Positions 1-64,000 of a DNA stretch of 64,000 nucleotides are shown piece after piece. Source of the stretch: Aurelia coerulea (lineage: Eukaryota; Cnidaria; Scyphozoa; Semaeostomeae; Ulmaridae); assembly GCA_039566865.1 (NCBI GenBank), contig CM076959.1, positions 7,175,501 through 7,239,500 on the forward strand, given 5' to 3'. A model generated the notes under the pieces. It had not been told where the DNA came from. It did no database searches and saw only the letters and a program-made list of their open reading frames with translations. Made by a program: the position numbers and the translations under genes. Position 1 is the first letter of the stretch. Each line of letters begins with the position of its first letter.

Positions 1-82
1 GATATTTGATTAAAGCTAAATCATGTGATAAATCTTCTTTAGAAACTGAAGTGTTTTATTTGCTTTTTAGCCTGTTTCAAAA

Positions 83-515
83 TACGGGGTTTCCCAGAAA
101 ATAGCATACAGATTTAGTTGGGTCTAGCGATGAGAATCTAGCTTTAATCAACAATTAATCAATTTAAAATCTTCCTCTATAGTTAACATTGATACCTAAT
201 ATCTATCTCAAAAGCTCAAATTTGCCTCCTCGTCCAAACCAAAGCTTTGTCCTTTTGGCATGAGGCAGTATCTGAGCACTTCGAAATTTAAAACCAACAT
301 TGAAGAAAAATAAAAAAAACAGCACAATCAGTGACTCCTAGCAAACAGAATATATTAATATGAATTTTTCAAGATGTAACTTGGTAATTTTTTTGGTGAC
401 CATTGTTTTTAAGACACGGAATTATTTTGAAATTTGATTAGCCAATTGATTACAGATAAATTCTCATCGCTAGACCCAATTACATCTTCGTACTTTTTTT
501 CTGAGACACCCGGTA
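83..515. mobile_element. Mariner/Tc1-like MITE
   Basis: Inverted ends can be read at both sides: CGGGGTTTCCCAGAAAAT on the left and, on the opposite strand at the right end, CCGGGTGTCTCAGAAAA. The outer bases on each side are TA (83-84 and 514-515), as expected of mariner/Tc1 target duplications. A second inverted match around the motif GGGTCTAGCGATGAGAAT lies at about 119-138 and 460-478. No coding capacity is seen. The family assignment rests only on the TA and the GGGTGTC-type ends. Confidence 0.6.
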
Positions 516-619
516 GTTAATTCACTGATCAATCATAAGCGAGCATCAAGGCAAAAAAGCGTCAAGCGGGATGCTGTGACATTGTATAAGTCTAATTGGT
601 GGGCAGCTTTTTACTGCAA

Positions 620-795
620 AGACCTCTAGGTTGTTTGTTGCAGGCGTAAAAAGCCAACGAGAAAAATATGCCTTCCTCGTTGATTTTGCGAGATCAGTCA
701 AAATAATTTATATATAAAATATAAACCTCCCGCCTCGCGCCTGTTTCTGAAACTTTGTGATGAGAATCTATTAATTTATTTTATATGGCCTTAGT
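620..795. mobile_element. Truncated Harbinger-like MITE (right end)
   Basis: This segment matches the right part of the complete element at 51878-52612, including the stretch CCTCCCGCCTCGCG and the terminal GATGAGAATCTATTAATTTA followed by a GGCC end. The left end is not found in this window, so the copy is truncated or rearranged. Confidence 0.6.
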
Positions 796-1389
796 TGGCT
801 AATATTACGTAGCATCAAAAGTTTCAATGTCATATTTTGCTACAATATCGTTGCATTTAACTTTTGAACGTTTCCTATCCTAACTACTTCTCAGACTAGA
901 GCTTTTCAAATTTCGTTCAAAATTTTTCTTTTATTTATTTAATTTTTGTTTTCTTTTTTGCCATCTTAGTAATAGTTTTCTTATGAAAATATAAGTATTT
1001 TTTCAGTTACTTTTTCAGTCCAATGCTTCAGCCTGAGGGTTCAACCTGAGGGGTCACAGTATCCTAGCCTTAAATGAAAAGCCTTTTTGGTGAATAGGTA
1101 TTGTAAACATGCCAACTTGCCCTGTTTCAATACGCTCGCTGCATCTAAACACAGTGATTCCCAGAAGACCGTAACCTTTCCCCCAACTGCATGTTTCTCT
1201 GGTTAACAAGATGCTTTCAAAGCCTGCGCTAATAACAATCAACTCCCCAATGTGTTGAAATCCCACGAGATCCTAGTATATAACTTTTTCTTGTCAAACA
1301 AAGCAATGTTTCCAAGCAAAAGCCCTATTTTCCCGCCTTTCAAATGGTGAAGTATCATTTTTAGATACAATAAATCCTCACAGGCGTCA
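796..1389. other. No gene recognised
   Basis: AT-rich sequence. Short open frames on the minus strand (1054-1433) show no recognisable motif and no supporting splice context. Confidence 0.5.
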
Positions 1390-1680
1390 TGGTTTGCAGT
1401 CCTTCTTAACTTTGATGTCGTCTTGTGCAACATCTTTCATTGTGTTCTTTTCATTGTTAATGTTTAATCACATTCTTCGTATGTTTTCGTTGATTGTTTA
1501 CATTTTGCTTATTTGTTATAACTGTACTATTGTTGATGTAGGGTCTTCTTTTTTGTTTGGTACATGTTTTGTTATGTTATGTTCTGTTATGTATGGGTGA
1601 ATGGTGGTTGCATTGTGGCCTATTGCCCCCTAGGACCAGCGGGAGGACTTCTGTTTGATGATGCCGGTTGAAATCAATCA

Positions 1681-4600
1681 ATGGCGAGCAACAATAGGGT
1701 GTTTTGTGTATCCATTCAAACATCGTCTCCCCTGTGTAAAAATATTCGGCCGTTCTCTTTTGTTATTCGCATCCTCAAGCTTTACTGGCTTTGTTGTTGT
1801 TTTATTGCAACTTCAATAATTGTTTTACCTTTGGTACTAATGATACAATTTCTTGCTGCCCACTCTGTGGAGGCACAGCTATGTTTCTTGCCTTTGTTTG
1901 CTCGCGTGCATCGCCTTGCGAAGATAGTAATTTACACGACTGTTGAACTTTTCAAGTGTATTCCGCATGCTGTCTTTAGTGTTGTTCACAATAATCGTTC
2001 AGCTGTCAAGCAATTTCTCTTTCTGTACGCGTATTTTTACACTGGATGCATAACTTGCTATACACTTCATATGCAATGGTTGGTTTTCAAGACGATTCTG
2101 CTAAGCGGTGATATAGAAATGAATCCTGGCCCTGAAACACTGGATTTTTGCACCTGGAATTTAAATAGTATTACTGCACATGACTTCTTGCGAGTTTCTC
2201 TCTTAGAGGCCTACAACTCAGTGTACAATTATGACCTGATTGGTATTGTTGAAACCCACCTTGACACCACTATCATTGAAGATAGGCTAGCACTTGATGG
2301 CTACACACTTTATAAAAGCAACCATCCTCAGAATGCGAAAAGGGGCGGTGTTGGGCTTTATGTCAAAGACTCTCTTCCTTCAAAATATCGTCCTGACTTG
2401 GTGACTCTCCCTGAATTTGTTGTATCTGAGATTCAAATAGACAGGAAAAACTATTTTTTTTGCCGTGATTTATCGTAGTCCAAGCCAGGACCCGAGTGAG
2501 TTTGATAACTTCATGGTAAATTTCGATCTATTGCTATCCAAGATACATGATGAAAATCCATTTTGTGTTATTATCACCGATTTCAACTGTCGCTCAACTC
2601 AATGGTGGGAAGATGATATTGAAAATAACGAGGGAAAATTACTTGAGCCTTTTGCTTCTGAACTTGGCCTTCAAATTTCAGAACCAACTCATTTAATTGG
2701 GGGTTCTAAATCTTGTATTGACTTGATTTTTACCAATCAGCCTAACCTCTTTATTGAATCTGGTGTTCATCCGTCTCTGCATGAACACTGTCATCACCAA
2801 ATTGTTTGTGGGATATTATCAGTTTCAAGCATAACACTACCCCCTCACACCCGCAGGATTTGGTACTATGACAAGGCAGATTTTGTTGCCATTATAAAAA
2901 GTATTGAAATGTTCAATAGGAGGGAGCATCTCAACAACATACCATGTCCCAATGAGCAGGTCAAATTGCTCAATGAAGTACTTTTGAACATTTATTCCAA
3001 CTTTATTCCAAACAAAATTAAAACAATTAGACCCTGTCAAGCACCGTGGATAACGCAAACTGTGAAAAACGTTCTGAGGAACAAGAGTCGTGCTTATAAA
3101 AGCTTTGTGAGGAATGGTCAACCGGACAATAAGCTTGCGGGGATACAAAATATGATATCTGAAGGTTCAAGAATGATTGAGGATGCAAAACGGAAATATT
3201 TTCTTAAGGCAGGCACAACCTTAGCTAGCCCTGGAACCCCTAGTAAAACGTATTGGTCCTTGATCAATACCGTTTTAAATAAGGCCAAGATTCCAATAAT
3301 ACCACCACTTTTAGAGAATGGGCTATTTGTGACTGACTTTACTAAAAATGCACAGTTATTCAATGATTATTTCATACTTCAGTGTACAACTATTGACACA
3401 GGCAGTGTAATTCCAGAACATAAACCCCTGACTTCTACTCTGATGGATAGCTTTGTTAACTCTGAGGAAAAGATACTACAAATCATACGATCACTAAATC
3501 CTAATAAAGCACATGGATGGGATGAAATATCTGTGAGAATAATAAAGCTAGGTGATACTGCATTAGTTGCTCCATTGAAGATAATATTCACAAATTGCCT
3601 CAGATGTGGTCTATTTCCCCGTATATGGAAGCATGCCTGTTCCTGTTGTGCCTGTTCACAAAAAGAATGAGAAAAATTTGAAGGGAAACTACCGTCCTAT
3701 TTCACTTCTTCCAATCTTTGGGAAAATACTTGAAAAACTCATGTACGATTCCCTATATTCACATCTTGTGTCATCTGAATTACTTAACCCAAATCAATCA
3801 GGTTTTCGTCCAGGTGACTCTACAGTCAACCAGTTGCTCTCAATAACACATACCATCTTTAAAGCATTTGATTGCAATCCTCCTCTTTATGTTCGTTCTG
3901 TGTATCTTGATATTTCCAAAGCATTTGACAGGGTTTGGCATGATGGTCTTATCTTTAAATTAACACAATGTGGCGTCTCTGGAAATCTTCTCTCTCTTAT
4001 CAAAAGTTTTTTCAAGGATAGAAAGCAGCGAACTGTTCTGAATGGGCAGAGTTCTTCTTGGGGAGATATTTTGGCAGGAGTACCCCAGGGCTCTATTCTA
4101 TGGCCCTTATTCTTCCTTGTGTATATAAATGACCTAACCGATGACCTAAAGTGTAATGTCAAGCTCTTCGCTGATGATACGTCATTATTTACGGTCGTTC
4201 AAGATTCAAATTCGGCCGCTAATGACATGAACCATGACTTGGAGTTGATAAGTCAGTGGGCTCATGACTGGAGGATGTCGTTTAATCCTGATCCACGAAA
4301 ACAAGCTGTGGAACTCACATTTTCAAGGAAAAAGATTAAAGCTGATCATCCAGAAATTCTTTTCAACAACATACCAGTAATGAAATTAGATGAACATAAA
4401 CACTTAGGAATCATACTAGATTTGAATATGTCTTTTTCTGCCCATATCAAATCAGCTATCTCCAAATCAAGGAAGGGTATTGGCTTGCTGAAATATCTCT
4501 CCAAATATCTGCCCAGGCATACTCTGAACGAGTTATATAAGCTCTATGTAAGACCTCATCTTGACTACGGGGATGTTATTTACCATATTCCGGCAAAAGT

Positions 4601-5498
4601 ATGCGAGTTCAGTGGTAGCATCATTTTACCGAGTTTGATGGAAAAATTAGAGTCTGTCCAGTATTCTGCTGCGCGAGCAATTACGGGATCATGGAGAGGA
4701 ACATCACAAGAAAAGCTGTACACAGAACTTGGCTGGGAATCGCTAAGCTGCTGAAGGTGGAGCAGACGCCTTACTTTGTTCTACAAGATCCTTAATAATC
4801 TAATTCCAGTCTATACTAGGGATCCAATCCCACCACTTCAACAGTTACATTGCTCTCTTCGCAACCAGGATGTTATTGGGCGAATAAAGGCCAGAACAGA
4901 AAACTTTAAGTCTAGTTTCTATCCTCATTGCTTATCTGAATGGAACGAACTTGATTCTGAGATTAGACTTGCACCGTCTGTTTCTGTTTTTAAGAAGAAA
5001 CTTTTATCAATAATTAGACCTCCTGTAAGATCTATCTTTGGCATTCATGATCCAACAGGTCTATCCTATCTCACTCAACTCAGGGTTGGTCTCAGCAAAT
5101 TAAACCTTCACAAATTCAACCACAATTTTAGGGATACCATAAATCCAATGTGCCCTACGAACGATGGTATCGAGGATACAGAACACTTTTTGTTGCTTTG
5201 CCCATCCTTTGCAGTACCACGCAGAGATCTTCTCGCTGGAGTTTTTGCTTTATTACGACCATTTGGATATACTAATATCCAAAATAACGTTCTATTGCAA
5301 ATTTTATTGTATGGTGATAAAGATTTTCCCAACGAACTCAATAAAAATATACTCCTTTTTTCTAGCATAGGGTATCAAACGAGGCACTTTTCTAGAGCAT
5401 GTTGTCAAAGCATGTCAAAAGGAAATATTCTGTTAGATCGGGTAGTTTTTCAGTCAAATTTCATGTTTTTGAGTACACTTTTCACCATTTTTTTCTAG
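1681..5498 (+). pseudogene. Broken LINE polyprotein: 2A-EN-RT
   Basis: The reading starts with about 139 residues rich in hydrophobic stretches, then a 2A-type motif (2098-2133), then an AP-endonuclease domain (FCTWNLNSI, IVETHLD, KRGGVGLYV, VIYRSP, ITDFNCR, HCHHQIV). The reverse transcriptase follows, with NYRPISLL, YLDISKAFDRVWHDGL (motif A), AGVPQGSI (motif B) and LFADDTSLF (motif C), plus a C-terminal region to 5498. Three lesions break it: a frameshift in the T run at about 2454-2461, a second frameshift near 3635-3650 and an in-frame TGA at 4752-4754. Motif B reads SILWP where SILGP is usual. The catalytic aspartates are present, so the copy probably died recently. CR1/L2-group placement is by motif style only. 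Confidence 0.8.
2098..2133 (+). other. 2A-type ribosome-skipping motif in the LINE
   Basis: Codons 140-151 of the first frame read LLSGDIEMNPGP, matching the D-x-E-x-N-P-G-P signature of 2A peptides, which make ribosomes skip the last Gly-Pro bond. It lies directly before the endonuclease, so skipping would release the hydrophobic N-terminal peptide from the EN-RT protein. 2A motifs are known in some non-LTR elements of sea urchins and other invertebrates. Activity here is inferred. Confidence 0.8.
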
Positions 5499-6090
5499 AA
5501 CAGGTCATCATTTTAATCAAGAAATTCTGGAGCAGGGTAAAATTCTAAAACAAATATTTTTGTGGGCACACCCACGTACAAATTTAAGTCAAGTCCCCCC
5601 CCCCCTCCCGGGAACTGCACTGTACTCTCGTTTTTATCCTTATTTTCTTAGAGGTTTCATGGTAATCTTTGTGTTCACTACCTGTTCTCTCGTGAACATT
5701 TCAAAACAAGGTTTTTAAGCTTTTCCAATATTTAGACATTACGTACTCATGTACCTTACGAGTAATATGATACAGGAAACAAGTGAAAGTAAAATGAAAT
5801 TATGTCCGGGATTTCCTTTGTCAAAATAAATAATTTCTTAACTTTTATTTTCCCAGTACTGGAGTTTCTTAATTTTTTGGCGATCTGAGCGTTGAGTTTT
5901 TCATGGGCAGTTTCTTATCAAAAAAATATATGTGTAATTGTTATCATTTTATGTCGCCTGCTGTAAATAAATATATGATGATGATGTTGATGATATATCA
6001 AACAAGTAAATGAATATCGATCAAAATCGAACGATAAACTTGACTTCTTCTTTCCTTTCGAAAGAATGTTCATCCTTTGTTCAATTTTAG

Positions 6091-6867
6091 TTCTGTATCA
6101 AGCGGACCAGCAGACAAGGATAATGATTTTGAACATGTAGCTCTAGCTGTCAACCTTGTAGAGGCAGTAATTGAAGAAGAACACGAAGATCAATCAACTG
6201 AAGAGAAAGCCTTGATGTAGAAAATGAAGAAACTGAAGATCCAAAACCCTTGCAAAATTGCAATGATCAACCAGAAGGCTCAACTAATATTCTTCCTGAC
6301 AGTGAGATCTGCAGTCAAAGTGGATACGAAACGGAGGATAAGTTCATAAGACCAGCTCTATCAGCTTCGACAGAGACTAAGATGAATTTCATCGAGAAGC
6401 ATCCTGTTCAACCAGACCCGCTGAAAATGCAGCTGCCATTCGATGCTAGTAAGCTTTACTTTCGAACGCAACTGGATGGTGAGAGAATTACAAGAAATTG
6501 GTTGTCCTACTCCGTTGCTGATAACAAGATATTTTGTTCCTTTTGCATATGTTACAATGGTTCATCAACCAGCAGAAGTCCTTTTGCTGACGGTGGTTGC
6601 GCTATCAACGTCAAATATATCTATGACAAAGTGGTCAAACACGAGCAGAGCCGAGTTCACACCGATTGTGTCAACGCATACATCACGTCCTTGGCTCACA
6701 AAGACGTTGAGAGTCTTTTCAATAACGAAGCTAAGTCTAAGCGACAACATGATGTTCTGGAGAGACGAAAAGTAGTTAAATTTTTGGGTCGTTTTGCTTC
6801 CACTGATCTATCCCCCCTGCCCTCATCAATACTCGTGTGTGTTATTTTGACACATTGCTTGTGGTGA
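6091..6867 (+). pseudogene. hAT/ZMYM-like protein fragment with TTF-type zinc finger
   Basis: From about 6250 the frame encodes LYFRTQLDGERITRNWLSYS, then IFCSFCICY, and about 40 residues later HEQSRVHTDC. This layout resembles the TTF-type zinc finger at the N-terminus of ZMYM-like and hAT-related proteins. An acidic frame upstream (about 6091-6207) runs into a stop and appears to continue in another frame near 6207, suggesting a frameshift. The frame ends at 6867 with no RNase H-like catalytic region seen downstream. It is either a truncated domesticated-type gene or a dead hAT copy. Confidence 0.55.
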
Positions 6868-6870
6868 CAG

Positions 6871-7925
6871 TTGATGTTGTATCTGTAAAGGACACAAAGA
6901 ATGATCTCACCATGATCACCGTGCCCCATGTTACCAAATGTTAATAGTATCGTCTATGAATCTGATCCACGTGAGTGGTTCAGAGCCAAAACAACTAAAA
7001 ATCTGAGGGTGGTTCAGCAATTTGTAAGTGATTGTTGGCTCCAAAAGTTCCAAAAGTTAAGAACTTTCTTGTCAATGAATGAGCACAGGAATATTCAATG
7101 AATTATTGCAGTTGGTTTCGATTCGAATGATGGAAACAAGAGACAGTGGCTCTGCTTCAAAAAACACTGATGAAATACTCTGGCTGCTCCATTCGTTTGC
7201 TTTAGCATCCATTTTTCCTTTAGTGTTTCCTTGTGCAACTTCCACGGCTAATCTGAGGCCAATGCAGATCTTAGCGGCGCTATTGATTTTAATCATGATT
7301 GACATTCAGTTTAAACTGAACTGGCCCTGCAGCCGTGGGTCGAGTGTTGAGCCGACATCAATACCCCCAGCCGAGTGTATTATAAACATACAATAATATT
7401 TAGGCCCAGGCTGGAATATTTGAAAAACAACCTCTTAATTTCTGGATATCTTGGATATTCTGAATAGCCAAAATAAATTCCTTCCCGTCATCTTGGTGAT
7501 TTATGTATAGTCCTACCATATGTGTATAGTGTATAGGCAAACACAGGAAACAAATAGACTGAAATTCGTAGTTTATTACTAGTTAAGCAACAACCAGTAG
7601 CTTATCTTGTATGCAAACTTGAATCCAAAATGGATTTACATACAGTACAGAGAGTGCAAACTTGCAAGACCAGGAATATGAAAGAAACTAATTGGGTTTT
7701 TGCACATAACATACAAACCTTAATCCTTCCATTAACCTTGTGAAATTGAAGGGAGCCATTTTGCAGAGAGCAAATGACATGTGCTGAAGGTTCCTCAAAT
7801 TTGCAATCATATGGGCAGAAGACTTAATGGCACCACAGTCCTGTATGTCCAGAATAATCAGGTCTTTCAGGTCCTGTGTGATGGTTTGTAGTACCTAGAG
7901 AAGAACAGACATGGCCAGGGGAGGC
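6871..7925. other. No gene recognised
   Basis: A 105-residue plus-strand frame at 7079-7396 and its minus-strand shadow lack recognisable motifs. The stretch may be the decayed continuation of the hAT/ZMYM-like fragment upstream. Confidence 0.4.
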
Positions 7926-8216
7926 TAGTGGCATGGCCAGGGGAGGTTATGATGGAGCAATTTCCCTCCCCCATTTTCACAAATTTGCTACAATTGTAAA
8001 TGAAAAATGTAACAAACACGTTAGGGTATGCCTTTACACCCAAAGCCTGAATTTTTTTTATTTTTGGGGAGGGTAAAAACCAAAAGTTTCCGACTGGGGG
8101 TATAAAGTTATGCCCATAAATTTTGATTACATTTTTCAATTATGATTTTAGCTGAAGTCTTTAATGTGGGAGGGAAAATTTCCCCTTTATCATACCCTCC
8201 TCTTGTCACGCCACTG
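7926..8216. mobile_element. hAT-like MITE
   Basis: The left end TAGTGGCATGGCCAGGGGAG and the right end, read on the minus strand as CAGTGGCGTGACAAGAGGAG, form imperfect inverted repeats of the CAGTGGCG type common in hAT elements. The flanking 8-mers do not match, so the insertion is old or one end is displaced. Confidence 0.5.
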
Positions 8217-8741
8217 ATTTATTAAGCACATGGTAGACTTGAGATTGCTTTACATTATGCATCTCAAACCTGTGGGCACCACCAAAGGGTGCCCTTTTGT
8301 CATGAAGCAAAAGGGGCACGTCTTGAAAATACCGAGAGCATTTCTTTGTTTATAACAAAATCTTGCTTGTCTTGAAAAGAAATCGATCAATCCATTAGAA
8401 GATAGGTTTCGACAACATGCAAGGGCAACATCAAGCTTTCTAAAGAATCGATATGAATTATGAAGTGTGATTAAGGCCAAAACTAAATCATAAAATAAAA
8501 ACCACATTTGGAAATTAAATCCGACAAAACGAAATCATAAACTCGAATAAATGCTCTATTCGAAAAAATCAAATGTATTTCGAAATCACGAGACAATATT
8601 AAATGCAGAAAAAACACAAAATGAAATCGGAATCAAAATAAAAAGCATAATCTATAATGAATATACAAGACGAAATCAAAATGCAAACACAAAATCAAAT
8701 CCATAAGGAAAGGAAGACATGCAAGACGAAATCGAAATATC

Positions 8742-10028
8742 CAGGGGCGGACTGGGGCATCAATTCCTTACCGGGAAATTAGCTGTTAGGGGCCCCACAT
8801 TTGTAGAAGTTCAAATTATATTTGTAAACTAGCTAGCATGTTTGAAAAGCTACTTCGTAGTGTTTCTAATGGTGTAGCCAGATTTTTACCTTAATGGAGG
8901 CAACTTTGGGCAAATCAAGTGAAACGAGGGCCTGGGCCTCGGTCTAGGAAAATTGTTAAGTGTACAATTTTACAATTTACAATTACCCTTTTCTTTACAA
9001 TGCCGCTGAGCACCCTTATTTTCGAAAAATCGACCCCCAATTGGATATGGGGTGAGCCTTCAAGCAGTCAAGTGAAATGAGATGTTTTAGAAAAAGTGAA
9101 TTAAGCTACGGAGACTTTCGTGGCAGCTTTAAAACAAATTATAGTTTTTTTTCAAATTCTCGTCTGATGATGGCACAGCTAAAAAGAAAAAAGCAAGCGA
9201 AACGAGCTGAACATTTAAAGTACCACTTCGTTTAACTTCCAAGAAACTGTTTTCATGTGTGGACGTAACGAGAGCCTAAATAAAGCATTCAACTGCCATG
9301 ACAAATTAAGTGGTAGGGTATTGAAATAAGGGGGTCTGGGGGAGAAAATTTTCAGAGGATACGCCCTTTACCTTGGCTTAAAACACTTCTCGCATAGCGG
9401 TGCTAAAACAGAATTTGATCATTTCGTAACAATTGCTTTTTCAAATTAGCATCCGCAGTCAATTTTTTGAGGAACTAAATCTTCTATTTTCTAATTTTCT
9501 GATTTCAATGCTATCATGGTTTGTCATAATTTATCATAGTTCATCTGGGAAAATTTTGTAACAGGCGTACCTTTACTTTGGCTTAGAGCGACTCTCCCAA
9601 TGCCCTCAACCACTCTCCGGTATTTTTCGGATAGATTCCTACCCTTCTCTACCTATAACCAATTTCTCCTCGTTTTTGAAAGAGTCTCGAGGATCATCTT
9701 TTGACAGAAGTAGGGGGTGGCAAATGGCCCCATCCCCATCCGTGGCTGCGCCACGCCACTGGCATACAAAGTTGCACAAAGTGGCCGACAGTAGCCAGGA
9801 ATAAAGACGTCTTGAAGTGCGAGCGAAGCGAGCTGAAAAATTTCAGGCATATTCTACTTAGATGGGCTTGAAAAGTGTTAAGATATCAGTTACAACTGCA
9901 AATCTTGTTTTACTGTGGGCCACCAGCAAGCATTTGTGTCCAAAAGGCCCAAGACAAAATGTGGCTATTGTCTTGACAAGGGCCCACCGGGAAATTTCCC
10001 GGTATCCCGGTGGGCCAGTCTGCCACTG
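8742..10028. mobile_element. 1287-bp hAT-like non-autonomous element
   Basis: Termini are CAGGGGCGGACTGG on the left and CAGTGGCAGACTGG on the opposite strand at the right. Both sides carry the 8-bp duplication GAAATATC (8734-8741 and 10029-10036), the hAT hallmark. The other palindrome arm has the uninterrupted target at 12395-12402 as GATATTTC. No transposase is encoded. Inside, ends of another CAGTGGCG-type element are suggested at about 8868 and 9761, but without duplicated flanks. Confidence 0.85.
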
Positions 10029-10417
10029 GAAATATCAAACGAAATCCTAATCCTTATTTGAATAAAAAAATAAAAAAGACAAGATGAAATCAAATCAAAA
10101 ATTGAAAGCCGAGATGGAGATTAAACAAAAATGAAAAACGGAAATCCTAATTCGAAATGGGAATGTGACACCCAACACCAAATCTAAAGCAAGAAGAAAT
10201 CCAAACGTAAACAGGAAATCCCAATACGAAATAAATAAAGAATTAAAATGTGCAAGACGAAATCAAAATCTAAAATGAAATCAAAAGTTAAATCATAAAT
10301 GTAAGGCAAACACTGTCAGCTTAAAATCTTGGTGGATGCCTTGTGTGTGCACAGTAGATACTTCAAAGAAAAATCTCGTTTTCAAGCTGAAATGGCCATG
10401 TGCAGAGCGAAATCAGT

Positions 10418-10500
10418 CATGCTCTAAGTGAAATCGCTCATGCGCTAAGTGAAATCGCTCATGCGCTAAGTGAAATCGCTCATGCGCTAAGTGAAAAACA
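10418..10500. repeat. 21-bp tandem repeat in palindrome arm
   Basis: About four copies of GCGCTAAGTGAAATCGCTCAT lie in the left arm. The right arm (about 11880-11940) has fewer copies, so the array changed in length after the arms separated. Confidence 0.8.
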
Positions 10501-11946
10501 AATCGAGCGCGCTTATAACAATAGCAGTAGGCCCACAGTCGCTCGCGCTGAGTGTTCGGTTCGGTTCGCAACGGCAGGCTAACTTGAACTTGTGTCGCAA
10601 GCACGTGACTAGGCCTACTATCACATAATCTTCAGTGAGTTATGCTTTTTACGTTTACTTCGCAATGGTAGTTCTCAGTGTCAGCTGGAAGGGAACTTAA
10701 CCATATTTTCACTCGTTAGGCCAGAGGGAGCTTGGGGAATTCCAGAGGGAGCTTGGGGAATTTCATTCATTCAAAAAAGCGTACGAACTGTTTTCAGAAC
10801 AAAACGATTTTTATGGATTTTTATTGAAAACAAAATGACTTTTTCCATACGTGTACGAGATTTTTTGGGAGTGAAATGTCCCTTGAGAGGGAAGCAACCT
10901 ACTTCCAAATAGCCTGTTCCATGTCTAATCCATACACACAGGTATATTAGAGAGGGGTCAAAATATTTTAGCCCTAGAAAACAAGCTCGAAAACAAGGTG
11001 TTTGCCAGGAGCATCTTAGAGTTCGATGTATTCATCTTAAGTCCCTGTGCTTGGGGGGTTATTAATGCACTTTCGACCCCCACCCCCGGGAGATGACAGA
11101 GAATTATCGGGGAATGTACCGTGGAATGACGCAATTTCAATGCTGCCTTGTCTTGGGGAGAGGGGGCTATTGACAAAAAAGGATGGTTTTGGAGATATTT
11201 AGCGGTGGTTTTAACGTTTGTTTCTGCTAAGGGAAACTGGACACTGGTCTGGCGCGATAAACAGTATCAAAATGAGTCGGCATACAGGATAAATGATAGG
11301 ATTGAATTTCTTAATTTTTCGGTGATCTGAGAGTTGAGTTTCTTATTGGCAGTTTTTCGAAGAAAAATGCATTAATGCCCCCCAAGCACAGGGACTTAAG
11401 AATACCTCGAACTCTAGGATCCGCATGGCAAACACCTTGCTTTCGGGCTCGTTTTCTTGGGCTTAAATATTTTAACCCCTTCTCATATCCCTGTGTGTAG
11501 GGAAGGGACATATCACTCCCAAAACATCTCGTACACTTGGTAAAAATCATTTTGTTTTCAAGAAAAATCCATAAAAATCGTTTTGTTCTGACAACAGATC
11601 GTACGCTTTTTTGAATGAATGAAATTCCCCAAGCTCCCTCTGGCCTAACGAGTGAAAATATGGTTAAGTTCCCTTCCAGCTGACACTGAGAACTACCATT
11701 GTGAAGTAAACGTAAAAAGCAAAACTCACTGAAGATGGTGTGACAGTAGGCCTAGTCACCATCTTGACACGTGCTTGCGACACAAGTTCAAGTTAGCCTG
11801 CCGTTGCGAACCGAACCGAACACTCAGCGCGAGCCACTGTGGGCCTACTGCTATTGTTATAAGCGCGCTCGATTTGTTTTTCACTTAGCGCATGAGCGAT
11901 TTCACTTAGTGCATGAGCGATTTCACTTAGGGCATGACTGATTTCG

Positions 11947-12005
11947 TAGCCTGCGCGCAGACTCTACACTTTTCCTCTTGTAGTGTAGAGTCTGCGCGCA
12001 GGCTA
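11947..12005. mobile_element. 59-bp micro-MITE (near-perfect hairpin)
   Basis: The element is almost wholly stem: TAGCCTGCGCGCAGACTCTA at the left is complementary to the right end, with a loop of roughly ten bases. It is flanked by the 8-bp duplication TGATTTCG (11939-11946 and 12006-12013). The left palindrome arm lacks it (near 10405-10420), proving insertion. It resembles the 58-bp hairpin at 57643-57700. Confidence 0.85.
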
Positions 12006-13098
12006 TGATTTCGCTCTGCACGTGGCCATTTCAGCGTGAAAACGAGATTTTTCTTTGAAGTACCTGCTGAGCACACAAGAGGCTCCCAACAAGGCATCCA
12101 CCAAGATTTTAAGCTGACAGTTTTTGCCTTACATTTATGATTCAACTTTTGATTTCAGTTAAGATTTTGAGTTCGTCTTGCACATTTTAATTTTTTATTT
12201 ATTTCGTATTGGGATTTTCTGTTTACGTTTGGATTTCATCTTGCTTTAGATTTGGTGTTGGGTGTCACATTCCCATTTCAAATTAGGATTTCCGTTTGTC
12301 ATTTTCGTTTAATCTCCATCTCGGCTTTCAATTTTTGATTGATTTCATCTTGTCTTTTTTATTTATGATTCAAATATGGATTAGGATTTCGTTTGATATT
12401 TCGATTTCGTCTTGCATGTCTTCCTTTCCTTGTGGATTTGATTTTGTGTTTGCATTTTGATCTCGTCTTGTACATTCATTTTAGATTATGCTTTTTATTT
12501 TGATTCCGATTTCATTTTGTGTTTTTTTCTGCATTTAATATTGTCTCGTGATTTCGAAATGCATTTTATTTTTTCGAATAGAGCATTTATACGAGTTTAT
12601 GATTTCGTTTTGTCGGATTTAATTTCCAAATGTGGTTTTTATTTTATGATTTAGTTTTGGCCTTAATCACACTTCATAATGAATGGACAAGAGAAAACTT
12701 TTTTGTGGTGATTTGGGATTTAGAAATCATTTAATTGTAAGCTGCTTTATGAGAGTTTGTACTCTATTGGGAGGCCATTTGTATTCACTGGCATTGGAAT
12801 ACTGGCATCGGCATTGGAACTGACATTGGCATTGGAATTGGCATTGATTATTGCATAAGTCCAAAAGTACTATGGCGCATGCAAAACTAACCAGGGGGTG
12901 CGCAACAGCGATTCGCGCGAGTCTCTATTCATTTTCACCCAATTATCTAACGTTAATGGATTTGAGCATTATGAATGAGGATTACTGATATTATACGGAG
13001 AGTTTTAAATCCAATAAGAGCATACCTGAATTGCTTAATTACTCTTTTATAGGAACACTTTGAACTGAGCTAACATTAAATTTTTTTCTGACTTTACC

Positions 13099-13379
13099 CC
13101 GGCTGGAGCGGTACACGACTCGTTTTCAGAAATTTACCCTCTTCTAATTGCCGAAACTTGCCTTGGTACCCAGATTTATGAAGACTTTTTTTTGGAAAAC
13201 TCCACATTTGTAACTATTTTTGCAACTTTCAGCAACTTTGCAACCACTAATAAATGGAAAATCTGCCGAAAATGACCCTTGTTTAGAGAATGTTGTTAAA
13301 AGAAAGTTAGGCCCAAGAACCCACCCATATGGGCGGCACATACCATTACCCTGAACATGTTATAAACCCCCTCCCGGGG
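13099..13379. mobile_element. Old copy of the 300-bp G-rich-ended MITE
   Basis: It aligns by eye with the copies at 38202-38500 and 59200-59499, sharing TACCCTCTTCTAATT, TGACCCTTGTTTAGAGAA and CCCACCCATATGGGCGGCAC. It is older than copies A and B of the MULE MITE, since both contain it (57180-57470). Confidence 0.7.
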
Positions 13380-13668
13380 ATTTTACGTTAAAGACAGAAC
13401 AGAGCTCTTCGTAATTAAAAGTTCATCAGAGCTTGAAGTTTTAAACCTTGAATATCTTTGAATCTTGTGAACTTATACTTAATTTGACAGTAAAAGTTGT
13501 TAGTTTGATCGTGAAGTTACGTATAATTCGTTCACTTATTACCCTTATTGAGATACCCTGGGTACCAGACTCTCTAACATTTAAATATTAGAGAGTCTGG
13601 TACCCAGGGTCGGCACTAGATCATAGTACGCTAACGTACATGACGTCACATATTTTTTCAAATCGAGA

Positions 13669-13911
13669 TTAAAGTCATCTGTTGAATATGAGGCTGCTTT
13701 GAGTGTTCACCCAACACCCAAACACCTAAGGCATGTGGTTCCATGTGGGGTGCGTTGCGTTTTCTGCGGGGAAACTTTAACTCTGTTCAACAGCATTGGG
13801 AGGGGGGGATCAAAATTAACGTTAGTCCATAAGGTCGTAAAAATTACATACAGCTAATAGAAACTTACATTTGAATGATTCTATTTTGAGGTACTTTGAA
13901 GTACGTTGTGT
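13669..13911. other. MULE 5' subterminal region
   Basis: Lies between the left TIR and the TACTCTCGAG MITE. It would be expected to hold the transposase promoter, but no motif is clear enough to call. Confidence 0.3.
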
Positions 13912-13915
13912 AACT

Positions 13916-14215
13916 TACTCTCGAGTAGCGAATGATCCTACCCCGCTTATTGTCCCCCCCCCCCAATTTATTCCAACCCCCTTTTGTTAATTCTTGAAAA
14001 ATATAATGATAGTGAACATATTTTTTTAATAATTCCTGGCAAGCAAATGTACTTATGTATTTAACTGAGGTGAGCACTGCATTTGCTTAAGAACTATTCT
14101 CAATTCTTCCACCCCCTCCATTGTTCCAACCCTCGAGATTATTATCATATTAAACCATTTTCAACCCCCGTATATTCTCACCCCCCCCCCCCCGTTCATT
14201 CGGTACTCGAGAGTA
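13916..14215. mobile_element. TACTCTCGAG-ended MITE, 300 bp
   Basis: The ends TACTCTCGAGTAGCGAATGA and, on the opposite strand, TACTCTCGAGTACCGAATGA are near-perfect inverted repeats. The flanks AACT (13912-13915 and 14216-14219) are a possible 4-bp duplication. It includes long C runs. A relative is at 48620-48942. It sits just upstream of the MULE gene's first ATG. Confidence 0.7.
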
Positions 14216-14446
14216 AACTGATAGATATTGGATATGCTGACTCCGTAAATTGCTTAATACGCATTGGAATTATTGGAATGCCAAGATATCAGGTTACCAG
14301 GGTCGAATTACGTAATAATCGAATGATGCCATGCTTTAAGAATTACCCAAACTGGCAACAAATTAAACCCAAACTTGATTCGGATGAAATAAAATCGAAG
14401 CAGCAGAAAAACGAATGAACGACAAGAATCATTTCTGGGTGGATAA

Positions 14447-17400
14447 ATGGCCCTTTTAAGCGACGATGACCCGCAAGCCATGATAGCCGGCGAGCAATTG
14501 GTTTTCCACACAAAAGAAGAAGTCTACGCTGCTTTTGAAGCCTTTCAAAGAGAGACCCAAACTGGTTGGCGATGGTTCACCACCAGGAATTTGTTTGGTA
14601 TGCTTTTTTCAAACAGGTTCCTTATATGATATCTCCCTTTGTTTCTTCCTGCACAATTTCAGGATATTCGAAGATCTTTTATCTTACACGTACACTCACT
14701 CAGTTTTTCATAAGACACTGGCTCACTAGGTTACAGGGCTGGAGGAAATTTCTTAAATTTTAGGGGCCATTTTACTACTTCATAAACTTCATCAATAAGA
14801 ACCAGTACTGATTTTCGCTTCTTAATTTACGTCAAAACAAACTGGCAAATGGTAATTTTTTGTGTGCAGTTTACCGAAAATTTATTGGTCAGTGTTCGAA
14901 ATTTTGTTGAATCGGTGGCTGAGCAAATGAAAACTGCAAGTTACCGAGTTTCTCAGCTTTTTCAATTCAGATAGGATTCCGAAAAACTGAACTTCCCTTT
15001 ACTTATAGGCTGTTTCTTACACAAAATTTAGTGTATTACTTACAGATATTATATATATACGCATGCTAGATGAAGAGCATGGCCTCTCTTGCTCGTCCTG
15101 GAGCCTAGAAATTCTACTTCATACCCTTAACGAAACAAACTGTTGCTTCCAGGACAATCGGTTGTTGAAACTATCAACGTCTTGAAGGAGAGAAGCAGAG
15201 TGCACTGGAACGTTATCGCTACTGATGGAATTTCCTTTCCATTCGATGGGATACCATTTATCCCCGCCGGAATCGTGCAATTTCAATGCCACCAAGGTGA
15301 TGATATCGATGAAAAAACAAAAGAAAAACGAAAAACGCTCCTGGATGAACGCGAGGTAACTTAGATGATTTCATGATTTTTCATAGTTCTTTGACTTTCT
15401 GCATGACACTATCGGGTGAGTAAAAAAAGTTTACCCGTTTGGTGGGCCATGAAATAATATCGTATGCAGCTGATATTCAAAGCTGGAATTTCAATCTATC
15501 ATTCAAAGGCTAACTTAGATATGAAAATCTTGTTTGGTAAAAGTACTCATCTCTAAGATCCAAAAATTAGAAAAATGTCTGTAAGGGACATGTACACGAA
15601 CAAGAATTCCACATGGCATTCTGGTCCATGATTTAATTGGTAATGAAATCAACACTATATTTCTGAAACTGACAATCGTAGTGAACTCAAATTTCGATGC
15701 CAAATAAATCATGGTCCAGAATGGAATGTGGAATTCTGGATTCCAATGCAAACCCCTTACAGGCAATTTCCAAGTTTTGGGTCTCGCAGATGAGTGATTT
15801 TACCAAACAATATTTTCTGATCTAAGTTGGCCTTTGACTGGTAGATTAACACTTTAGTTTTTAATATCGGCCATTTAATTTTTATTGCACTGCCTGCCAA
15901 ACTGGTCTAGTATTTTGACTCACCCGGTGGAAACATTTCCATTGAGAACAAGGTGTCAGATAAACTTACATTTACTAACAGAGCGGGCAAAGTGACCCTC
16001 GTGACAAAGCTGTGGTATGTGCCTGTATTGAAAATTGTGCCAGGGAGACTACAGTATATAGGAACAATTCTACCCGAAATATTTTGTATCATATCAGGAA
16101 TTTTATGTGACAGATATTGTGACATGCTGTTTTTTTCGAAGGAACACGATCACACGTTCAGAAAAAGACGGACTCTAGTTCAGTCATCAAAAAAACTTGG
16201 TTGTCCAGCAAAAGTGTTCATGTCAAGAGTAATAAAGTTTCCCCAGTATAAGGTATGTAACAGAATATATAATACATATTGAAAATAGACAACAATGCCA
16301 AATATACTCAATAAGAGACTTTTAGAAACAGGCTCTGTGTAAACCATGTTAGTAGTTACGTTATAGTACTTGGGTTGTCGAAAAATTGAGAAATTTTTGT
16401 TGGGCTTTTATAACTGTGACTCAAATTCTAAGAAAGAGACAACAAATTCAACGAGGATCGTTCACGTTCTCCGGGTGCTAAATCCGTTGCACTGAAGCGT
16501 TTGAAAAAAGTAACAACACAAAACAACGATTCTACAAGTACATTTAGAACCTTTATTTACAGAAAATTCAGAATCTTTATTCTTAGAATCTTTATCTAAA
16601 TTTAGCGAAATTCATTCTTCAACAGGTTATGAACATAGTTTTCGTAGAATAGCCTAACCGAAAGGTCCTCATGCTGATATGCTGTACATTTTTATTTTGG
16701 ATACAGCAAAGGCCCACACCTTTATGAATCCACTTTGCAAGGAACTCTGATCCTGCCTCTTGCTACCTGAAAGACAATGATAATGATTAAACCTACCTCT
16801 TCTGCGTCCATGTTGAACCAGCTTTAATTTTGTCTGCATGAATACATGAATGCATGAATACGCATACTTAATGAAATAAAAACTTCTAGGTGGATCTGGC
16901 ACCGAATGGGAAAAAGCCGGAAAGACAAATGAGAGCTGCAGCGGCTAGGTTGAAAGGAGACCTACAACAGGGAAAGGATATTGAAACAGTTCAAGTATTT
17001 GTTCTCAAGCTGCCTGATGCTGCCGTCCACCAATTTCATGTCACAGAGGGAGAGGTAAAGTGTACATACTTCTTATTCTGTTCGAAATTAAAAGAGGCAG
17101 CTCGTGCGCCCGGTCTTCCTCCGGTGTGTGTTTTGTCAGTGTGAATGTGACATTCATATATTTTAAGATGCCTCCGAGGTTTCTATTTGAATTTTATTAT
17201 CTTTTAACAGGGTGCTGACTTAAGAGAACCCATCGATGAAGAAATCATGAAGAAGATCAAAGAGATGGACCATGTTGGAGTAAGGACTGTGTCTGAGGTT
17301 CGTCGACACTTGACCAATTTTGTGGATAATGAATTGTTTCGTGGAGAAGAACCACCTGCTCATTCAAGGCGACGATACCATCCTACAGATAACGACATCC

Positions 17401-20400
17401 GAAAAATATTGAGCGCCGCTCGATTGGGGGAAAGGAGAGCCCCAGATGACCAGTCAAACTTGGAGATAAAATGCAACGAATGGAAAATTTCCCATCCAGA
17501 TGATTTCATATTTTACAGGGTAAGAAATTAAAATGCAATTATTTACTGGCCCACAGTGCATAATTTGCTTGCCGTCTTTTCTGCTAAAACTATGCAAAAA
17601 GACGCCTGAACTGATATTGCGGTATCAAAAACATTTTTGTGACGATACAAAGACATTAAAAACAAGTATAGAAATATTGAAATTCTCTATCCGGCTGGTT
17701 AGTAGCGAAAAAGAAATTTCCTTGAATTGAAGTCGGAATTATCTGGAAAATATCAAGGTAAATGATCAACACAAATTTACTCTACTCTCGCTTTTCGGTA
17801 ATTTAAAATTTTGCGCAAAGGAAGAGCTTGTGTGATGCTTAGTTTTCTGACGTAAAATTTCCTATCAATCTCACAATCCCAGTTTGAAGGCCAATGCTCC
17901 CTGGACATCAAGGCAATGACACTGGCAAATATATCAATTGATAGCAGATAAGTTTCAAAAATTGAAGTATTACCTGACTCAAATCGGCAACTTCGCTCTG
18001 AAATTACGAGAGATTTCTCCAGAAAGCCCCCTTTCGGAAACCGTCCAAGACGCCATAAAATCACGACTAAATTTCCAAAATATTTTTGCCTTACACCAAT
18101 GACTCGCACATGCTTCAGCACGTGTTATCCCTTTGCGAGGACGATAATATGATCCCTGGGAGTATATCAACATCATTTTGTAAAATCTGTGCGTTTCTAA
18201 ACCGTCAATTTGACAACTTTTATATACCTAATTTCTAGCCTTCAGCATCAAAAAATCAGGCGGCGGACAAATTTATGTTCATTTATCAGGCAAACTGGAT
18301 GCAGCGCCTCCTCGTAAGATATGGCCAAGAGATGTGCCTCATGGACGCAACCTATAGAAAATGCAGGTAGGCTTTTTTACTTAAATTCTATCAACTGAGG
18401 GCATTACATGAGCATGAAGCTTGTTCAAGGCCAGTGTTGCAAGCAAAGGACGATCCATTATCCACTCAAACTAAGTGATCACAGGATCAAGTGATGTGGT
18501 CCCCTTAAACGATAGCTTATTTTTAAGACGGAGATAATGGTAATAGAATACCTTCCAAGCACGTACCCAGGTGGTGAGCCCTGGGAGCCGCCAGTCTTTC
18601 ATGGATTTTTTTAAACCAACCATTGTCTTTTTCATCAGACACTAGGATTTACCGAAATTACATGAAAGGAAACAATAATCGGCTCCCCTCTTTCAAGTTC
18701 TTGGGCAACGTCGCTGCTGTGGCTGATATGAGTAATATATACAACTTCTAGTGCAAATTTCTCTTCTGTTCATATTTAAGGTATGCGTTGCCGTTGTTCT
18801 TCCTGTGTGTCCGCTCAAACGTTGGCTATGTCGTAACTGCAGTATTTATTCCTGAGAATGAAGATATACCATCAATTTCAGAGGCCTTGCACTTGCTTAA
18901 AAATACAAATCCTCAGTGGCAACCAAGAAATATGATGGTTGATTTTTCGCTCGCTGAAATCGGGGCAATAGAGCAATGCTTTCCACGTAAGTATCAAATT
19001 ACAATGTTCATTTTGCTTGTAAACATGTACACTCTCAAATGTAAACATTCTGGTATCTCTAATTCTCAGAGGAAGGATGCATGGAAATATTGGTCAACAC
19101 GGTGTGCTTAGCAGCAGAGATCTTTTCTTACGAAATGAAATCCACACTGTTCCACACATTTAAGTCCAAAATGTATCTTTTCCAGCATATTTACATTGCC
19201 AAGACAATAGGAACGGCAAGGAGAGATCTTCAAGCTTACCTGCATCAAAGACGGGAAGGCAATTCTTGTAGTTTGAACGTGCTTGTCAAACGTCTTTGAG
19301 CATTTACCTCCTGGTAATTGAAACATAAATTTGCTTTAAAGGTTCCCAAACGGTATTTCAAAGTGAAAAGTTTGCCGAAACCCATCTTAGCAACGCTTTG
19401 TGGTAAAGATGTTAGAATATTATCAACACATCTTGTATCCTAGGAGCACATATTCACGTTTGCGACTTCCATCGTGAGAAAGCATGGAATGAGTGGGTGT
19501 CAAAAGGTGCTCATGGTGTCAGTGAGGCTAAAGGGGCGGTACTTGGATACCTCAGAAATATTGCAAAGAGCAGCAGCAAAGCAATGTTGGAGAAAAACAT
19601 TCAAGTTTTGAAGCAAAGCGAACCTTGGAAAAAGTCTGAGCATCTTCGAAAATACTTCGAATTCTGGGAGCTTCATATGACGGTATGTTTACTTAAATAA
19701 AACAATATGGAACGATTGATGGCTAAAAGTGGTACAGACTTAGACTTATGACGATGAGTCCCTTGTATCCATGTGGTACCTTGCTCTGTTGACTGAAGCG
19801 CCATCTTGAAGTCAAAGAGCACAGGGAAACAAGATACTCATCGTCATAAGTCTAGTACAGACCATCCCCAACAATTATCAATCTTAAAGGAAAACTGATG
19901 AAAGATGACCTTGAAAATAGTTCCATATGATTGACGCGGTCTACCGTGTATTAAACGTTCGGATATAGATGAAGTTGCTGGAAACATGTCTTAATCACTA
20001 TGCAGATAAATATTTCGCCTTTTCTTTGACGCATTAAATGAGTAACTAGCAAGTTATCGATGGTAAGAATAAATTTAGATTAATCTGATTTAGCAATACA
20101 TTCTAGATTACAAATTTAATGTGTCTGCATAAATGCAATTTCTTAACACGCCTATCTGCTTTAAACAAAAGTAACTGTTGTCTGCTTGTGATTTAAAAAA
20201 TAATAAAAATATCTGGCATGATCGTGGTAATGTATATAGAGCATAATCTCCTCGCATCTTTTGCTTCAATAAGGAAAGCCAAACACTTATTTAAGAGTTA
20301 TTATATCGTATTTTCTTGCAGAAATGGGTCAGGTTTTACAGAGATGAATCGTTGCGCGTAGCCATTTACACAAATAACGGCATCGAAAGGCAGAACAATT

Positions 20401-23400
20401 GGCTTAAATCTTCATACCTTGAAAGCAGAAGAAACAGCTCGATTTCTGACCTTGTTGACATCCTTTTGAAGCAGTTTTTACCAGATAGCTACAAGAAGTA
20501 AGTTAATTCGCTGTTCAATGTGTCTACCGGGTGGGTCAAAGAAAATTTACCATGTTTAGCTGGCTGTGGCCAATCAAAGGCCAACTTAAACGAGAAAATT
20601 TTGTTTGGTATAATCACTTTGCTTTTAGTCCACGAAGCTAGGAAAATGTAGGTATGAGGTTTGTATGGGAACAAGGATTCCATGTTCAATTCTGATGCAA
20701 GATTTACTTGCAACTTAAATCTAAATTCTGTTTCTGAAACTGACAATTGCATTGCATTCCAATTCCAATGGCAAGTAAATCATGGACCAGAATCGAACAT
20801 GGAATTATCGTTCCCACACAAACTCCTTACCAGCATTTTCCTAATTTTTGGCTCTACATGATGAAAGATTTTACCAAAGAAATTTCCACATCTTATTTAC
20901 CTTTGGAATTATACATTAACCATTTATTTTTTCAATATCAGCCACGTACTTTTTATTCCACAGCTTGCCAAACATGTTAAAATTTCTTGTCTCCCCCAAT
21001 ACAACATCAAAATTGCGTCTACATCTTTTGATAAATTAAGCCTAAAGGATCTGAACATACACGAGCAACAAAAACTTTACACGAGGGTCAGTTCAGGAAA
21101 CGTAGGACACACATGAGTAAAAATAAATTTTCAAGTTAGTTTAATGTTCAGAGTGAAGTTATCCAATGGTCAGCTGCATATAAATTTGGATTTAAATGTT
21201 AATCATATAATCAAATCTACCCATGACCGATCATTCTACTGTTCCATTGGAATACACAAGAAATAACGATGAAGATATTTTGAAGTAAGATCAAATAATC
21301 TGGGAATCAGACAAGGTCTGTGCTGCATGTCTTAAGAATGTTTTCATTTATCAGTCTCCGTGATAGTTACTGCAAAGTAGCTCAATTTTTAAATAGTTCA
21401 TTATGAAAATTACCCACATGACCCTACAATTCTATTCTAGGTACAAAGAACACAATATACAATGCTCAGATGCATACAAAAGATACGACAGCAGAATTCC
21501 GATATTCTTGCACAATCGACCAAAAAGTCTTGTCCAGCACATGATGAACAGAATGCATTCTAGCATTGGGCCTGCAAATATCACCAGGAACAGCGAGCGA
21601 CAGTTTACAGTAACAAGTGGCAGAGAGAAGTACCAAGATTGGTTAGGATCAGAAAGCTACTTAGCCTCCTGCCAATGCATGGATAACAAAATCAACAAAC
21701 TCCCATGTAAACACATCATTGCAGTTGTTCAAATGCCCGATGTAGGATGGGAAGCTCTTGGTACTAGCTTCAAGGATCACCCCCTCTTCACACTTGATCC
21801 TCTCATTGTAAAGTCAGTGAACGACAATTTGGATGACACAATTGTGTATGGTGAGCAATCGATTGACGAGGTGATACCTGATGATTGTCCTGATGATGGT
21901 CTTGATGTTTCACATGATGAGCCACCCGTTCCAGAAAATCCAGCTGTTCCACCTGTTTCAGGAAATAAAGACGAACCAGTCAAAGAAAAAATTATGTTGC
22001 CGATCAGAAAACGAAATGAAAAATCTAGATTACGAAGTAAGTGTGTTCAGTCATTAAAGATGCTTCACGATCAACTTTATTTACTTCAGGATCAAAATGC
22101 TCTTGCTCATACAGATGAACTGATAAATAAGATTCTGTCGTACACTCAAAAGCACCAAAGCAAGTCAAATGCACTTACCCTAAAGGACAAGACGTTGTCT
22201 CCAAAGAAAAGACGCAAAACGAGGAAGTACTCCACACAACATCTGCTACCAAAGAAACGGAATAGGTTCCAAAGAAGAGTTGGAACTGCTGCGGAAATGA
22301 GGAAAGCAAAGGTTGATGTGACAAGAAACAAGGGTGATAGAAGAAGTGCAGTGACTGAAAGTATAGATGTGGAATTATTGCCTGAAGAGCCAACAAGCGT
22401 TGACATCTGGGCAAATATCGATGGAGTCAAACTCACACACGAGCTAAAAGCAGTTCTTGAACATCCATTTGGGTGGCTATCCGATGAACATATAGATGCA
22501 GCACAAAATCTCATCAAGAAACTGGGAACTGGTGTCGGAGGTTTGTGAATTTAGTTCTGCTCTAAAGTTTCCACCATTCATTATCAAGCCAAACAACATG
22601 AAAACAACTAATTGGTCAAATGAGGCAAATGACCTTAATTTGAATATGTATGTGTTTATCATTTCAAGACAAGTAACATTAAAAGAGAAAACAAGTCAAT
22701 ATTACCATACTTGATAATTCTAGTTAGTGATAAGCATGGTGATAATTCAGTGATAATTATATTCAGTGATAAGCGTGGAAGAAGTGCACTATAATCTGAA
22801 GTCATGATTCTTTAAAGAGACGCAATCGCAAGTTTTTGGTGTCGGAAAATCTCAACGAGATTCTTCATGCATAAAGAAGAGACCTTGTACATTTTGAAAA
22901 CATGTTTAGTATTGTTGTATGATGGTAAAACGAAAGGAAAAATAAATGTAATTTTTTTCCCACACTTTTCTGCGGCACGTGCAAATAGACAATGGAAAGC
23001 AATAGACAAATTCTTGTGTTGCAAGTTTCTTTTCATAAATCTCGGTTTATTGAATTTTTGGTGATAAAGGTCTCTACTTTATGCACGAGGAATCTCATTT
23101 AGATTTTCAGACACAAAAAATTTACGATTGGATCTATTTAAAGGCACACTGTTGTGGTGCTGATTGGACAACGTTCAACAATATAATTATGCAGCCTTTT
23201 GAACAGTAATTTCCTTTTACAGATTCAGGAAGGTGATAATGATCTGACTCCTTTTATTCTTGAAACAAAGTATGATCCAAGAGTGTAAAGGCTGGGTAAT
23301 TATTCAAAGACAACATCTTTTGTTAGTGATTTCAACATCACAACTACAGTAGCCAATCACAGCCATGACAGTGCGTTTTTAAAGCCTAATGTGAATTTGT

Positions 23401-24415
23401 CTTCTCATCTAAATCATCAATGCACAAATTAATTCGAAAATTTTAGACAAATATGCAATAAATGATAATTTATCTCAAAAAATCTTTGAAAGAGCAATTT
23501 ACTTATGTTTCAATCATTTACAGTAGGTTTGCAGTAATATAATACACAATAACATTTAGAATAAGGTGGTTTGTCCTTCAATTTGTTTGGTTAAATTTTT
23601 TCTTAAGGCGGTCCTCCACTTGCATCAGTAGTTTCGGTCAGCGACGAGCGTGGTCACCTTGCTCGCATGCTCTGCCAACTAATAGTTTAGGTTGCCAACT
23701 AAAACTACTGCCGTGGAGGTCAGCTTTTAATTATTCTTTACACTGGATACAACCACGGACAGTCTAGTTTCATAAAATGAACATACCTTTTGCAGGACTG
23801 AACACTGTCACAGCCATGACTCATTACAGGAGAGTGACTATTGACCCCGAGTTAAATCAGACGATTCAGTGTCATAATATCGGGGGCCACTGGGTTACTT
23901 CAAGCACAATTACTGGCAAAATAATCGTGTATGAAAGTTTGTCAACTGGCCTTAATGATGCTTTGAAACGCCAGCTTGTCCATTTGTATAAGCACTTGGC
24001 AAAAGATGATGGGCAATTTGAGGTCACTGTAATTTTGCAGCAGCTTCAGAATGGAGGATGTGACTGTGGATTGTTCTGCATTGCAAATGCAGTTGCACTT
24101 GCCAATGGAAAAAATCCAGCATCCTTCATTTGGCAACAGTACAAGATGCGGGATCACCTTTCAAAATGCTTTGAGCAAGAGGCCATCAAATTGTTTCCAC
24201 ATATCTCCAAAATGGGTCATTGCAAGAAGAAAGTTCACCTTTGCAGCAAATTTTGCACTTGCTTGAAGCACATACCAACTGCTAAGATGGCCCACTGCAA
24301 TGTTTGCTCCAATCGCTACCACTACGATCAGCCAAGATGCATAAAGTTAACCATCAAGCAAGCTGCTGCACTTGTAACTGATGAGCCATTTGTCTGTCAT
24401 AGATGTGAAAGGTGA
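14447..24415 (+). CDS. MULE transposase fused to Ulp1-like protease and PHD-like finger
   Basis: Eleven exons can be chained with matching phase and GT/AG borders: 14447-14597, 15153-15355, 16142-16252, 16890-17054, 17211-17519, 18239-18366, 18781-18986, 19444-19682, 20322-20497, 21441-22540 and 23796-24415, giving about 1135 residues. The N-terminal part has a basic zinc-finger-like stretch (FRKRRTLVQSSKKLGCPAK). The DDE triad is likely D349 (LMDATYRKC), D410 (MMVDFSLAEI) and E526 (TNNGIERQNNWLK), with CDFHREKAW after the second D. A SWIM finger follows at about 640 (CQC...PCKH), then a coiled-coil-like segment and the basic run SPKKRRKTRKYS. WLSDEHIDAAQNLIKKL opens a Ulp1/SENP C48 fold that continues across the last intron with H961 (GGHWV), E976 (VYESL) and C1020 (QNGGCDCGLF). 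A C4HC3-like PHD finger ends the protein. MULE transposases cut and paste DNA; the protease would act on SUMO or a similar modifier in the nucleus. The start codon and the final splice are inferred. GAAAG/GTGAAT at the end could be another donor. Confidence 0.88.
15412..15927. mobile_element. Palindromic MITE in intron 2 of the MULE gene
   Basis: The left end TCGGGTGAGTAAAAAAAG and the right end, read on the minus strand as CCGGGTGAGTCAAAATACT, are inverted. The interior is also largely self-complementary around AATCATGGTCCAGAATG-type motifs. A related copy lies in intron 9 (20527-20999). Confidence 0.65.
19741..19854. mobile_element. 114-bp MITE in intron 8 of the MULE gene
   Basis: The inverted ends TAGACTTATGACGATGAG are perfect. 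The flanks GTACAGACT and GTACAGACC (19732-19740 and 19855-19863) form an 8- to 9-bp duplication, as made by hAT or MULE transposases. Confidence 0.82.
20527..20999. mobile_element. Palindromic MITE in intron 9 of the MULE gene
   Basis: Relative of 15412-15927: both contain TTTCTGAAACTGACAAT and an AAATCATGG-CCAGAAT core. The ends are CCGGGTGGGTCAAAG and its degenerate complement, with TA on both sides (20525-20526 and 21000-21001), suggesting a mariner-type origin. Confidence 0.65.
22832..23122. mobile_element. Short inverted-repeat element in the last MULE intron
   Basis: TTTTTGGTGTCGGAAAATCT at the left is mirrored by AGATTTTCAGACACAAAAAA at the right, and the match continues inwards through CATAAAG-AGAGACCTT. 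It sits between the transposase exons and the Ulp1/PHD exon. No clear target duplication was found. Confidence 0.6.
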
Positions 24416-25683
24416 ATGAACAAAAGACAATATAAAGTGTAGATCAAACAAATGTACGATACTTTCGTGTTGAAATTCAAACAACCTAAAATTAGAATTC
24501 AGATGAAATATATACCTCTTTCATAGTCTAACTGCTCAGTCCTACATTTGGTTGTCATAATAGACAATTCCCCCAATGACAGTATGAGAACTTTTCACAA
24601 AGATGAATTGCATTGCAATTTCTAGAGGGATTCAGTTATTAAAGATAATGCGGCCTTGTAAGTACAGCGATTTTGCGGGGGCAGGGCATGCCATTTTCAC
24701 ATGATATTTCATGTGATCTTTGGTAAAGGACCTCATTAGGTGGCAAGGAGTAATCCATTTATATGGAGTAATCAAAGCAGACTGAGGATTTTCTTGTGGT
24801 TGCGCTTTCAGAGATGGAATTTTAGTTTGCATGTGATCAGTTTAATCCAGCCAATCACAACGCCCTCTTTAAAAGGCTCTTTTGTCAGCATTGTATCAGC
24901 ATATTTTGACAGAATGTATACGTGCCTGTATTTACATGGATACATTGCCTTAAAGAACGCAGTGCATCTCATTTTGGTAAAAAGTTCCTTGCAGCTAAAT
25001 TTAGTGCTATTGTTAATTGGTTGTTTGTGGATGCTTGCTTAAGTGGAGAAGAATTTTTCTCTTCTGGACAACACACAAGTCTTGAGTCTTTGTGAAACAA
25101 AAAGGGACTAACTGTTCTGCTACTTCTATCTATTACTATCCATCAGCAATTAGACTCTCATGTCACAATACATGTAAGTCCAGTCAAATAAATGATTAAA
25201 TGGATTTCTTCATGTCAAAATTTGTGAGGATGCTCTTCCTTCTTGTTATTTTTAAAATGTAATTGGCCTTTTCGCTTTGGATTCTTGAATATTTGTTAAA
25301 AAAGCTATCTACCAAGAAGGCCTTTGTATGATCACACGTATTATTGCACATGAAGTAGTGTCCCGCATATAAGAAACAACCTTTTCCATTTCAGGTCTGA
25401 CATGTTTCCTATAAAATGAGGTAAAATTCAAATCAGGGTAAAGTTTCTTATCAGAAAAATCATGCACTATAGATCAACTACTCAGCTCTATGATTGCGAT
25501 AAGAAAACATATTATTTTTTTTTATTTGCATTTGTAAATTTTCACTTCCAGTAAATGATATAATTATTCCTCCGTGAAGGTGTTTTTTGCTTAGTTATGT
25601 AAAATATGAAACAAGGTTTTCTTCAATCTGTACTAGTTCCCTATAAAATGGGGTATTATTTTGAAAATCAGGGTCTATGTTTC
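24416..25683. other. MULE 3' region, no gene recognised
   Basis: Follows the stop codon of the fused gene. It should contain its polyadenylation signal; AATAAA-like words occur but none is decisive. A 100-residue frame (24740-25042) has no recognisable motif. Confidence 0.4.
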
Positions 25684-25862
25684 TTAAAGGGAATAGACAT
25701 AGCTATATCGACAAGCTGCTATAAATAGGCTCAAGAAACGCCCACAAACCCATTGTTTCCTTCGCCACACAATGAAACCGCAGGCGTCAAAGTTGTTGAA
25801 TACAATAGATTATATTTTTAACTTGGCCCGGGCCAGCTTTTAACTATGTCGATTCCCTTTAA
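25684..25862. mobile_element. 171-bp TTAA-flanked MITE
   Basis: AGGGAATAGACATAG at the left (25688) is mirrored by CTATGTCGATTCCCT at the right (to 25858). Both sides carry TTAA. This suits Kolobok or piggyBac-type non-autonomous elements. It lies within the MULE 3' region. Confidence 0.65.
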
Positions 25863-26717
25863 CTTTGTGTTTCTTATAATATATGCAGGCACTACTGTAC
25901 TATTGCACCATTCTTGAGTAGGGCCTAAGTCCCCATGACCATATTATTATTGTTTCTCTTATAGTTAGTTTAGTATGTTACCATATATATTACCTCAGCA
26001 AAAGTTACCAAACAGTGTCTAAGGCTAATAGAAATTGTGTATTATGACAAATAAAGTGTTCAACATACCAAAGAAAGTACTAACGATCTTATAAACGGAT
26101 CTTGTGCTGCCATGACCACAGTTAGTCTCCATCCATCGTTCGCCATCACGATCTGCCTCTATCCCATTCCAGGTCATTCTCGATTTGAAAAAATATGTGA
26201 CGTCATGTACGTTAGCGTACTATGATCTAGTGCCGACCGGTACCCAGGGTATTATTGAGACTACTCTGGTTCAACTTCAAAAGTTTGGTTCATTTCAAGA
26301 ATCATCATTGCTGAAAAATAAAATTGATGGCAGCATATTTTACAATCTAAAACACACTCTCGAATGACCTGTAATATGAAAATCTTAAAACCGCAAAATC
26401 TTGAAACCCAAAAACGAACATAAAAGCATCAAGCCCTCAACTCTGGGGGCAAAAATTGGCCAAACCCGCAACCCATCAAAGCTCAAAGCCCAAAGCCCTT
26501 TCACAGTATGAGGAGAATTGTCTTCAGCAATTATTGAATTGACAGAGTTTGTTCACTGTATTGATTTACTCGTACAAATTACTGTGACGGACCCCCTGGC
26601 TAGTTTTGCATGCGTCATAGTACTTACGCAATATCGATGCCAATTACAATGCCAATGCCAGTTCCAATGCCGATGCCAGTATTCCAATGCCGGTGAATAC
26701 AAATGGCCCTATTGGGA

Positions 26718-27176
26718 GAAATGTAATAATATTTTAAGGATATAAAGGAATGTATTTTCTTTTGTAATGTCATTGAATTTATGCTTTGGTGCAGGTTGTG
26801 TTCCTGTGTCAAGGGGGTTAACAAGACAAGCGAAAAAGCGTCATGGGGCCAGCGAGCATGGAGTCTTGCTACATTTTTGATTGTGTGACTGCTTTGGGGC
26901 GGTACTTTATTGTAACTACAACAGAATTTTGCAACAGGCCAATCGTTGAAATAACGCTCGTGCCGAAGTTTACAATAATCAATTTCCAAATCACGCTGAA
27001 AATGTTTTCCCTTTGTCCATTCATGTTGATTCTTTAGAAAATTTGATCAACGTTTTTGATGGTTTTCAGTGTTTTTGAAAACGAAAATATTAAGAAACTC
27101 GCTTGTAGCTCTAAAAAGTTAAAACGGAAAAATTTGTAAAAAATCCTAGAATCCAATTCAGGCTTTCTGCTATAGA
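26718..27176. other. No gene recognised
   Basis: Flanking sequence of MULE-MITE copy A up to the next foldback. Small open frames only, without motifs. Confidence 0.4.
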
Positions 27177-28352
27177 TTAAGGTAACTCTGCTTTCCGCTC
27201 TAGTGCACAGCGAGATGCCGTTTCGCAAAACCACTCTCCTCAGAAAACAGTTAATTTCTCCAATACCATTCGGTCTATCGAAAAGCGGTAAAAAGGATGT
27301 TGTTCTGTATAATCTGGGCAATCGAAAGATGTATAAATTTCAATGTTTCCGTCAACCCTGGCTTTGCAAATCTTTGCTCAAATATATTTGCTGATTTCAG
27401 AAAAGTGGATTTACCTCCAAAACTACTTGAAAATGTTTCGATTTTTTTTCGCTCCATCATTAGCTAAGTAGTTGATCTACAACTTTGCCAAGTTTGATTG
27501 AAAAAGCTAGGCTAGATTTCCTGCAATCAAATTTTACATTTCTGTTTACTTTAAGAAATCAGAGGGGAAAAGCATTGGTCAACAGTTTAGCCCATGCAGA
27601 ACGATTTGAACACCCATAGCATGTTTTTGCAAAAAAATTAGTCCTTCTTCATCTAAGATATATGCTCATTGTTCATTGTGGACTCTAAAATAAATTGATA
27701 GTCTGTGAATGCTTACGAAAGTCTCAAAAGACACCCAAAGCATGGTTTCATGAAGTTGCTGGTAAAATCAGTAATTTTTAATCAATAGATGCAAATGATA
27801 CTTTTACAAGCGCAATAAGGATGTCTTTTGAGACCTGCATATGGTATTACCAAAAGATGACGTTCATTTGTTTGCCAATGGAAAAACTTCTGAAATTTAT
27901 TTCAAGCCTGAGCTTTTGCAAGCGTGCTTCATAGCATGGTAATCTGTTGACCAAGGTTTCTCCATTTCGCTGTCGAAAAGTAAACGGAAATACAAAATTT
28001 GATTGCAGGAAATCTAGCCTAGCTTTTTCAATCAGACTTGGCAAAGTTGTAGATCAACTACTTAGCTAATGATGGAGCGAAAAAAAATCGAGACATTTTT
28101 GAGTAGTTTTGGAGATAAATCCACTTTTCTGAAATTAGCAAAAAGATTTGAACTAGGATTTGCGAAACCACAGTTGACGGAAACGTTGCGATTTACACAT
28201 CTGTCGATTGCCCAGATTATACAGAACAACATCCTTTTTACCGCTTTTCGATAGGCCGAGTAACATTGGAGAAATTAACTGTTTTCTGAGGAGAGTGGTT
28301 TTGCGAAACGGCATTTCGTTGTGCACTAGAGCGGAAAGCAGAGTTACCTTAA
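27177..28352. mobile_element. TTAA-flanked foldback element, 1168 bp
   Basis: Arms of about 420 bp (27181-27597 and 27932-28348) are inverted copies, with a 335-bp loop. The ends start GGTAACTCTGCTTTCCGCTC. TTAA flanks both sides (27177-27180 and 28349-28352), so the family is Kolobok-like or piggyBac-like. Similar open frames on opposite strands (27034-27321 minus, 28208-28489 plus) merely reflect the two arms. Confidence 0.8.
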
Positions 28353-28940
28353 GTCATGAATCTTCAAAATCGGTCCAGTGTACGATTTATCGTGGCTTGC
28401 CAAAAATGCATAGTTTATTTTGGTGCACCCTGTACCCGCCATTTGTAACAAAGTTGAATTTTGGCACGTCATGCTTCAAATTGTTGTGACCCTTGCGATC
28501 AAATGGAAATCGTTTTGTCGCAAGAATCGCAAGGATCGCAATCGCAATTTTCAGCGATCCTTGCGTCGCTTGTGATCCTTGCGACCATATGGAAACCAGG
28601 CTTTACTCTAACAAACTATTGATTTCATACAGGTAGTTTTCTGTAAGATACAAGGGATTCACATATGAGTTTCTTCAAACACAATTTCAGAAGGTAGCAT
28701 TATCATTGCATAGTTCTCTTTGAGAAAATGCACATAACATTTGAAAATTTTGATTTTGAGCTTTTGAATTAATTGTCTTTCAGATCCTTTGATTCTATGG
28801 GAGATAAACAAACCCTTTTCCAACTTTCTCCTTTTTTCTTTGGGTATATGAAAGAACTTTGCTTTGGAGTAAATTTGACGCCTTCCCAATGGCTGTATCA
28901 AATCTTTGCGCATAAATTTTATCAAAAGGGGGTCTTTCAT
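28353..28940. other. No gene; GATCCTTGCG-rich stretch
   Basis: Between about 28485 and 28600 the words GATCCTTGCG, GCGATCCTTGCG and their complements recur, bounded by ATGGAAATC and ATGGAAACC. It may be a small decayed inverted-repeat element. Otherwise nothing was recognised. Confidence 0.4.
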
Positions 28941-28944
28941 GCAC

Positions 28945-29180
28945 TGCAAACTTTCTTTCTTCATGGCACACTTTCTTTCTTCAAGGCACGCTCTTTTTTC
29001 ACGGCACACTTTCTTTCTTCACGGTACACTCTTTCTTCGCGGCACATTTTCTTTCTTCACGGTACACTCTTTCTTTGCGGCACATTTTCTTTCTTCACGG
29101 CACATTTTCTTTCTTCACAGCACACTTTCTTTGCGGCACACTATCTTTCTTAACGGCACACTTTCTTCTTTCATGGACAC
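28945..29180. repeat. Tandem repeat, about 18-20 bp unit
   Basis: About a dozen imperfect copies of a unit like TTTCTTTCTTCACGGCACAC. Long open frames on both strands here (28659-29226) follow from the repeat and are not gene evidence. Confidence 0.85.
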
Positions 29181-29222
29181 TTATTTTCTTCAAAGGAAAG
29201 TGCTGCCCACTGCCCACGTGCT

Positions 29223-29453
29223 GTGAAAGCAGAGCAAGTGGATAAAATGACAGAGGAAACGAGATTGATAGAGATATATTTTAACCAAGGCTTTGAGTAT
29301 GAAGAAATTTGTTGTATCTTGCAAAGGAATCATGAAATTAGGATCAGTACCAGTACATTGAAAAGGTGTCTGAGAGCCATGGGCCTCATCAGGCGTAACT
29401 GCCACTTTGATTTGGATGAAATGAAAGCTATCAAGTTTTGTTGCAATTTGTGA
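29223..29453 (+). CDS. Short helix-turn-helix-like ORF
   Basis: The 76-residue frame includes LIEIYFNQGFEYEEICCILQ and ISTSTLKRCLRAMGLIRR. This resembles the helix-turn-helix segment that precedes an integrase-type core in uncharacterised proteins of fish and marine invertebrates. That comparison is from memory. No integrase core follows within several kb, so it is a first exon, a fragment or chance. It begins right after the tandem repeat. Confidence 0.35.
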   Translation: MKAEQVDKMTEETRLIEIYFNQGFEYEEICCILQRNHEIRISTSTLKRCLRAMGLIRRNCHFDLDEMKAIKFCCNL

Positions 29454-29595
29454 TTGTTCAGTCATATTGGGATTTTGAATTAGTGAACCGTAAATTGCAC
29501 TTCCATAGCTCAGCAAACTTCCAAAAATACTGTATTTTTTAGCTGTCCCAAAAGCTTTTTCTAAGTTATAAATAGATAGTAACTGCATAATTCAA

Positions 29596-29785
29596 CAACC
29601 CTATGAAATATACTTTGTATACTCTATGAAATAAACTTGGTACGCCCTGTGACATGAACTTTGTACGTTCTACACAATAAACTTTGTGCACTGCAAAATA
29701 AACTTTGTACACCCTATGAAGTAAAGTTTGTGCATCGTAATATAAACTTTGTACATCGTAAAATTAACTTTGTCTGGTACTTGTG
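29596..29785. repeat. Tandem repeat, about 27 bp unit
   Basis: About six imperfect copies around the word AATAAACTTTGTACAC, each differing by small changes such as GTACGCCC and GTACGTTC. Confidence 0.75.
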
Positions 29786-30585
29786 AGCTTTCGTAGGAAG
29801 CTCATCGGTCTTGTTGATGGTATGGTTGGATTGTTTTACTTCTATTCCCTTATTTAATGTGATGTAGTTGACATTCCTGAAATTTCTCACTAACACCCTC
29901 TGTATTTCATATGTGCAGCCTAAGTTTATTTTTGTTGTATCTGATTCCCAAAGAACCCGATGCATTGATGCTGTTTCGTCAGTTGTTATAGCTTCCTGCG
30001 TTTGTAACGTTTCTCCCTCAATGGTTTTTATTTTGAACGTCTCCGTGTAAAGTGACTATGATATTTACTCTTCCTATGATATTTACAGGGCCAGATGGCA
30101 GCAGGAGAACTCTGGCATAGTGACCAGTATTGTTACAGCTTCTTGGGAAGTAGCTCTGTTGAGGCTGTCATCATAGTTGAAATTTAGTTCATTGTAATTG
30201 GGCTCTTCAAGTTTGGTTCTCTTGTTGAGTATGATCTCATTCGCATGACTAAAGTCGTTTTTCCTTTTCTGGTAATGCCTTATTTTGATTGGTGAGGTTG
30301 ATTAATATTTTTGTTTCAATATTTCGTGTTTGTCAGGGGAAAAGCAAGCTGCTCGATATATTTTGTTCTTTGTTTTGAGGGTCAGTTCAAAGTATGTGTA
30401 CTTATCAGGAAATGTCCTTGCCCATCTCTATGTCTGTAGTAGACTCATCTTACAGTGCTGAAATGGACAACGGTTCAAAGGATAGGAGAATGTATTGAAT
30501 TTCTAAATGAATGAAATCTTTCCTAGTGGTAAGATCAAATATCAGGTACTGAAAACTTGATGTCAGTCCTGTCATACCGGGTGTC
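29786..30585. other. No gene recognised
   Basis: AT-rich with short frames only. No inverted ends or splice-supported exon detected. Confidence 0.4.
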
Positions 30586-30735
30586 CCAAAAAAAGTACTC
30601 CCATTTGAAAAATCACCAAAAATTGATTTCCGACCGATCTTCAATTTTCTTTTTTTGTCAAGTATATCAAGAACCAAATTATTTTTCAATATACCGTGTG
30701 TCCCAATAAAAAGTTCCGGTGTTTGATTGAATGCA
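30585..30735. mobile_element. Two mariner-like ends in direct orientation
   Basis: TACCGGGTGTCCCAAAAAAA (about 30585) and TACCGTGTGTCCCAATAAAA (about 30700) are the same terminal motif in the same direction. Partner ends are not identified, so these are fragments. Confidence 0.45.
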
Positions 30736-31086
30736 GACAAAAAAGTTCGTTATCTGGCAATTTCTATTAATTCTAGGTACATGCTGGACATTTCAACTTG
30801 CAGTTTGGCATATCGTAGGAAGAAATCAGTAATCTGACGATGGAGTTATTAGTCCTAGCATCGCATCTTCATGTTGAAGGCAAAACCAGAGAGATTAGTA
30901 CGCCTTTCTGCATCATCGTGGTGGAGGGGGAATCTCCGGATGAGCAATGCAAACACTTGATTGACACTTTGTTTCATTGCCTTGACGACGTGGAAGAGTT
31001 CCGCTCATTGAGCATATTTGAAGTAAAGGTCTGAAAATCAAATCTAATAGGTCTCAGGGGGAAAATACTACGTTTATACCTTGCCA

Positions 31087-31796
31087 TTAAAGTTAGTTGA
31101 TGGAGCTAAAGCCAACGGCTTTCTAAAAATAACTTCAATTCAATTGAAATGAATTGACCAATCAGCGATTGCCTTTTGTCACGCCACTGAATTGAGGAAG
31201 AGGGGAAACCCCTGGATGTAAAACGCAAAAGGCCGTACAACTACAATACAACAAAATAATATCATCCTCTATAATCACACTTGCCCTCTTTTCGTGGAAC
31301 TTTCTTCCATACGAATAGCTTCCAGCATGTGAACATATCCATCTTCCAGCTTTTCAAATTTTGTCATGCACGGACTGAGTTTCTGGGGAGTTTTGTACGT
31401 CTTTGGCAACGATCGGCCTAAGCGCCTAACTCAACTGTTTCCAAAATCCATTCTGTTAGTGGTGTCTCAGCTTAAAGTCTCAAAGCCTAATAACAACTGG
31501 ATATCGTCGTGCTCGTCCAGCAACTCCTCTTCCTTTTCCCCGTACCCCAAAAACGAAGTGTACAACTTTCCAGCTCGTTGAGTTCGCTTCTGTTTCTTGC
31601 AGGAGAGCACAACTCTGAATCCGTTAGCCATTTTAAATTTGTTCGTTCTCGAGAAAACCTGATCACGTGAAAGTGGTGATCACCACAAGAGTTCTCAATT
31701 TTAATTGGCTAAGAAACGAGATCTATTTTTAGCTTGCCCAGCTCCCTGCATATGAAGGCCTGGAGGTGGCTATTTATCTCCGTCAACTAACTTTAA
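31087..31796. mobile_element. 702-bp TTAA-flanked MITE
   Basis: AGTTAGTTGATGGAG at 31091 is mirrored by CTCCGTCAACTAACT ending at 31792, with TTAA on each side. The right end resembles the fragment at 39410-39473. The interior includes a hAT-like end word TGTCACGCCACTGA near 31180. Confidence 0.65.
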
Positions 31797-32655
31797 ATTC
31801 AAACTTAAATAGCTCATTACAGCAACTACAGTGTACCTCCACCTCTTCAATTGATGTCAAAGTGTTTGTGTTTTGGCTTGTAATTTTTGTCCTTTGACCA
31901 TAGAAATGCTACAGACGATGGTTGCGCACATTTGTTGTGATCTGCCCAGAATTACAGATGGTGCTGCAATAACTACATTTATCATTATCATAAAAATATG
32001 TTCCTGATCAAGAAAAAGTAGCAGTGCAGCTATGGCACCAGAAACTACGAAAATTAATTATTTTTTGTTCCTCCAAAGCCAAGTAAGCACGATCTAACTC
32101 TTTAAAACACTTATACATCTAATATCGTTTGCCGTTGATTGGCACCTGGTATTAGGTACAAATAGGGTACACCCTTGCTCCTACATGACATTTTGAGACA
32201 GGTAGGTTGGGAGTCGTCAAGGAATCAAGTGAACACAAAATCAATACATACCTTCCAAGTCCAAATGTGCGGCCTGCACTGCGCACTGCATGTCCCACGG
32301 CTTGGCGTTGTGGCTGTTGAATTTCTTGTGAAAAACCAGTGAAAAATCTGAACGGAAAGGTTTTTTAGTCAAACCTAAAACTTAGTTGCACTGCTACTGT
32401 GGCTGTGCCAGTGATCAAGCAACAAATGGCAGTTTGAATTGAAGAGAACGCGCGCTAAAATTTTAACCTCCCTTTGTCCGTATTGTGTTTTCAACGTGCA
32501 ATCTTTCCTTTCTTTATTTCAGAAATCCCAAGGGCGACTTTACATATTCTTGATTGTTTGAAGGCTTTTATACTCTTGAAGGACGCGTATTATTATGGTG
32601 GTTTCAATAACATTCAATATGTGCAGTATCCTCGGGAGTCCAACGGCGGCTTGGA
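31797..32655. other. No gene recognised
   Basis: No coding, RNA or terminal-repeat signal that I can support. Confidence 0.4.
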
Positions 32656-32659
32656 TACA

Positions 32660-32885
32660 GAAAAAAATGCTTGGTTCCGTATAACCCCGTATAACTGGGT
32701 TGTGGATATGTTTTTACCGAATAACCCCGTATTTCTCAAACACTGCTATCCGATATCGAAAAATACTGTATAACTGCGAGCGACGTTATCCGGCATCCGC
32801 ATTTCACCGGTATAACTATGGGTGATGGAAAAACCCGTAATACTCTGTATACCGCACGTTTTACTGTAAGCGGAAAACCCTGTAT
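32660..32885. repeat. Degenerate GTATAAC-rich repeat cluster
   Basis: Many variants of CCGTATAACTG and TATCCGGTATAAC recur in both orientations. The pattern resembles subterminal repeats of a DNA transposon, but ends were not found. Confidence 0.45.
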
Positions 32886-33032
32886 ATCGACCTTGTTTTT
32901 GCTGTGTAAATACAGCCTGTCAATGGTTCGTTTCATGGGTTGGGTTAAACACACTGGCTTTGTATCTGTTTTTTGCAACAAGCACCCAGACCACATTATT
33001 CTGATATACTTGCCCAGAGACTTTCTCATAGA

Positions 33033-33157
33033 CTCTTTTCAGTCCGTCTTCCTGTTCCCTTTACGGTAGTTCCTTTGCCTGCCATTTCCTGGATCCACCA
33101 TTCTTGACGGAGTGTTGGAATGGCGGATCCAGGAACTACCGTAAACGGACTGAAGAG
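33033..33157. repeat. Asymmetric nested hairpin
   Basis: The right arm is continuous (33118-33157). The left arm carries the same blocks (CAGTCCG, TTTACGGTAGTTCCT, GGATCCACCATTC) but with extra segments of about 13 and 16 nt between them. The folded form would be a long hairpin with two one-sided bulges. Confidence 0.75.
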
Positions 33158-33159
33158 AT

Positions 33160-33699
33160 AGACTTTTGGCAAGTCTACTTTTCTCATCAAGCGGTTATTG
33201 GTATCAGTTTTGATGCAAGTGATTACTTTCATAAAGCAAATCTGCCTCTTCATTATGTTGGATATTGTAATAAATACATTTAATCATATATCGTTTAATA
33301 CTTTGTATAGGCTAGGACTTGTCTTTGTGAACAAGAAGTTATCCTTATCAAGTATTACTCTAAGTATTATTGAAGCATACAGATACTCTGAGGCTCTAAA
33401 CAACAATATTTTGCAGCTTCTTCTACATGGAAATAAAAATGTGCCTTTGATGGCCAACAGCTTCTCTAATCTTCACCCATCTTTACCTCGCAATTCTTTA
33501 CTTAATTTACCTAATTCTAAATCTCCTACTATTTTACAATCAATTAATCCTACATAATTACAATATTTACAATAATTAAGAAACAAATTAAACTTATCTA
33601 TGGATTCAGGATTATAAAAATCAACATGAACACAGGCCTCTTTGTGTAGAAATTGTCACCAGGGCCGTAAATCGCCCACATTGATGAGCTTAGGAGGGC
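33160..33699. other. No gene recognised
   Basis: A 119-residue plus-strand frame (33198-33557) is low in complexity and shows no motif. Confidence 0.35.
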
Positions 33700-33714
33700 G
33701 ATCGATCATCTATT

Positions 33715-33925
33715 TTTTATAGACGGCCTTGAAGGTCTTAGGGAGATACTACTATGTTGACCTGACCATAATTTCTTAATCTTTGGTTCCAGGATGCTAG
33801 ATTATGGTTAATTTGTTAACAGAATATTCAGGATTAAGGTAAATGTCCACACTGAGGAGTCAAAGGTTAGTCAGTCAAATGGAGTCAAAGGTTAAGTAAT
33901 TGTGGTTTCGTCGAGCTTAGACCCA
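33715..33925. repeat. Dispersed repeat, copy 1
   Basis: Matches 37070-37270 in the same orientation, sharing GTCTTAGGGAGATACTA, TTCTTAATCTTTGGTTCCAG and AACAGAATATTCAGGATTAA. The copy at 33715 contains a few extra bases near its end. Confidence 0.8.
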
Positions 33926-33987
33926 CATATTAGTACCCTCCTAAGACCATGCAAAGACCATTACAATCACAGTCTATTCTTCTATTC

Positions 33988-34205
33988 TTCTTCAATCGAC
34001 TTGCCCAAGTTTCTCCCGGATTAAACGCAAAACAAATTGCCCAAAAACAATGTCTCACTACCGCTGCGTAGAAGAGTCGGGAAGGCCTCTGCAAAGAAGG
34101 AGAGAAAGGAAAGGGGGAATTCTCTTCCGCTTTCTCCCTCTCTCCTTTGCAGAGGTATATATTTTGGTTTTTATTTTCACAGAAGAGGCTTGGGCAAGTC
34201 AAAAA
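33988..34205. repeat. Nested inverted repeat
   Basis: Outer arms GACTTGCCCAAG and CTTGGGCAAGTC enclose inner arms CCTCTGCAAAG and CTTTGCAGAGG with purine/pyrimidine-rich interiors. Possibly a small MITE; no flanking duplication is clear. Confidence 0.6.
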
Positions 34206-36430
34206 TTGGTTGGAATATGACGACAATTGAACATGTAACAAGGCAGGATTTTGAATAATTAAACAAACTATATTTGCAACATTGTTCAACAATTTTTCAG
34301 AACATTTTTCAGAACATTTTTCAGAACAACTTTTGAAACCTGATTAAAAACTGATATACAAACTGATTAAATGGAACATATCAACATTAGTTACATTAGC
34401 TCGTTGCATTAGACCAAAGTTTATGGGATCAAATATTGGTGCAAACAGGCTCAATGGAGCTTAGAGAATGTCAATGAATTTCCAAAAATGATTTTCAGGT
34501 ATAAAAAGATACAAGGCATAATTATTGCACAATATACACTCTAAAAAGGGTATCTCGTTGGCTTTAGGGAGGGTTTTTACCTCAGGACAAGGAGTTCATT
34601 TTTGAGAAATTTAGACAAAAATTAAATTCTTAATGTTCTTTCAGGAATTTGGCACAAGTCAGACATACATTTAGCTGTCCTTCTGTGATCAATATTTAGT
34701 AAACGTAGGGCAGGAACACAGCAGAATCTTAGGTAGAATTTCTTAGATGTTATCAATGTTGACAATTTGAGCTTTTTTTGCACAAATATCGTTGATAAAT
34801 GTAAGGCCCTGCTGTGTTGAAACCCATTGTTTATGGTTTGGGAGGGGCTTTATTTGAGAAGCGTTTTTTCTTTAAAGTAAATGAACAGAGATATAGCGAC
34901 ATAATCTAAACATAGCACAAAAGAATGGCAGGTGCAACTAATCTTCCTTTTGTTTTCATCAATCAAGAACATCAAATACAATAGGTTATATTTAGATGGA
35001 CCCAGTCCCCCTAGCTAAGTTGCTTTTACCCCGTTGATTCACTTTAAAATGTCTGCAAGGGTAGTGTTCTGCACACTTATCTGCAGCTTCCAATATCTTG
35101 TGACCAAATCTACAAAATGAGAAGAAAATAGCAATCACACACATGAATGGTATCTAACCTCATCCGCCTCAAATGAAAAATGTTACCTGAGATTTGCGAA
35201 AACAGTTCTATTGTTGTTATAAGTGACATCAAATTTGACACAAGCTATAAGTCGACTAGTATAACACAACTTGCAGAGGATCACAATAGCGGTATCTACT
35301 TCAAATCAGTTAATCAATTCAAGGCCATGGTCACTGGTTTTTACTTTCAATCCGACACGGCAAAGATCATGCTCAAATCAGATTTTAAACACACCAGATT
35401 TTGCCGTTTTTAATACAGTTTGATTCAACAAGGCAAAAATACGATGTTTAAACTAGGCCTTAAGGTTATCCGGTACCGCAATCACAACGTCCCTTAGCAT
35501 AGGTAACAGGCTATTTCGTGCAACTTGCAACTTCAGATAAAGGCTAGACCCATTATCTAAACAGTGATAATCAACTTAATTGAACATGTTGACAGTTGTA
35601 GCAAACACATTGTAAGATTCAGGGAACAATCTATTGTTGTATATGGAAAGTCTATATGTTCCAGCAAAAGGTGCGGGAAAATGCATCAAATAATTTGAAA
35701 AAGTAAAGGCCAGGATACCAGCATCGATTGTCGGATCCGGAGATGCTTGTGGTGACAAATAAATGGATAAGTCCCCCCCCCCTCCAGTAACCTTCAATGT
35801 ATGAAATAATTCGCTTAGTGAAATGAATAGTAAACAATGAGGACATACAGGCTCTCTTCTCACAAACAAAGGATAGCATACTACTTACGCGATCTATTAA
35901 TCAAAACTCTAAAAAGTTGAATGATTATTACCATGCAAAGCTCTTAGCCGATTGGGCGGCACGCCACTTCGCTGGGTATCTCCTTTTCTGGTGTGAAAGC
36001 CTTTAACGCTGCAGGTTTGCAGCTCTTGCTCACCAAAGAGCATACTGGCAAGCTGCCTAATGGAGCTTTGCCAGACCCTGCCTGCCTGCATACTTCCCGC
36101 AGTTTATCCTGAAAAGATATGTATAACTTCCAGATTGAAAAGGGTTCAACAGTGCCTGATGTTCATTCAATTTTTCTTTTGAGACATATTAGCCAATCAT
36201 ATCCAATCCAATCCAATCCGATCTTAAAAAGCAAACTTTCCAGGCTCCAACACTAAAAGAACATAGGCAACAAATCAGACATAGGCAACAAGTGTTTGGA
36301 AAACAAAAAGGCATTGTATTTGGGAATACTCTTTACACTTACCCTTGTATGGCCATTGAAATTGTCACTGTCGTTTGTTTGATCCTGCGATGTACTTGCA
36401 AATCTTCCAGTCTCCTTTATATCGTTAATT
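34206..36430. other. No gene recognised
   Basis: Several short frames (for example 35576-35869 minus and 35909-36091 minus) have no recognisable domain. A C run occurs near 35770. No inverted termini found. Confidence 0.35.
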
Positions 36431-36474
36431 CAAATTTTTCTCCTGCCATTCGACATTTCTATTGTTTGAGGTGT

Positions 36475-37066
36475 TGTCGAGTGTTGTCAAGAGCGTTTGG
36501 CCAGGTGCTCCACTTTCCGCTCGACAATGCAGAGCCTGCGCATGTTCAGTTGAACAAATTTTCCCACCAAAATTACTGCAACAAAGGTTCTGCCAAAGAA
36601 ACAGCACCGAAACCGCTTGGGGGAAATTAATTCTTCAACATTCTGCAATGTGTACAGAAAGTCTTCGTACAAAATTCTTATCATATCTCGGAAACCTTGA
36701 GAATCTTCGAAATGATCTCTTTGCTCCCTTTGTTTCATCGAGGCTCTTATTCTTTCCTCACTTCACTTCTGTCTCTCCTTCTTTATCTAAGACCGTTACC
36801 AAAATCAGAGCAGCAACAGCCTTGCGTTTTCTTTTTTGTGAGCTTCAGCTTCATATTGATTTGGGGACAGCAAGAAAATAAATTGAAAATTTGCCAGGCT
36901 GTTGTACGAGAATGAGGACAGAAAGTAAAACATAAAGTCGAGCCTGCCGCAAAGTCGAGTCAGAATCGAGTGAAAGTCGAGAGCATTTGGCCACCCTCTG
37001 CTCGACATTGCTTGATTTTTGTTGAGCGCTGTAGAGTGTAAAGTTGAGAGCGTTTGGCCGGAGCTT
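36475..37066. repeat. GAGCGTTTGGCC repeat cluster
   Basis: The word AGAGCGTTTGGCC (or AGAGCATTTGGCC) recurs near 36490, 36980 and 37050 together with CTCGACAATG/CTCGACATTG. This is likely the two ends of one decayed element; its exact limits are unclear. Confidence 0.4.
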
Positions 37067-37067
37067 T

Positions 37068-37272
37068 ATAGACAGCCTTGACGGTCTTAGGGAGATACTA
37101 ACTATGTTGACCTGACCACAATTTCTTAATCTTTGGTTCCAGGATGCTTGATTATGGTTAATTTGTTAACAGAATATTCAGGATTAAGGTAAATGTCCAT
37201 ACTGAGGAGATAAATGGTACATGGAGTCAAAGGTTAAGTAATTGTGGTTTCATCGAGCTTAGACCCACACAT
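37068..37272. repeat. Dispersed repeat, copy 2
   Basis: Direct-orientation partner of 33715-33925, about 3.36 kb downstream. The pair could support loss of the intervening DNA by recombination. Confidence 0.8.
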
Positions 37273-38201
37273 TTGGATTCAGCTGGGTTCAGGTGGGTTT
37301 AACTTATATACATTACGAGCATCCTTTTTCCTTCAATGGATAGCCTTTCATATTCAGTTTTCAATTGAACCAACTCAGCTGGCTAGTGCAGACTGCCTTC
37401 GTATAACAAATTTTGTGTAACTTTAGATTGCAAAGTTCAATAGTTGCGTCAATTTTTTGGTTTGGGGGATTAGAGGGGGATTAAAAATAGCTTGGGGGAT
37501 GGGATTTTGGAATGGCCGTGTATTCCATGTTTTTCAGCGTGTCAAATTTGCTAAGAATACCAAGTATTGTATTTATTTGTCAATTTGTTTATTAGTAACA
37601 GCAGTTTTTCTCTTTGGGGGGCTGGACTCTAGTACCCCTGTCTAAAAATAGCATTTGGGGGCATATTTTGAAGTGGCTCTATATCCAATATTTTTCAGCT
37701 TGTCCAATGCTTATGTTCACCAAGTATCATGCTTTTATCACAACAATCTGCTGTACTATTGCTACTTATTCATAAACATGGCTGACGTCACACATGAATG
37801 ATGACGTCATACCTATAAATCAAATGCGAGCAAAAATAGTAAATCTATACATCATTCGTTAGCTCTGACTGTGTGCTATTCAAATATGCAATTTGTTTGG
37901 CAGTAGTAGTTACGGGAAAAAATTTAGAGTTGTTATAAGTGTATTTCTCGAAGTTGATGACGTCACTAAAAAAGTTGACTTCCGGTCAAAATTTTTGTTG
38001 GCCCATCTTGGGTTTGAAATCTCCAGTCAATTTAGTAAAAATACGAAATTAAATTTGAGGTTAGCCACTTTGCCAGTTTTTCTTAGAAAAAACCCTGTCT
38101 AAAAGAGAAGTCTGATTAGATCTTTTGGATTTTTTTTCGAATGAAATGCCTTTTAACACATCGTATTCTTGTTTTCGTTGAGTCTGGCCCATGCCAGGAC
38201 C

Positions 38202-38500
38202 CCGGAGGTGGGGGGGGGGTGGTACATGACTTGTGGATGGACGGGGGTCTGCCGTTCAGTTTTCAGAAAACTACCCTCTTCTAATTACCGAAACTTGCTT
38301 TTAATACCCGCTTTTATCATGAATTTTCGTGGAAAACTGCCCATTTTAACCATTTTTTTCGAATTTCAGCAAAACTCAACCCATGTTTATGGAAAATTTG
38401 CCGAAAAAGAACCCTTGTTTAGAGAATTTTGAGCCCAGAAACCCACCCATATGGGCGGCACATACCCGTACCCTGAACATGTTATGTGCCCCCCCCGGGG
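38202..38500. mobile_element. 299-bp G-rich-ended MITE
   Basis: The ends CCGGAGGTGGGG and, inverted, CCCCGGGGGGG lie inside the perfect 8-bp duplication CCAGGACC (38194-38201 and 38501-38508). The interior shares CCCACCCATATGGGCGGCAC with 59200-59499. The 8-bp duplication suits hAT or MULE enzymes. Non-coding. Confidence 0.82.
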
Positions 38501-38592
38501 CCAGGACCCATGTAATTCAACAAAATATTAATTACAATATATACATATAATAGAAAAATTAGATATTCTCACAACAAGTCTGTTAAATTCAG

Positions 38593-38705
38593 TTCAGCAA
38601 CCTCCATTTCGTATATGCTCTTTTACAATATTAGTAGTTAAAAACGGTAAATAGGTAAGAATACAATATACAGTTCAGCAACCTCCATTTCGTATATGCT
38701 GTTTA
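38593..38705. repeat. Tandem duplication of about 78 bp
   Basis: CAGTTCAGCAACCTCCATTT recurs about 78 bp apart, each copy followed by a TAAATAGGTA-type stretch. Confidence 0.7.
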
Positions 38706-39290
38706 CGGTAAATAGGTAGGAATACATAATATAACTGGTTCAAATCTTGATTGTGAGAGTGTGGTCTTGAAATAGGGATGCAAGCACCTCGTTTAGAGAA
38801 TCTTTTGCTAAGATGTATTCGCTTTTGATTTTTGTGGTTAGGGAGTTGACCAAGAAATGTTGTATGGGACATATTTTGTTATCAAATACAATTTTATTTC
38901 TAGTATTCCAGATGGCGAGGAGGGCAGTGTCTCTTATTGCATTCTATGGAATGAGTTTTTTATTTCAATGCGAATGTCCCGGTTGAGATTTTCTGTGAGA
39001 AATTTCACTATATCCCACAGAGCTTTCGCTGCTGGGCAGTAAACAAAGAGGTGGAGGATTAGTCTCGTCCTTGCTGTTGCAACGTAGGCACGTCGAATTG
39101 TCCATAATTTTGTGCCTATAAAGGTGTTCGGCAGTTGGAACAACGAGCTGTATTATTTTCCATTGCAAATCACATGCTTTCCGATTATCGTCACAGGTAA
39201 AAAGCGGGTGAAAGACCAGATGCCATTTGGTTTTGCCAAATTTATCGTCCCAAAATACACGGAAGCGCTGGTTACTTACTAAAAACTTAC
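38650..39290 (-). pseudogene. L1/Tx1-like LINE C-terminal remnant
   Basis: On the minus strand the reading gives FRVFWDDKFGKTKWHLVFHP, then LQWKIIQLVVPTAEHLYRHK, then CLRCNSKDET. After a frame change it continues with HLFVYCPAAKALWDIVKFL. This is the zf-RVT-type C-terminal segment found after the reverse transcriptase of L1/Tx1-like LINEs. The frameshift lies near 39060. No reverse transcriptase core is upstream, so this is a truncated, dead insertion. Confidence 0.7.
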
Positions 39291-39404
39291 GGAGCCTAAT
39301 TAAAGTAGAGGCAATCTATAAATGGGACAAAGAAGGCCTTCACACGTAATTGCTCCCCTAGCGAAAACATATGCACGCACATATCGATATAATCAAATAC
39401 AATA

Positions 39405-39473
39405 AGCTAATTTTAGCTCTGCATATGCAGTTCTTTGGTTTCATAGTTATTTATCTCAGTTAACTAACTTTAA
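39405..39473. mobile_element. Right-end fragment of TTAA MITE
   Basis: GCATATGCAG...TTTATCTCAGTTAACTAACTTTAA resembles the right end of 31091-31792, ending in TTAA at 39470-39473. No matching left end was found. Confidence 0.45.
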
Positions 39474-39475
39474 GA

Positions 39476-40051
39476 TCATCTGAAAAACGAAATGAAATAT
39501 AAAACATCGAGTAAAACATAAGATCCTGTTGGATGATGACAAAGTTGGTCTTGAAATTTTTGGAAAAAAGTATTGAATCAATATTTGCAGTACTTGGCAA
39601 ACATTGACGGACCCAAGGCAATTTTGCCACAACAGCTGAGTTAGGGGCTAATGAAAACGTGAAACACAATGTCAAGATGGACTTTAGTTATAAAAAATGG
39701 ATGCTCCGTATTTCATCAGCGTCATTCATTTGCATCAATAAGAATTTTCGCTTCAGGCCACCTTCAGCTGGATAAGAATAAGAAACTGTTCAAGAAATGT
39801 GTTGCTTTTCATCCTTTCTGTGACAAATCTAATTTTACGTAAATTCTAAATGAATGTCTTTTCTTTAAGACTAAGCTTTTTTCTTACGTTAAAAAAGAAA
39901 TCTCAATATTTTTTTTTTGGAATCCCCGTCCCAAATTGACATTACCACGATAAAAATGGATTTCCCACAAGTACGTATTTTTTTTCATCTTTCATTCAAA
40001 GATCAGCATGTATCTGCATAAGGATCTCTCCTTTTAAATTTACTTACTCCT
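39476..40051. other. No gene recognised
   Basis: Short frames only; no motif or terminal repeat. Confidence 0.4.
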
Positions 40052-42968
40052 TTAAGGGGTAGCTTCACCACTTAAAGCAATAACTATAATAACATGGTTT
40101 GGATCTATTTTTGAAATGCTGAGATCAAGCAACCACAAAAGCTTAGTATCATTCAATTCTGCAAAGATTTTACTACTTGGGGGGGGGGGGAACTTGTGAG
40201 GTTTGACATATTTTACCAATTTTTGGGTGGGAAGTGTCAAAAAAATGCATTTTTGCGGCTCAAATTTGAACTAACTGCCTGCCACCCACAAAATTATTGC
40301 TTAAAACTGATCAGAAGTACCTGAATCTCTGCAGAGATATTGCTATAGCATGCAGCTATACAACTATTACCGTTTTCTCTCAAAATAGACTACCGTTGCT
40401 ATGGCAACCAGGATTAACGTTAGCAAAGTGAGCTCATCATGTAGATCAAAAAGTAAATTTGATATGAGAAAACCACCTAATAGTTGTATTCTGCATCCTA
40501 TCAGGATACTCTGTACAAAATTTGGGGTCAATGCAAGTATGCAAACCAAAAATAATCCTGGGGGGCAATTTTACTGTGTCCGAAAATCGTATTTTGAGAA
40601 AAACGATGCTTTTGCCAAACATAATACCTAAGTTTTGCATGACAGCATGCCTACCCGTTGCACCAAGATTGAACTGCAAAACAGCAGAACCAGCTGCAGT
40701 TTCTATGCTATGTAATCCCTTGTTCCTGCTTTTTGGACAGTGATTCCAAACTAGTGCATTTATCGATTCATTCACATTCTGGGAGAAACCAGGTAAGCAT
40801 CTTGCAAGCAGAGCAGGTGCGCTCAATCTTTCAAATAAAGGTGAGAGAAATCCCAAAAAAACTGGATCCAAATGATGTGGTTTGTTCTCAAGTGTTGTGC
40901 TTCCTTGGGCTTTTGAGTTTTGATATTGGCACCAAGAGTCCTTTGGACAGAATTGATGTCTCTCTTCCTGATTATCCAGTTTGATGCTATGATAAAGGAC
41001 AGCTTTTATTGCAGTTTGCATCCTTTCAATTGCTTTATCTTTCTGTTCTTTTGTTCTTGCATCTCTGTCAACTGTGCTTCGAATGGCATTACCATAATAT
41101 TTTTGTATTTTGTAAGTAACAGGCCTTGTTAGTCTACCACTGCGACCTCCAACAGGCTTTCCATCATCTAGTTTTTGTTTACTTTGCAGTGCTATCAAAT
41201 TTTTTCCCATTCGTTTCTGTACATGACCTATACAATCTAATTTATCCACACGGCCACATATAACTGTTTCTCTTGAATGATCATCAACGTACTTCTCGTA
41301 TGGTGCAGATTTCAGCCAGTTTTCATACCCTGAAGACTTTTTATTCATCTTTTCGTATTTTTCGCAGTCTTTACAAACGCGCGCCATAAACATTCCAGAC
41401 ATCAGAGTATGCTTTGCTTTCACCATCGCAAACCATCTTGCGATACCTAAACTTGTGCAAATCAACAGATCGTCCCCACAAAATCTTTGCTGCATCTTTC
41501 TCCATGGATGAACTTGATCCGTTATAGTTCTTCTGACAAAGACCACTGGATTCATGACTTTCCTTCCATTTTTGATATTGTTCTGGGTTATTTCTAAGCT
41601 TTTCCCCGGCTTTACATATTTCACACATTTTTGACATGACAGCATAATCAAGGACTTCCCCTGTGTCAGTAGAAATAACAAAGCCAATTCCAAAGTTTGT
41701 ACTGAAACCTCTCCTACTCCATGTTCCATCAAATGAAACTGCAACATCAATATCATCATTATCGTTTTGCCCCAATGTACTTCTTACACGCTTTGCTGCC
41801 TCTTGCGGCTTTTCCAGGACCGTTGCTTTTGTCACTGAGTTGACATTCTTCTTCTGTTTCTGAAATGCACTGTTGTGAATTGGTGGTGGCATATTCAATA
41901 TCTCACAAAATGTGGCAAGGCCTTCTCTCCCTAAACCAATTTCACCAACAGCAAAAACTGACCTTATGTTCACATCACTTGAAACAGTAGTGGGTTCTTT
42001 GCTCATTTTATTTGTATCCATGGTGATCGTTTTCCTGCAAACTGTACATTCAAAACAAATTTTACTACTCAGTCCTCTTCTTTTGGGCAAATCCTCTTTC
42101 ATCAGCATCATACCTCCCGTGCAGCCATGCATGCTCTCCAGAACCTTCCTGATATTCTCCAGGTATACAACCCGGTATCCTTCATCATCACCAGCAGACA
42201 CTTTAGCTATCACATCAGACCTCAAAATTCCAGTTTTAGGTGTTTCAGCTGTTTCATCTTCAGTTGCATTCCTTGCTTGCTCTATTTTCCTTTTTGAGGC
42301 AGAGGTTAAAGGACTAGCATCTTGTGAATCAGGATTTACCTGGCGATAAGGAGCTGCAAGATTAGGCCCAACATCAACATCAACATCTTGATCATCACCC
42401 TCACTCTGGGCAGCTGGCCTAAATTCACCTTATTGCTGGAAATTTGCATATCTTGTACCTTTGAAAAACTTTTTCTTCCTGCGACCCTGTGTTCTCACGC
42501 TAAACTTTCTTCCTTTCTTCGGCATAATGTGAGCAAACTGCCAAACTAGTATCACAGCACTTCAATTTGATGAAAATGAAACGAAAATGTCAAAGGCAAG
42601 AGCGATGAATTTGAAGAGCTGTGTGGGAGAAACAGAGGCATTACGGGATAGGAGAAGCCTCCATTGCATGTGGCTGCCACAGGGGGACCATAACATGAAA
42701 GCACAGGTGGGAAAAGAGGAGAGAACTGGGGGCATAGCCAAATGGGGATTGGTTTGATCATTGGTTGCCATAGAAACGAGATAAATTCTTCCATGAGAAC
42801 TGGAGCACCAAACTTAGAAATTATTTTTCAAGGCTTTAGAGCAATAGATTGAGGATACAGTGGCCAGCAGTTTGAAGTCCATATATCAAAATGATATAAG
42901 AAACAAAAAACAAAAATCTGGAAACAAATTGAAAAATTTAGATTTTAAGGAGTGAAGCTACCCCTTAA
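40052..42968 (-). mobile_element. Kolobok-like DNA transposon, 2909 bp
   Basis: The inverted ends GGGGTAGCTTCAC (40056) and GTGAAGCTACCCC (to 42964) are flanked by TTAA on both sides. TTAA duplication with G-rich ends and a Mutator-like-domain transposase fits the Kolobok superfamily. piggyBac also uses TTAA, but its transposase looks different. The single gene inside is defective. Confidence 0.82.
40446..42525 (-). pseudogene. Kolobok-like transposase with one stop and one frameshift
   Basis: The ATG at 42525 begins MPKKGRKFSVRTQGRRKKKF, a basic start typical of such transposases. Codon 32 is TAA (42430-42432), where the reading otherwise continues. A CxxC pair (CFECTVCRKT) follows. The core motifs are VSFDGTW (first D), MVCDGESKAYSD (second D), KLDCIGHVQKRMG and NESINALVWNHCPK (probable E). 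A one-base shift near 41385-41400 moves the frame just after the second D. The final frame ends at 40446. Apart from these two lesions it appears full length, so the copy is young. The Mutator-like (PF20700-type) domain name is from memory. Confidence 0.8.
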
Positions 42969-43138
42969 ACGATCGGAGAAGGCTTCTGCAGTAACTAAGT
43001 TCACTAGGATTTGGTGCTATTGCTTGCATACCTATTAATACTTGAATGAATTAAAAACGTGATTTGTGAAAGTTCTAAAGTGTTCGTTTCTCCTCATACT
43101 CATAATACACTGATTTGCAATGGCATACATTTGCAGGA

Positions 43139-43759
43139 TACAGGGTGTCCCAGAACAATTGTTCGACATTTGATTACATTTTAAAAAATAACGATAAAAA
43201 TGTTAAGGCTCGTGGTTGTCGTGCTTATATAAGCCTTAAAAGAAGACTATCCAATATTTTACCTCTCGTCGATATCAGAGCAAACCATATAGGACTTCCA
43301 AAGTTATTTAATTCCCGTTAATTCTTGTAACCGTTGCCAAAATTTATTTAAGAATGCAATTATCTAAAAACATGGAATGAAAACTTAATCGATGAGAGAA
43401 AAGGCAATTCTAAATTGTGCTGAACAGGATTCCTTCAAGCACCGATAACCTTGATTCAATATTGTAGAAAGCTAGTTTATCGAAAGTGCTTTTCAAATTA
43501 CGTTTGCTTTGCTTTGAATAAATGAGATTCTACTTTCACTAAATATGCAATTTAGGGGCGTCTGGTTTCATTTTTCGCACAAACGTGAACTTTGAATGCT
43601 CGTAACTCCATGAATACTTAGCTGATTTGCTAGCTTCTGGTGTCTGAAATTAATTTAAAACCTCATCAATATGGTTATTTTAACATGGATCCCGTTCTAT
43701 ATTTCATTATTTTTTAATATTTAATCAAACGTCGAACAATTTTTTTGGGACACCCTTTA
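43139..43759. mobile_element. 617-bp mariner-like MITE
   Basis: The ends CAGGGTGTCCCAGAAC and, inverted, AAGGGTGTCCCAAAAA continue inwards with AATTGTTCGAC on both sides. The flanks are TA (43139-43140 and 43758-43759). Non-coding. Confidence 0.82.
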
Positions 43760-44880
43760 TACCACTCGAGGTCTGGTGCATTCATCCGGTCTAATTGCGA
43801 ATAAACTGTATTAACTTAATCCACACTCTTACCTTCAAACTTTGTGTAGGTCAAGCGGGCAAGTTAAAACTTGTTTGAGCAAATTGGTTTTTCTTCTTCA
43901 CCTTCTGCAAACCACTGACATTTTGAATCATTTTTTGCCCATCCGACTGCAAGCAAACTCTGCAAAAAGAGATGCAGAAATGCAGTAGGCCTACAACTAA
44001 TGACTGCTAGTTAAAAGTACTCTGTTGCAATTGTCATGTCATGTTTAGGCCCATGTTGCTCTTTGAATTTAGGCCTATTCGCTCAAAGGTAATATTAGGT
44101 AATATCTTGGATAAAAAAGGAATGTGATATCTGAGTTTGGATAGATAGATGGACAGATAGAGGTGTATTTTGTTAACTCATTTGTAGCTTTGTGATATAC
44201 TTTTCACAGGTGAGATTCTTTTCACACTAACTGCTTACAATAGCCATTTTTATTTCTGTTCTAACTCAGGCAACTGTTTTAAAAGACCCCAAATCCTAAC
44301 AGGATTTCTGTGACAATTTTAAAGATCCAGAGCAACTACAAAATATGGAGGTGTATAAGAGAGGAAGTATGCTGGTTTTTGGTGGAAAATATTGAAGTGA
44401 AAATAGACAATGGATGAAAAATCGTAACCAAGCAGTACTGGGAGATACGCTAAATTATATGGCAATGTTTAGCTTGTCACCTCAGTGCATCAGAAAATAC
44501 TTACTTGAATTTGAAACTGAAGCAGTCCTCATTTTGATGTGAAAGAAAAACAGTAATCTTTCTGCCATTTTTCTTCAGGCCACAAAGCCACATGTACTCT
44601 GAACACTGGTACGGCTGGGATTTTATTCAATTGCCTTCTGATGGCATGTCACCAATCGGTACCACCCAGGTGAAGAAGTTTAGGCTCTTTGTTTTTTCGG
44701 TATGTACTACCTACATTGGAAAAATGTTAAGCATCAGTTAGCTCTCAGTTTGATTTGTTGAAAGTTTTAACTCTTTATTTCGAAAGCTAAGAAACAACCC
44801 TACCTGAATTGAAAAAAGCTAAGAAATTTCTGCAATTTTCAGTTTTAATTTTCCTATCACACTCAAAAATATTTTGACAT
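43760..44880. other. No gene recognised
   Basis: AT-rich; a few short frames without motif. Confidence 0.4.
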
Positions 44881-44884
44881 CGTG

Positions 44885-45400
44885 CAGTTCCCGGGGGGGG
44901 GGGTACTTGATTTAAGAAAATACGCGGACGTGCCGCTGGAAAATCTGAAAAGGCACCCTGTCCCGGAGTAAAACTTTAAAAACAATACCATATTCTTGGG
45001 TTTCTCCATACAAAATTTTAGCCTGCCCTGGGAATTTGATAGAAATTTGATAGAAATCTATCAGAAAATGCGGAAATGTTGCCATCCAAACGATTTAAAT
45101 CATATTCGTGGAGTGCAAATGGCATACAACGACGATACGTAGTCAATTATACAAAATATGGACCCTGTCATGGAGCCGACCATACAAAGGTGATACCCTG
45201 TCCCGGAGTAGGAATCCTGAAAATGATACCCTGTTCGGCAAAAAATCAAGGACGAATGTGTCTACCAAACCTAGATTTTATCACAGCAGCACATTTCAGC
45301 AGATAGTCTGCCAAAGCAATCACTCAAGATCGTGCAGGGAAAAAGTTACTTTTAGACCAGGCGGAGAATGGGGATAGGGTCCCCCTCCGGGGAAGTAATT
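44885..45400. repeat. G-rich-ended repeat
   Basis: It begins GTGCAGTTCCCGGGGGGG and ends near CCCCCTCCGGGGAAGTAATT. The word CCCTGTCCCGGAGTA recurs inside. The first part matches, inverted, the C-rich block at 5595-5625. Related in style to the 300-bp MITE but longer; no flanking duplication found. Confidence 0.5.
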
Positions 45401-45670
45401 CAAATCAGGTGGTTTTGGGTAATTTTGGGGTGCTGATTACGAAAATCGATGTTATACGGGCAAATTCGGTGGCTTTCGGCCTCTGTCTCATGTCAAAGTC
45501 TCGTTCTCAGGTAAAATAGGCGCAAATGCCTTGCAGGGTCCATCCTCCGGGGAAGTAAGTCAAAGTAAGTAGTTTTGGGTAAGTAAGGGAAATTTGTCAA
45601 ATTTGGTAGACTTGGGTAATTCTGGTGTGCTGATTCCAAAAACCTATATCATACAGGCATATTAGGCGTC
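45380..45670. repeat. Imperfect direct repeat, CTCCGGGGAAGTAA
   Basis: CTCCGGGGAAGTAATTCAAA and CTCCGGGGAAGTAAGTCAAA start two units about 160 bp apart; both continue with GTTTTGGGTAA and end near GGTGTGCTGATT. Confidence 0.65.
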
Positions 45671-45679
45671 GTTTCTCAT

Positions 45680-46610
45680 TTGACTTTACTTCATATCACA
45701 GTCTCGTTTTCAAGCAAATGATACTTGTCCATTTGCCTCTATCAAACTCAATATAATCTATGTACAGAAAATATTCTCCCCTTTGAATATGTAAACGATC
45801 AAACATCGTAAAGATCTATTAACTCTTCATCAAAGTCGTTGTCACTGTAATCGCCTTCATTTGGATCGGCCCCGTCATCCTCATTCAGTGGTCAATAGCA
45901 GTTCTGCGATATCATCCAGGTAGCAAATATCACTCCAAACAACTGATCCTCTTTCATCTCATCGATATGATTTGCTGGATCGTCCAGATCCATCATTAAG
46001 CAGCCACCTTGCCTAAAAATAGATGCCACATAATTTGATCACTGGATGTGAAGCCTCAAATTTGACTCGCAGCAAGCTTAAATCGGTTATTCTCTTTTCA
46101 TTTTCGAACTTCTGCAAGAGCATTTTCTTCCTCACTTCGTCACGCAATTGAATCCTTTCGTTTCCATATATGGTGCATACGAACTTTCCAAGCCTGTCTC
46201 AACTTCTTCAGGTACATGAAGACTGGTCCCCAAATCTGCAAATAGATTTACATATTCTGTCTTTTTAACCATTCAAGCTACTTTCCCCTTTGTAAAGAAG
46301 CTAGCCATTCCACCGTAAAGAATCATTTGTTTTCTTCAGTATGAACACCATGGAGATAGGAAATTCATGATGAGCAATGAACAAGGAGAACACGTTTCAC
46401 TGCTGAAAAGCACCATCGCTTCGATGTAATAAATTCAGACATAGCACTCAGCATAGACAAAATTTTCTAAATCTACTCTTGAGCTCATCCGGTGTAACAA
46501 AAACAGCAGAAATAGTAGTATTATATGAGGAAATATTGATATTATGTTCTCTCTTGAGGGTGATGACGCTCTGGTGTTAAGGCAGGGTCCTATCATATAT
46601 TGGTACTTAA
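45680..46610. other. No gene; acidic frame remnant on minus strand
   Basis: The minus strand at about 45800-46020 reads MMDLDDPANHIDEMKEDQLF, then a stop, then an acidic stretch with YSDNDFDEELIDLYD. This could be a worn transposon or gene end. Too broken to name. Confidence 0.3.
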
Positions 46611-46618
46611 TGGCGAAT

Positions 46619-48177
46619 GAAATGGAGGGGAATGGAATGGGGGAATGGAACTGGGAATAGCTCTAGGAATAGAAAGGGTATACAGTATATAAATAAGCTA
46701 AGTATAGCATATGTAGGGCCGAAGCCAGTAGTGGTGAGTGGAGCGTCCCCCAGAAGGCCATTTGTCGGAAATTTTACTCCACCTGTCGGATTTTTGTTGT
46801 TGTTACAGGCCCACATTTAGAAGATTTTACTGGGAAAATGATGCATAGAACATGAATTTATTGACTTTCGAGGATGAATTTTGGCATGGATTTGAATCTG
46901 CAGCATTTTTTCCTTCACAGGGACCAATTTTGAAGGCTCCAACGTTGAAACTACAAAATAATTCCAAAATCTAGCCATTAACCCTATCCGGACTAGGGGG
47001 GGGGCACAAAGTGCCCCCCCTAGTAAACTTTTCCACACAGCTCATCGAGTATCACTAGAATAGTCTAGTTTTTTCGTGACTTTTAGTTTCTATCTATGAG
47101 ACATCTTTTCATGTCAATTTCAAAAATTTTGAAACTGATTCCGGGGGTCAACACATGACTTTAAATTGAGTGCTCCGCCAAATAAATACCTTTTAAGTTA
47201 TAGATTTGGAACCACTGGCTCTATGGCAATGAGACAAACATTTTTGAACTCGTCTTGAAACAAGCTTTCATTTAATATATAGTTTATTGATTTTTGATGA
47301 CGTCATCAACAATTGGTTGTTGCGCATGCGTACTGATGAAAAGCCATGTTATGCTTCATTTTTAGACAAATGAGTGACATAATATGATGCAGCAGGTCTT
47401 TTTATGTATCTTTAGACTTTTGCTATTTTTACAAGTAATTTATAATCAATTTTAGACAAAAATCGCTATTTCTCTCGTACAAAATAATTAAAAGCTGACA
47501 TCAGCAAAAATATTAGACTTACAAAGCCAAAATTCCAAAATAAGAATTAGCAGGATATAATCCTTCTATGTCTCAAAGAGATACAACGCGACAAAGTACA
47601 TGTGGTTTTACACACAAATTAGCAACATTTGCTGACGTCAGCACTTAATCACGTGACATAAACAAAAACAAATCACACCATCTTGTTTGCCTTATCATGT
47701 TTGTTACTTGTGCCAAGTTTCAAGTCTCTAGCACTTATGATTCTGAGAAAAACCAGGGGGGGCACTTTGTGCCCCCCCCCTAGTCTCCCCAAAGTTTCAA
47801 AAAGCCTAGTCTGGATAGGGTTAAAGGAGCACATCAGTTCTTTGGTGCATGTTTTAACGTATGTTCCTAAAATTGGGGTTGTTGCTGTTGTTTTTGTTGA
47901 TTTTAGAGCGTCGGAAAATTTTTGGTTCTTTACCCCCCAAAGAATTAAGGCTGGTATCGGGCCTGAGCATATGAAAGTCCTCCTCCAGATGTATCTTTTC
48001 ACCAAATACAATAGCTAGTCAATGACAGTTATGATTTTGTTATGGTGAAAAGATACATACGGATCAGTACTTTCCTATGATAGACTTTGTTCTTTTATAT
48101 ACTGTATAATTTTCATATTCCCCGAGCTATTCCCTCATTCCATTCCCCCATTCCATTCCCCCATTCCATTCCCCGTC
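46619..48177. mobile_element. GGAATGG-ended MITE
   Basis: GGGGAATGGAATGGGGGAAT at the left is mirrored at 48118-48177, and the match runs on to GGGAATAGCTC. About 720 bp remain after removing the nested piggyBac-like element. The flanks are not clear enough to define a duplication. Confidence 0.6.
46978..47824. mobile_element. 839-bp piggyBac-like MITE
   Basis: The ends CCCTATCCGGACTAGG and, inverted, CCCTATCCAGACTAGG lie inside TTAA (46978-46981 and 47821-47824). TTAA plus CCCTA is the piggyBac terminal pattern. Next to each end is a G-run/C-run hairpin around GCACAAAGTGC. Non-coding. Confidence 0.8.
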
Positions 48178-48619
48178 AATGTGTGTCTTGGCATGGCATA
48201 CATTGCCTGGAAGCCACTTGAAATCTTATGATTACGTCGGCCATTTGTATTCACCGGCATTGGAATACTGGCATCGGCATTGGAACTGGCATTGGCATTG
48301 ATTATTGCATAAGTCCACAAGTACTATGGCGCATGCAAAACTAACCAGGGGGTGCGCAACAGCGATTTGCGCGAGTCTCTATTCATTTTCACCCAATTAT
48401 CTAACGTTAATCACGGCAAGAAATATGCAAATTTCCACCAATTTCTAAGTGGGGAGACTCTCGCATTTCCAATTAGTTTCCGAAAGGGAAATTAGCACCC
48501 ACAGTTTCCTATAAATTTCCATTGCGGGAAAAGTACACGCAGAATTTCTGATCAATTCCAGTTGAAGAGATTCACACTCAACATTTTTAAGATTTCCAAC
48601 AGAAGAAATTCCACATATA

Positions 48620-48942
48620 TACTCTCACGAAACGAATAAACGGGGGATCGTGAGAGAGTTTAGGGGAGGGGGCGGGGTTTCGGAAATGGTACGATATGAT
48701 AATAAAGGGGAAGGGGGATTGGAACATTCGGCGGGAGGCTAGACAAATTTGTAGATAGTCTTTTTCTTGGTTAAACGCGTATCTTTTTTATATGTTTGTA
48801 AAATTATTAAAAAATTATTTTCAATATCATGTTAATTTTTCAAGAATTGTTAAAGGGGGGGGGGGTTGGAATAAAAGTGGGGCGTTAGACAATTTTTCAA
48901 TGGTTAATAAGCGTGTGGATTACCATTCGGTACTCGAGAGTA
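48620..48942. mobile_element. TACTCTCGAG-ended MITE, second copy
   Basis: Relative of 13916-14215: it shares CATTCGGTACTCGAGAGTA at one end, and a G run followed by TTGGAATAAA that matches the C run and TTTATTCCAA there. The left end is diverged (TACTCTCACGAAACGAAT). Confidence 0.65.
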
Positions 48943-48966
48943 TATGGTCTCATGACACGATGCAAT

Positions 48967-49670
48967 TTAGTACATGGTCAGATATGAAAATGATGGTAAA
49001 TGTAAACGCGACACCGACACAGAAACCGAAAGCCCCCATCCCGCAACACGAATCCCCCATCCCGCCCATCCAGCCAGCACGCATCTCTCCCCCGTAGAGG
49101 TCGCACCGCAGCGAGCGCCTTTGTTCAAAATGTCATTTGACATTTTGGCGCCCAAATTCATTCTTTTTCTGTGACGATCAACGACAGAAGAAGGTCTCTG
49201 AAACCGGTGTACAATCTCATCAAGCCAAGAAAGTATATGAAATCAAATTGTTTCTGGAAAAAGGCAACAATTCGAGCATTGAAAAGTGTCTGTAGAAAGA
49301 CTAAGAGCAGGTTTGTTGAGTTTCCTATTTTGCATGTCTGTCTTTTTGAACTAAAATCTCCTCTTTTTGACTATGGCCTAAACAGCTAAAAGAAAATGGC
49401 GGGCGCAGGGCGTGCGAGAAGATGTTCCGTTCTACCTTCCTTTCCAAAGAATTTAGAAATTTCATCATTGCTATAGAGTGTGAGCTATCTACGAAGGAAG
49501 CTTCCCATCCTAAAAGCCGAAACATTGAGATACAAAGGCCCGAATGGGAGGCGACATTGCCATTGGAACATGCAAGACCCAAGAGCAAAAATGAATTCGA
49601 AGGAAGAATTCATTTTCTAAAAATCAACACGAGAAACACACAGGGACTCCTTCATTGGCAAAACTGACAT
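48967..49670 (+). other. Open frames of unknown nature in the 8.6-kb element
   Basis: Overlapping frames include one with CFWKKATIRALKSVCRKTKS (49171-49389) and one with FLSKEFRNFIIAIECELSTK (49422-49667). They are basic and could be exons of the element's own gene, but match nothing I recognise. Confidence 0.3.
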
Positions 49671-50569
49671 TTTATCTTGGTCTTCCGATCACTTCAATGA
49701 CAAAAGTTCATAAAATTTGCTCCCACTTTATCACTCTACAAGCTGCTATATTTCAAATTTCATTACATTAATTTTTAAGATACTGTGTAATGTGAGTTTG
49801 TAACTTGTTTTCTTTTGTCACAGCACTCCGGCTTCAATGGCTGACTTCAAGAAGAGTCAAGAGGGTGAAGGAGAAAAGTGGGTAAGATCATAGTTTCAAA
49901 CATAAATCTCTTGTTGGTGATTGACTGGAATCGGCGTATGGTGCGCCACACATCTGTGGCGCACAGACCCAATCTATACAATGTAAATAACAATAGAACA
50001 AAAGAATTGGCGTATATCTGTGGCGCACGGCACACCCAGATTCCCAGTAGGGTGATTGAGACAAAGAGTGGAACGCTAGACCAGCATATTCTCAATTTCT
50101 ATTCTTAGTTTTGAATATATGTGAAACAGTTCTGCGTCTTGAATGCACGAACTTGTTCAAGTGGTCAGCGATCATAGCAATTTGTTTTCAATCACGCAAG
50201 TAGCATCTTCATTTGTCACTTTAATTTTGTATTCTTATGACTTAGTGTCAAATGAACTGTTCTTTTTCCTCCCTACATGCTCCTGTCAAGTGCAAAGCAA
50301 GGAGAAAACTGGTGAGTTCACAATTCCCAGTCTGCAGAATACATATGGCAGTTCTGGACAAGATTTCACGAGCATGCAGACCAACAAAGCAGTGGTATGC
50401 TTGCGTGCAAGTTCTTTGTTTAACCTTTGTTTTCAAAGGAGTGAACTAAAGATCTCAATCAAAATCAGCATGCACATGAAAATTGTGTGAAGAATCTTGT
50501 GTGTGCAGCTGCCACACTCTGCAGACTGGCACTAATTAATTTAATTTTTGTAAATATCTAAGTTCTGAA

Positions 50570-51040
50570 ACATAGAAACATCTTATCATGGACATTCGTT
50601 TGAAAGCTCTTGAAAGCTAGCACGTCACAGAAAGGAGGAAAGAAACATGTCAAAAGTTTTATTTGAAGACTTTGATGTATATGTATAGCAAATATCCAAT
50701 CTCTTTAATCTTGATAGGATATTTATCTGCCTGGTTCTGAGTCATTGATGTCGCACAGGAGCTATACACATTTTTCTATATGGAGCTGAAGGATAACAAC
50801 AACCCAAAGAGTTTATGCTTCATATGTAAAACAGTAAACAATTGTGCAGAATGCTCCTCAGCGTACAATGAAACTCATCCATCTGCACCAAGTGTTACTT
50901 TTGTATTTGAAGAAATATTGACTTTTGCTTTTTTTGCATCATAACTTCTGGTGATACTAAGTTTTAAACTGAATCAAGCAAACACCTTTTTTTTATTTAT
51001 GCTTGAATTCATGAACTGCTATTTCAAAAAGTAACTTGAG
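50570..51040. other. Spacer part of module 1, no gene seen
   Basis: Resembles the corresponding part of module 2 (AGGATAACAACAACCCAAA, GATAGGATA). No coding signal. Confidence 0.4.
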
Positions 51041-51874
51041 AAACCATCATACAGGGAAACACCTTCATTGTCAAAACTGAAATTTTTATTTTGGTCTCCA
51101 GGTTATTTAATGGCAAAAATTCATAGATTTGCTCCCATGATCATTCTATCTGCTAAGTTTAAATCTTTATTGCATGTTTTCAGAGGATGTGAGTTTCTAA
51201 CTCGTTCTCTTTCACCATAGCACTCTAGCTTCAATTGCTGTTGTCAGGAAGATTCAAATGAGGGCAAAGGAGAAAAACGGGTAAGATCATAATTTCAAGT
51301 ATTAAATTTTTGCTGGTGGTTGAGACAAAGGGCTGAATGCTAGACCAGCATATTTTCAATTTCTATTCTTAGTTTTGAATATATGTGAAACAGTTCTGCG
51401 TCTTGAATGCACGAACTTGTTCAAGTGGTCAGCGCTCATAGCAATTTGTTTTCAACCATGCAACCATGCAAGTAACATAGTTCCAGTTGCCACTTTCATT
51501 TCTTGACTTAGTTACAAACGACTTGTTTTTTTCCTTCCTCCTAGCTCCTGTCAATTTGAAATTGCAAAAAAAGGAGAAACCAGTTAGTTCAAACTACCTT
51601 TAATTTGCTTTTCCTAAGATCTGATATCTAAACATTGAAGCACCTTATTGTGAACATTGATTGATTTGTCTGAAATGTCTTGAAAGCTAACAGGGTACAG
51701 AAAAAAGGAAGAAACCTGTAGAAAAGTTCGGTTTGAAGACTTTGATGTATCTAATTATAACAAATATCCTATCCCTTCCATCTTGATAGGATAATTAGCT
51801 GCTTCTGACTCATTGATGTTGCACAGGAGTTATACTCGTTTTTATGTGTAGCTGAAGGATAACAACAACCCAAA

Positions 51875-52615
51875 TAAGGCCATATAAATTAAATTAATAG
51901 ATTCTCATCACCGCCCGAGTGGAAAATTAATTCTGAGTCGAAATTTTTAATATTTTGTTTGTAAAATATAAAAGTCCCGCCCGCTCGTCATTTGCAATGT
52001 TTGCGATGTTTTTATATTTTATATAATGTCAAAACATATAGTTTTATTGTTTTTTATTTATTTGCAATGATTTGCTCCTTATGTTACACACTTTTATCTA
52101 ACGAAAGGTAGAATTTTACCATAAAACTACAAAAAATGTCAATCTGAAACAACGTTTTCACTGAATTGGCACACTTTTGATCAATTACAAAGTTGTTATG
52201 GTTCAAGAACATTCAGACGGGAGGCTTCATTAGGTTCCTGTGGGAGGGCTGTGGGAAATTTGCAAGAAATCTCTTGACAAGAAATCATTTTAATTTTGAA
52301 AAAGTAGACATTTTGTTGAAGAAACTGTGAGAAATTCCCTTTAGATTGTTGTTTGTAAACAGCTCCTACAAACATCAAAAATCTTAAGTTGTTTGTCGCT
52401 GCTCCTGTTCTTCTACAGACGACCCACAGGGTAGAATTTATCTGTGCCAAAGACTATGTAAACAAAGAATTCAACGGAATAATGTGCTTCCCTCGCTGAT
52501 TTGGCTAGATTTGCCAAAAAAATTTATATATAAATTACAAAATATAACCTCCCGCCTCGCGAGAGTTTCCAAAACTTTGTGATGAGAATCTATTAATTTA
52601 TTTTATGTGGCCTAA
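51875..52615. mobile_element. 735-bp Harbinger-like MITE
   Basis: GGCCATATAAATTAAATTAA at the left is mirrored by the right end, and the ends share GATGAGAATCT words. The flanks are TAA on both sides (51875-51877 and 52613-52615), the 3-bp type used by PIF/Harbinger. It interrupts module 2. A truncated relative is at 620-795. Confidence 0.78.
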
Positions 52616-53447
52616 TGCTGCAATTCATGAACTGCTATTTCAAAATTTAACCTCTACCAAAACCATCACGCAGGAACTCCTTCCTTTTCAAAACTGACAA
52701 TTTTATCTTTATCTCCTGGTTACTTCAATGACGAAAGTTCATAGATTTGTTCCCATGATCATTCTGGTTGCTATTTTCAATTTTCATGACATTTTTCAGA
52801 AGTTGGAGTTTCTAACTTGTTCTCTTTCATCATAGCACTCTAGCTTCAATTGCTGATGTCATGAAGAGTTAAGAGGGTTGAGGAGAAAAGCGGGTAAGAT
52901 CATAATTTCATACTTAAAATTTTCGTTTGTGGTTGAGAGAAAGAGTGGAGCGCTAGACCAGCATATTTTCAATTTCTATTCTTAGTTTTGAATATATGTG
53001 AAACAGTTCTGCGTCTTGAATGCACGAACTTGTTCAAGTGGTTAGCGATCATAGCAATTTGTTTTCAACCATGCAAGTAGCATCGTCCAATTTTCATTTT
53101 TTTGTATTCTTGAGTTGGTTACAGATAAACTGTTCTTTTTCCTTCCTCCAAGCTCCTGTCAAATTGTAAATGCAAAGCAAGGAGAAACAGGTTAGTTTAA
53201 ATTCCCTTTAATTTGCTATTCCTTATATTTGAGTATTATAACATTGAAGCACCTTATCGTGGACATTATTTGATTAGTCTGAAACATGTTGGAAGCTGAC
53301 AGGGTACAGAAAAGGAAGAAACATATTTTTGAAAATTTTGAATTGAAGACTTTGATGTAGAAATTTCCCATCATTTTCGTCCTGATACGATACTGATCCC
53401 CATGGTTCTGAGGCAATGAAGTCACACAGGAGCTATACTCATTTTGA

Positions 53448-54633
53448 TACCGGGTGAGCCAGAAATATGGTATATGCATACAACTTCTTGAAATTTATTT
53501 GCCTGCAGACACTATTAAAAACTTTTTTGAATAACAAAATAAATAGATATAATTCATTGCTTTAAAGGCAATCGGTCCCCTTTGATGAATGAAAATAAAA
53601 CCGATAAAGATTTCTATTGTATATTCCAGAAGTTGGTGTAAATTCAGTTTATCCAAAGAAATTAGGGTCATAGAGACTCAGTGATGCATGAATTTAGCTG
53701 CAGCGTAAATAAGGTTAAAGCAGTAACCAATGTCAGAAAAATAACCAGTTAAAAGGTTTTTGCAACAAGTGTCTCTTCCCTTAGTTCATCATCACTCACT
53801 TAGGGTCGTTCTTTTCAACAAAACAAATGTACAGATATGGTATCATGTAAGTTTACAAATGGAAAGATTGTAACATTTTATGAGTTGATTTAAAAGTACG
53901 GGCATAAGTCTTAAGTACCTGTGTTTTAAGTACATATTCAGTACTGGCACCTATCTATCATCAAAAGATAATAGCAACACATGTTGCACAAGAGGTTGTT
54001 TAATGATTGCACAGCATTAGTATCACTTTGATCAATACAAAAACTTTCAGTTTTTACCATTTCTTTGAAATGATACTTACTAGCTGCTGTATTTTGTGCA
54101 TGTAGGGTAATAGGTAGTAGGTCTTTGCATCAAGAAAGCTGCTCTTTTGTTTTCAGCTGTTGGAGCAACAAGCAAGCATATGCTGCTCCAGAAAATACTT
54201 ATTCGTATGGATGTCAATGAAGAACTGATGTCTGGTGAAAAATGTTAGGAATGCCTTTGGTAAATTTTGGGAACAATGAAAATGAACTGATTGAATTGCA
54301 TCATTGGCAGAAGTAGTACAGAGAATAGTAGTAGTCAGGTGCTGATGAAGTTTGATGCAAGTTGTGGTATAAAATGTTATCATTGCATCGTTCGGCTTTT
54401 CAAATGCTTCAATCCATGATAGCAAGAATCAATAAAATCCATCAAAAGTGTCCTAAAAGTACTGTGTCCCACCTGCTGTCCAAGAGCTGTGATTTCAGTT
54501 GTTTTTTTCTTTCTGAGAATTTTTGCAGGAAAGGCTTAGCATTTGAGACCTTATTTGAATAAACTACAGACAATTGATTGCAACAATGTGGTGCAGACAG
54601 ACTGCGCAAAGCTTTTTTGGGATACACTCTGTA
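53448..54633. mobile_element. Decayed mariner-like element, 1182 bp
   Basis: The ends CCGGGTGAGCCAGAAAT and, inverted, CAGAGTGTATCCCAAAAA are flanked by TA. The size is close to a full mariner, but no DD34D-like transposase motif survives in any frame that I can read. Confidence 0.5.
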
Positions 54634-54849
54634 CACAGATTGAGTCCAAGGGTGGGCATGTCACACTGGGGCAATCATCATACTTTTGACCAATACCAGT
54701 AGGTTTTTGCTAAAAATTTTGTATGTATCAACTTTGTCCCATTACTGATCTTTTTATTGCACGTTTTTGTTGCTATCTTGCTTCAGTAGAAGTTGCAGTT
54801 CTAGCACCAAAAGCTGGAATCACAGAAGTAGCTAAGTGCTAATCAAGTC

Positions 54850-54955
54850 CACAACCCCTTGTCACGGCGCCCTACTGGGCATTGAACCCTATCTGCTGGA
54901 CTGTTCTGCTTGCATAATCAGAGTATTACTCCACTGCACCACAACACCTTTAATT
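54850..54955 (-). repeat. tRNA-derived SINE-like sequence
   Basis: On the minus strand GTGGTGCAGTGGAGTAATAC resembles a polymerase III A box and GGGTTCAATGCCC a B box, about 50 bases apart, followed by GTAGGGCGCCGTG. The cloverleaf does not close, so it is tRNA-derived rather than a tRNA gene. Confidence 0.5.
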
Positions 54956-54959
54956 TTGG

Positions 54960-55790
54960 CTGCAAGTTTTGAATTAGATCGTCACTGATGATGTTTATCC
55001 TAAAAACCGGAAATTTCATGAAAGTCGTTGCTTAAAAGCAGGTTTCCGTTAAAGTATAACTGTCCCAAAACTGGTAGTCTTCTTGCTAACCAAATGATTA
55101 TCGTGTGTGTTACTTCAAAAGGATCTCTCAATAACTATTCTGAAGAAGTTTGTCCCAAAATCGATACTTTCAGTCAACAAAGCTTCATCTGACATCCGAA
55201 AGCAGGTTGTAGTTATATTATAACTGGTGGACTTGGTTGAGCTACTTATCTTTTCTTCTAAACTTTCGTCAGATAGAACAGCAGTGGAATGCATTTTGGT
55301 AGAACTATAGAGCCGACTCGCCAGATTTCGGCTGTGTGCCAGTACGCATTTTTTGGGCAGTAAAGTCGTACTTTGCGATTATAAGACTGGTCTTCTTTCA
55401 TGGTGCATCTGGACAAAGATGGGATCAAACATTTCACAGTACTAGCCTGCCTCTGAAAGTCTGTCCACTTCCCGTATTTGTTGGTTTTTATAATTCATCA
55501 ACAACCATTAATGTTACCATCTTTTCTGAAGCCACAAATTTGAACGTTTCATGAGCAAATCTGAATTTGGTAGTTTTATCTTGGTAATTTGAGATACATT
55601 TTGTTCTCAGGTATGTCAGTGCGGACTTAACAGTAGACTCATATGGCTAAGGCCACATCCACACGTACCAGGTGCATTTGAAACGCATCAACATGAAAAT
55701 GCATCGATGAAAAACATGACCCATATCTGCTATGGGCAAGCACGCATTAACGATGTGCCCTCGTAGATCCTGAAGATTCCGGAGATTCTA
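54960..55790. other. No gene recognised
   Basis: Inside the 8.6-kb element; no motif found. Confidence 0.4.
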
Positions 55791-55792
55791 GT

Positions 55793-56152
55793 TTGTATAC
55801 AGTGTTGGAACAGGGACAGGGAAAATTCGTGAATTACCATATTTCTATTTTTCCAGCACCCACTCAAAACAAGCTCCCATCCTTATTGTCTTCAAGCGAA
55901 ATGAAATTGAGGAATAAAGAAATTCGACCAAAGGTTCAGCAAAATCCGCTAACATGTTTCAATAGAGTCCAAAAAGTCGTTCCTTTCTCCTTGTATCCAA
56001 AGTATGATCTGAAATCTTATGCAATGGCAAAGCCCGAAAATCTGAGAAATATGTTATCCGAAATCTGTGTGAAAATATTTTCCACTGTCCGACGATCTGA
56101 AAATGATAAATTCAACTTGTTTGGACGAGATCCCACAAATTTAGGTAGATAA
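55793..56152 (+). other. 119-residue ORF of unknown function
   Basis: The longest open frame in the right half of the 8.6-kb element. It is lysine/asparagine rich, includes the stretch VVPFSLYPKYDLKSYAMAKP, and ends near the 3' end of the element. No family recognised; it may be a remnant of the element's gene. Confidence 0.3.
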
Positions 56153-56619
56153 TATATTGATAAGTTTCTTAACATAACCGTACTTGGACAAGCAAATTAT
56201 GGTCACTGTTTGAAAAATCGAAAAGAAGTTTCCCTTTTTACACCATCTTAATAAATCTTTCGCTTGAAATGGGTATATTTAGATGGAACTAACCTAATGT
56301 ACGTGTGGAAGTGGCCTAACAATTGAGTATATTTCCTGCAGTTTATTTGATTGAGGATAACTTATTATTTGTTATAGACAAATAGAGATTGATTATTATT
56401 ATCATATTTGCATTATTGAACTCTTCTGTTGAACTGAAATTGCGAGGCAAGTTCTCGTTTGTTCCCTCTGCCAACGGGAATGAGTAAAGTTGGAGAAAAT
56501 GAAGACTGTTTGAGTAAAATCGCGTTCATGTTCTACTTAAAAGTATTCCAAGAAGCAAGAATTGTAAGAATCTAAGATTTTTAACAAAAAATTAGGAAAT
56601 CCCACGTTTCTGCGACGTT

Positions 56620-57012
56620 GTCCCATTTAAATCGGACATCTCTCCATAGTTTCCCAATGTCCGAAATGCCGAATCTCCTTATTAGAAATTGTAGGGAAGA
56701 AGAAATTTCCTATTCAGGCAATTCTCCCAATGGAAACATTAGAGGAAACTTGACATTTCCACTTAATTTTGTCATAAAACATTGGGGGAAACTGTCCGTT
56801 TCCTACGAATTTCCTACCTAGAGAAGGGATCTGTCCATGGTTTCCCCATGTCGGAAATGCAAAGTCTCGAATTTGGAAATTGTAGGGAAACGGAAATGTT
56901 CCTTTCCGATGATTTTCCCCATTGGAAACCTTGGAGGAAATTTGACGTCTCCTCATAATTTCCTCGTAGTACACCCGTGGAAACTGTCCGTTTCCTACAA
57001 GATTCCTACCTA
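56620..57012. repeat. Subterminal tandem duplication, about 190 bp
   Basis: Two units share CCATAGTTTCCCAATGTC / CCATGGTTTCCCCATGTC, GAAATTGTAGGGAA and GAAACTGTCCGTTTCCTAC. They form the right subterminal region of the 8.6-kb element and may be transposase-binding repeats. Confidence 0.65.
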
Positions 57013-57179
57013 GAAACTATAAGGCAATTTTGCCCTTTCTTGCCGTGAATGGATTTGAGCATTATGAATGAGGATTACTGATATTATACGGAGAGTTTTA
57101 AATCCAATAAGAGCATACCTGAATTGCTTAATTACGCTTTTATAGGAACACTTTGAACTGAGCTAACATTAAATTTTTT

Positions 57180-57470
57180 TCTGACTTTACCACGGCTGGA
57201 GCGGTACACGACTCGTTTTCAGAAATTTACCCTCTTCTAATTGCCGAAACTTGCCTTGGTACCCAGATTTATGAAGACTTTTTTTTGGAAAACTCCACAT
57301 TTGTAACTATTTTTGCAACTTTCAGCGAAACGCCACTAATAAATGGAAAATCTGCCGAAAATGACCCTTGTTTAGAGAACGTTGTTAAAAGAAAGTTAGG
57401 CCCAAGAACCCACCCATATGGGCGGCACATACCATTACCCTGAACATGTTATATACCCCCTCCCGGGGAT
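57180..57470. mobile_element. Old 300-bp G-rich MITE copy in MULE-MITE copy B
   Basis: Same relic as 13099-13379, at the equivalent position of copy B. Confidence 0.65.
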
Positions 57471-57642
57471 TTTACGTTAAAGACAGAACAGAGCTCTTCG
57501 TAATTAAAAGTTCATCAGAGCTTGAAGTTTTAACCCTTGAATATCTTTCAATCTTGTGAACTTATACTTAATTTGAGAGTAAAAGTTGTTAGTTTGATTG
57601 TGAAGTTACGTATAATTCGTTCACTTATTACCCTTATTGAGA

Positions 57643-57700
57643 TACCCTGGGTACCAGACTCTCTAACATTTCAATATTAGAGAGTCTGGTACCCAGGGTA
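57643..57700. mobile_element. 58-bp micro-MITE, intact
   Basis: TACCCTGGGTACCAGACTCT leads into a short loop and the full complement. The flanks are the perfect 9-bp duplication TTATTGAGA (57634-57642 and 57701-57709). This is the unbroken form of the hairpin cut by the 12.6-kb MULE in copy A. Confidence 0.85.
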
Positions 57701-57956
57701 TTATTGAGACTACTCTGGTTCAACTTCAAAAGTTTGGTTCATTTCAAGAATCATAATTGCTGAAAAATGAAATTGATGGCAGCATATTTTACAATCTAAA
57801 ACACACTCTCGAATGACCTGTAATATGAAAATCTTAAAACCGCAAAATCTTGAAACCCGAAAACGAACATAAAAGCATCAAGCCCTCAACCCTGGGGGCA
57901 AAAATTGGCCAAACGCGCAACCCATCAAAGCTCAAAGCCCAAAGCCCTTTCTCGTT

Positions 57957-58660
57957 GGGGAGACGATGTCTTGGTTCTATTGTGTAGAACAAAAGCGTAA
58001 GTGGTTTGTTCACAGAGCTATCTGGTTCTTGCGGTAGATGTGCATGCGTATTACAGTTAGGTTTTGAATTACTACTAGAGTTCTAACAAGGAATAACACG
58101 GAAAATAAAAATTACGGAAAGTTTCCCGCAAAATTAGGACACTCCGACACTTCACGACAATCTTCACTCGTTGTTATCATGGGTAAGTAGGGAAACAACA
58201 GCGCACAGCTCGACACAGTATGCTGTACAGTGCTTGTGTCGTGAGACAAATACCCGTCGGTCCAAGTGGTGCGATGCCTCTTTCTTTGCTCTTATCCAGT
58301 TAGCCTAAACGTGGGGTTGGTTTTGGTTTAGAGCCCGTTGCTTGCTCAAAATATGATGTTCATACCAGATTGCACTAGCAGAACAAGCAGGGACGTGAAG
58401 AAAAAAATTATTAAATAAAAAGTTGCTCTCATAAGGATTCGAACTCGGGTTGCCGGCGTGTGAGGAGCTCGAAGATACCACTTCGCCAACCTGCCGTTAC
58501 AGCAAAAGAATTCAGCAGTCGTAATGGTTTGTTGTGGATAATAGACGGGGGCTGCAACGTATCGATGTTAAAATTGCTAATACGCATGCGTATCTACTGT
58601 ATGCACAGGGGGACATTTAATTTCCGCGAACAAACCTGATCTCATCTCCCCACCAATTTC
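57957..58660. mobile_element. About 700-bp insertion in copy B
   Basis: Copy A reads straight through this point (near 26500), so this is an insertion. The ends TCGTTGGGGAGACG and, inverted, TTGGTGGGGAGATG are short imperfect TIRs, and TTTC may be the duplicated target. It contains a tRNA-like stretch. Confidence 0.65.
58427..58500 (-). repeat. tRNA-like stretch (degenerate)
   Basis: On the minus strand TTGGCGAAGTGGTA resembles an A box and GAGTTCGAATCC a B box at normal tRNA spacing. The T, anticodon and acceptor stems do not pair, so I do not call a tRNA gene. Confidence 0.4.
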
Positions 58661-58875
58661 ACAGTATGAGGAGAATTGTCTTCAGCAATTATTGAATTAA
58701 CAAAGTTTGTTCACTGTATTGATTTACTCGTACAAATTACTGTGACGGACCCCCTGGCTAGTTTTGCATGCGTCATAGTACTTACGCAATATCGATGCCA
58801 ATTCCAATGCCAATGGCAGTTCCAATGCCGATGCCAGTATTCCAATGCCGGTGAATACAAATGGCCGATTATGTC

Positions 58876-59191
58876 CTATTTATGTACAAAAACGGAGTAC
58901 ATATAGGAGTGGAGGAATGGAGTTGTGTAACGCACTCAGTAACGAATCAAGAACGCATTCCGCGAAGCAGCTAAGAATGCCAAGAATGCAATCAGTTGCC
59001 AACTGCTGTATTGTTGCTGCGCCTCCGCACCATCACATCACTGCATTTGCTGCGACTTTTTTGGCAGAGCAGCAGGAGAACAAACCATTTGCACTAATTA
59101 TTTTCGATGTCATGTGATCAACAAAGATTCCAGAAGAAACGTTGTGACGCAGTCGATTAATGTCCAATTCAACCACAAACAGCCTATTAAG
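58876..59191. other. No gene recognised
   Basis: Short frames only between copy B and the next MITE. Confidence 0.35.
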
Positions 59192-59507
59192 CATATTTCC
59201 CGGGGGGGGGGGGGGGTACATGACTTGAGGATGGACGGGGGTGTGCCGCCCGGTTTTCAAAAAGCTACCCTCTTCTAATTACCGAAACTTGCTTTTGATA
59301 CCCACTTTTAAGATAAATTTTGGCGGAAAACTGCCCATTTTAACCATTTTTTGCAAATTCCAGCGAAACCACACCCATGTTTATGGAAAATCTGCCGAAA
59401 AAGGACCCTTGTTTAGAGAATTTTGGGCCCAAAAACCCACCCACATGGGCGGCACATACCCGTACAATAAATATGTTATGTACCCCCCCCCCCCTCGGGC
59501 ACATTTC
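59192..59507. mobile_element. 300-bp G-rich-ended MITE
   Basis: Element 59200-59499, flanked by CATATTTC and CACATTTC (8-bp duplication, one change). It has a long G run at the left and C run plus TCGGG at the right. The interior matches 38202-38500. An open frame across it (59241-59570) is a by-product of the repeat. Confidence 0.8.
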
Positions 59508-59509
59508 AT

Positions 59510-60587
59510 TGCTCTCTTTACAAAAGCGTTGGCAGATTCTCAATTCAACAATTTTGGATACTCGAAGTAAATATCTTCAATGGTACCCGGACTTCTGCTT
59601 CAAAGCCAAACCCCACAATGGCTAAATTGCTTTCATGTGCCAGCGCAGAGGTCGCCGCGTTCGACCTCGAAGATACTTGCAATTTTTAAGGTTGAGTTGG
59701 GTTAGAGAAATTGTAGAAAATCTATGAAAATATTGCTGATGCAGTTTTTTTCTAGAATAGCAAAAAGGTCTATTGTAGATCGCAGATGCTCTAACTGCTT
59801 TTGAAACCTGACACGGGACTGTTGACGTCAGGCCTCAATCAATAACTTCATGGGGTAAATGAACGTCTGGTTTGAAATTTTACTTTCTTCTTGGGGCAAA
59901 TTTTACAGTTGACTCGAGTTGACTATGTGCTGCTGTGCAAGCATCAATCCACGGGAACGTGTTTTCCTTTTAGGTCGAACAAGGGATGCGAGGACCCCTT
60001 AAAACTAGCTATTGTGTGCTCAAGGGCTGCCCCCGCCAGTAGAAAATAGAAATATGAAACAAGAAAAGTATTGGAATTACCGCAGCTTCAAAGAAGCTCA
60101 TTGATCCCATCTAAAGGTTACCATGTGCTCTTTCCTGTCTGCAATGATTATTTGGAAGCATTTTTTCTAAGCTGTTTGAAACTTTGCTCTGTACCAGCGT
60201 TCTTCGTACATGGCTAATGGGCCCCTTTAATTTTTTAGGATACAAACTCCCATCATAAAGCAATCATAGAAAATAGTGAATAACTTTGATGATAAAATGA
60301 GATATGTATGAAGAAATGGTAAACCGATAATTGTAACATCCCTAATAGTTGTTTTTATTAGCAGCAATGACGATGTTCGGTTTAGGCAACTGTTAATAAA
60401 CTGATAATAATTCTGATTACTGAAAATGTGATATGCAAAAGTTAGTTTACGGAGCAATCCAGAGACAATCTATAATTGGAGAAAGAAACGCCTATGCAAA
60501 TACAATATGGTAATTGTAGACCTGCATATTGGCGCAAATGATCAGTTTGTTATTTTTCTTGCATATGAATATCTAACAGTTCTCTAG
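59510..60587. other. No gene recognised
   Basis: Nothing supported except a weak match of GACAATCTATAATTGG (about 60468) to sequence near 39310. Confidence 0.35.
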
Positions 60588-61487
60588 CTACTTTTTTGGG
60601 TCAAAAACCTTTTTAGTATCGTCTAAAAATGTTAGAAACAACTCGTGATCCTTATGCTTGTATCGCCAAATGAATTCAGCTATATAGGAGTCATAATGTT
60701 CGCGTTTTCTGCCATGTGTTGGCAAACTGGCCTTCACTTGGCGCCAGTGCCCCTCGATCTTGTTAGTATGCACGCCATCCTGGGAGACGAACTCCTTTGT
60801 GTGGTTCACAGTTCCATGGAGATAGCCATGTTCGGCAACATTCAAGTACCCCTTCCAGCAATCTGAATGGACTGTCGTGCCCAGCTTGATCCATCTGTGC
60901 ATCAGAGGAATGAGTGTGTCTTCTTTTCTATTTTCCACACACAGAATGAAGGACTTGCGTGAATCTTCCTCGATGCCCCCAAATACCCACTGGCCTTCAA
61001 CAAAATGTCCTTTATTGTACTTCCGTTTCCCAATTTTGCTCTCGTCAATCTGTACAATTTTATCTGGCCCACCAATGACCTCATTCTTCTGAGAGAGAAC
61101 CACTCCACATAATTCCCGGCAGAACATGTCCCAGTCAACCAATGTTCCCGAGCTCATTGCCAGCTGGGCTTTAATTTGTATTTGGTTTAAGCCAACACAC
61201 CACCAGTACGTGAATTTCAGTACTTCAGTTAGTGTAAGATTTGCTCCCTGGAACCAGCTTCCTTTACGGATGCTTGTTTCGCTTTGATGCTTCTTTCCTC
61301 CAATACTGCGGCGGCACTCCCAACGAAAGCCATCCTTTCTGTCTTGGCACGGGGACAAAGACATGTCATTTTTACAAATGACGCAATGTCTTCCGTCTGC
61401 AATGAGGCCTATGTCCATGAGCCACGATACCGTCAGTTCCTTATTCCAAAGGAAGTTATGTATTAAAGAGTCGTAAGTGAGAATCAT
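60588..61487 (-). CDS. Merlin-type (ISXO2-like) transposase
   Basis: A 299-residue uninterrupted frame with no intron needed. The N-terminal part carries a zinc-ribbon-like set (C35, C38, C47, C58). The ISXO2/IS1595-type catalytic domain follows, with D148 (VQIDESKIGKRKY), D209 (TVHSDCWKGY) and E245 (THTNKIEGHW region, read as VHTNKIEGHWRQ), ending about 50 residues later in KRKEHYDSYIAEFIWRYK-like sequence typical of the family. Such enzymes move Merlin transposons and the related bacterial IS1016/IS1595 elements by cutting and joining DNA ends. Full family length, all key residues present and no stop suggest a functional or domesticated copy. I did not find the inverted ends that would define the transposon. 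Confidence 0.85.
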   Translation of the reverse strand: MILTYDSLIHNFLWNKELTVSWLMDIGLIADGRHCVICKNDMSLSPCQDRKDGFRWECRRSIGGKKHQSETSIRKGSWFQGANLTLTEVLKFTYWWCVGLNQIQIKAQLAMSSGTLVDWDMFCRELCGVVLSQKNEVIGGPDKIVQIDESKIGKRKYNKGHFVEGQWVFGGIEEDSRKSFILCVENRKEDTLIPLMHRWIKLGTTVHSDCWKGYLNVAEHGYLHGTVNHTKEFVSQDGVHTNKIEGHWRQVKASLPTHGRKREHYDSYIAEFIWRYKHKDHELFLTFLDDTKKVFDPKK

Positions 61488-63355
61488 TCACTGGAGATTT
61501 TAAATTTTGACTTGCATGCACACTGGAAACTCGTCGAAAAAAGTGCCACACTTTGCAGACTGGTGCATGATGAATTTGTTTGCCCACATCATGAGGTACC
61601 TGGGAAAAACAAAGCAGACGTACACCAATAAAAATTATTTGATCAGACATTGCAGATTTTCCTTAAACAGACATTGCAGATTTTGATCAGACATTGCAGT
61701 TTATTGGTATTATAAAAACGACAACATTGAAATGTCACAGCTTGTTTGTGATGATATGACAAGGCCAGCACTGTGATATTTGTGTGTGAACTTGATGGCT
61801 CTTATATAGCAGATATTCGTTTCATTTTCACATTTTGCAGTAATGATAAATTTATTCATTTCTATCCATTTGAACAAAAATCCTTTGGGAAATATGCTCA
61901 GAAGCAGTTTCAAAAGGTAATCATTCTTCAAACATAAAAAGGACTGAAATCAGCAACAACATCAAGAGAGTCATCAAGAAACAAAGGCCTTCACATGTTG
62001 ACATATTTCCTCTGCATAATGCATTTGTTTGCCAAACACAATGGTAGTGAAGATTCAAACATTGTATAGTCATTGTATCCTGAGAAGTAATGAAGCTTGA
62101 GGTACCTATGTTTTGTTCACCCAGATTTCCGTCAATGAAAACTATTTGAAAGAGACGCAAGAGAGATGGAAAGATTCCATAATGCTATGAGAAAAGTAAA
62201 ACTGCATCTGTAGAGAAATTGAAGTCTGTGTTTCATTAAAGGAGAGGAAATGCTACCAAAACCAGTAAAATCAAAAGGAGAACTTACAGAGTATATCCTT
62301 ATATGCCCTGACTGTTGTTTTGCTGTGATGAGCTTTTCGTAAACAATTGACTTTGATCTATCGCTGACTTAGTTTTTGAAACTTTAGTAGCTGCTATTAA
62401 TTCTCAGTTGCAATTATACAGCAAAAAATCCAAATTGCAATAAACACGCTGTATCTTTAGTTTGAAAGAAGCTTTGCAGCTTCCCAAGAGAATCAACCCT
62501 GTATTCATTGCTATGAAACAACTGAAGGTAGCTATCAGAAAAAGTGAGAAACTAAAACATATCAAAGCAGTACTCTGATTCTCCCTCTCTATATTATCTC
62601 AACATTCCTGTGACCAGGCACCCGTGAAATGACAGGTGGTCCTCTTTTTTGAGCAGCTTCCAGGATGAGGACTTACATCACAAATCTTCAGATAAATATT
62701 TTCCAATAACACATCCAATGACCAAACACCTCTCATGTAATTGTATGTAAGGGGTTCTTGGCTAAATTTTTGGCAGGGGTCTGTTGCAAGCATATTCAAG
62801 TCATACCATTGGCTAAACTAATTTTTACAAAAAGGTACCCTTGCCTTGACCAATTTCTACAAACATCGTACCCTACGTGAGACTAATATTGGAAAAATGA
62901 TTCCCTTAGGTTTTTCAGTTTCAGTTTCATATAATTTAAATTCACTACATACAATTTATAATCCCCTAACTAATATACGAATAAATAACTAAACTACACG
63001 GATAACAGATAATATTACAGAAAATTAATACAACGATGCAGAAAATTAATACAATATACAAATACAAAGAGGAGCTAAATAAATTGTATGCAAGGAATTA
63101 CTTAAAGGAGGAGCTCTCTCAATAGGTAAACTAATCAAGGAGAGAGCCCCCCCCCCCTATCCTTAATTATTACCAGGTAAATTTAGATGAATTTACCAGG
63201 GTCTATAGAAAGCGACTGGTCTGGAATGTCGGCAAAGATCAAAGAGTTCTTGGCCGCATGTTCATCAATTAACTATTCACTCTCCCAAGGCCCTTAGGGT
63301 GCACGAAAGTGTTTTGAAGTTGTGAAAATGGCTACGTTGGCTGCATCAGCTAGAC
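61488..63355. other. No gene recognised; short CAGACATTGCAGATTT repeat
   Basis: Three copies of CAGACATTGCAG occur at about 61645-61700. The rest holds only short frames. This is upstream of the Merlin gene, and its promoter or transposon end may lie here. A C run is at about 63150. Confidence 0.4.
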
Positions 63356-63587
63356 ATGCCAGGAGCAAACTGCTCTATTTTTGGGTGTAGCACAAGCAGA
63401 AGAAATCCAGAAATCGGAATCTTTAAAGTTCCCAAGGCGACTGATGCAGAGGCGACAAGCATTAGAGCAAAATGGATTGCTGTCATAGAGCGAAATAGAC
63501 AGGAAGACCCTTCCTTCAAGTCTCAGAAAGAACGAGACACACTGCACATATGCGAATTGCACTTTGCCCCAAAAGACATTGAATACA
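63356..63587 (+). CDS. THAP zinc-finger exon (partial gene)
   Basis: The ATG at 63356 opens MPGANCSIFGC; later come FKVP, W40 and HICELHF. The C2-CH ligands C6, C11, C66 and H69 match the THAP DNA-binding domain of P-element and many host or transposon-derived proteins. The exon ends at GAATACA/GTGAGT (donor at 63588), so the gene continues past the window. Whether it is a host THAP gene or a transposon gene cannot be decided from this exon. Confidence 0.75.
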
Positions 63588-64000
63588 GTGAGTATGCAAC
63601 GAATGATACTTCATTTTTATTTTGGAATCTATAAGACGGGTTTATAGTGAGATTTCATCCTACTTTCTCGCTGTGTTTAGCAACAGTGGCCGACCGGCCA
63701 AAACAAATAGAAAAAATAAACAATAATTACAATGTTTTCGTACGGTGCACACTTGAAGATCCTAAATAATATCAGCTTCTTGATACAACAACCCTAAATG
63801 TGGATGAAAATTCAAGTATAAAGTTACTGTATATCTCTTGAACTGAAATGCACTATCACATCAGGCCAAAAGGAAATTACCTATACCCTCACTAATATTT
63901 GTAATGGTGGTGCTTGCACCCAATTTGGAAGAGAAATCTTGAACAAACCAGAAACATACACCAACAAATCCCCAAAGTATGGGGGGGGGATGCTGCTGTT
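63588..64000. other. Presumed intron of the THAP gene
   Basis: Sequence after the donor site shows no second exon before the window ends; a G run is at about 63980. Confidence 0.4.

Follow-up and report, generated by a model that had tools for sequence, protein, structure and literature searches.

A recently mobile Mutator-like element of Aurelia coerulea with a predicted transposase joining CaRF-type, protease-like and PHD-like parts

A stretch of 64,000 nucleotides from Aurelia coerulea (assembly GCA_039566865.1, contig CM076959.1, positions 7,175,501 to 7,239,500; the window) harbours a recently mobile, multi-copy, cut-and-paste DNA transposon of the Mutator-like type. The complete element, with its coding region intact, spans 12,631 bp on the forward strand (13608..26238), as delimited by the borders that it has in common with the C5 and C22 copies, by terminal inverted repeats (TIRs) and by target site duplications (TSDs). 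Judged from its sequence, this MULE is likely to encode, in one spliced gene, a protein with a CaRF-type domain, a DDE RNase H core, a SWIM finger, a C48 (Ulp1-fold) protease-like domain and a PHD-like finger, which would work by docking on the element ends, cutting with a 9-bp stagger, removing protein tags and holding on to chromatin.

Results

The element is flanked by the 9-bp TSD GGTACCCAG on the left (13599..13607, plus strand) and on the right (26239..26247, plus strand). Its perfect 61-bp TIRs lie at 13608..13668 on the plus strand, including TGACGTCA, and at 26178..26238 on the minus strand. Conceptual splicing across ten introns, all of them GT-AG, joins eleven exons in phase, as the first-pass annotation had claimed, into one protein of 1135 aa. 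The frame of 1136 codons is intact, with exon 1 opening at ATG, exon 11 closing at TGA and inner borders reading AG/GT. That annotation covered the coding part of a larger mobile element, and it had missed the CaRF domain, both ends of the element, its sister families and shorter elements that share those ends.

All exons are on the plus strand. Exon 1 (14447..14597) provides the start codon, and the CaRF domain begins in exon 2 (15153..15355; residue 61, position 15182), continues through exons 3 (16142..16252) and 4 (16890..17054) and ends in exon 5 (17211..17519; residue 275, position 17405). The RNase H-like core has its first Asp in MDATY (residue 348) on exon 6 (18239..18366) and its second in VDFSL (residue 409) on exon 7 (18781..18986). 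The MULE match ends in exon 8 (19444..19682), and the candidate catalytic Glu falls within NNGIERQNNWLK on exon 9 (20322..20497), this third acidic residue of the DDE core being assigned by motif only (NGIERQNNWLK at 523). Exon 10 (21441..22540) holds the SWIM finger (21664-21732), a linker and the first part of the C48 domain (WLSDEH, residue 908, position 22474). After an intron of 1.25 kb, exon 11 (23796..24415) supplies the C48 catalytic part (GHW at residue 960, position 23885; His961, Glu976 at the Asp position, Gln1014 and Cys1020) and the PHD-like finger (24233-24412), so that the C48 domain is split over two exons as initially described.

Pfam searches with the spliced protein gave scores above cut-off for MULE PF10551 (40.8 bits), ZSWIM1-3 RNase H-like PF21056 (45.1 bits) and SWIM PF04434 (22.7 bits), and no integrase model was among the matches. 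Together, the MULE RNase H-like DDE domain, the TIRs and a 9-bp TSD (superfamily range 8-11 bp) place the element in the Mutator superfamily, in agreement with the MULE transposase and SWIM finger first recognized. NCBIfam assigned no family to the three proteins searched. When residues 600-1135 were compared with a protein database, none of the 8000 candidates scored reached E<=0.001, a result that says little on distribution given the uncertain animal share of the collection. A tblastn match of exon 11 to a phage collection (2 of 50,697 records, E 0.4) was taken as chance.

The N-terminal part of the protein is a clear member of a DNA-binding family: residues 61-275 match PF15299, the domain of the vertebrate calcium-response factor CaRF (ALS2CR8), at 138.9 bits (cut-off 28.9, E 3.4e-40) over profile positions 4-226 of 235. 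This domain is common to families at 43-48% identity, indicating an ancient and regular component of these transposases. A MULE, exon-10 or exon-11 match was found within 15 kb of 50 of the 63 CaRF-domain clusters; on the eight contigs compared with random placement, 45 of 57 clusters were near such matches, against 3.6% expected. We propose that the CaRF-type domain may recognise the element ends, and that CaRF itself may be a domesticated MULE domain.

The published CaRF binding site has the core GAGGC, according to excerpts of PMC2877716, and we found this core near the element ends. Subterminal AATATGAGGC (13685..13694, plus strand) has its CaRF-type GAGGC starting 83 bp from the left end, and in GGATAGAGGC (26155..26164, minus strand), the only RNANNGAGGC found in the element, the core starts 80 bp from the right end. 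GAGGC is present in one orientation in 6 of 10 end types, 80-92 bp from the end. With either orientation allowed it is present in 8 of 11, starting in most end types 70-93 bp from the end, and it ranks top of all 5-mers (0 of 5000 shuffles), in a test that is post hoc, having been devised after three ends were seen, and that overstates independence because the end types share ancestry. The scanned stretch lacks GAGGC in the remaining end types (C5_L, C1_R and C9m_R). In C9_L the counted copy has GAGGC, but in the sister C9b_L the core lies only beyond the scanned stretch, which could lower the tally to 7 of 11. The stricter RNANNGAGGC was read by eye in just 4 of 10 end types. Among the 76 TIR ends marked genome-wide by the 15-mer GGCACTAGATCATAG (the reversed pattern marks none), GAGGC is direct in 41 and inverted in 18, and the 32 direct ends whose letters were examined all come from six end types already read. 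The 18 inverted ends refute a single orientation of the motif. A CaRF-like site at the inner TIR end (AAATCGAGAT, 7/10 positions) was dropped, as 188 of 1049 61-bp segments of the window reach that score; the subterminal GAGGC replaced this idea, which makes the later GAGGC tests post hoc.

We tentatively suggest that CaRF, an orphan among the transcription factors of neurons, arose by domestication of a MULE transposase domain, with a core GAGGC inherited from transposon subterminal sites. The same transposons would carry an onboard deSUMOylase or deubiquitinase and a chromatin reader, uniting end recognition, cutting and chromatin editing in one polypeptide. We regard this whole scenario as quite possible, though short of probable. 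The capture could also have run the other way, from a host CaRF gene into MULEs, a rather doubtful course but one to be taken seriously: excerpts of PMC2877716 describe CaRF as conserved and present as a single gene in each species examined, and MULEs tend to pick up host gene fragments, according to excerpts of PMC6446971. This course is at odds with the placement of most CaRF-domain clusters beside MULE-type matches, with the sharing of the domain by such divergent families and with the recurrence of the CaRF core site near element ends. In the open-access literature, titles and abstract beginnings among the matches listed made no link between CaRF/ALS2CR8 and a transposase or transposable element, and the ALS2CR8 mention in the part of PMC5454887 retrieved is a row of a LINE1 table. 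A parallel is offered by FAR1/FHY3, which are said to derive from plant MULEs. A transposase origin of CaRF, if true, would explain both its orphan domain and its site. The link makes the open question of CaRF's relatives testable and may hint at the source of an orphan nerve-cell gene regulator.

Assignment of the protease-like and PHD-like parts depends more on relatives. The earlier assignments fared unequally in profile searches: MULE and SWIM scored above cut-offs, whereas in the window protein C48 fell just short and the PHD-like finger had no match. PF02902 (C48) matches exon 11 alone marginally (19.6 bits versus a cut-off of 20.7, E 8.6e-4) and was not among the Pfam matches of the full-length protein at E<=1; the YopJ-like PF03421 does about as well on exon 11 (20.3 bits, below its cut-off of 24.4). 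The sole PDB match of exon 11 is the Ulp1-like SUMO protease 6dg4 (E 3.3e-4). PF02902 matches five of seven alignment members at E<=0.01, and the first part of the seven-sequence profile finds SENP1, Ulp1 and OtDUB, being about equally close to SENP1 and OtDUB. A predicted structure of exon 11 alone was unusable (mean pLDDT 40). As for the finger, no Pfam model, PF00628 included, matched the window protein, either full length or as exon 11, but PF00628 exceeds its cut-off of 24.0 in the relative L053 (25.4 bits) and matches two of the seven alignment members at E<=0.01. The last part of the profile finds PHF2, DIDO1, PHF8 and BPTF. All eight ligands of a Cys4-His-Cys3 finger are readable by eye in an alignment with L053 and L054; the Trp before Phe-His is present in L053 and absent from the window finger.

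Between families, pN was 0.23 and 0.31 for C48, 0.27 and 0.25 for PHD, 0.41 and 0.44 for the linker, and 0.18 and 0.21 for MULE, with pS of 0.77-0.96 in the same comparisons; as dS was saturated, dN/dS was dropped and pN alone compared. C48 and PHD thus change less than the linker, indicating that both domains are probably of importance to the element.

His, Gln and Cys of the C48 catalytic set are invariant in all seven aligned sequences. The set in the window reads His-Glu-Gln-Cys rather than His-Asp-Gln-Cys, the Asp being kept in all six aligned relatives. This substitution, together with a C48 score below the Pfam cut-off and about equalled by the YopJ-like model, leaves some room for a window-family domain that is no longer a protease and serves as a SUMO- or ubiquitin-binding module, tethering the transposase to modified chromatin proteins. 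We consider such a loss unlikely, because His, Gln and Cys are retained, because C48 has changed less than the linker and because a Glu in place of the Asp is sometimes tolerated in triads of this kind.

The fusion of C48 and a PHD-like finger to a MULE transposase, another claim of the first-pass annotation, holds up in relatives, where the junction is read through. A single tblastn alignment spans residues 563-1134 in family C5fam (48% identity) and residues 549-1134 in family C9fam (43% identity), in neither case with an intron at the exon 10-11 junction; each of these copies is interrupted by a stop, within the linker in C5fam and ahead of PHD in C9fam. SWIM plus C48 ORFs occur at four more distant loci, two of which have single ORFs (722 and 648 aa) carrying SWIM, C48 and PHD, with some scores just below cut-offs. 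The junction-spanning alignments and the single ORFs support the exon 10-11 junction without RNA. Among the matches listed, an exon-11 match lies within 15 kb of 50 of the 58 exon-10 loci, these counts being lower bounds. The pairing of an exon-10 match with a nearby exon-11 match is not chance, and the protease-PHD fusion is common in the MULE radiation of this genome. It is very improbable that exon 11 belongs to a gene or ORF of its own and that conceptual splicing has produced a spurious fusion: in the window family the junction is conceptual and crosses an intron of over a kilobase, yet two other families have no intron there and SWIM plus C48 ORFs recur at four further loci.

Mobility is recorded in the copies. 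The element borders are the same in the C5 and C22 copies (>99% identity), which by eye have duplications of their own, as the window copy does, and a script found a perfect 9-bp TSD in 7 of 12 both-ended elements compared, the window included. Five copies, again counting the window, are 99-100% identical in amino acids over exon 10; the CDS and all splice sites are intact in the window and C5 copies, and the other three copies are frame-changed. Shorter elements with the same ends as the window element are also present in the genome. An intact frame across ten introns might suggest a domesticated host gene, but the perfect TIRs and 9-bp TSDs, the nearly identical copies found at unrelated sites, the broken sisters and the shorter same-ended elements leave that reading almost no credibility.

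Discussion

A working scheme can be put forward for this transposon. The N-terminal CaRF-type domain may bind the element ends, docking on the TIR or the subterminal region with its GAGGC core, and the DDE core would cut and join with a 9-bp stagger. Brought to the site in the same protein, the C48 domain may be an active isopeptidase that strips SUMO- or ubiquitin-like tags, its putative substrates being the transposase itself or proteins on donor or target chromatin. The PHD finger, in turn, would keep the complex on chromatin. Stripping of SUMO from silencing proteins and reading of chromatin marks, the roles suggested in the first-pass annotation, are conjectural in view of the Glu at the Asp position, the equal closeness of the C48 profile to SENP1 and OtDUB, and the missing Trp in the window finger.

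Several known systems resemble parts of this arrangement. Plant ULP-MULEs, reportedly described by Hoen et al. in 2006 and van Leeuwen et al. in 2007, and Kaonashi likewise tie a MULE to an Ulp1-like protease, set beside ours by description, but are plant elements. Zisupton/KDZ elements have an animal transposase with SWIM and Ulp1-like parts and belong to a different transposase superfamily.

Rehavkus, as summarized in excerpts of PMC6446971, shares the 9-bp duplication, the TIRs and a PHD finger in the transposase, but has no protease in the table of that paper and carries a minisatellite before the 3' TIR; we found no tandem array between 24416 and 26238. CaRF/ALS2CR8 belongs to the same family, PF15299, and the GAGGC core of its site recurs near our element ends, but excerpts of PMC2877716 call CaRF unique and without relatives, whereas here the domain sits in a mobile transposase. 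The first-pass annotation knew of no described animal fusion of this layout, a view that earlier work largely contradicts: Bao et al. 2010 (PMC2836005), in the portion drawn on here, reported that hydra and lancelet have Mutators with Ulp1. The elements in question, Mutator (MuDR) transposons from Hydra and Branchiostoma described in Repbase Reports cited there, likewise encode Ulp1 in an animal. The legend of figure 1e in that paper describes an alignment of the Ulp1 and PHD domains from Ginger1 and Mutator transposases, and table 1 there lists cnidarian Ginger1 (Ginger1-9_HM) with a C-terminal Ulp1 and PHD. As described there, Ginger1 differs in its Gypsy-integrase-type transposase and 4-bp CCGG/CCGT duplications, in contrast to the MULE core and 9-bp duplications of the window element. 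On these portions of the source, the protease-PHD fusion is of a known kind, not a new one.

The encoded protein and its C-terminal fusion

Conceptual splicing joined the eleven exons in phase across standard borders, as the first-pass annotation had claimed, and gave a product of 1135 amino acids. We found that the CaRF-type domain is the strongest Pfam match within this protein (CaRF/ALS2CR8, residues 61-275), and that it, the RNase H-like/MULE core (residues 326-434) and SWIM (residues 638-660) all score over the curated cut-offs. The HMM check called for earlier thus upheld MULE and SWIM, whereas C48 in the window protein alone fell short (19.6 bits against a cut-off of 20.7) and the PHD-like finger was not recognised by Pfam when searched alone. 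Both of these assignments are clearer when relatives are considered. Two related inverted repeats lie in introns of the gene (window 15413-15926 and 20571-20973; about 400-500 bp, about 72-73% identity) and are also present in the four other copies.

The sister families on contigs C5 and C9 (C5fam and C9fam) possess the blocks of the window protein in the same order, C9fam lacking a match to about 159-214. A single tblastn alignment spans residues 563-1134 in C5fam and 549-1134 in C9fam, crossing the exon 10-11 junction, and the last intron is therefore absent in both. The junction lies inside an open frame of 399 and 542 aa, respectively. As a stop interrupts the linker of the C5fam copy and another precedes the PHD of the C9fam copy, neither copy is itself intact. 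SWIM and C48 were also found in ORFs of 617-722 aa at four more distant loci, two of which (L053 and L054) carry the PHD as well; SWIM in L053, L055 and L056, and C48 and PHD in L054, are under the Pfam cut-offs. The intronless reading of the junction in the sister families, together with the L053 and L054 ORFs, supports the proposed MULE-SWIM-C48-PHD fusion.

Genome-wide counts of exon-10, exon-11, CaRF and MULE loci are lower bounds. Among the matches listed, an exon-11 match lay within 15 kb of the exon-10 match at 50 of 58 loci, and both exon-11 and CaRF matches were near at 41 of the 58. No SWIM, CaRF or MULE match was nearby at 67 of 119 listed loci matching the C48 exon, indicating that C48 is common elsewhere in the genome too. 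Such lone loci (C1:24891843 and C13:9169384, for example) include several within ORFs near 1000 aa; they are other C48-bearing elements or genes.

A seven-sequence profile retrieves ULP-type proteases, SENP1, Ulp1 and OtDUB among them, together with the PHD fingers of PHF2, DIDO1, PHF8 and BPTF. The active-site His, Gln and Cys are invariant in all seven aligned sequences; the acidic position is Asp in six of them and Glu in the window C48. Proteases of this fold variously cleave SUMO, NEDD8 or ubiquitin, any of which may be the substrate here. In PHD fingers, a Trp before Phe-His has a role in H3K4me3 reading; L053 possesses it, as does DIDO1. H3K4me3 reading by the window's finger is doubtful because it has Arg-Tyr-His instead. 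Between families, pN was 0.23-0.31 for C48, 0.25-0.27 for PHD, 0.25-0.29 for CaRF, 0.41-0.44 for the linker and 0.18-0.21 for the MULE domain (pS 0.77-0.96). Change in C48 and PHD is lower than in the linker and slightly higher than in the MULE core, a pattern to be expected under selection to retain both domains.

Element copies and shared ends

The element (13608-26238) is common to the window, C5 and C22 copies at >99% identity. Its termini are perfect inverted repeats of 61 bp, and all three insertions are bordered by 9-bp target duplications of their own. The coding region is intact in the window and C5 copies; frame changes occur in the C22 copy and in two C7 copies, and both of the latter are also interrupted and have an incomplete end. 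Genome-wide, a 15-base stretch from the TIR was found at 76 places, and its reversed control at none. Paired by position, many TIR ends enclose elements of 0.6-1.5 kb, some elements of 3 or 7 kb, and others the two sister families. Comparison of left and right ends in 12 elements showed a perfect 9-bp duplication in 7, but not in C5fam, C5m947, C9a, C9b and C9m1.2. Three elements of 0.6-7 kb with the TIRs of the window element (C5:9600356-9601866, C1:21118491-21119116 and C9:6548333-6555518) all have such a perfect duplication. Such short and mid-size elements were possibly mobilised in trans.

A near-perfect palindrome of 56 bp (window 13555-13610) has the left target duplication at its end, so insertion of the element took place within or next to a short palindromic repeat. 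Beyond the TIRs, inverted copies of another repeat, which contains an 18-bp minisatellite, flank the element on both sides (window 12674-12922 and 26568-27029). Inside the TIR, TGACGTCA (window 13641-13648), a perfect cAMP-response element, recurs at position 34 in 11 of 24 ends read.

Elsewhere, the window contains overlapping ORFs for a non-LTR retrotransposon-type endonuclease and reverse transcriptase (1672-4754) and a C17orf113-type zinc finger (PF25431) encoded by an ORF at 6202-6867. A second, different Mutator-like transposase (PF20700, two overlapping frames; 40446-42429) and an IS1595-type transposase domain (PF12762; 60588-61487) lie on the minus strand.

The CaRF-type domain and GAGGC near element ends

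With 150 of 204 candidates scored, the CaRF domain gave at least 116 genomic matches in at least 63 clusters. Among the matches listed, 50 of the 63 had a MULE, exon-10 or exon-11 match no more than 15 kb away; on eight random-control contigs the proportion was 45 of 57 versus 3.6% expected. At least two of the 13 lone clusters (C22:4559157 and C17:4539189) are less than 2 kb from a window-type TIR end and are therefore pieces of the window element family. Another, C2:8994767 (L059), matches window residues 15-224 at 28.6% identity (E 9.5e-17). Its CaRF part (PF15299) shares a single open frame with the N-terminal portion of diphosphomevalonate decarboxylase (PF22700) on the minus strand (C2:8994300-8997000), and the arrangement looks like a retroposed chimeric transcript.

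In Pfenning et al. 2010 (PMC2877716), CaRF is called unique, without homologues, and its sites are given as YSANAACGAGGC and RRARYGAGGC; from that work, RNANNGAGGC is predicted to be a strong binding form. We scanned for 5-mers in the stretch internal to the TIRs, where end types (left or right terminal stretches) are 45-69% identical. GAGGC was the most widely shared, occurring in one orientation in 6 of 10 end types at 80-92 bp from the end; the overlapping AGGCT ties with it (6 of 10) over a longer stretch. In either orientation, GAGGC starts at 70-93 bp in 8 of 11 end types, and none of 5000 shuffles had any 5-mer reaching eight. One of the eight is C9_L, whose sister copy C9b_L has GAGGC only beyond the scanned stretch. 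Across all 76 ends, the motif was direct in 41, inverted in 18, both in none and neither in 17. RNANNGAGGC was seen by eye in 4 of 10 end types, and occurs once within the whole window element, at the right end. The sharing of GAGGC is good support for end recognition by the CaRF-type domain, but it is not conclusive because the test was devised once three ends had been seen, the ends share ancestry and orientation varies.

Comparison with published elements

Among the papers listed by searches of an open-access library, none linked CaRF with a transposase. In the main text of a 2019 MULE survey (PMC6446971), 'ulp', 'peptidase' and 'sumo' do not appear, PHD is named for Rehavkus, and an ovarian-tumour domain is noted in one Hydra element. 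The first-pass annotation could name no described animal fusion of this layout. Animal Mutators with Ulp1, and Ulp1 with PHD in transposases, Mutators included, have nevertheless been reported (PMC2836005). The protease-PHD fusion is thus of a known kind, and the novel part is a possible origin of CaRF, the host protein, from a MULE domain.
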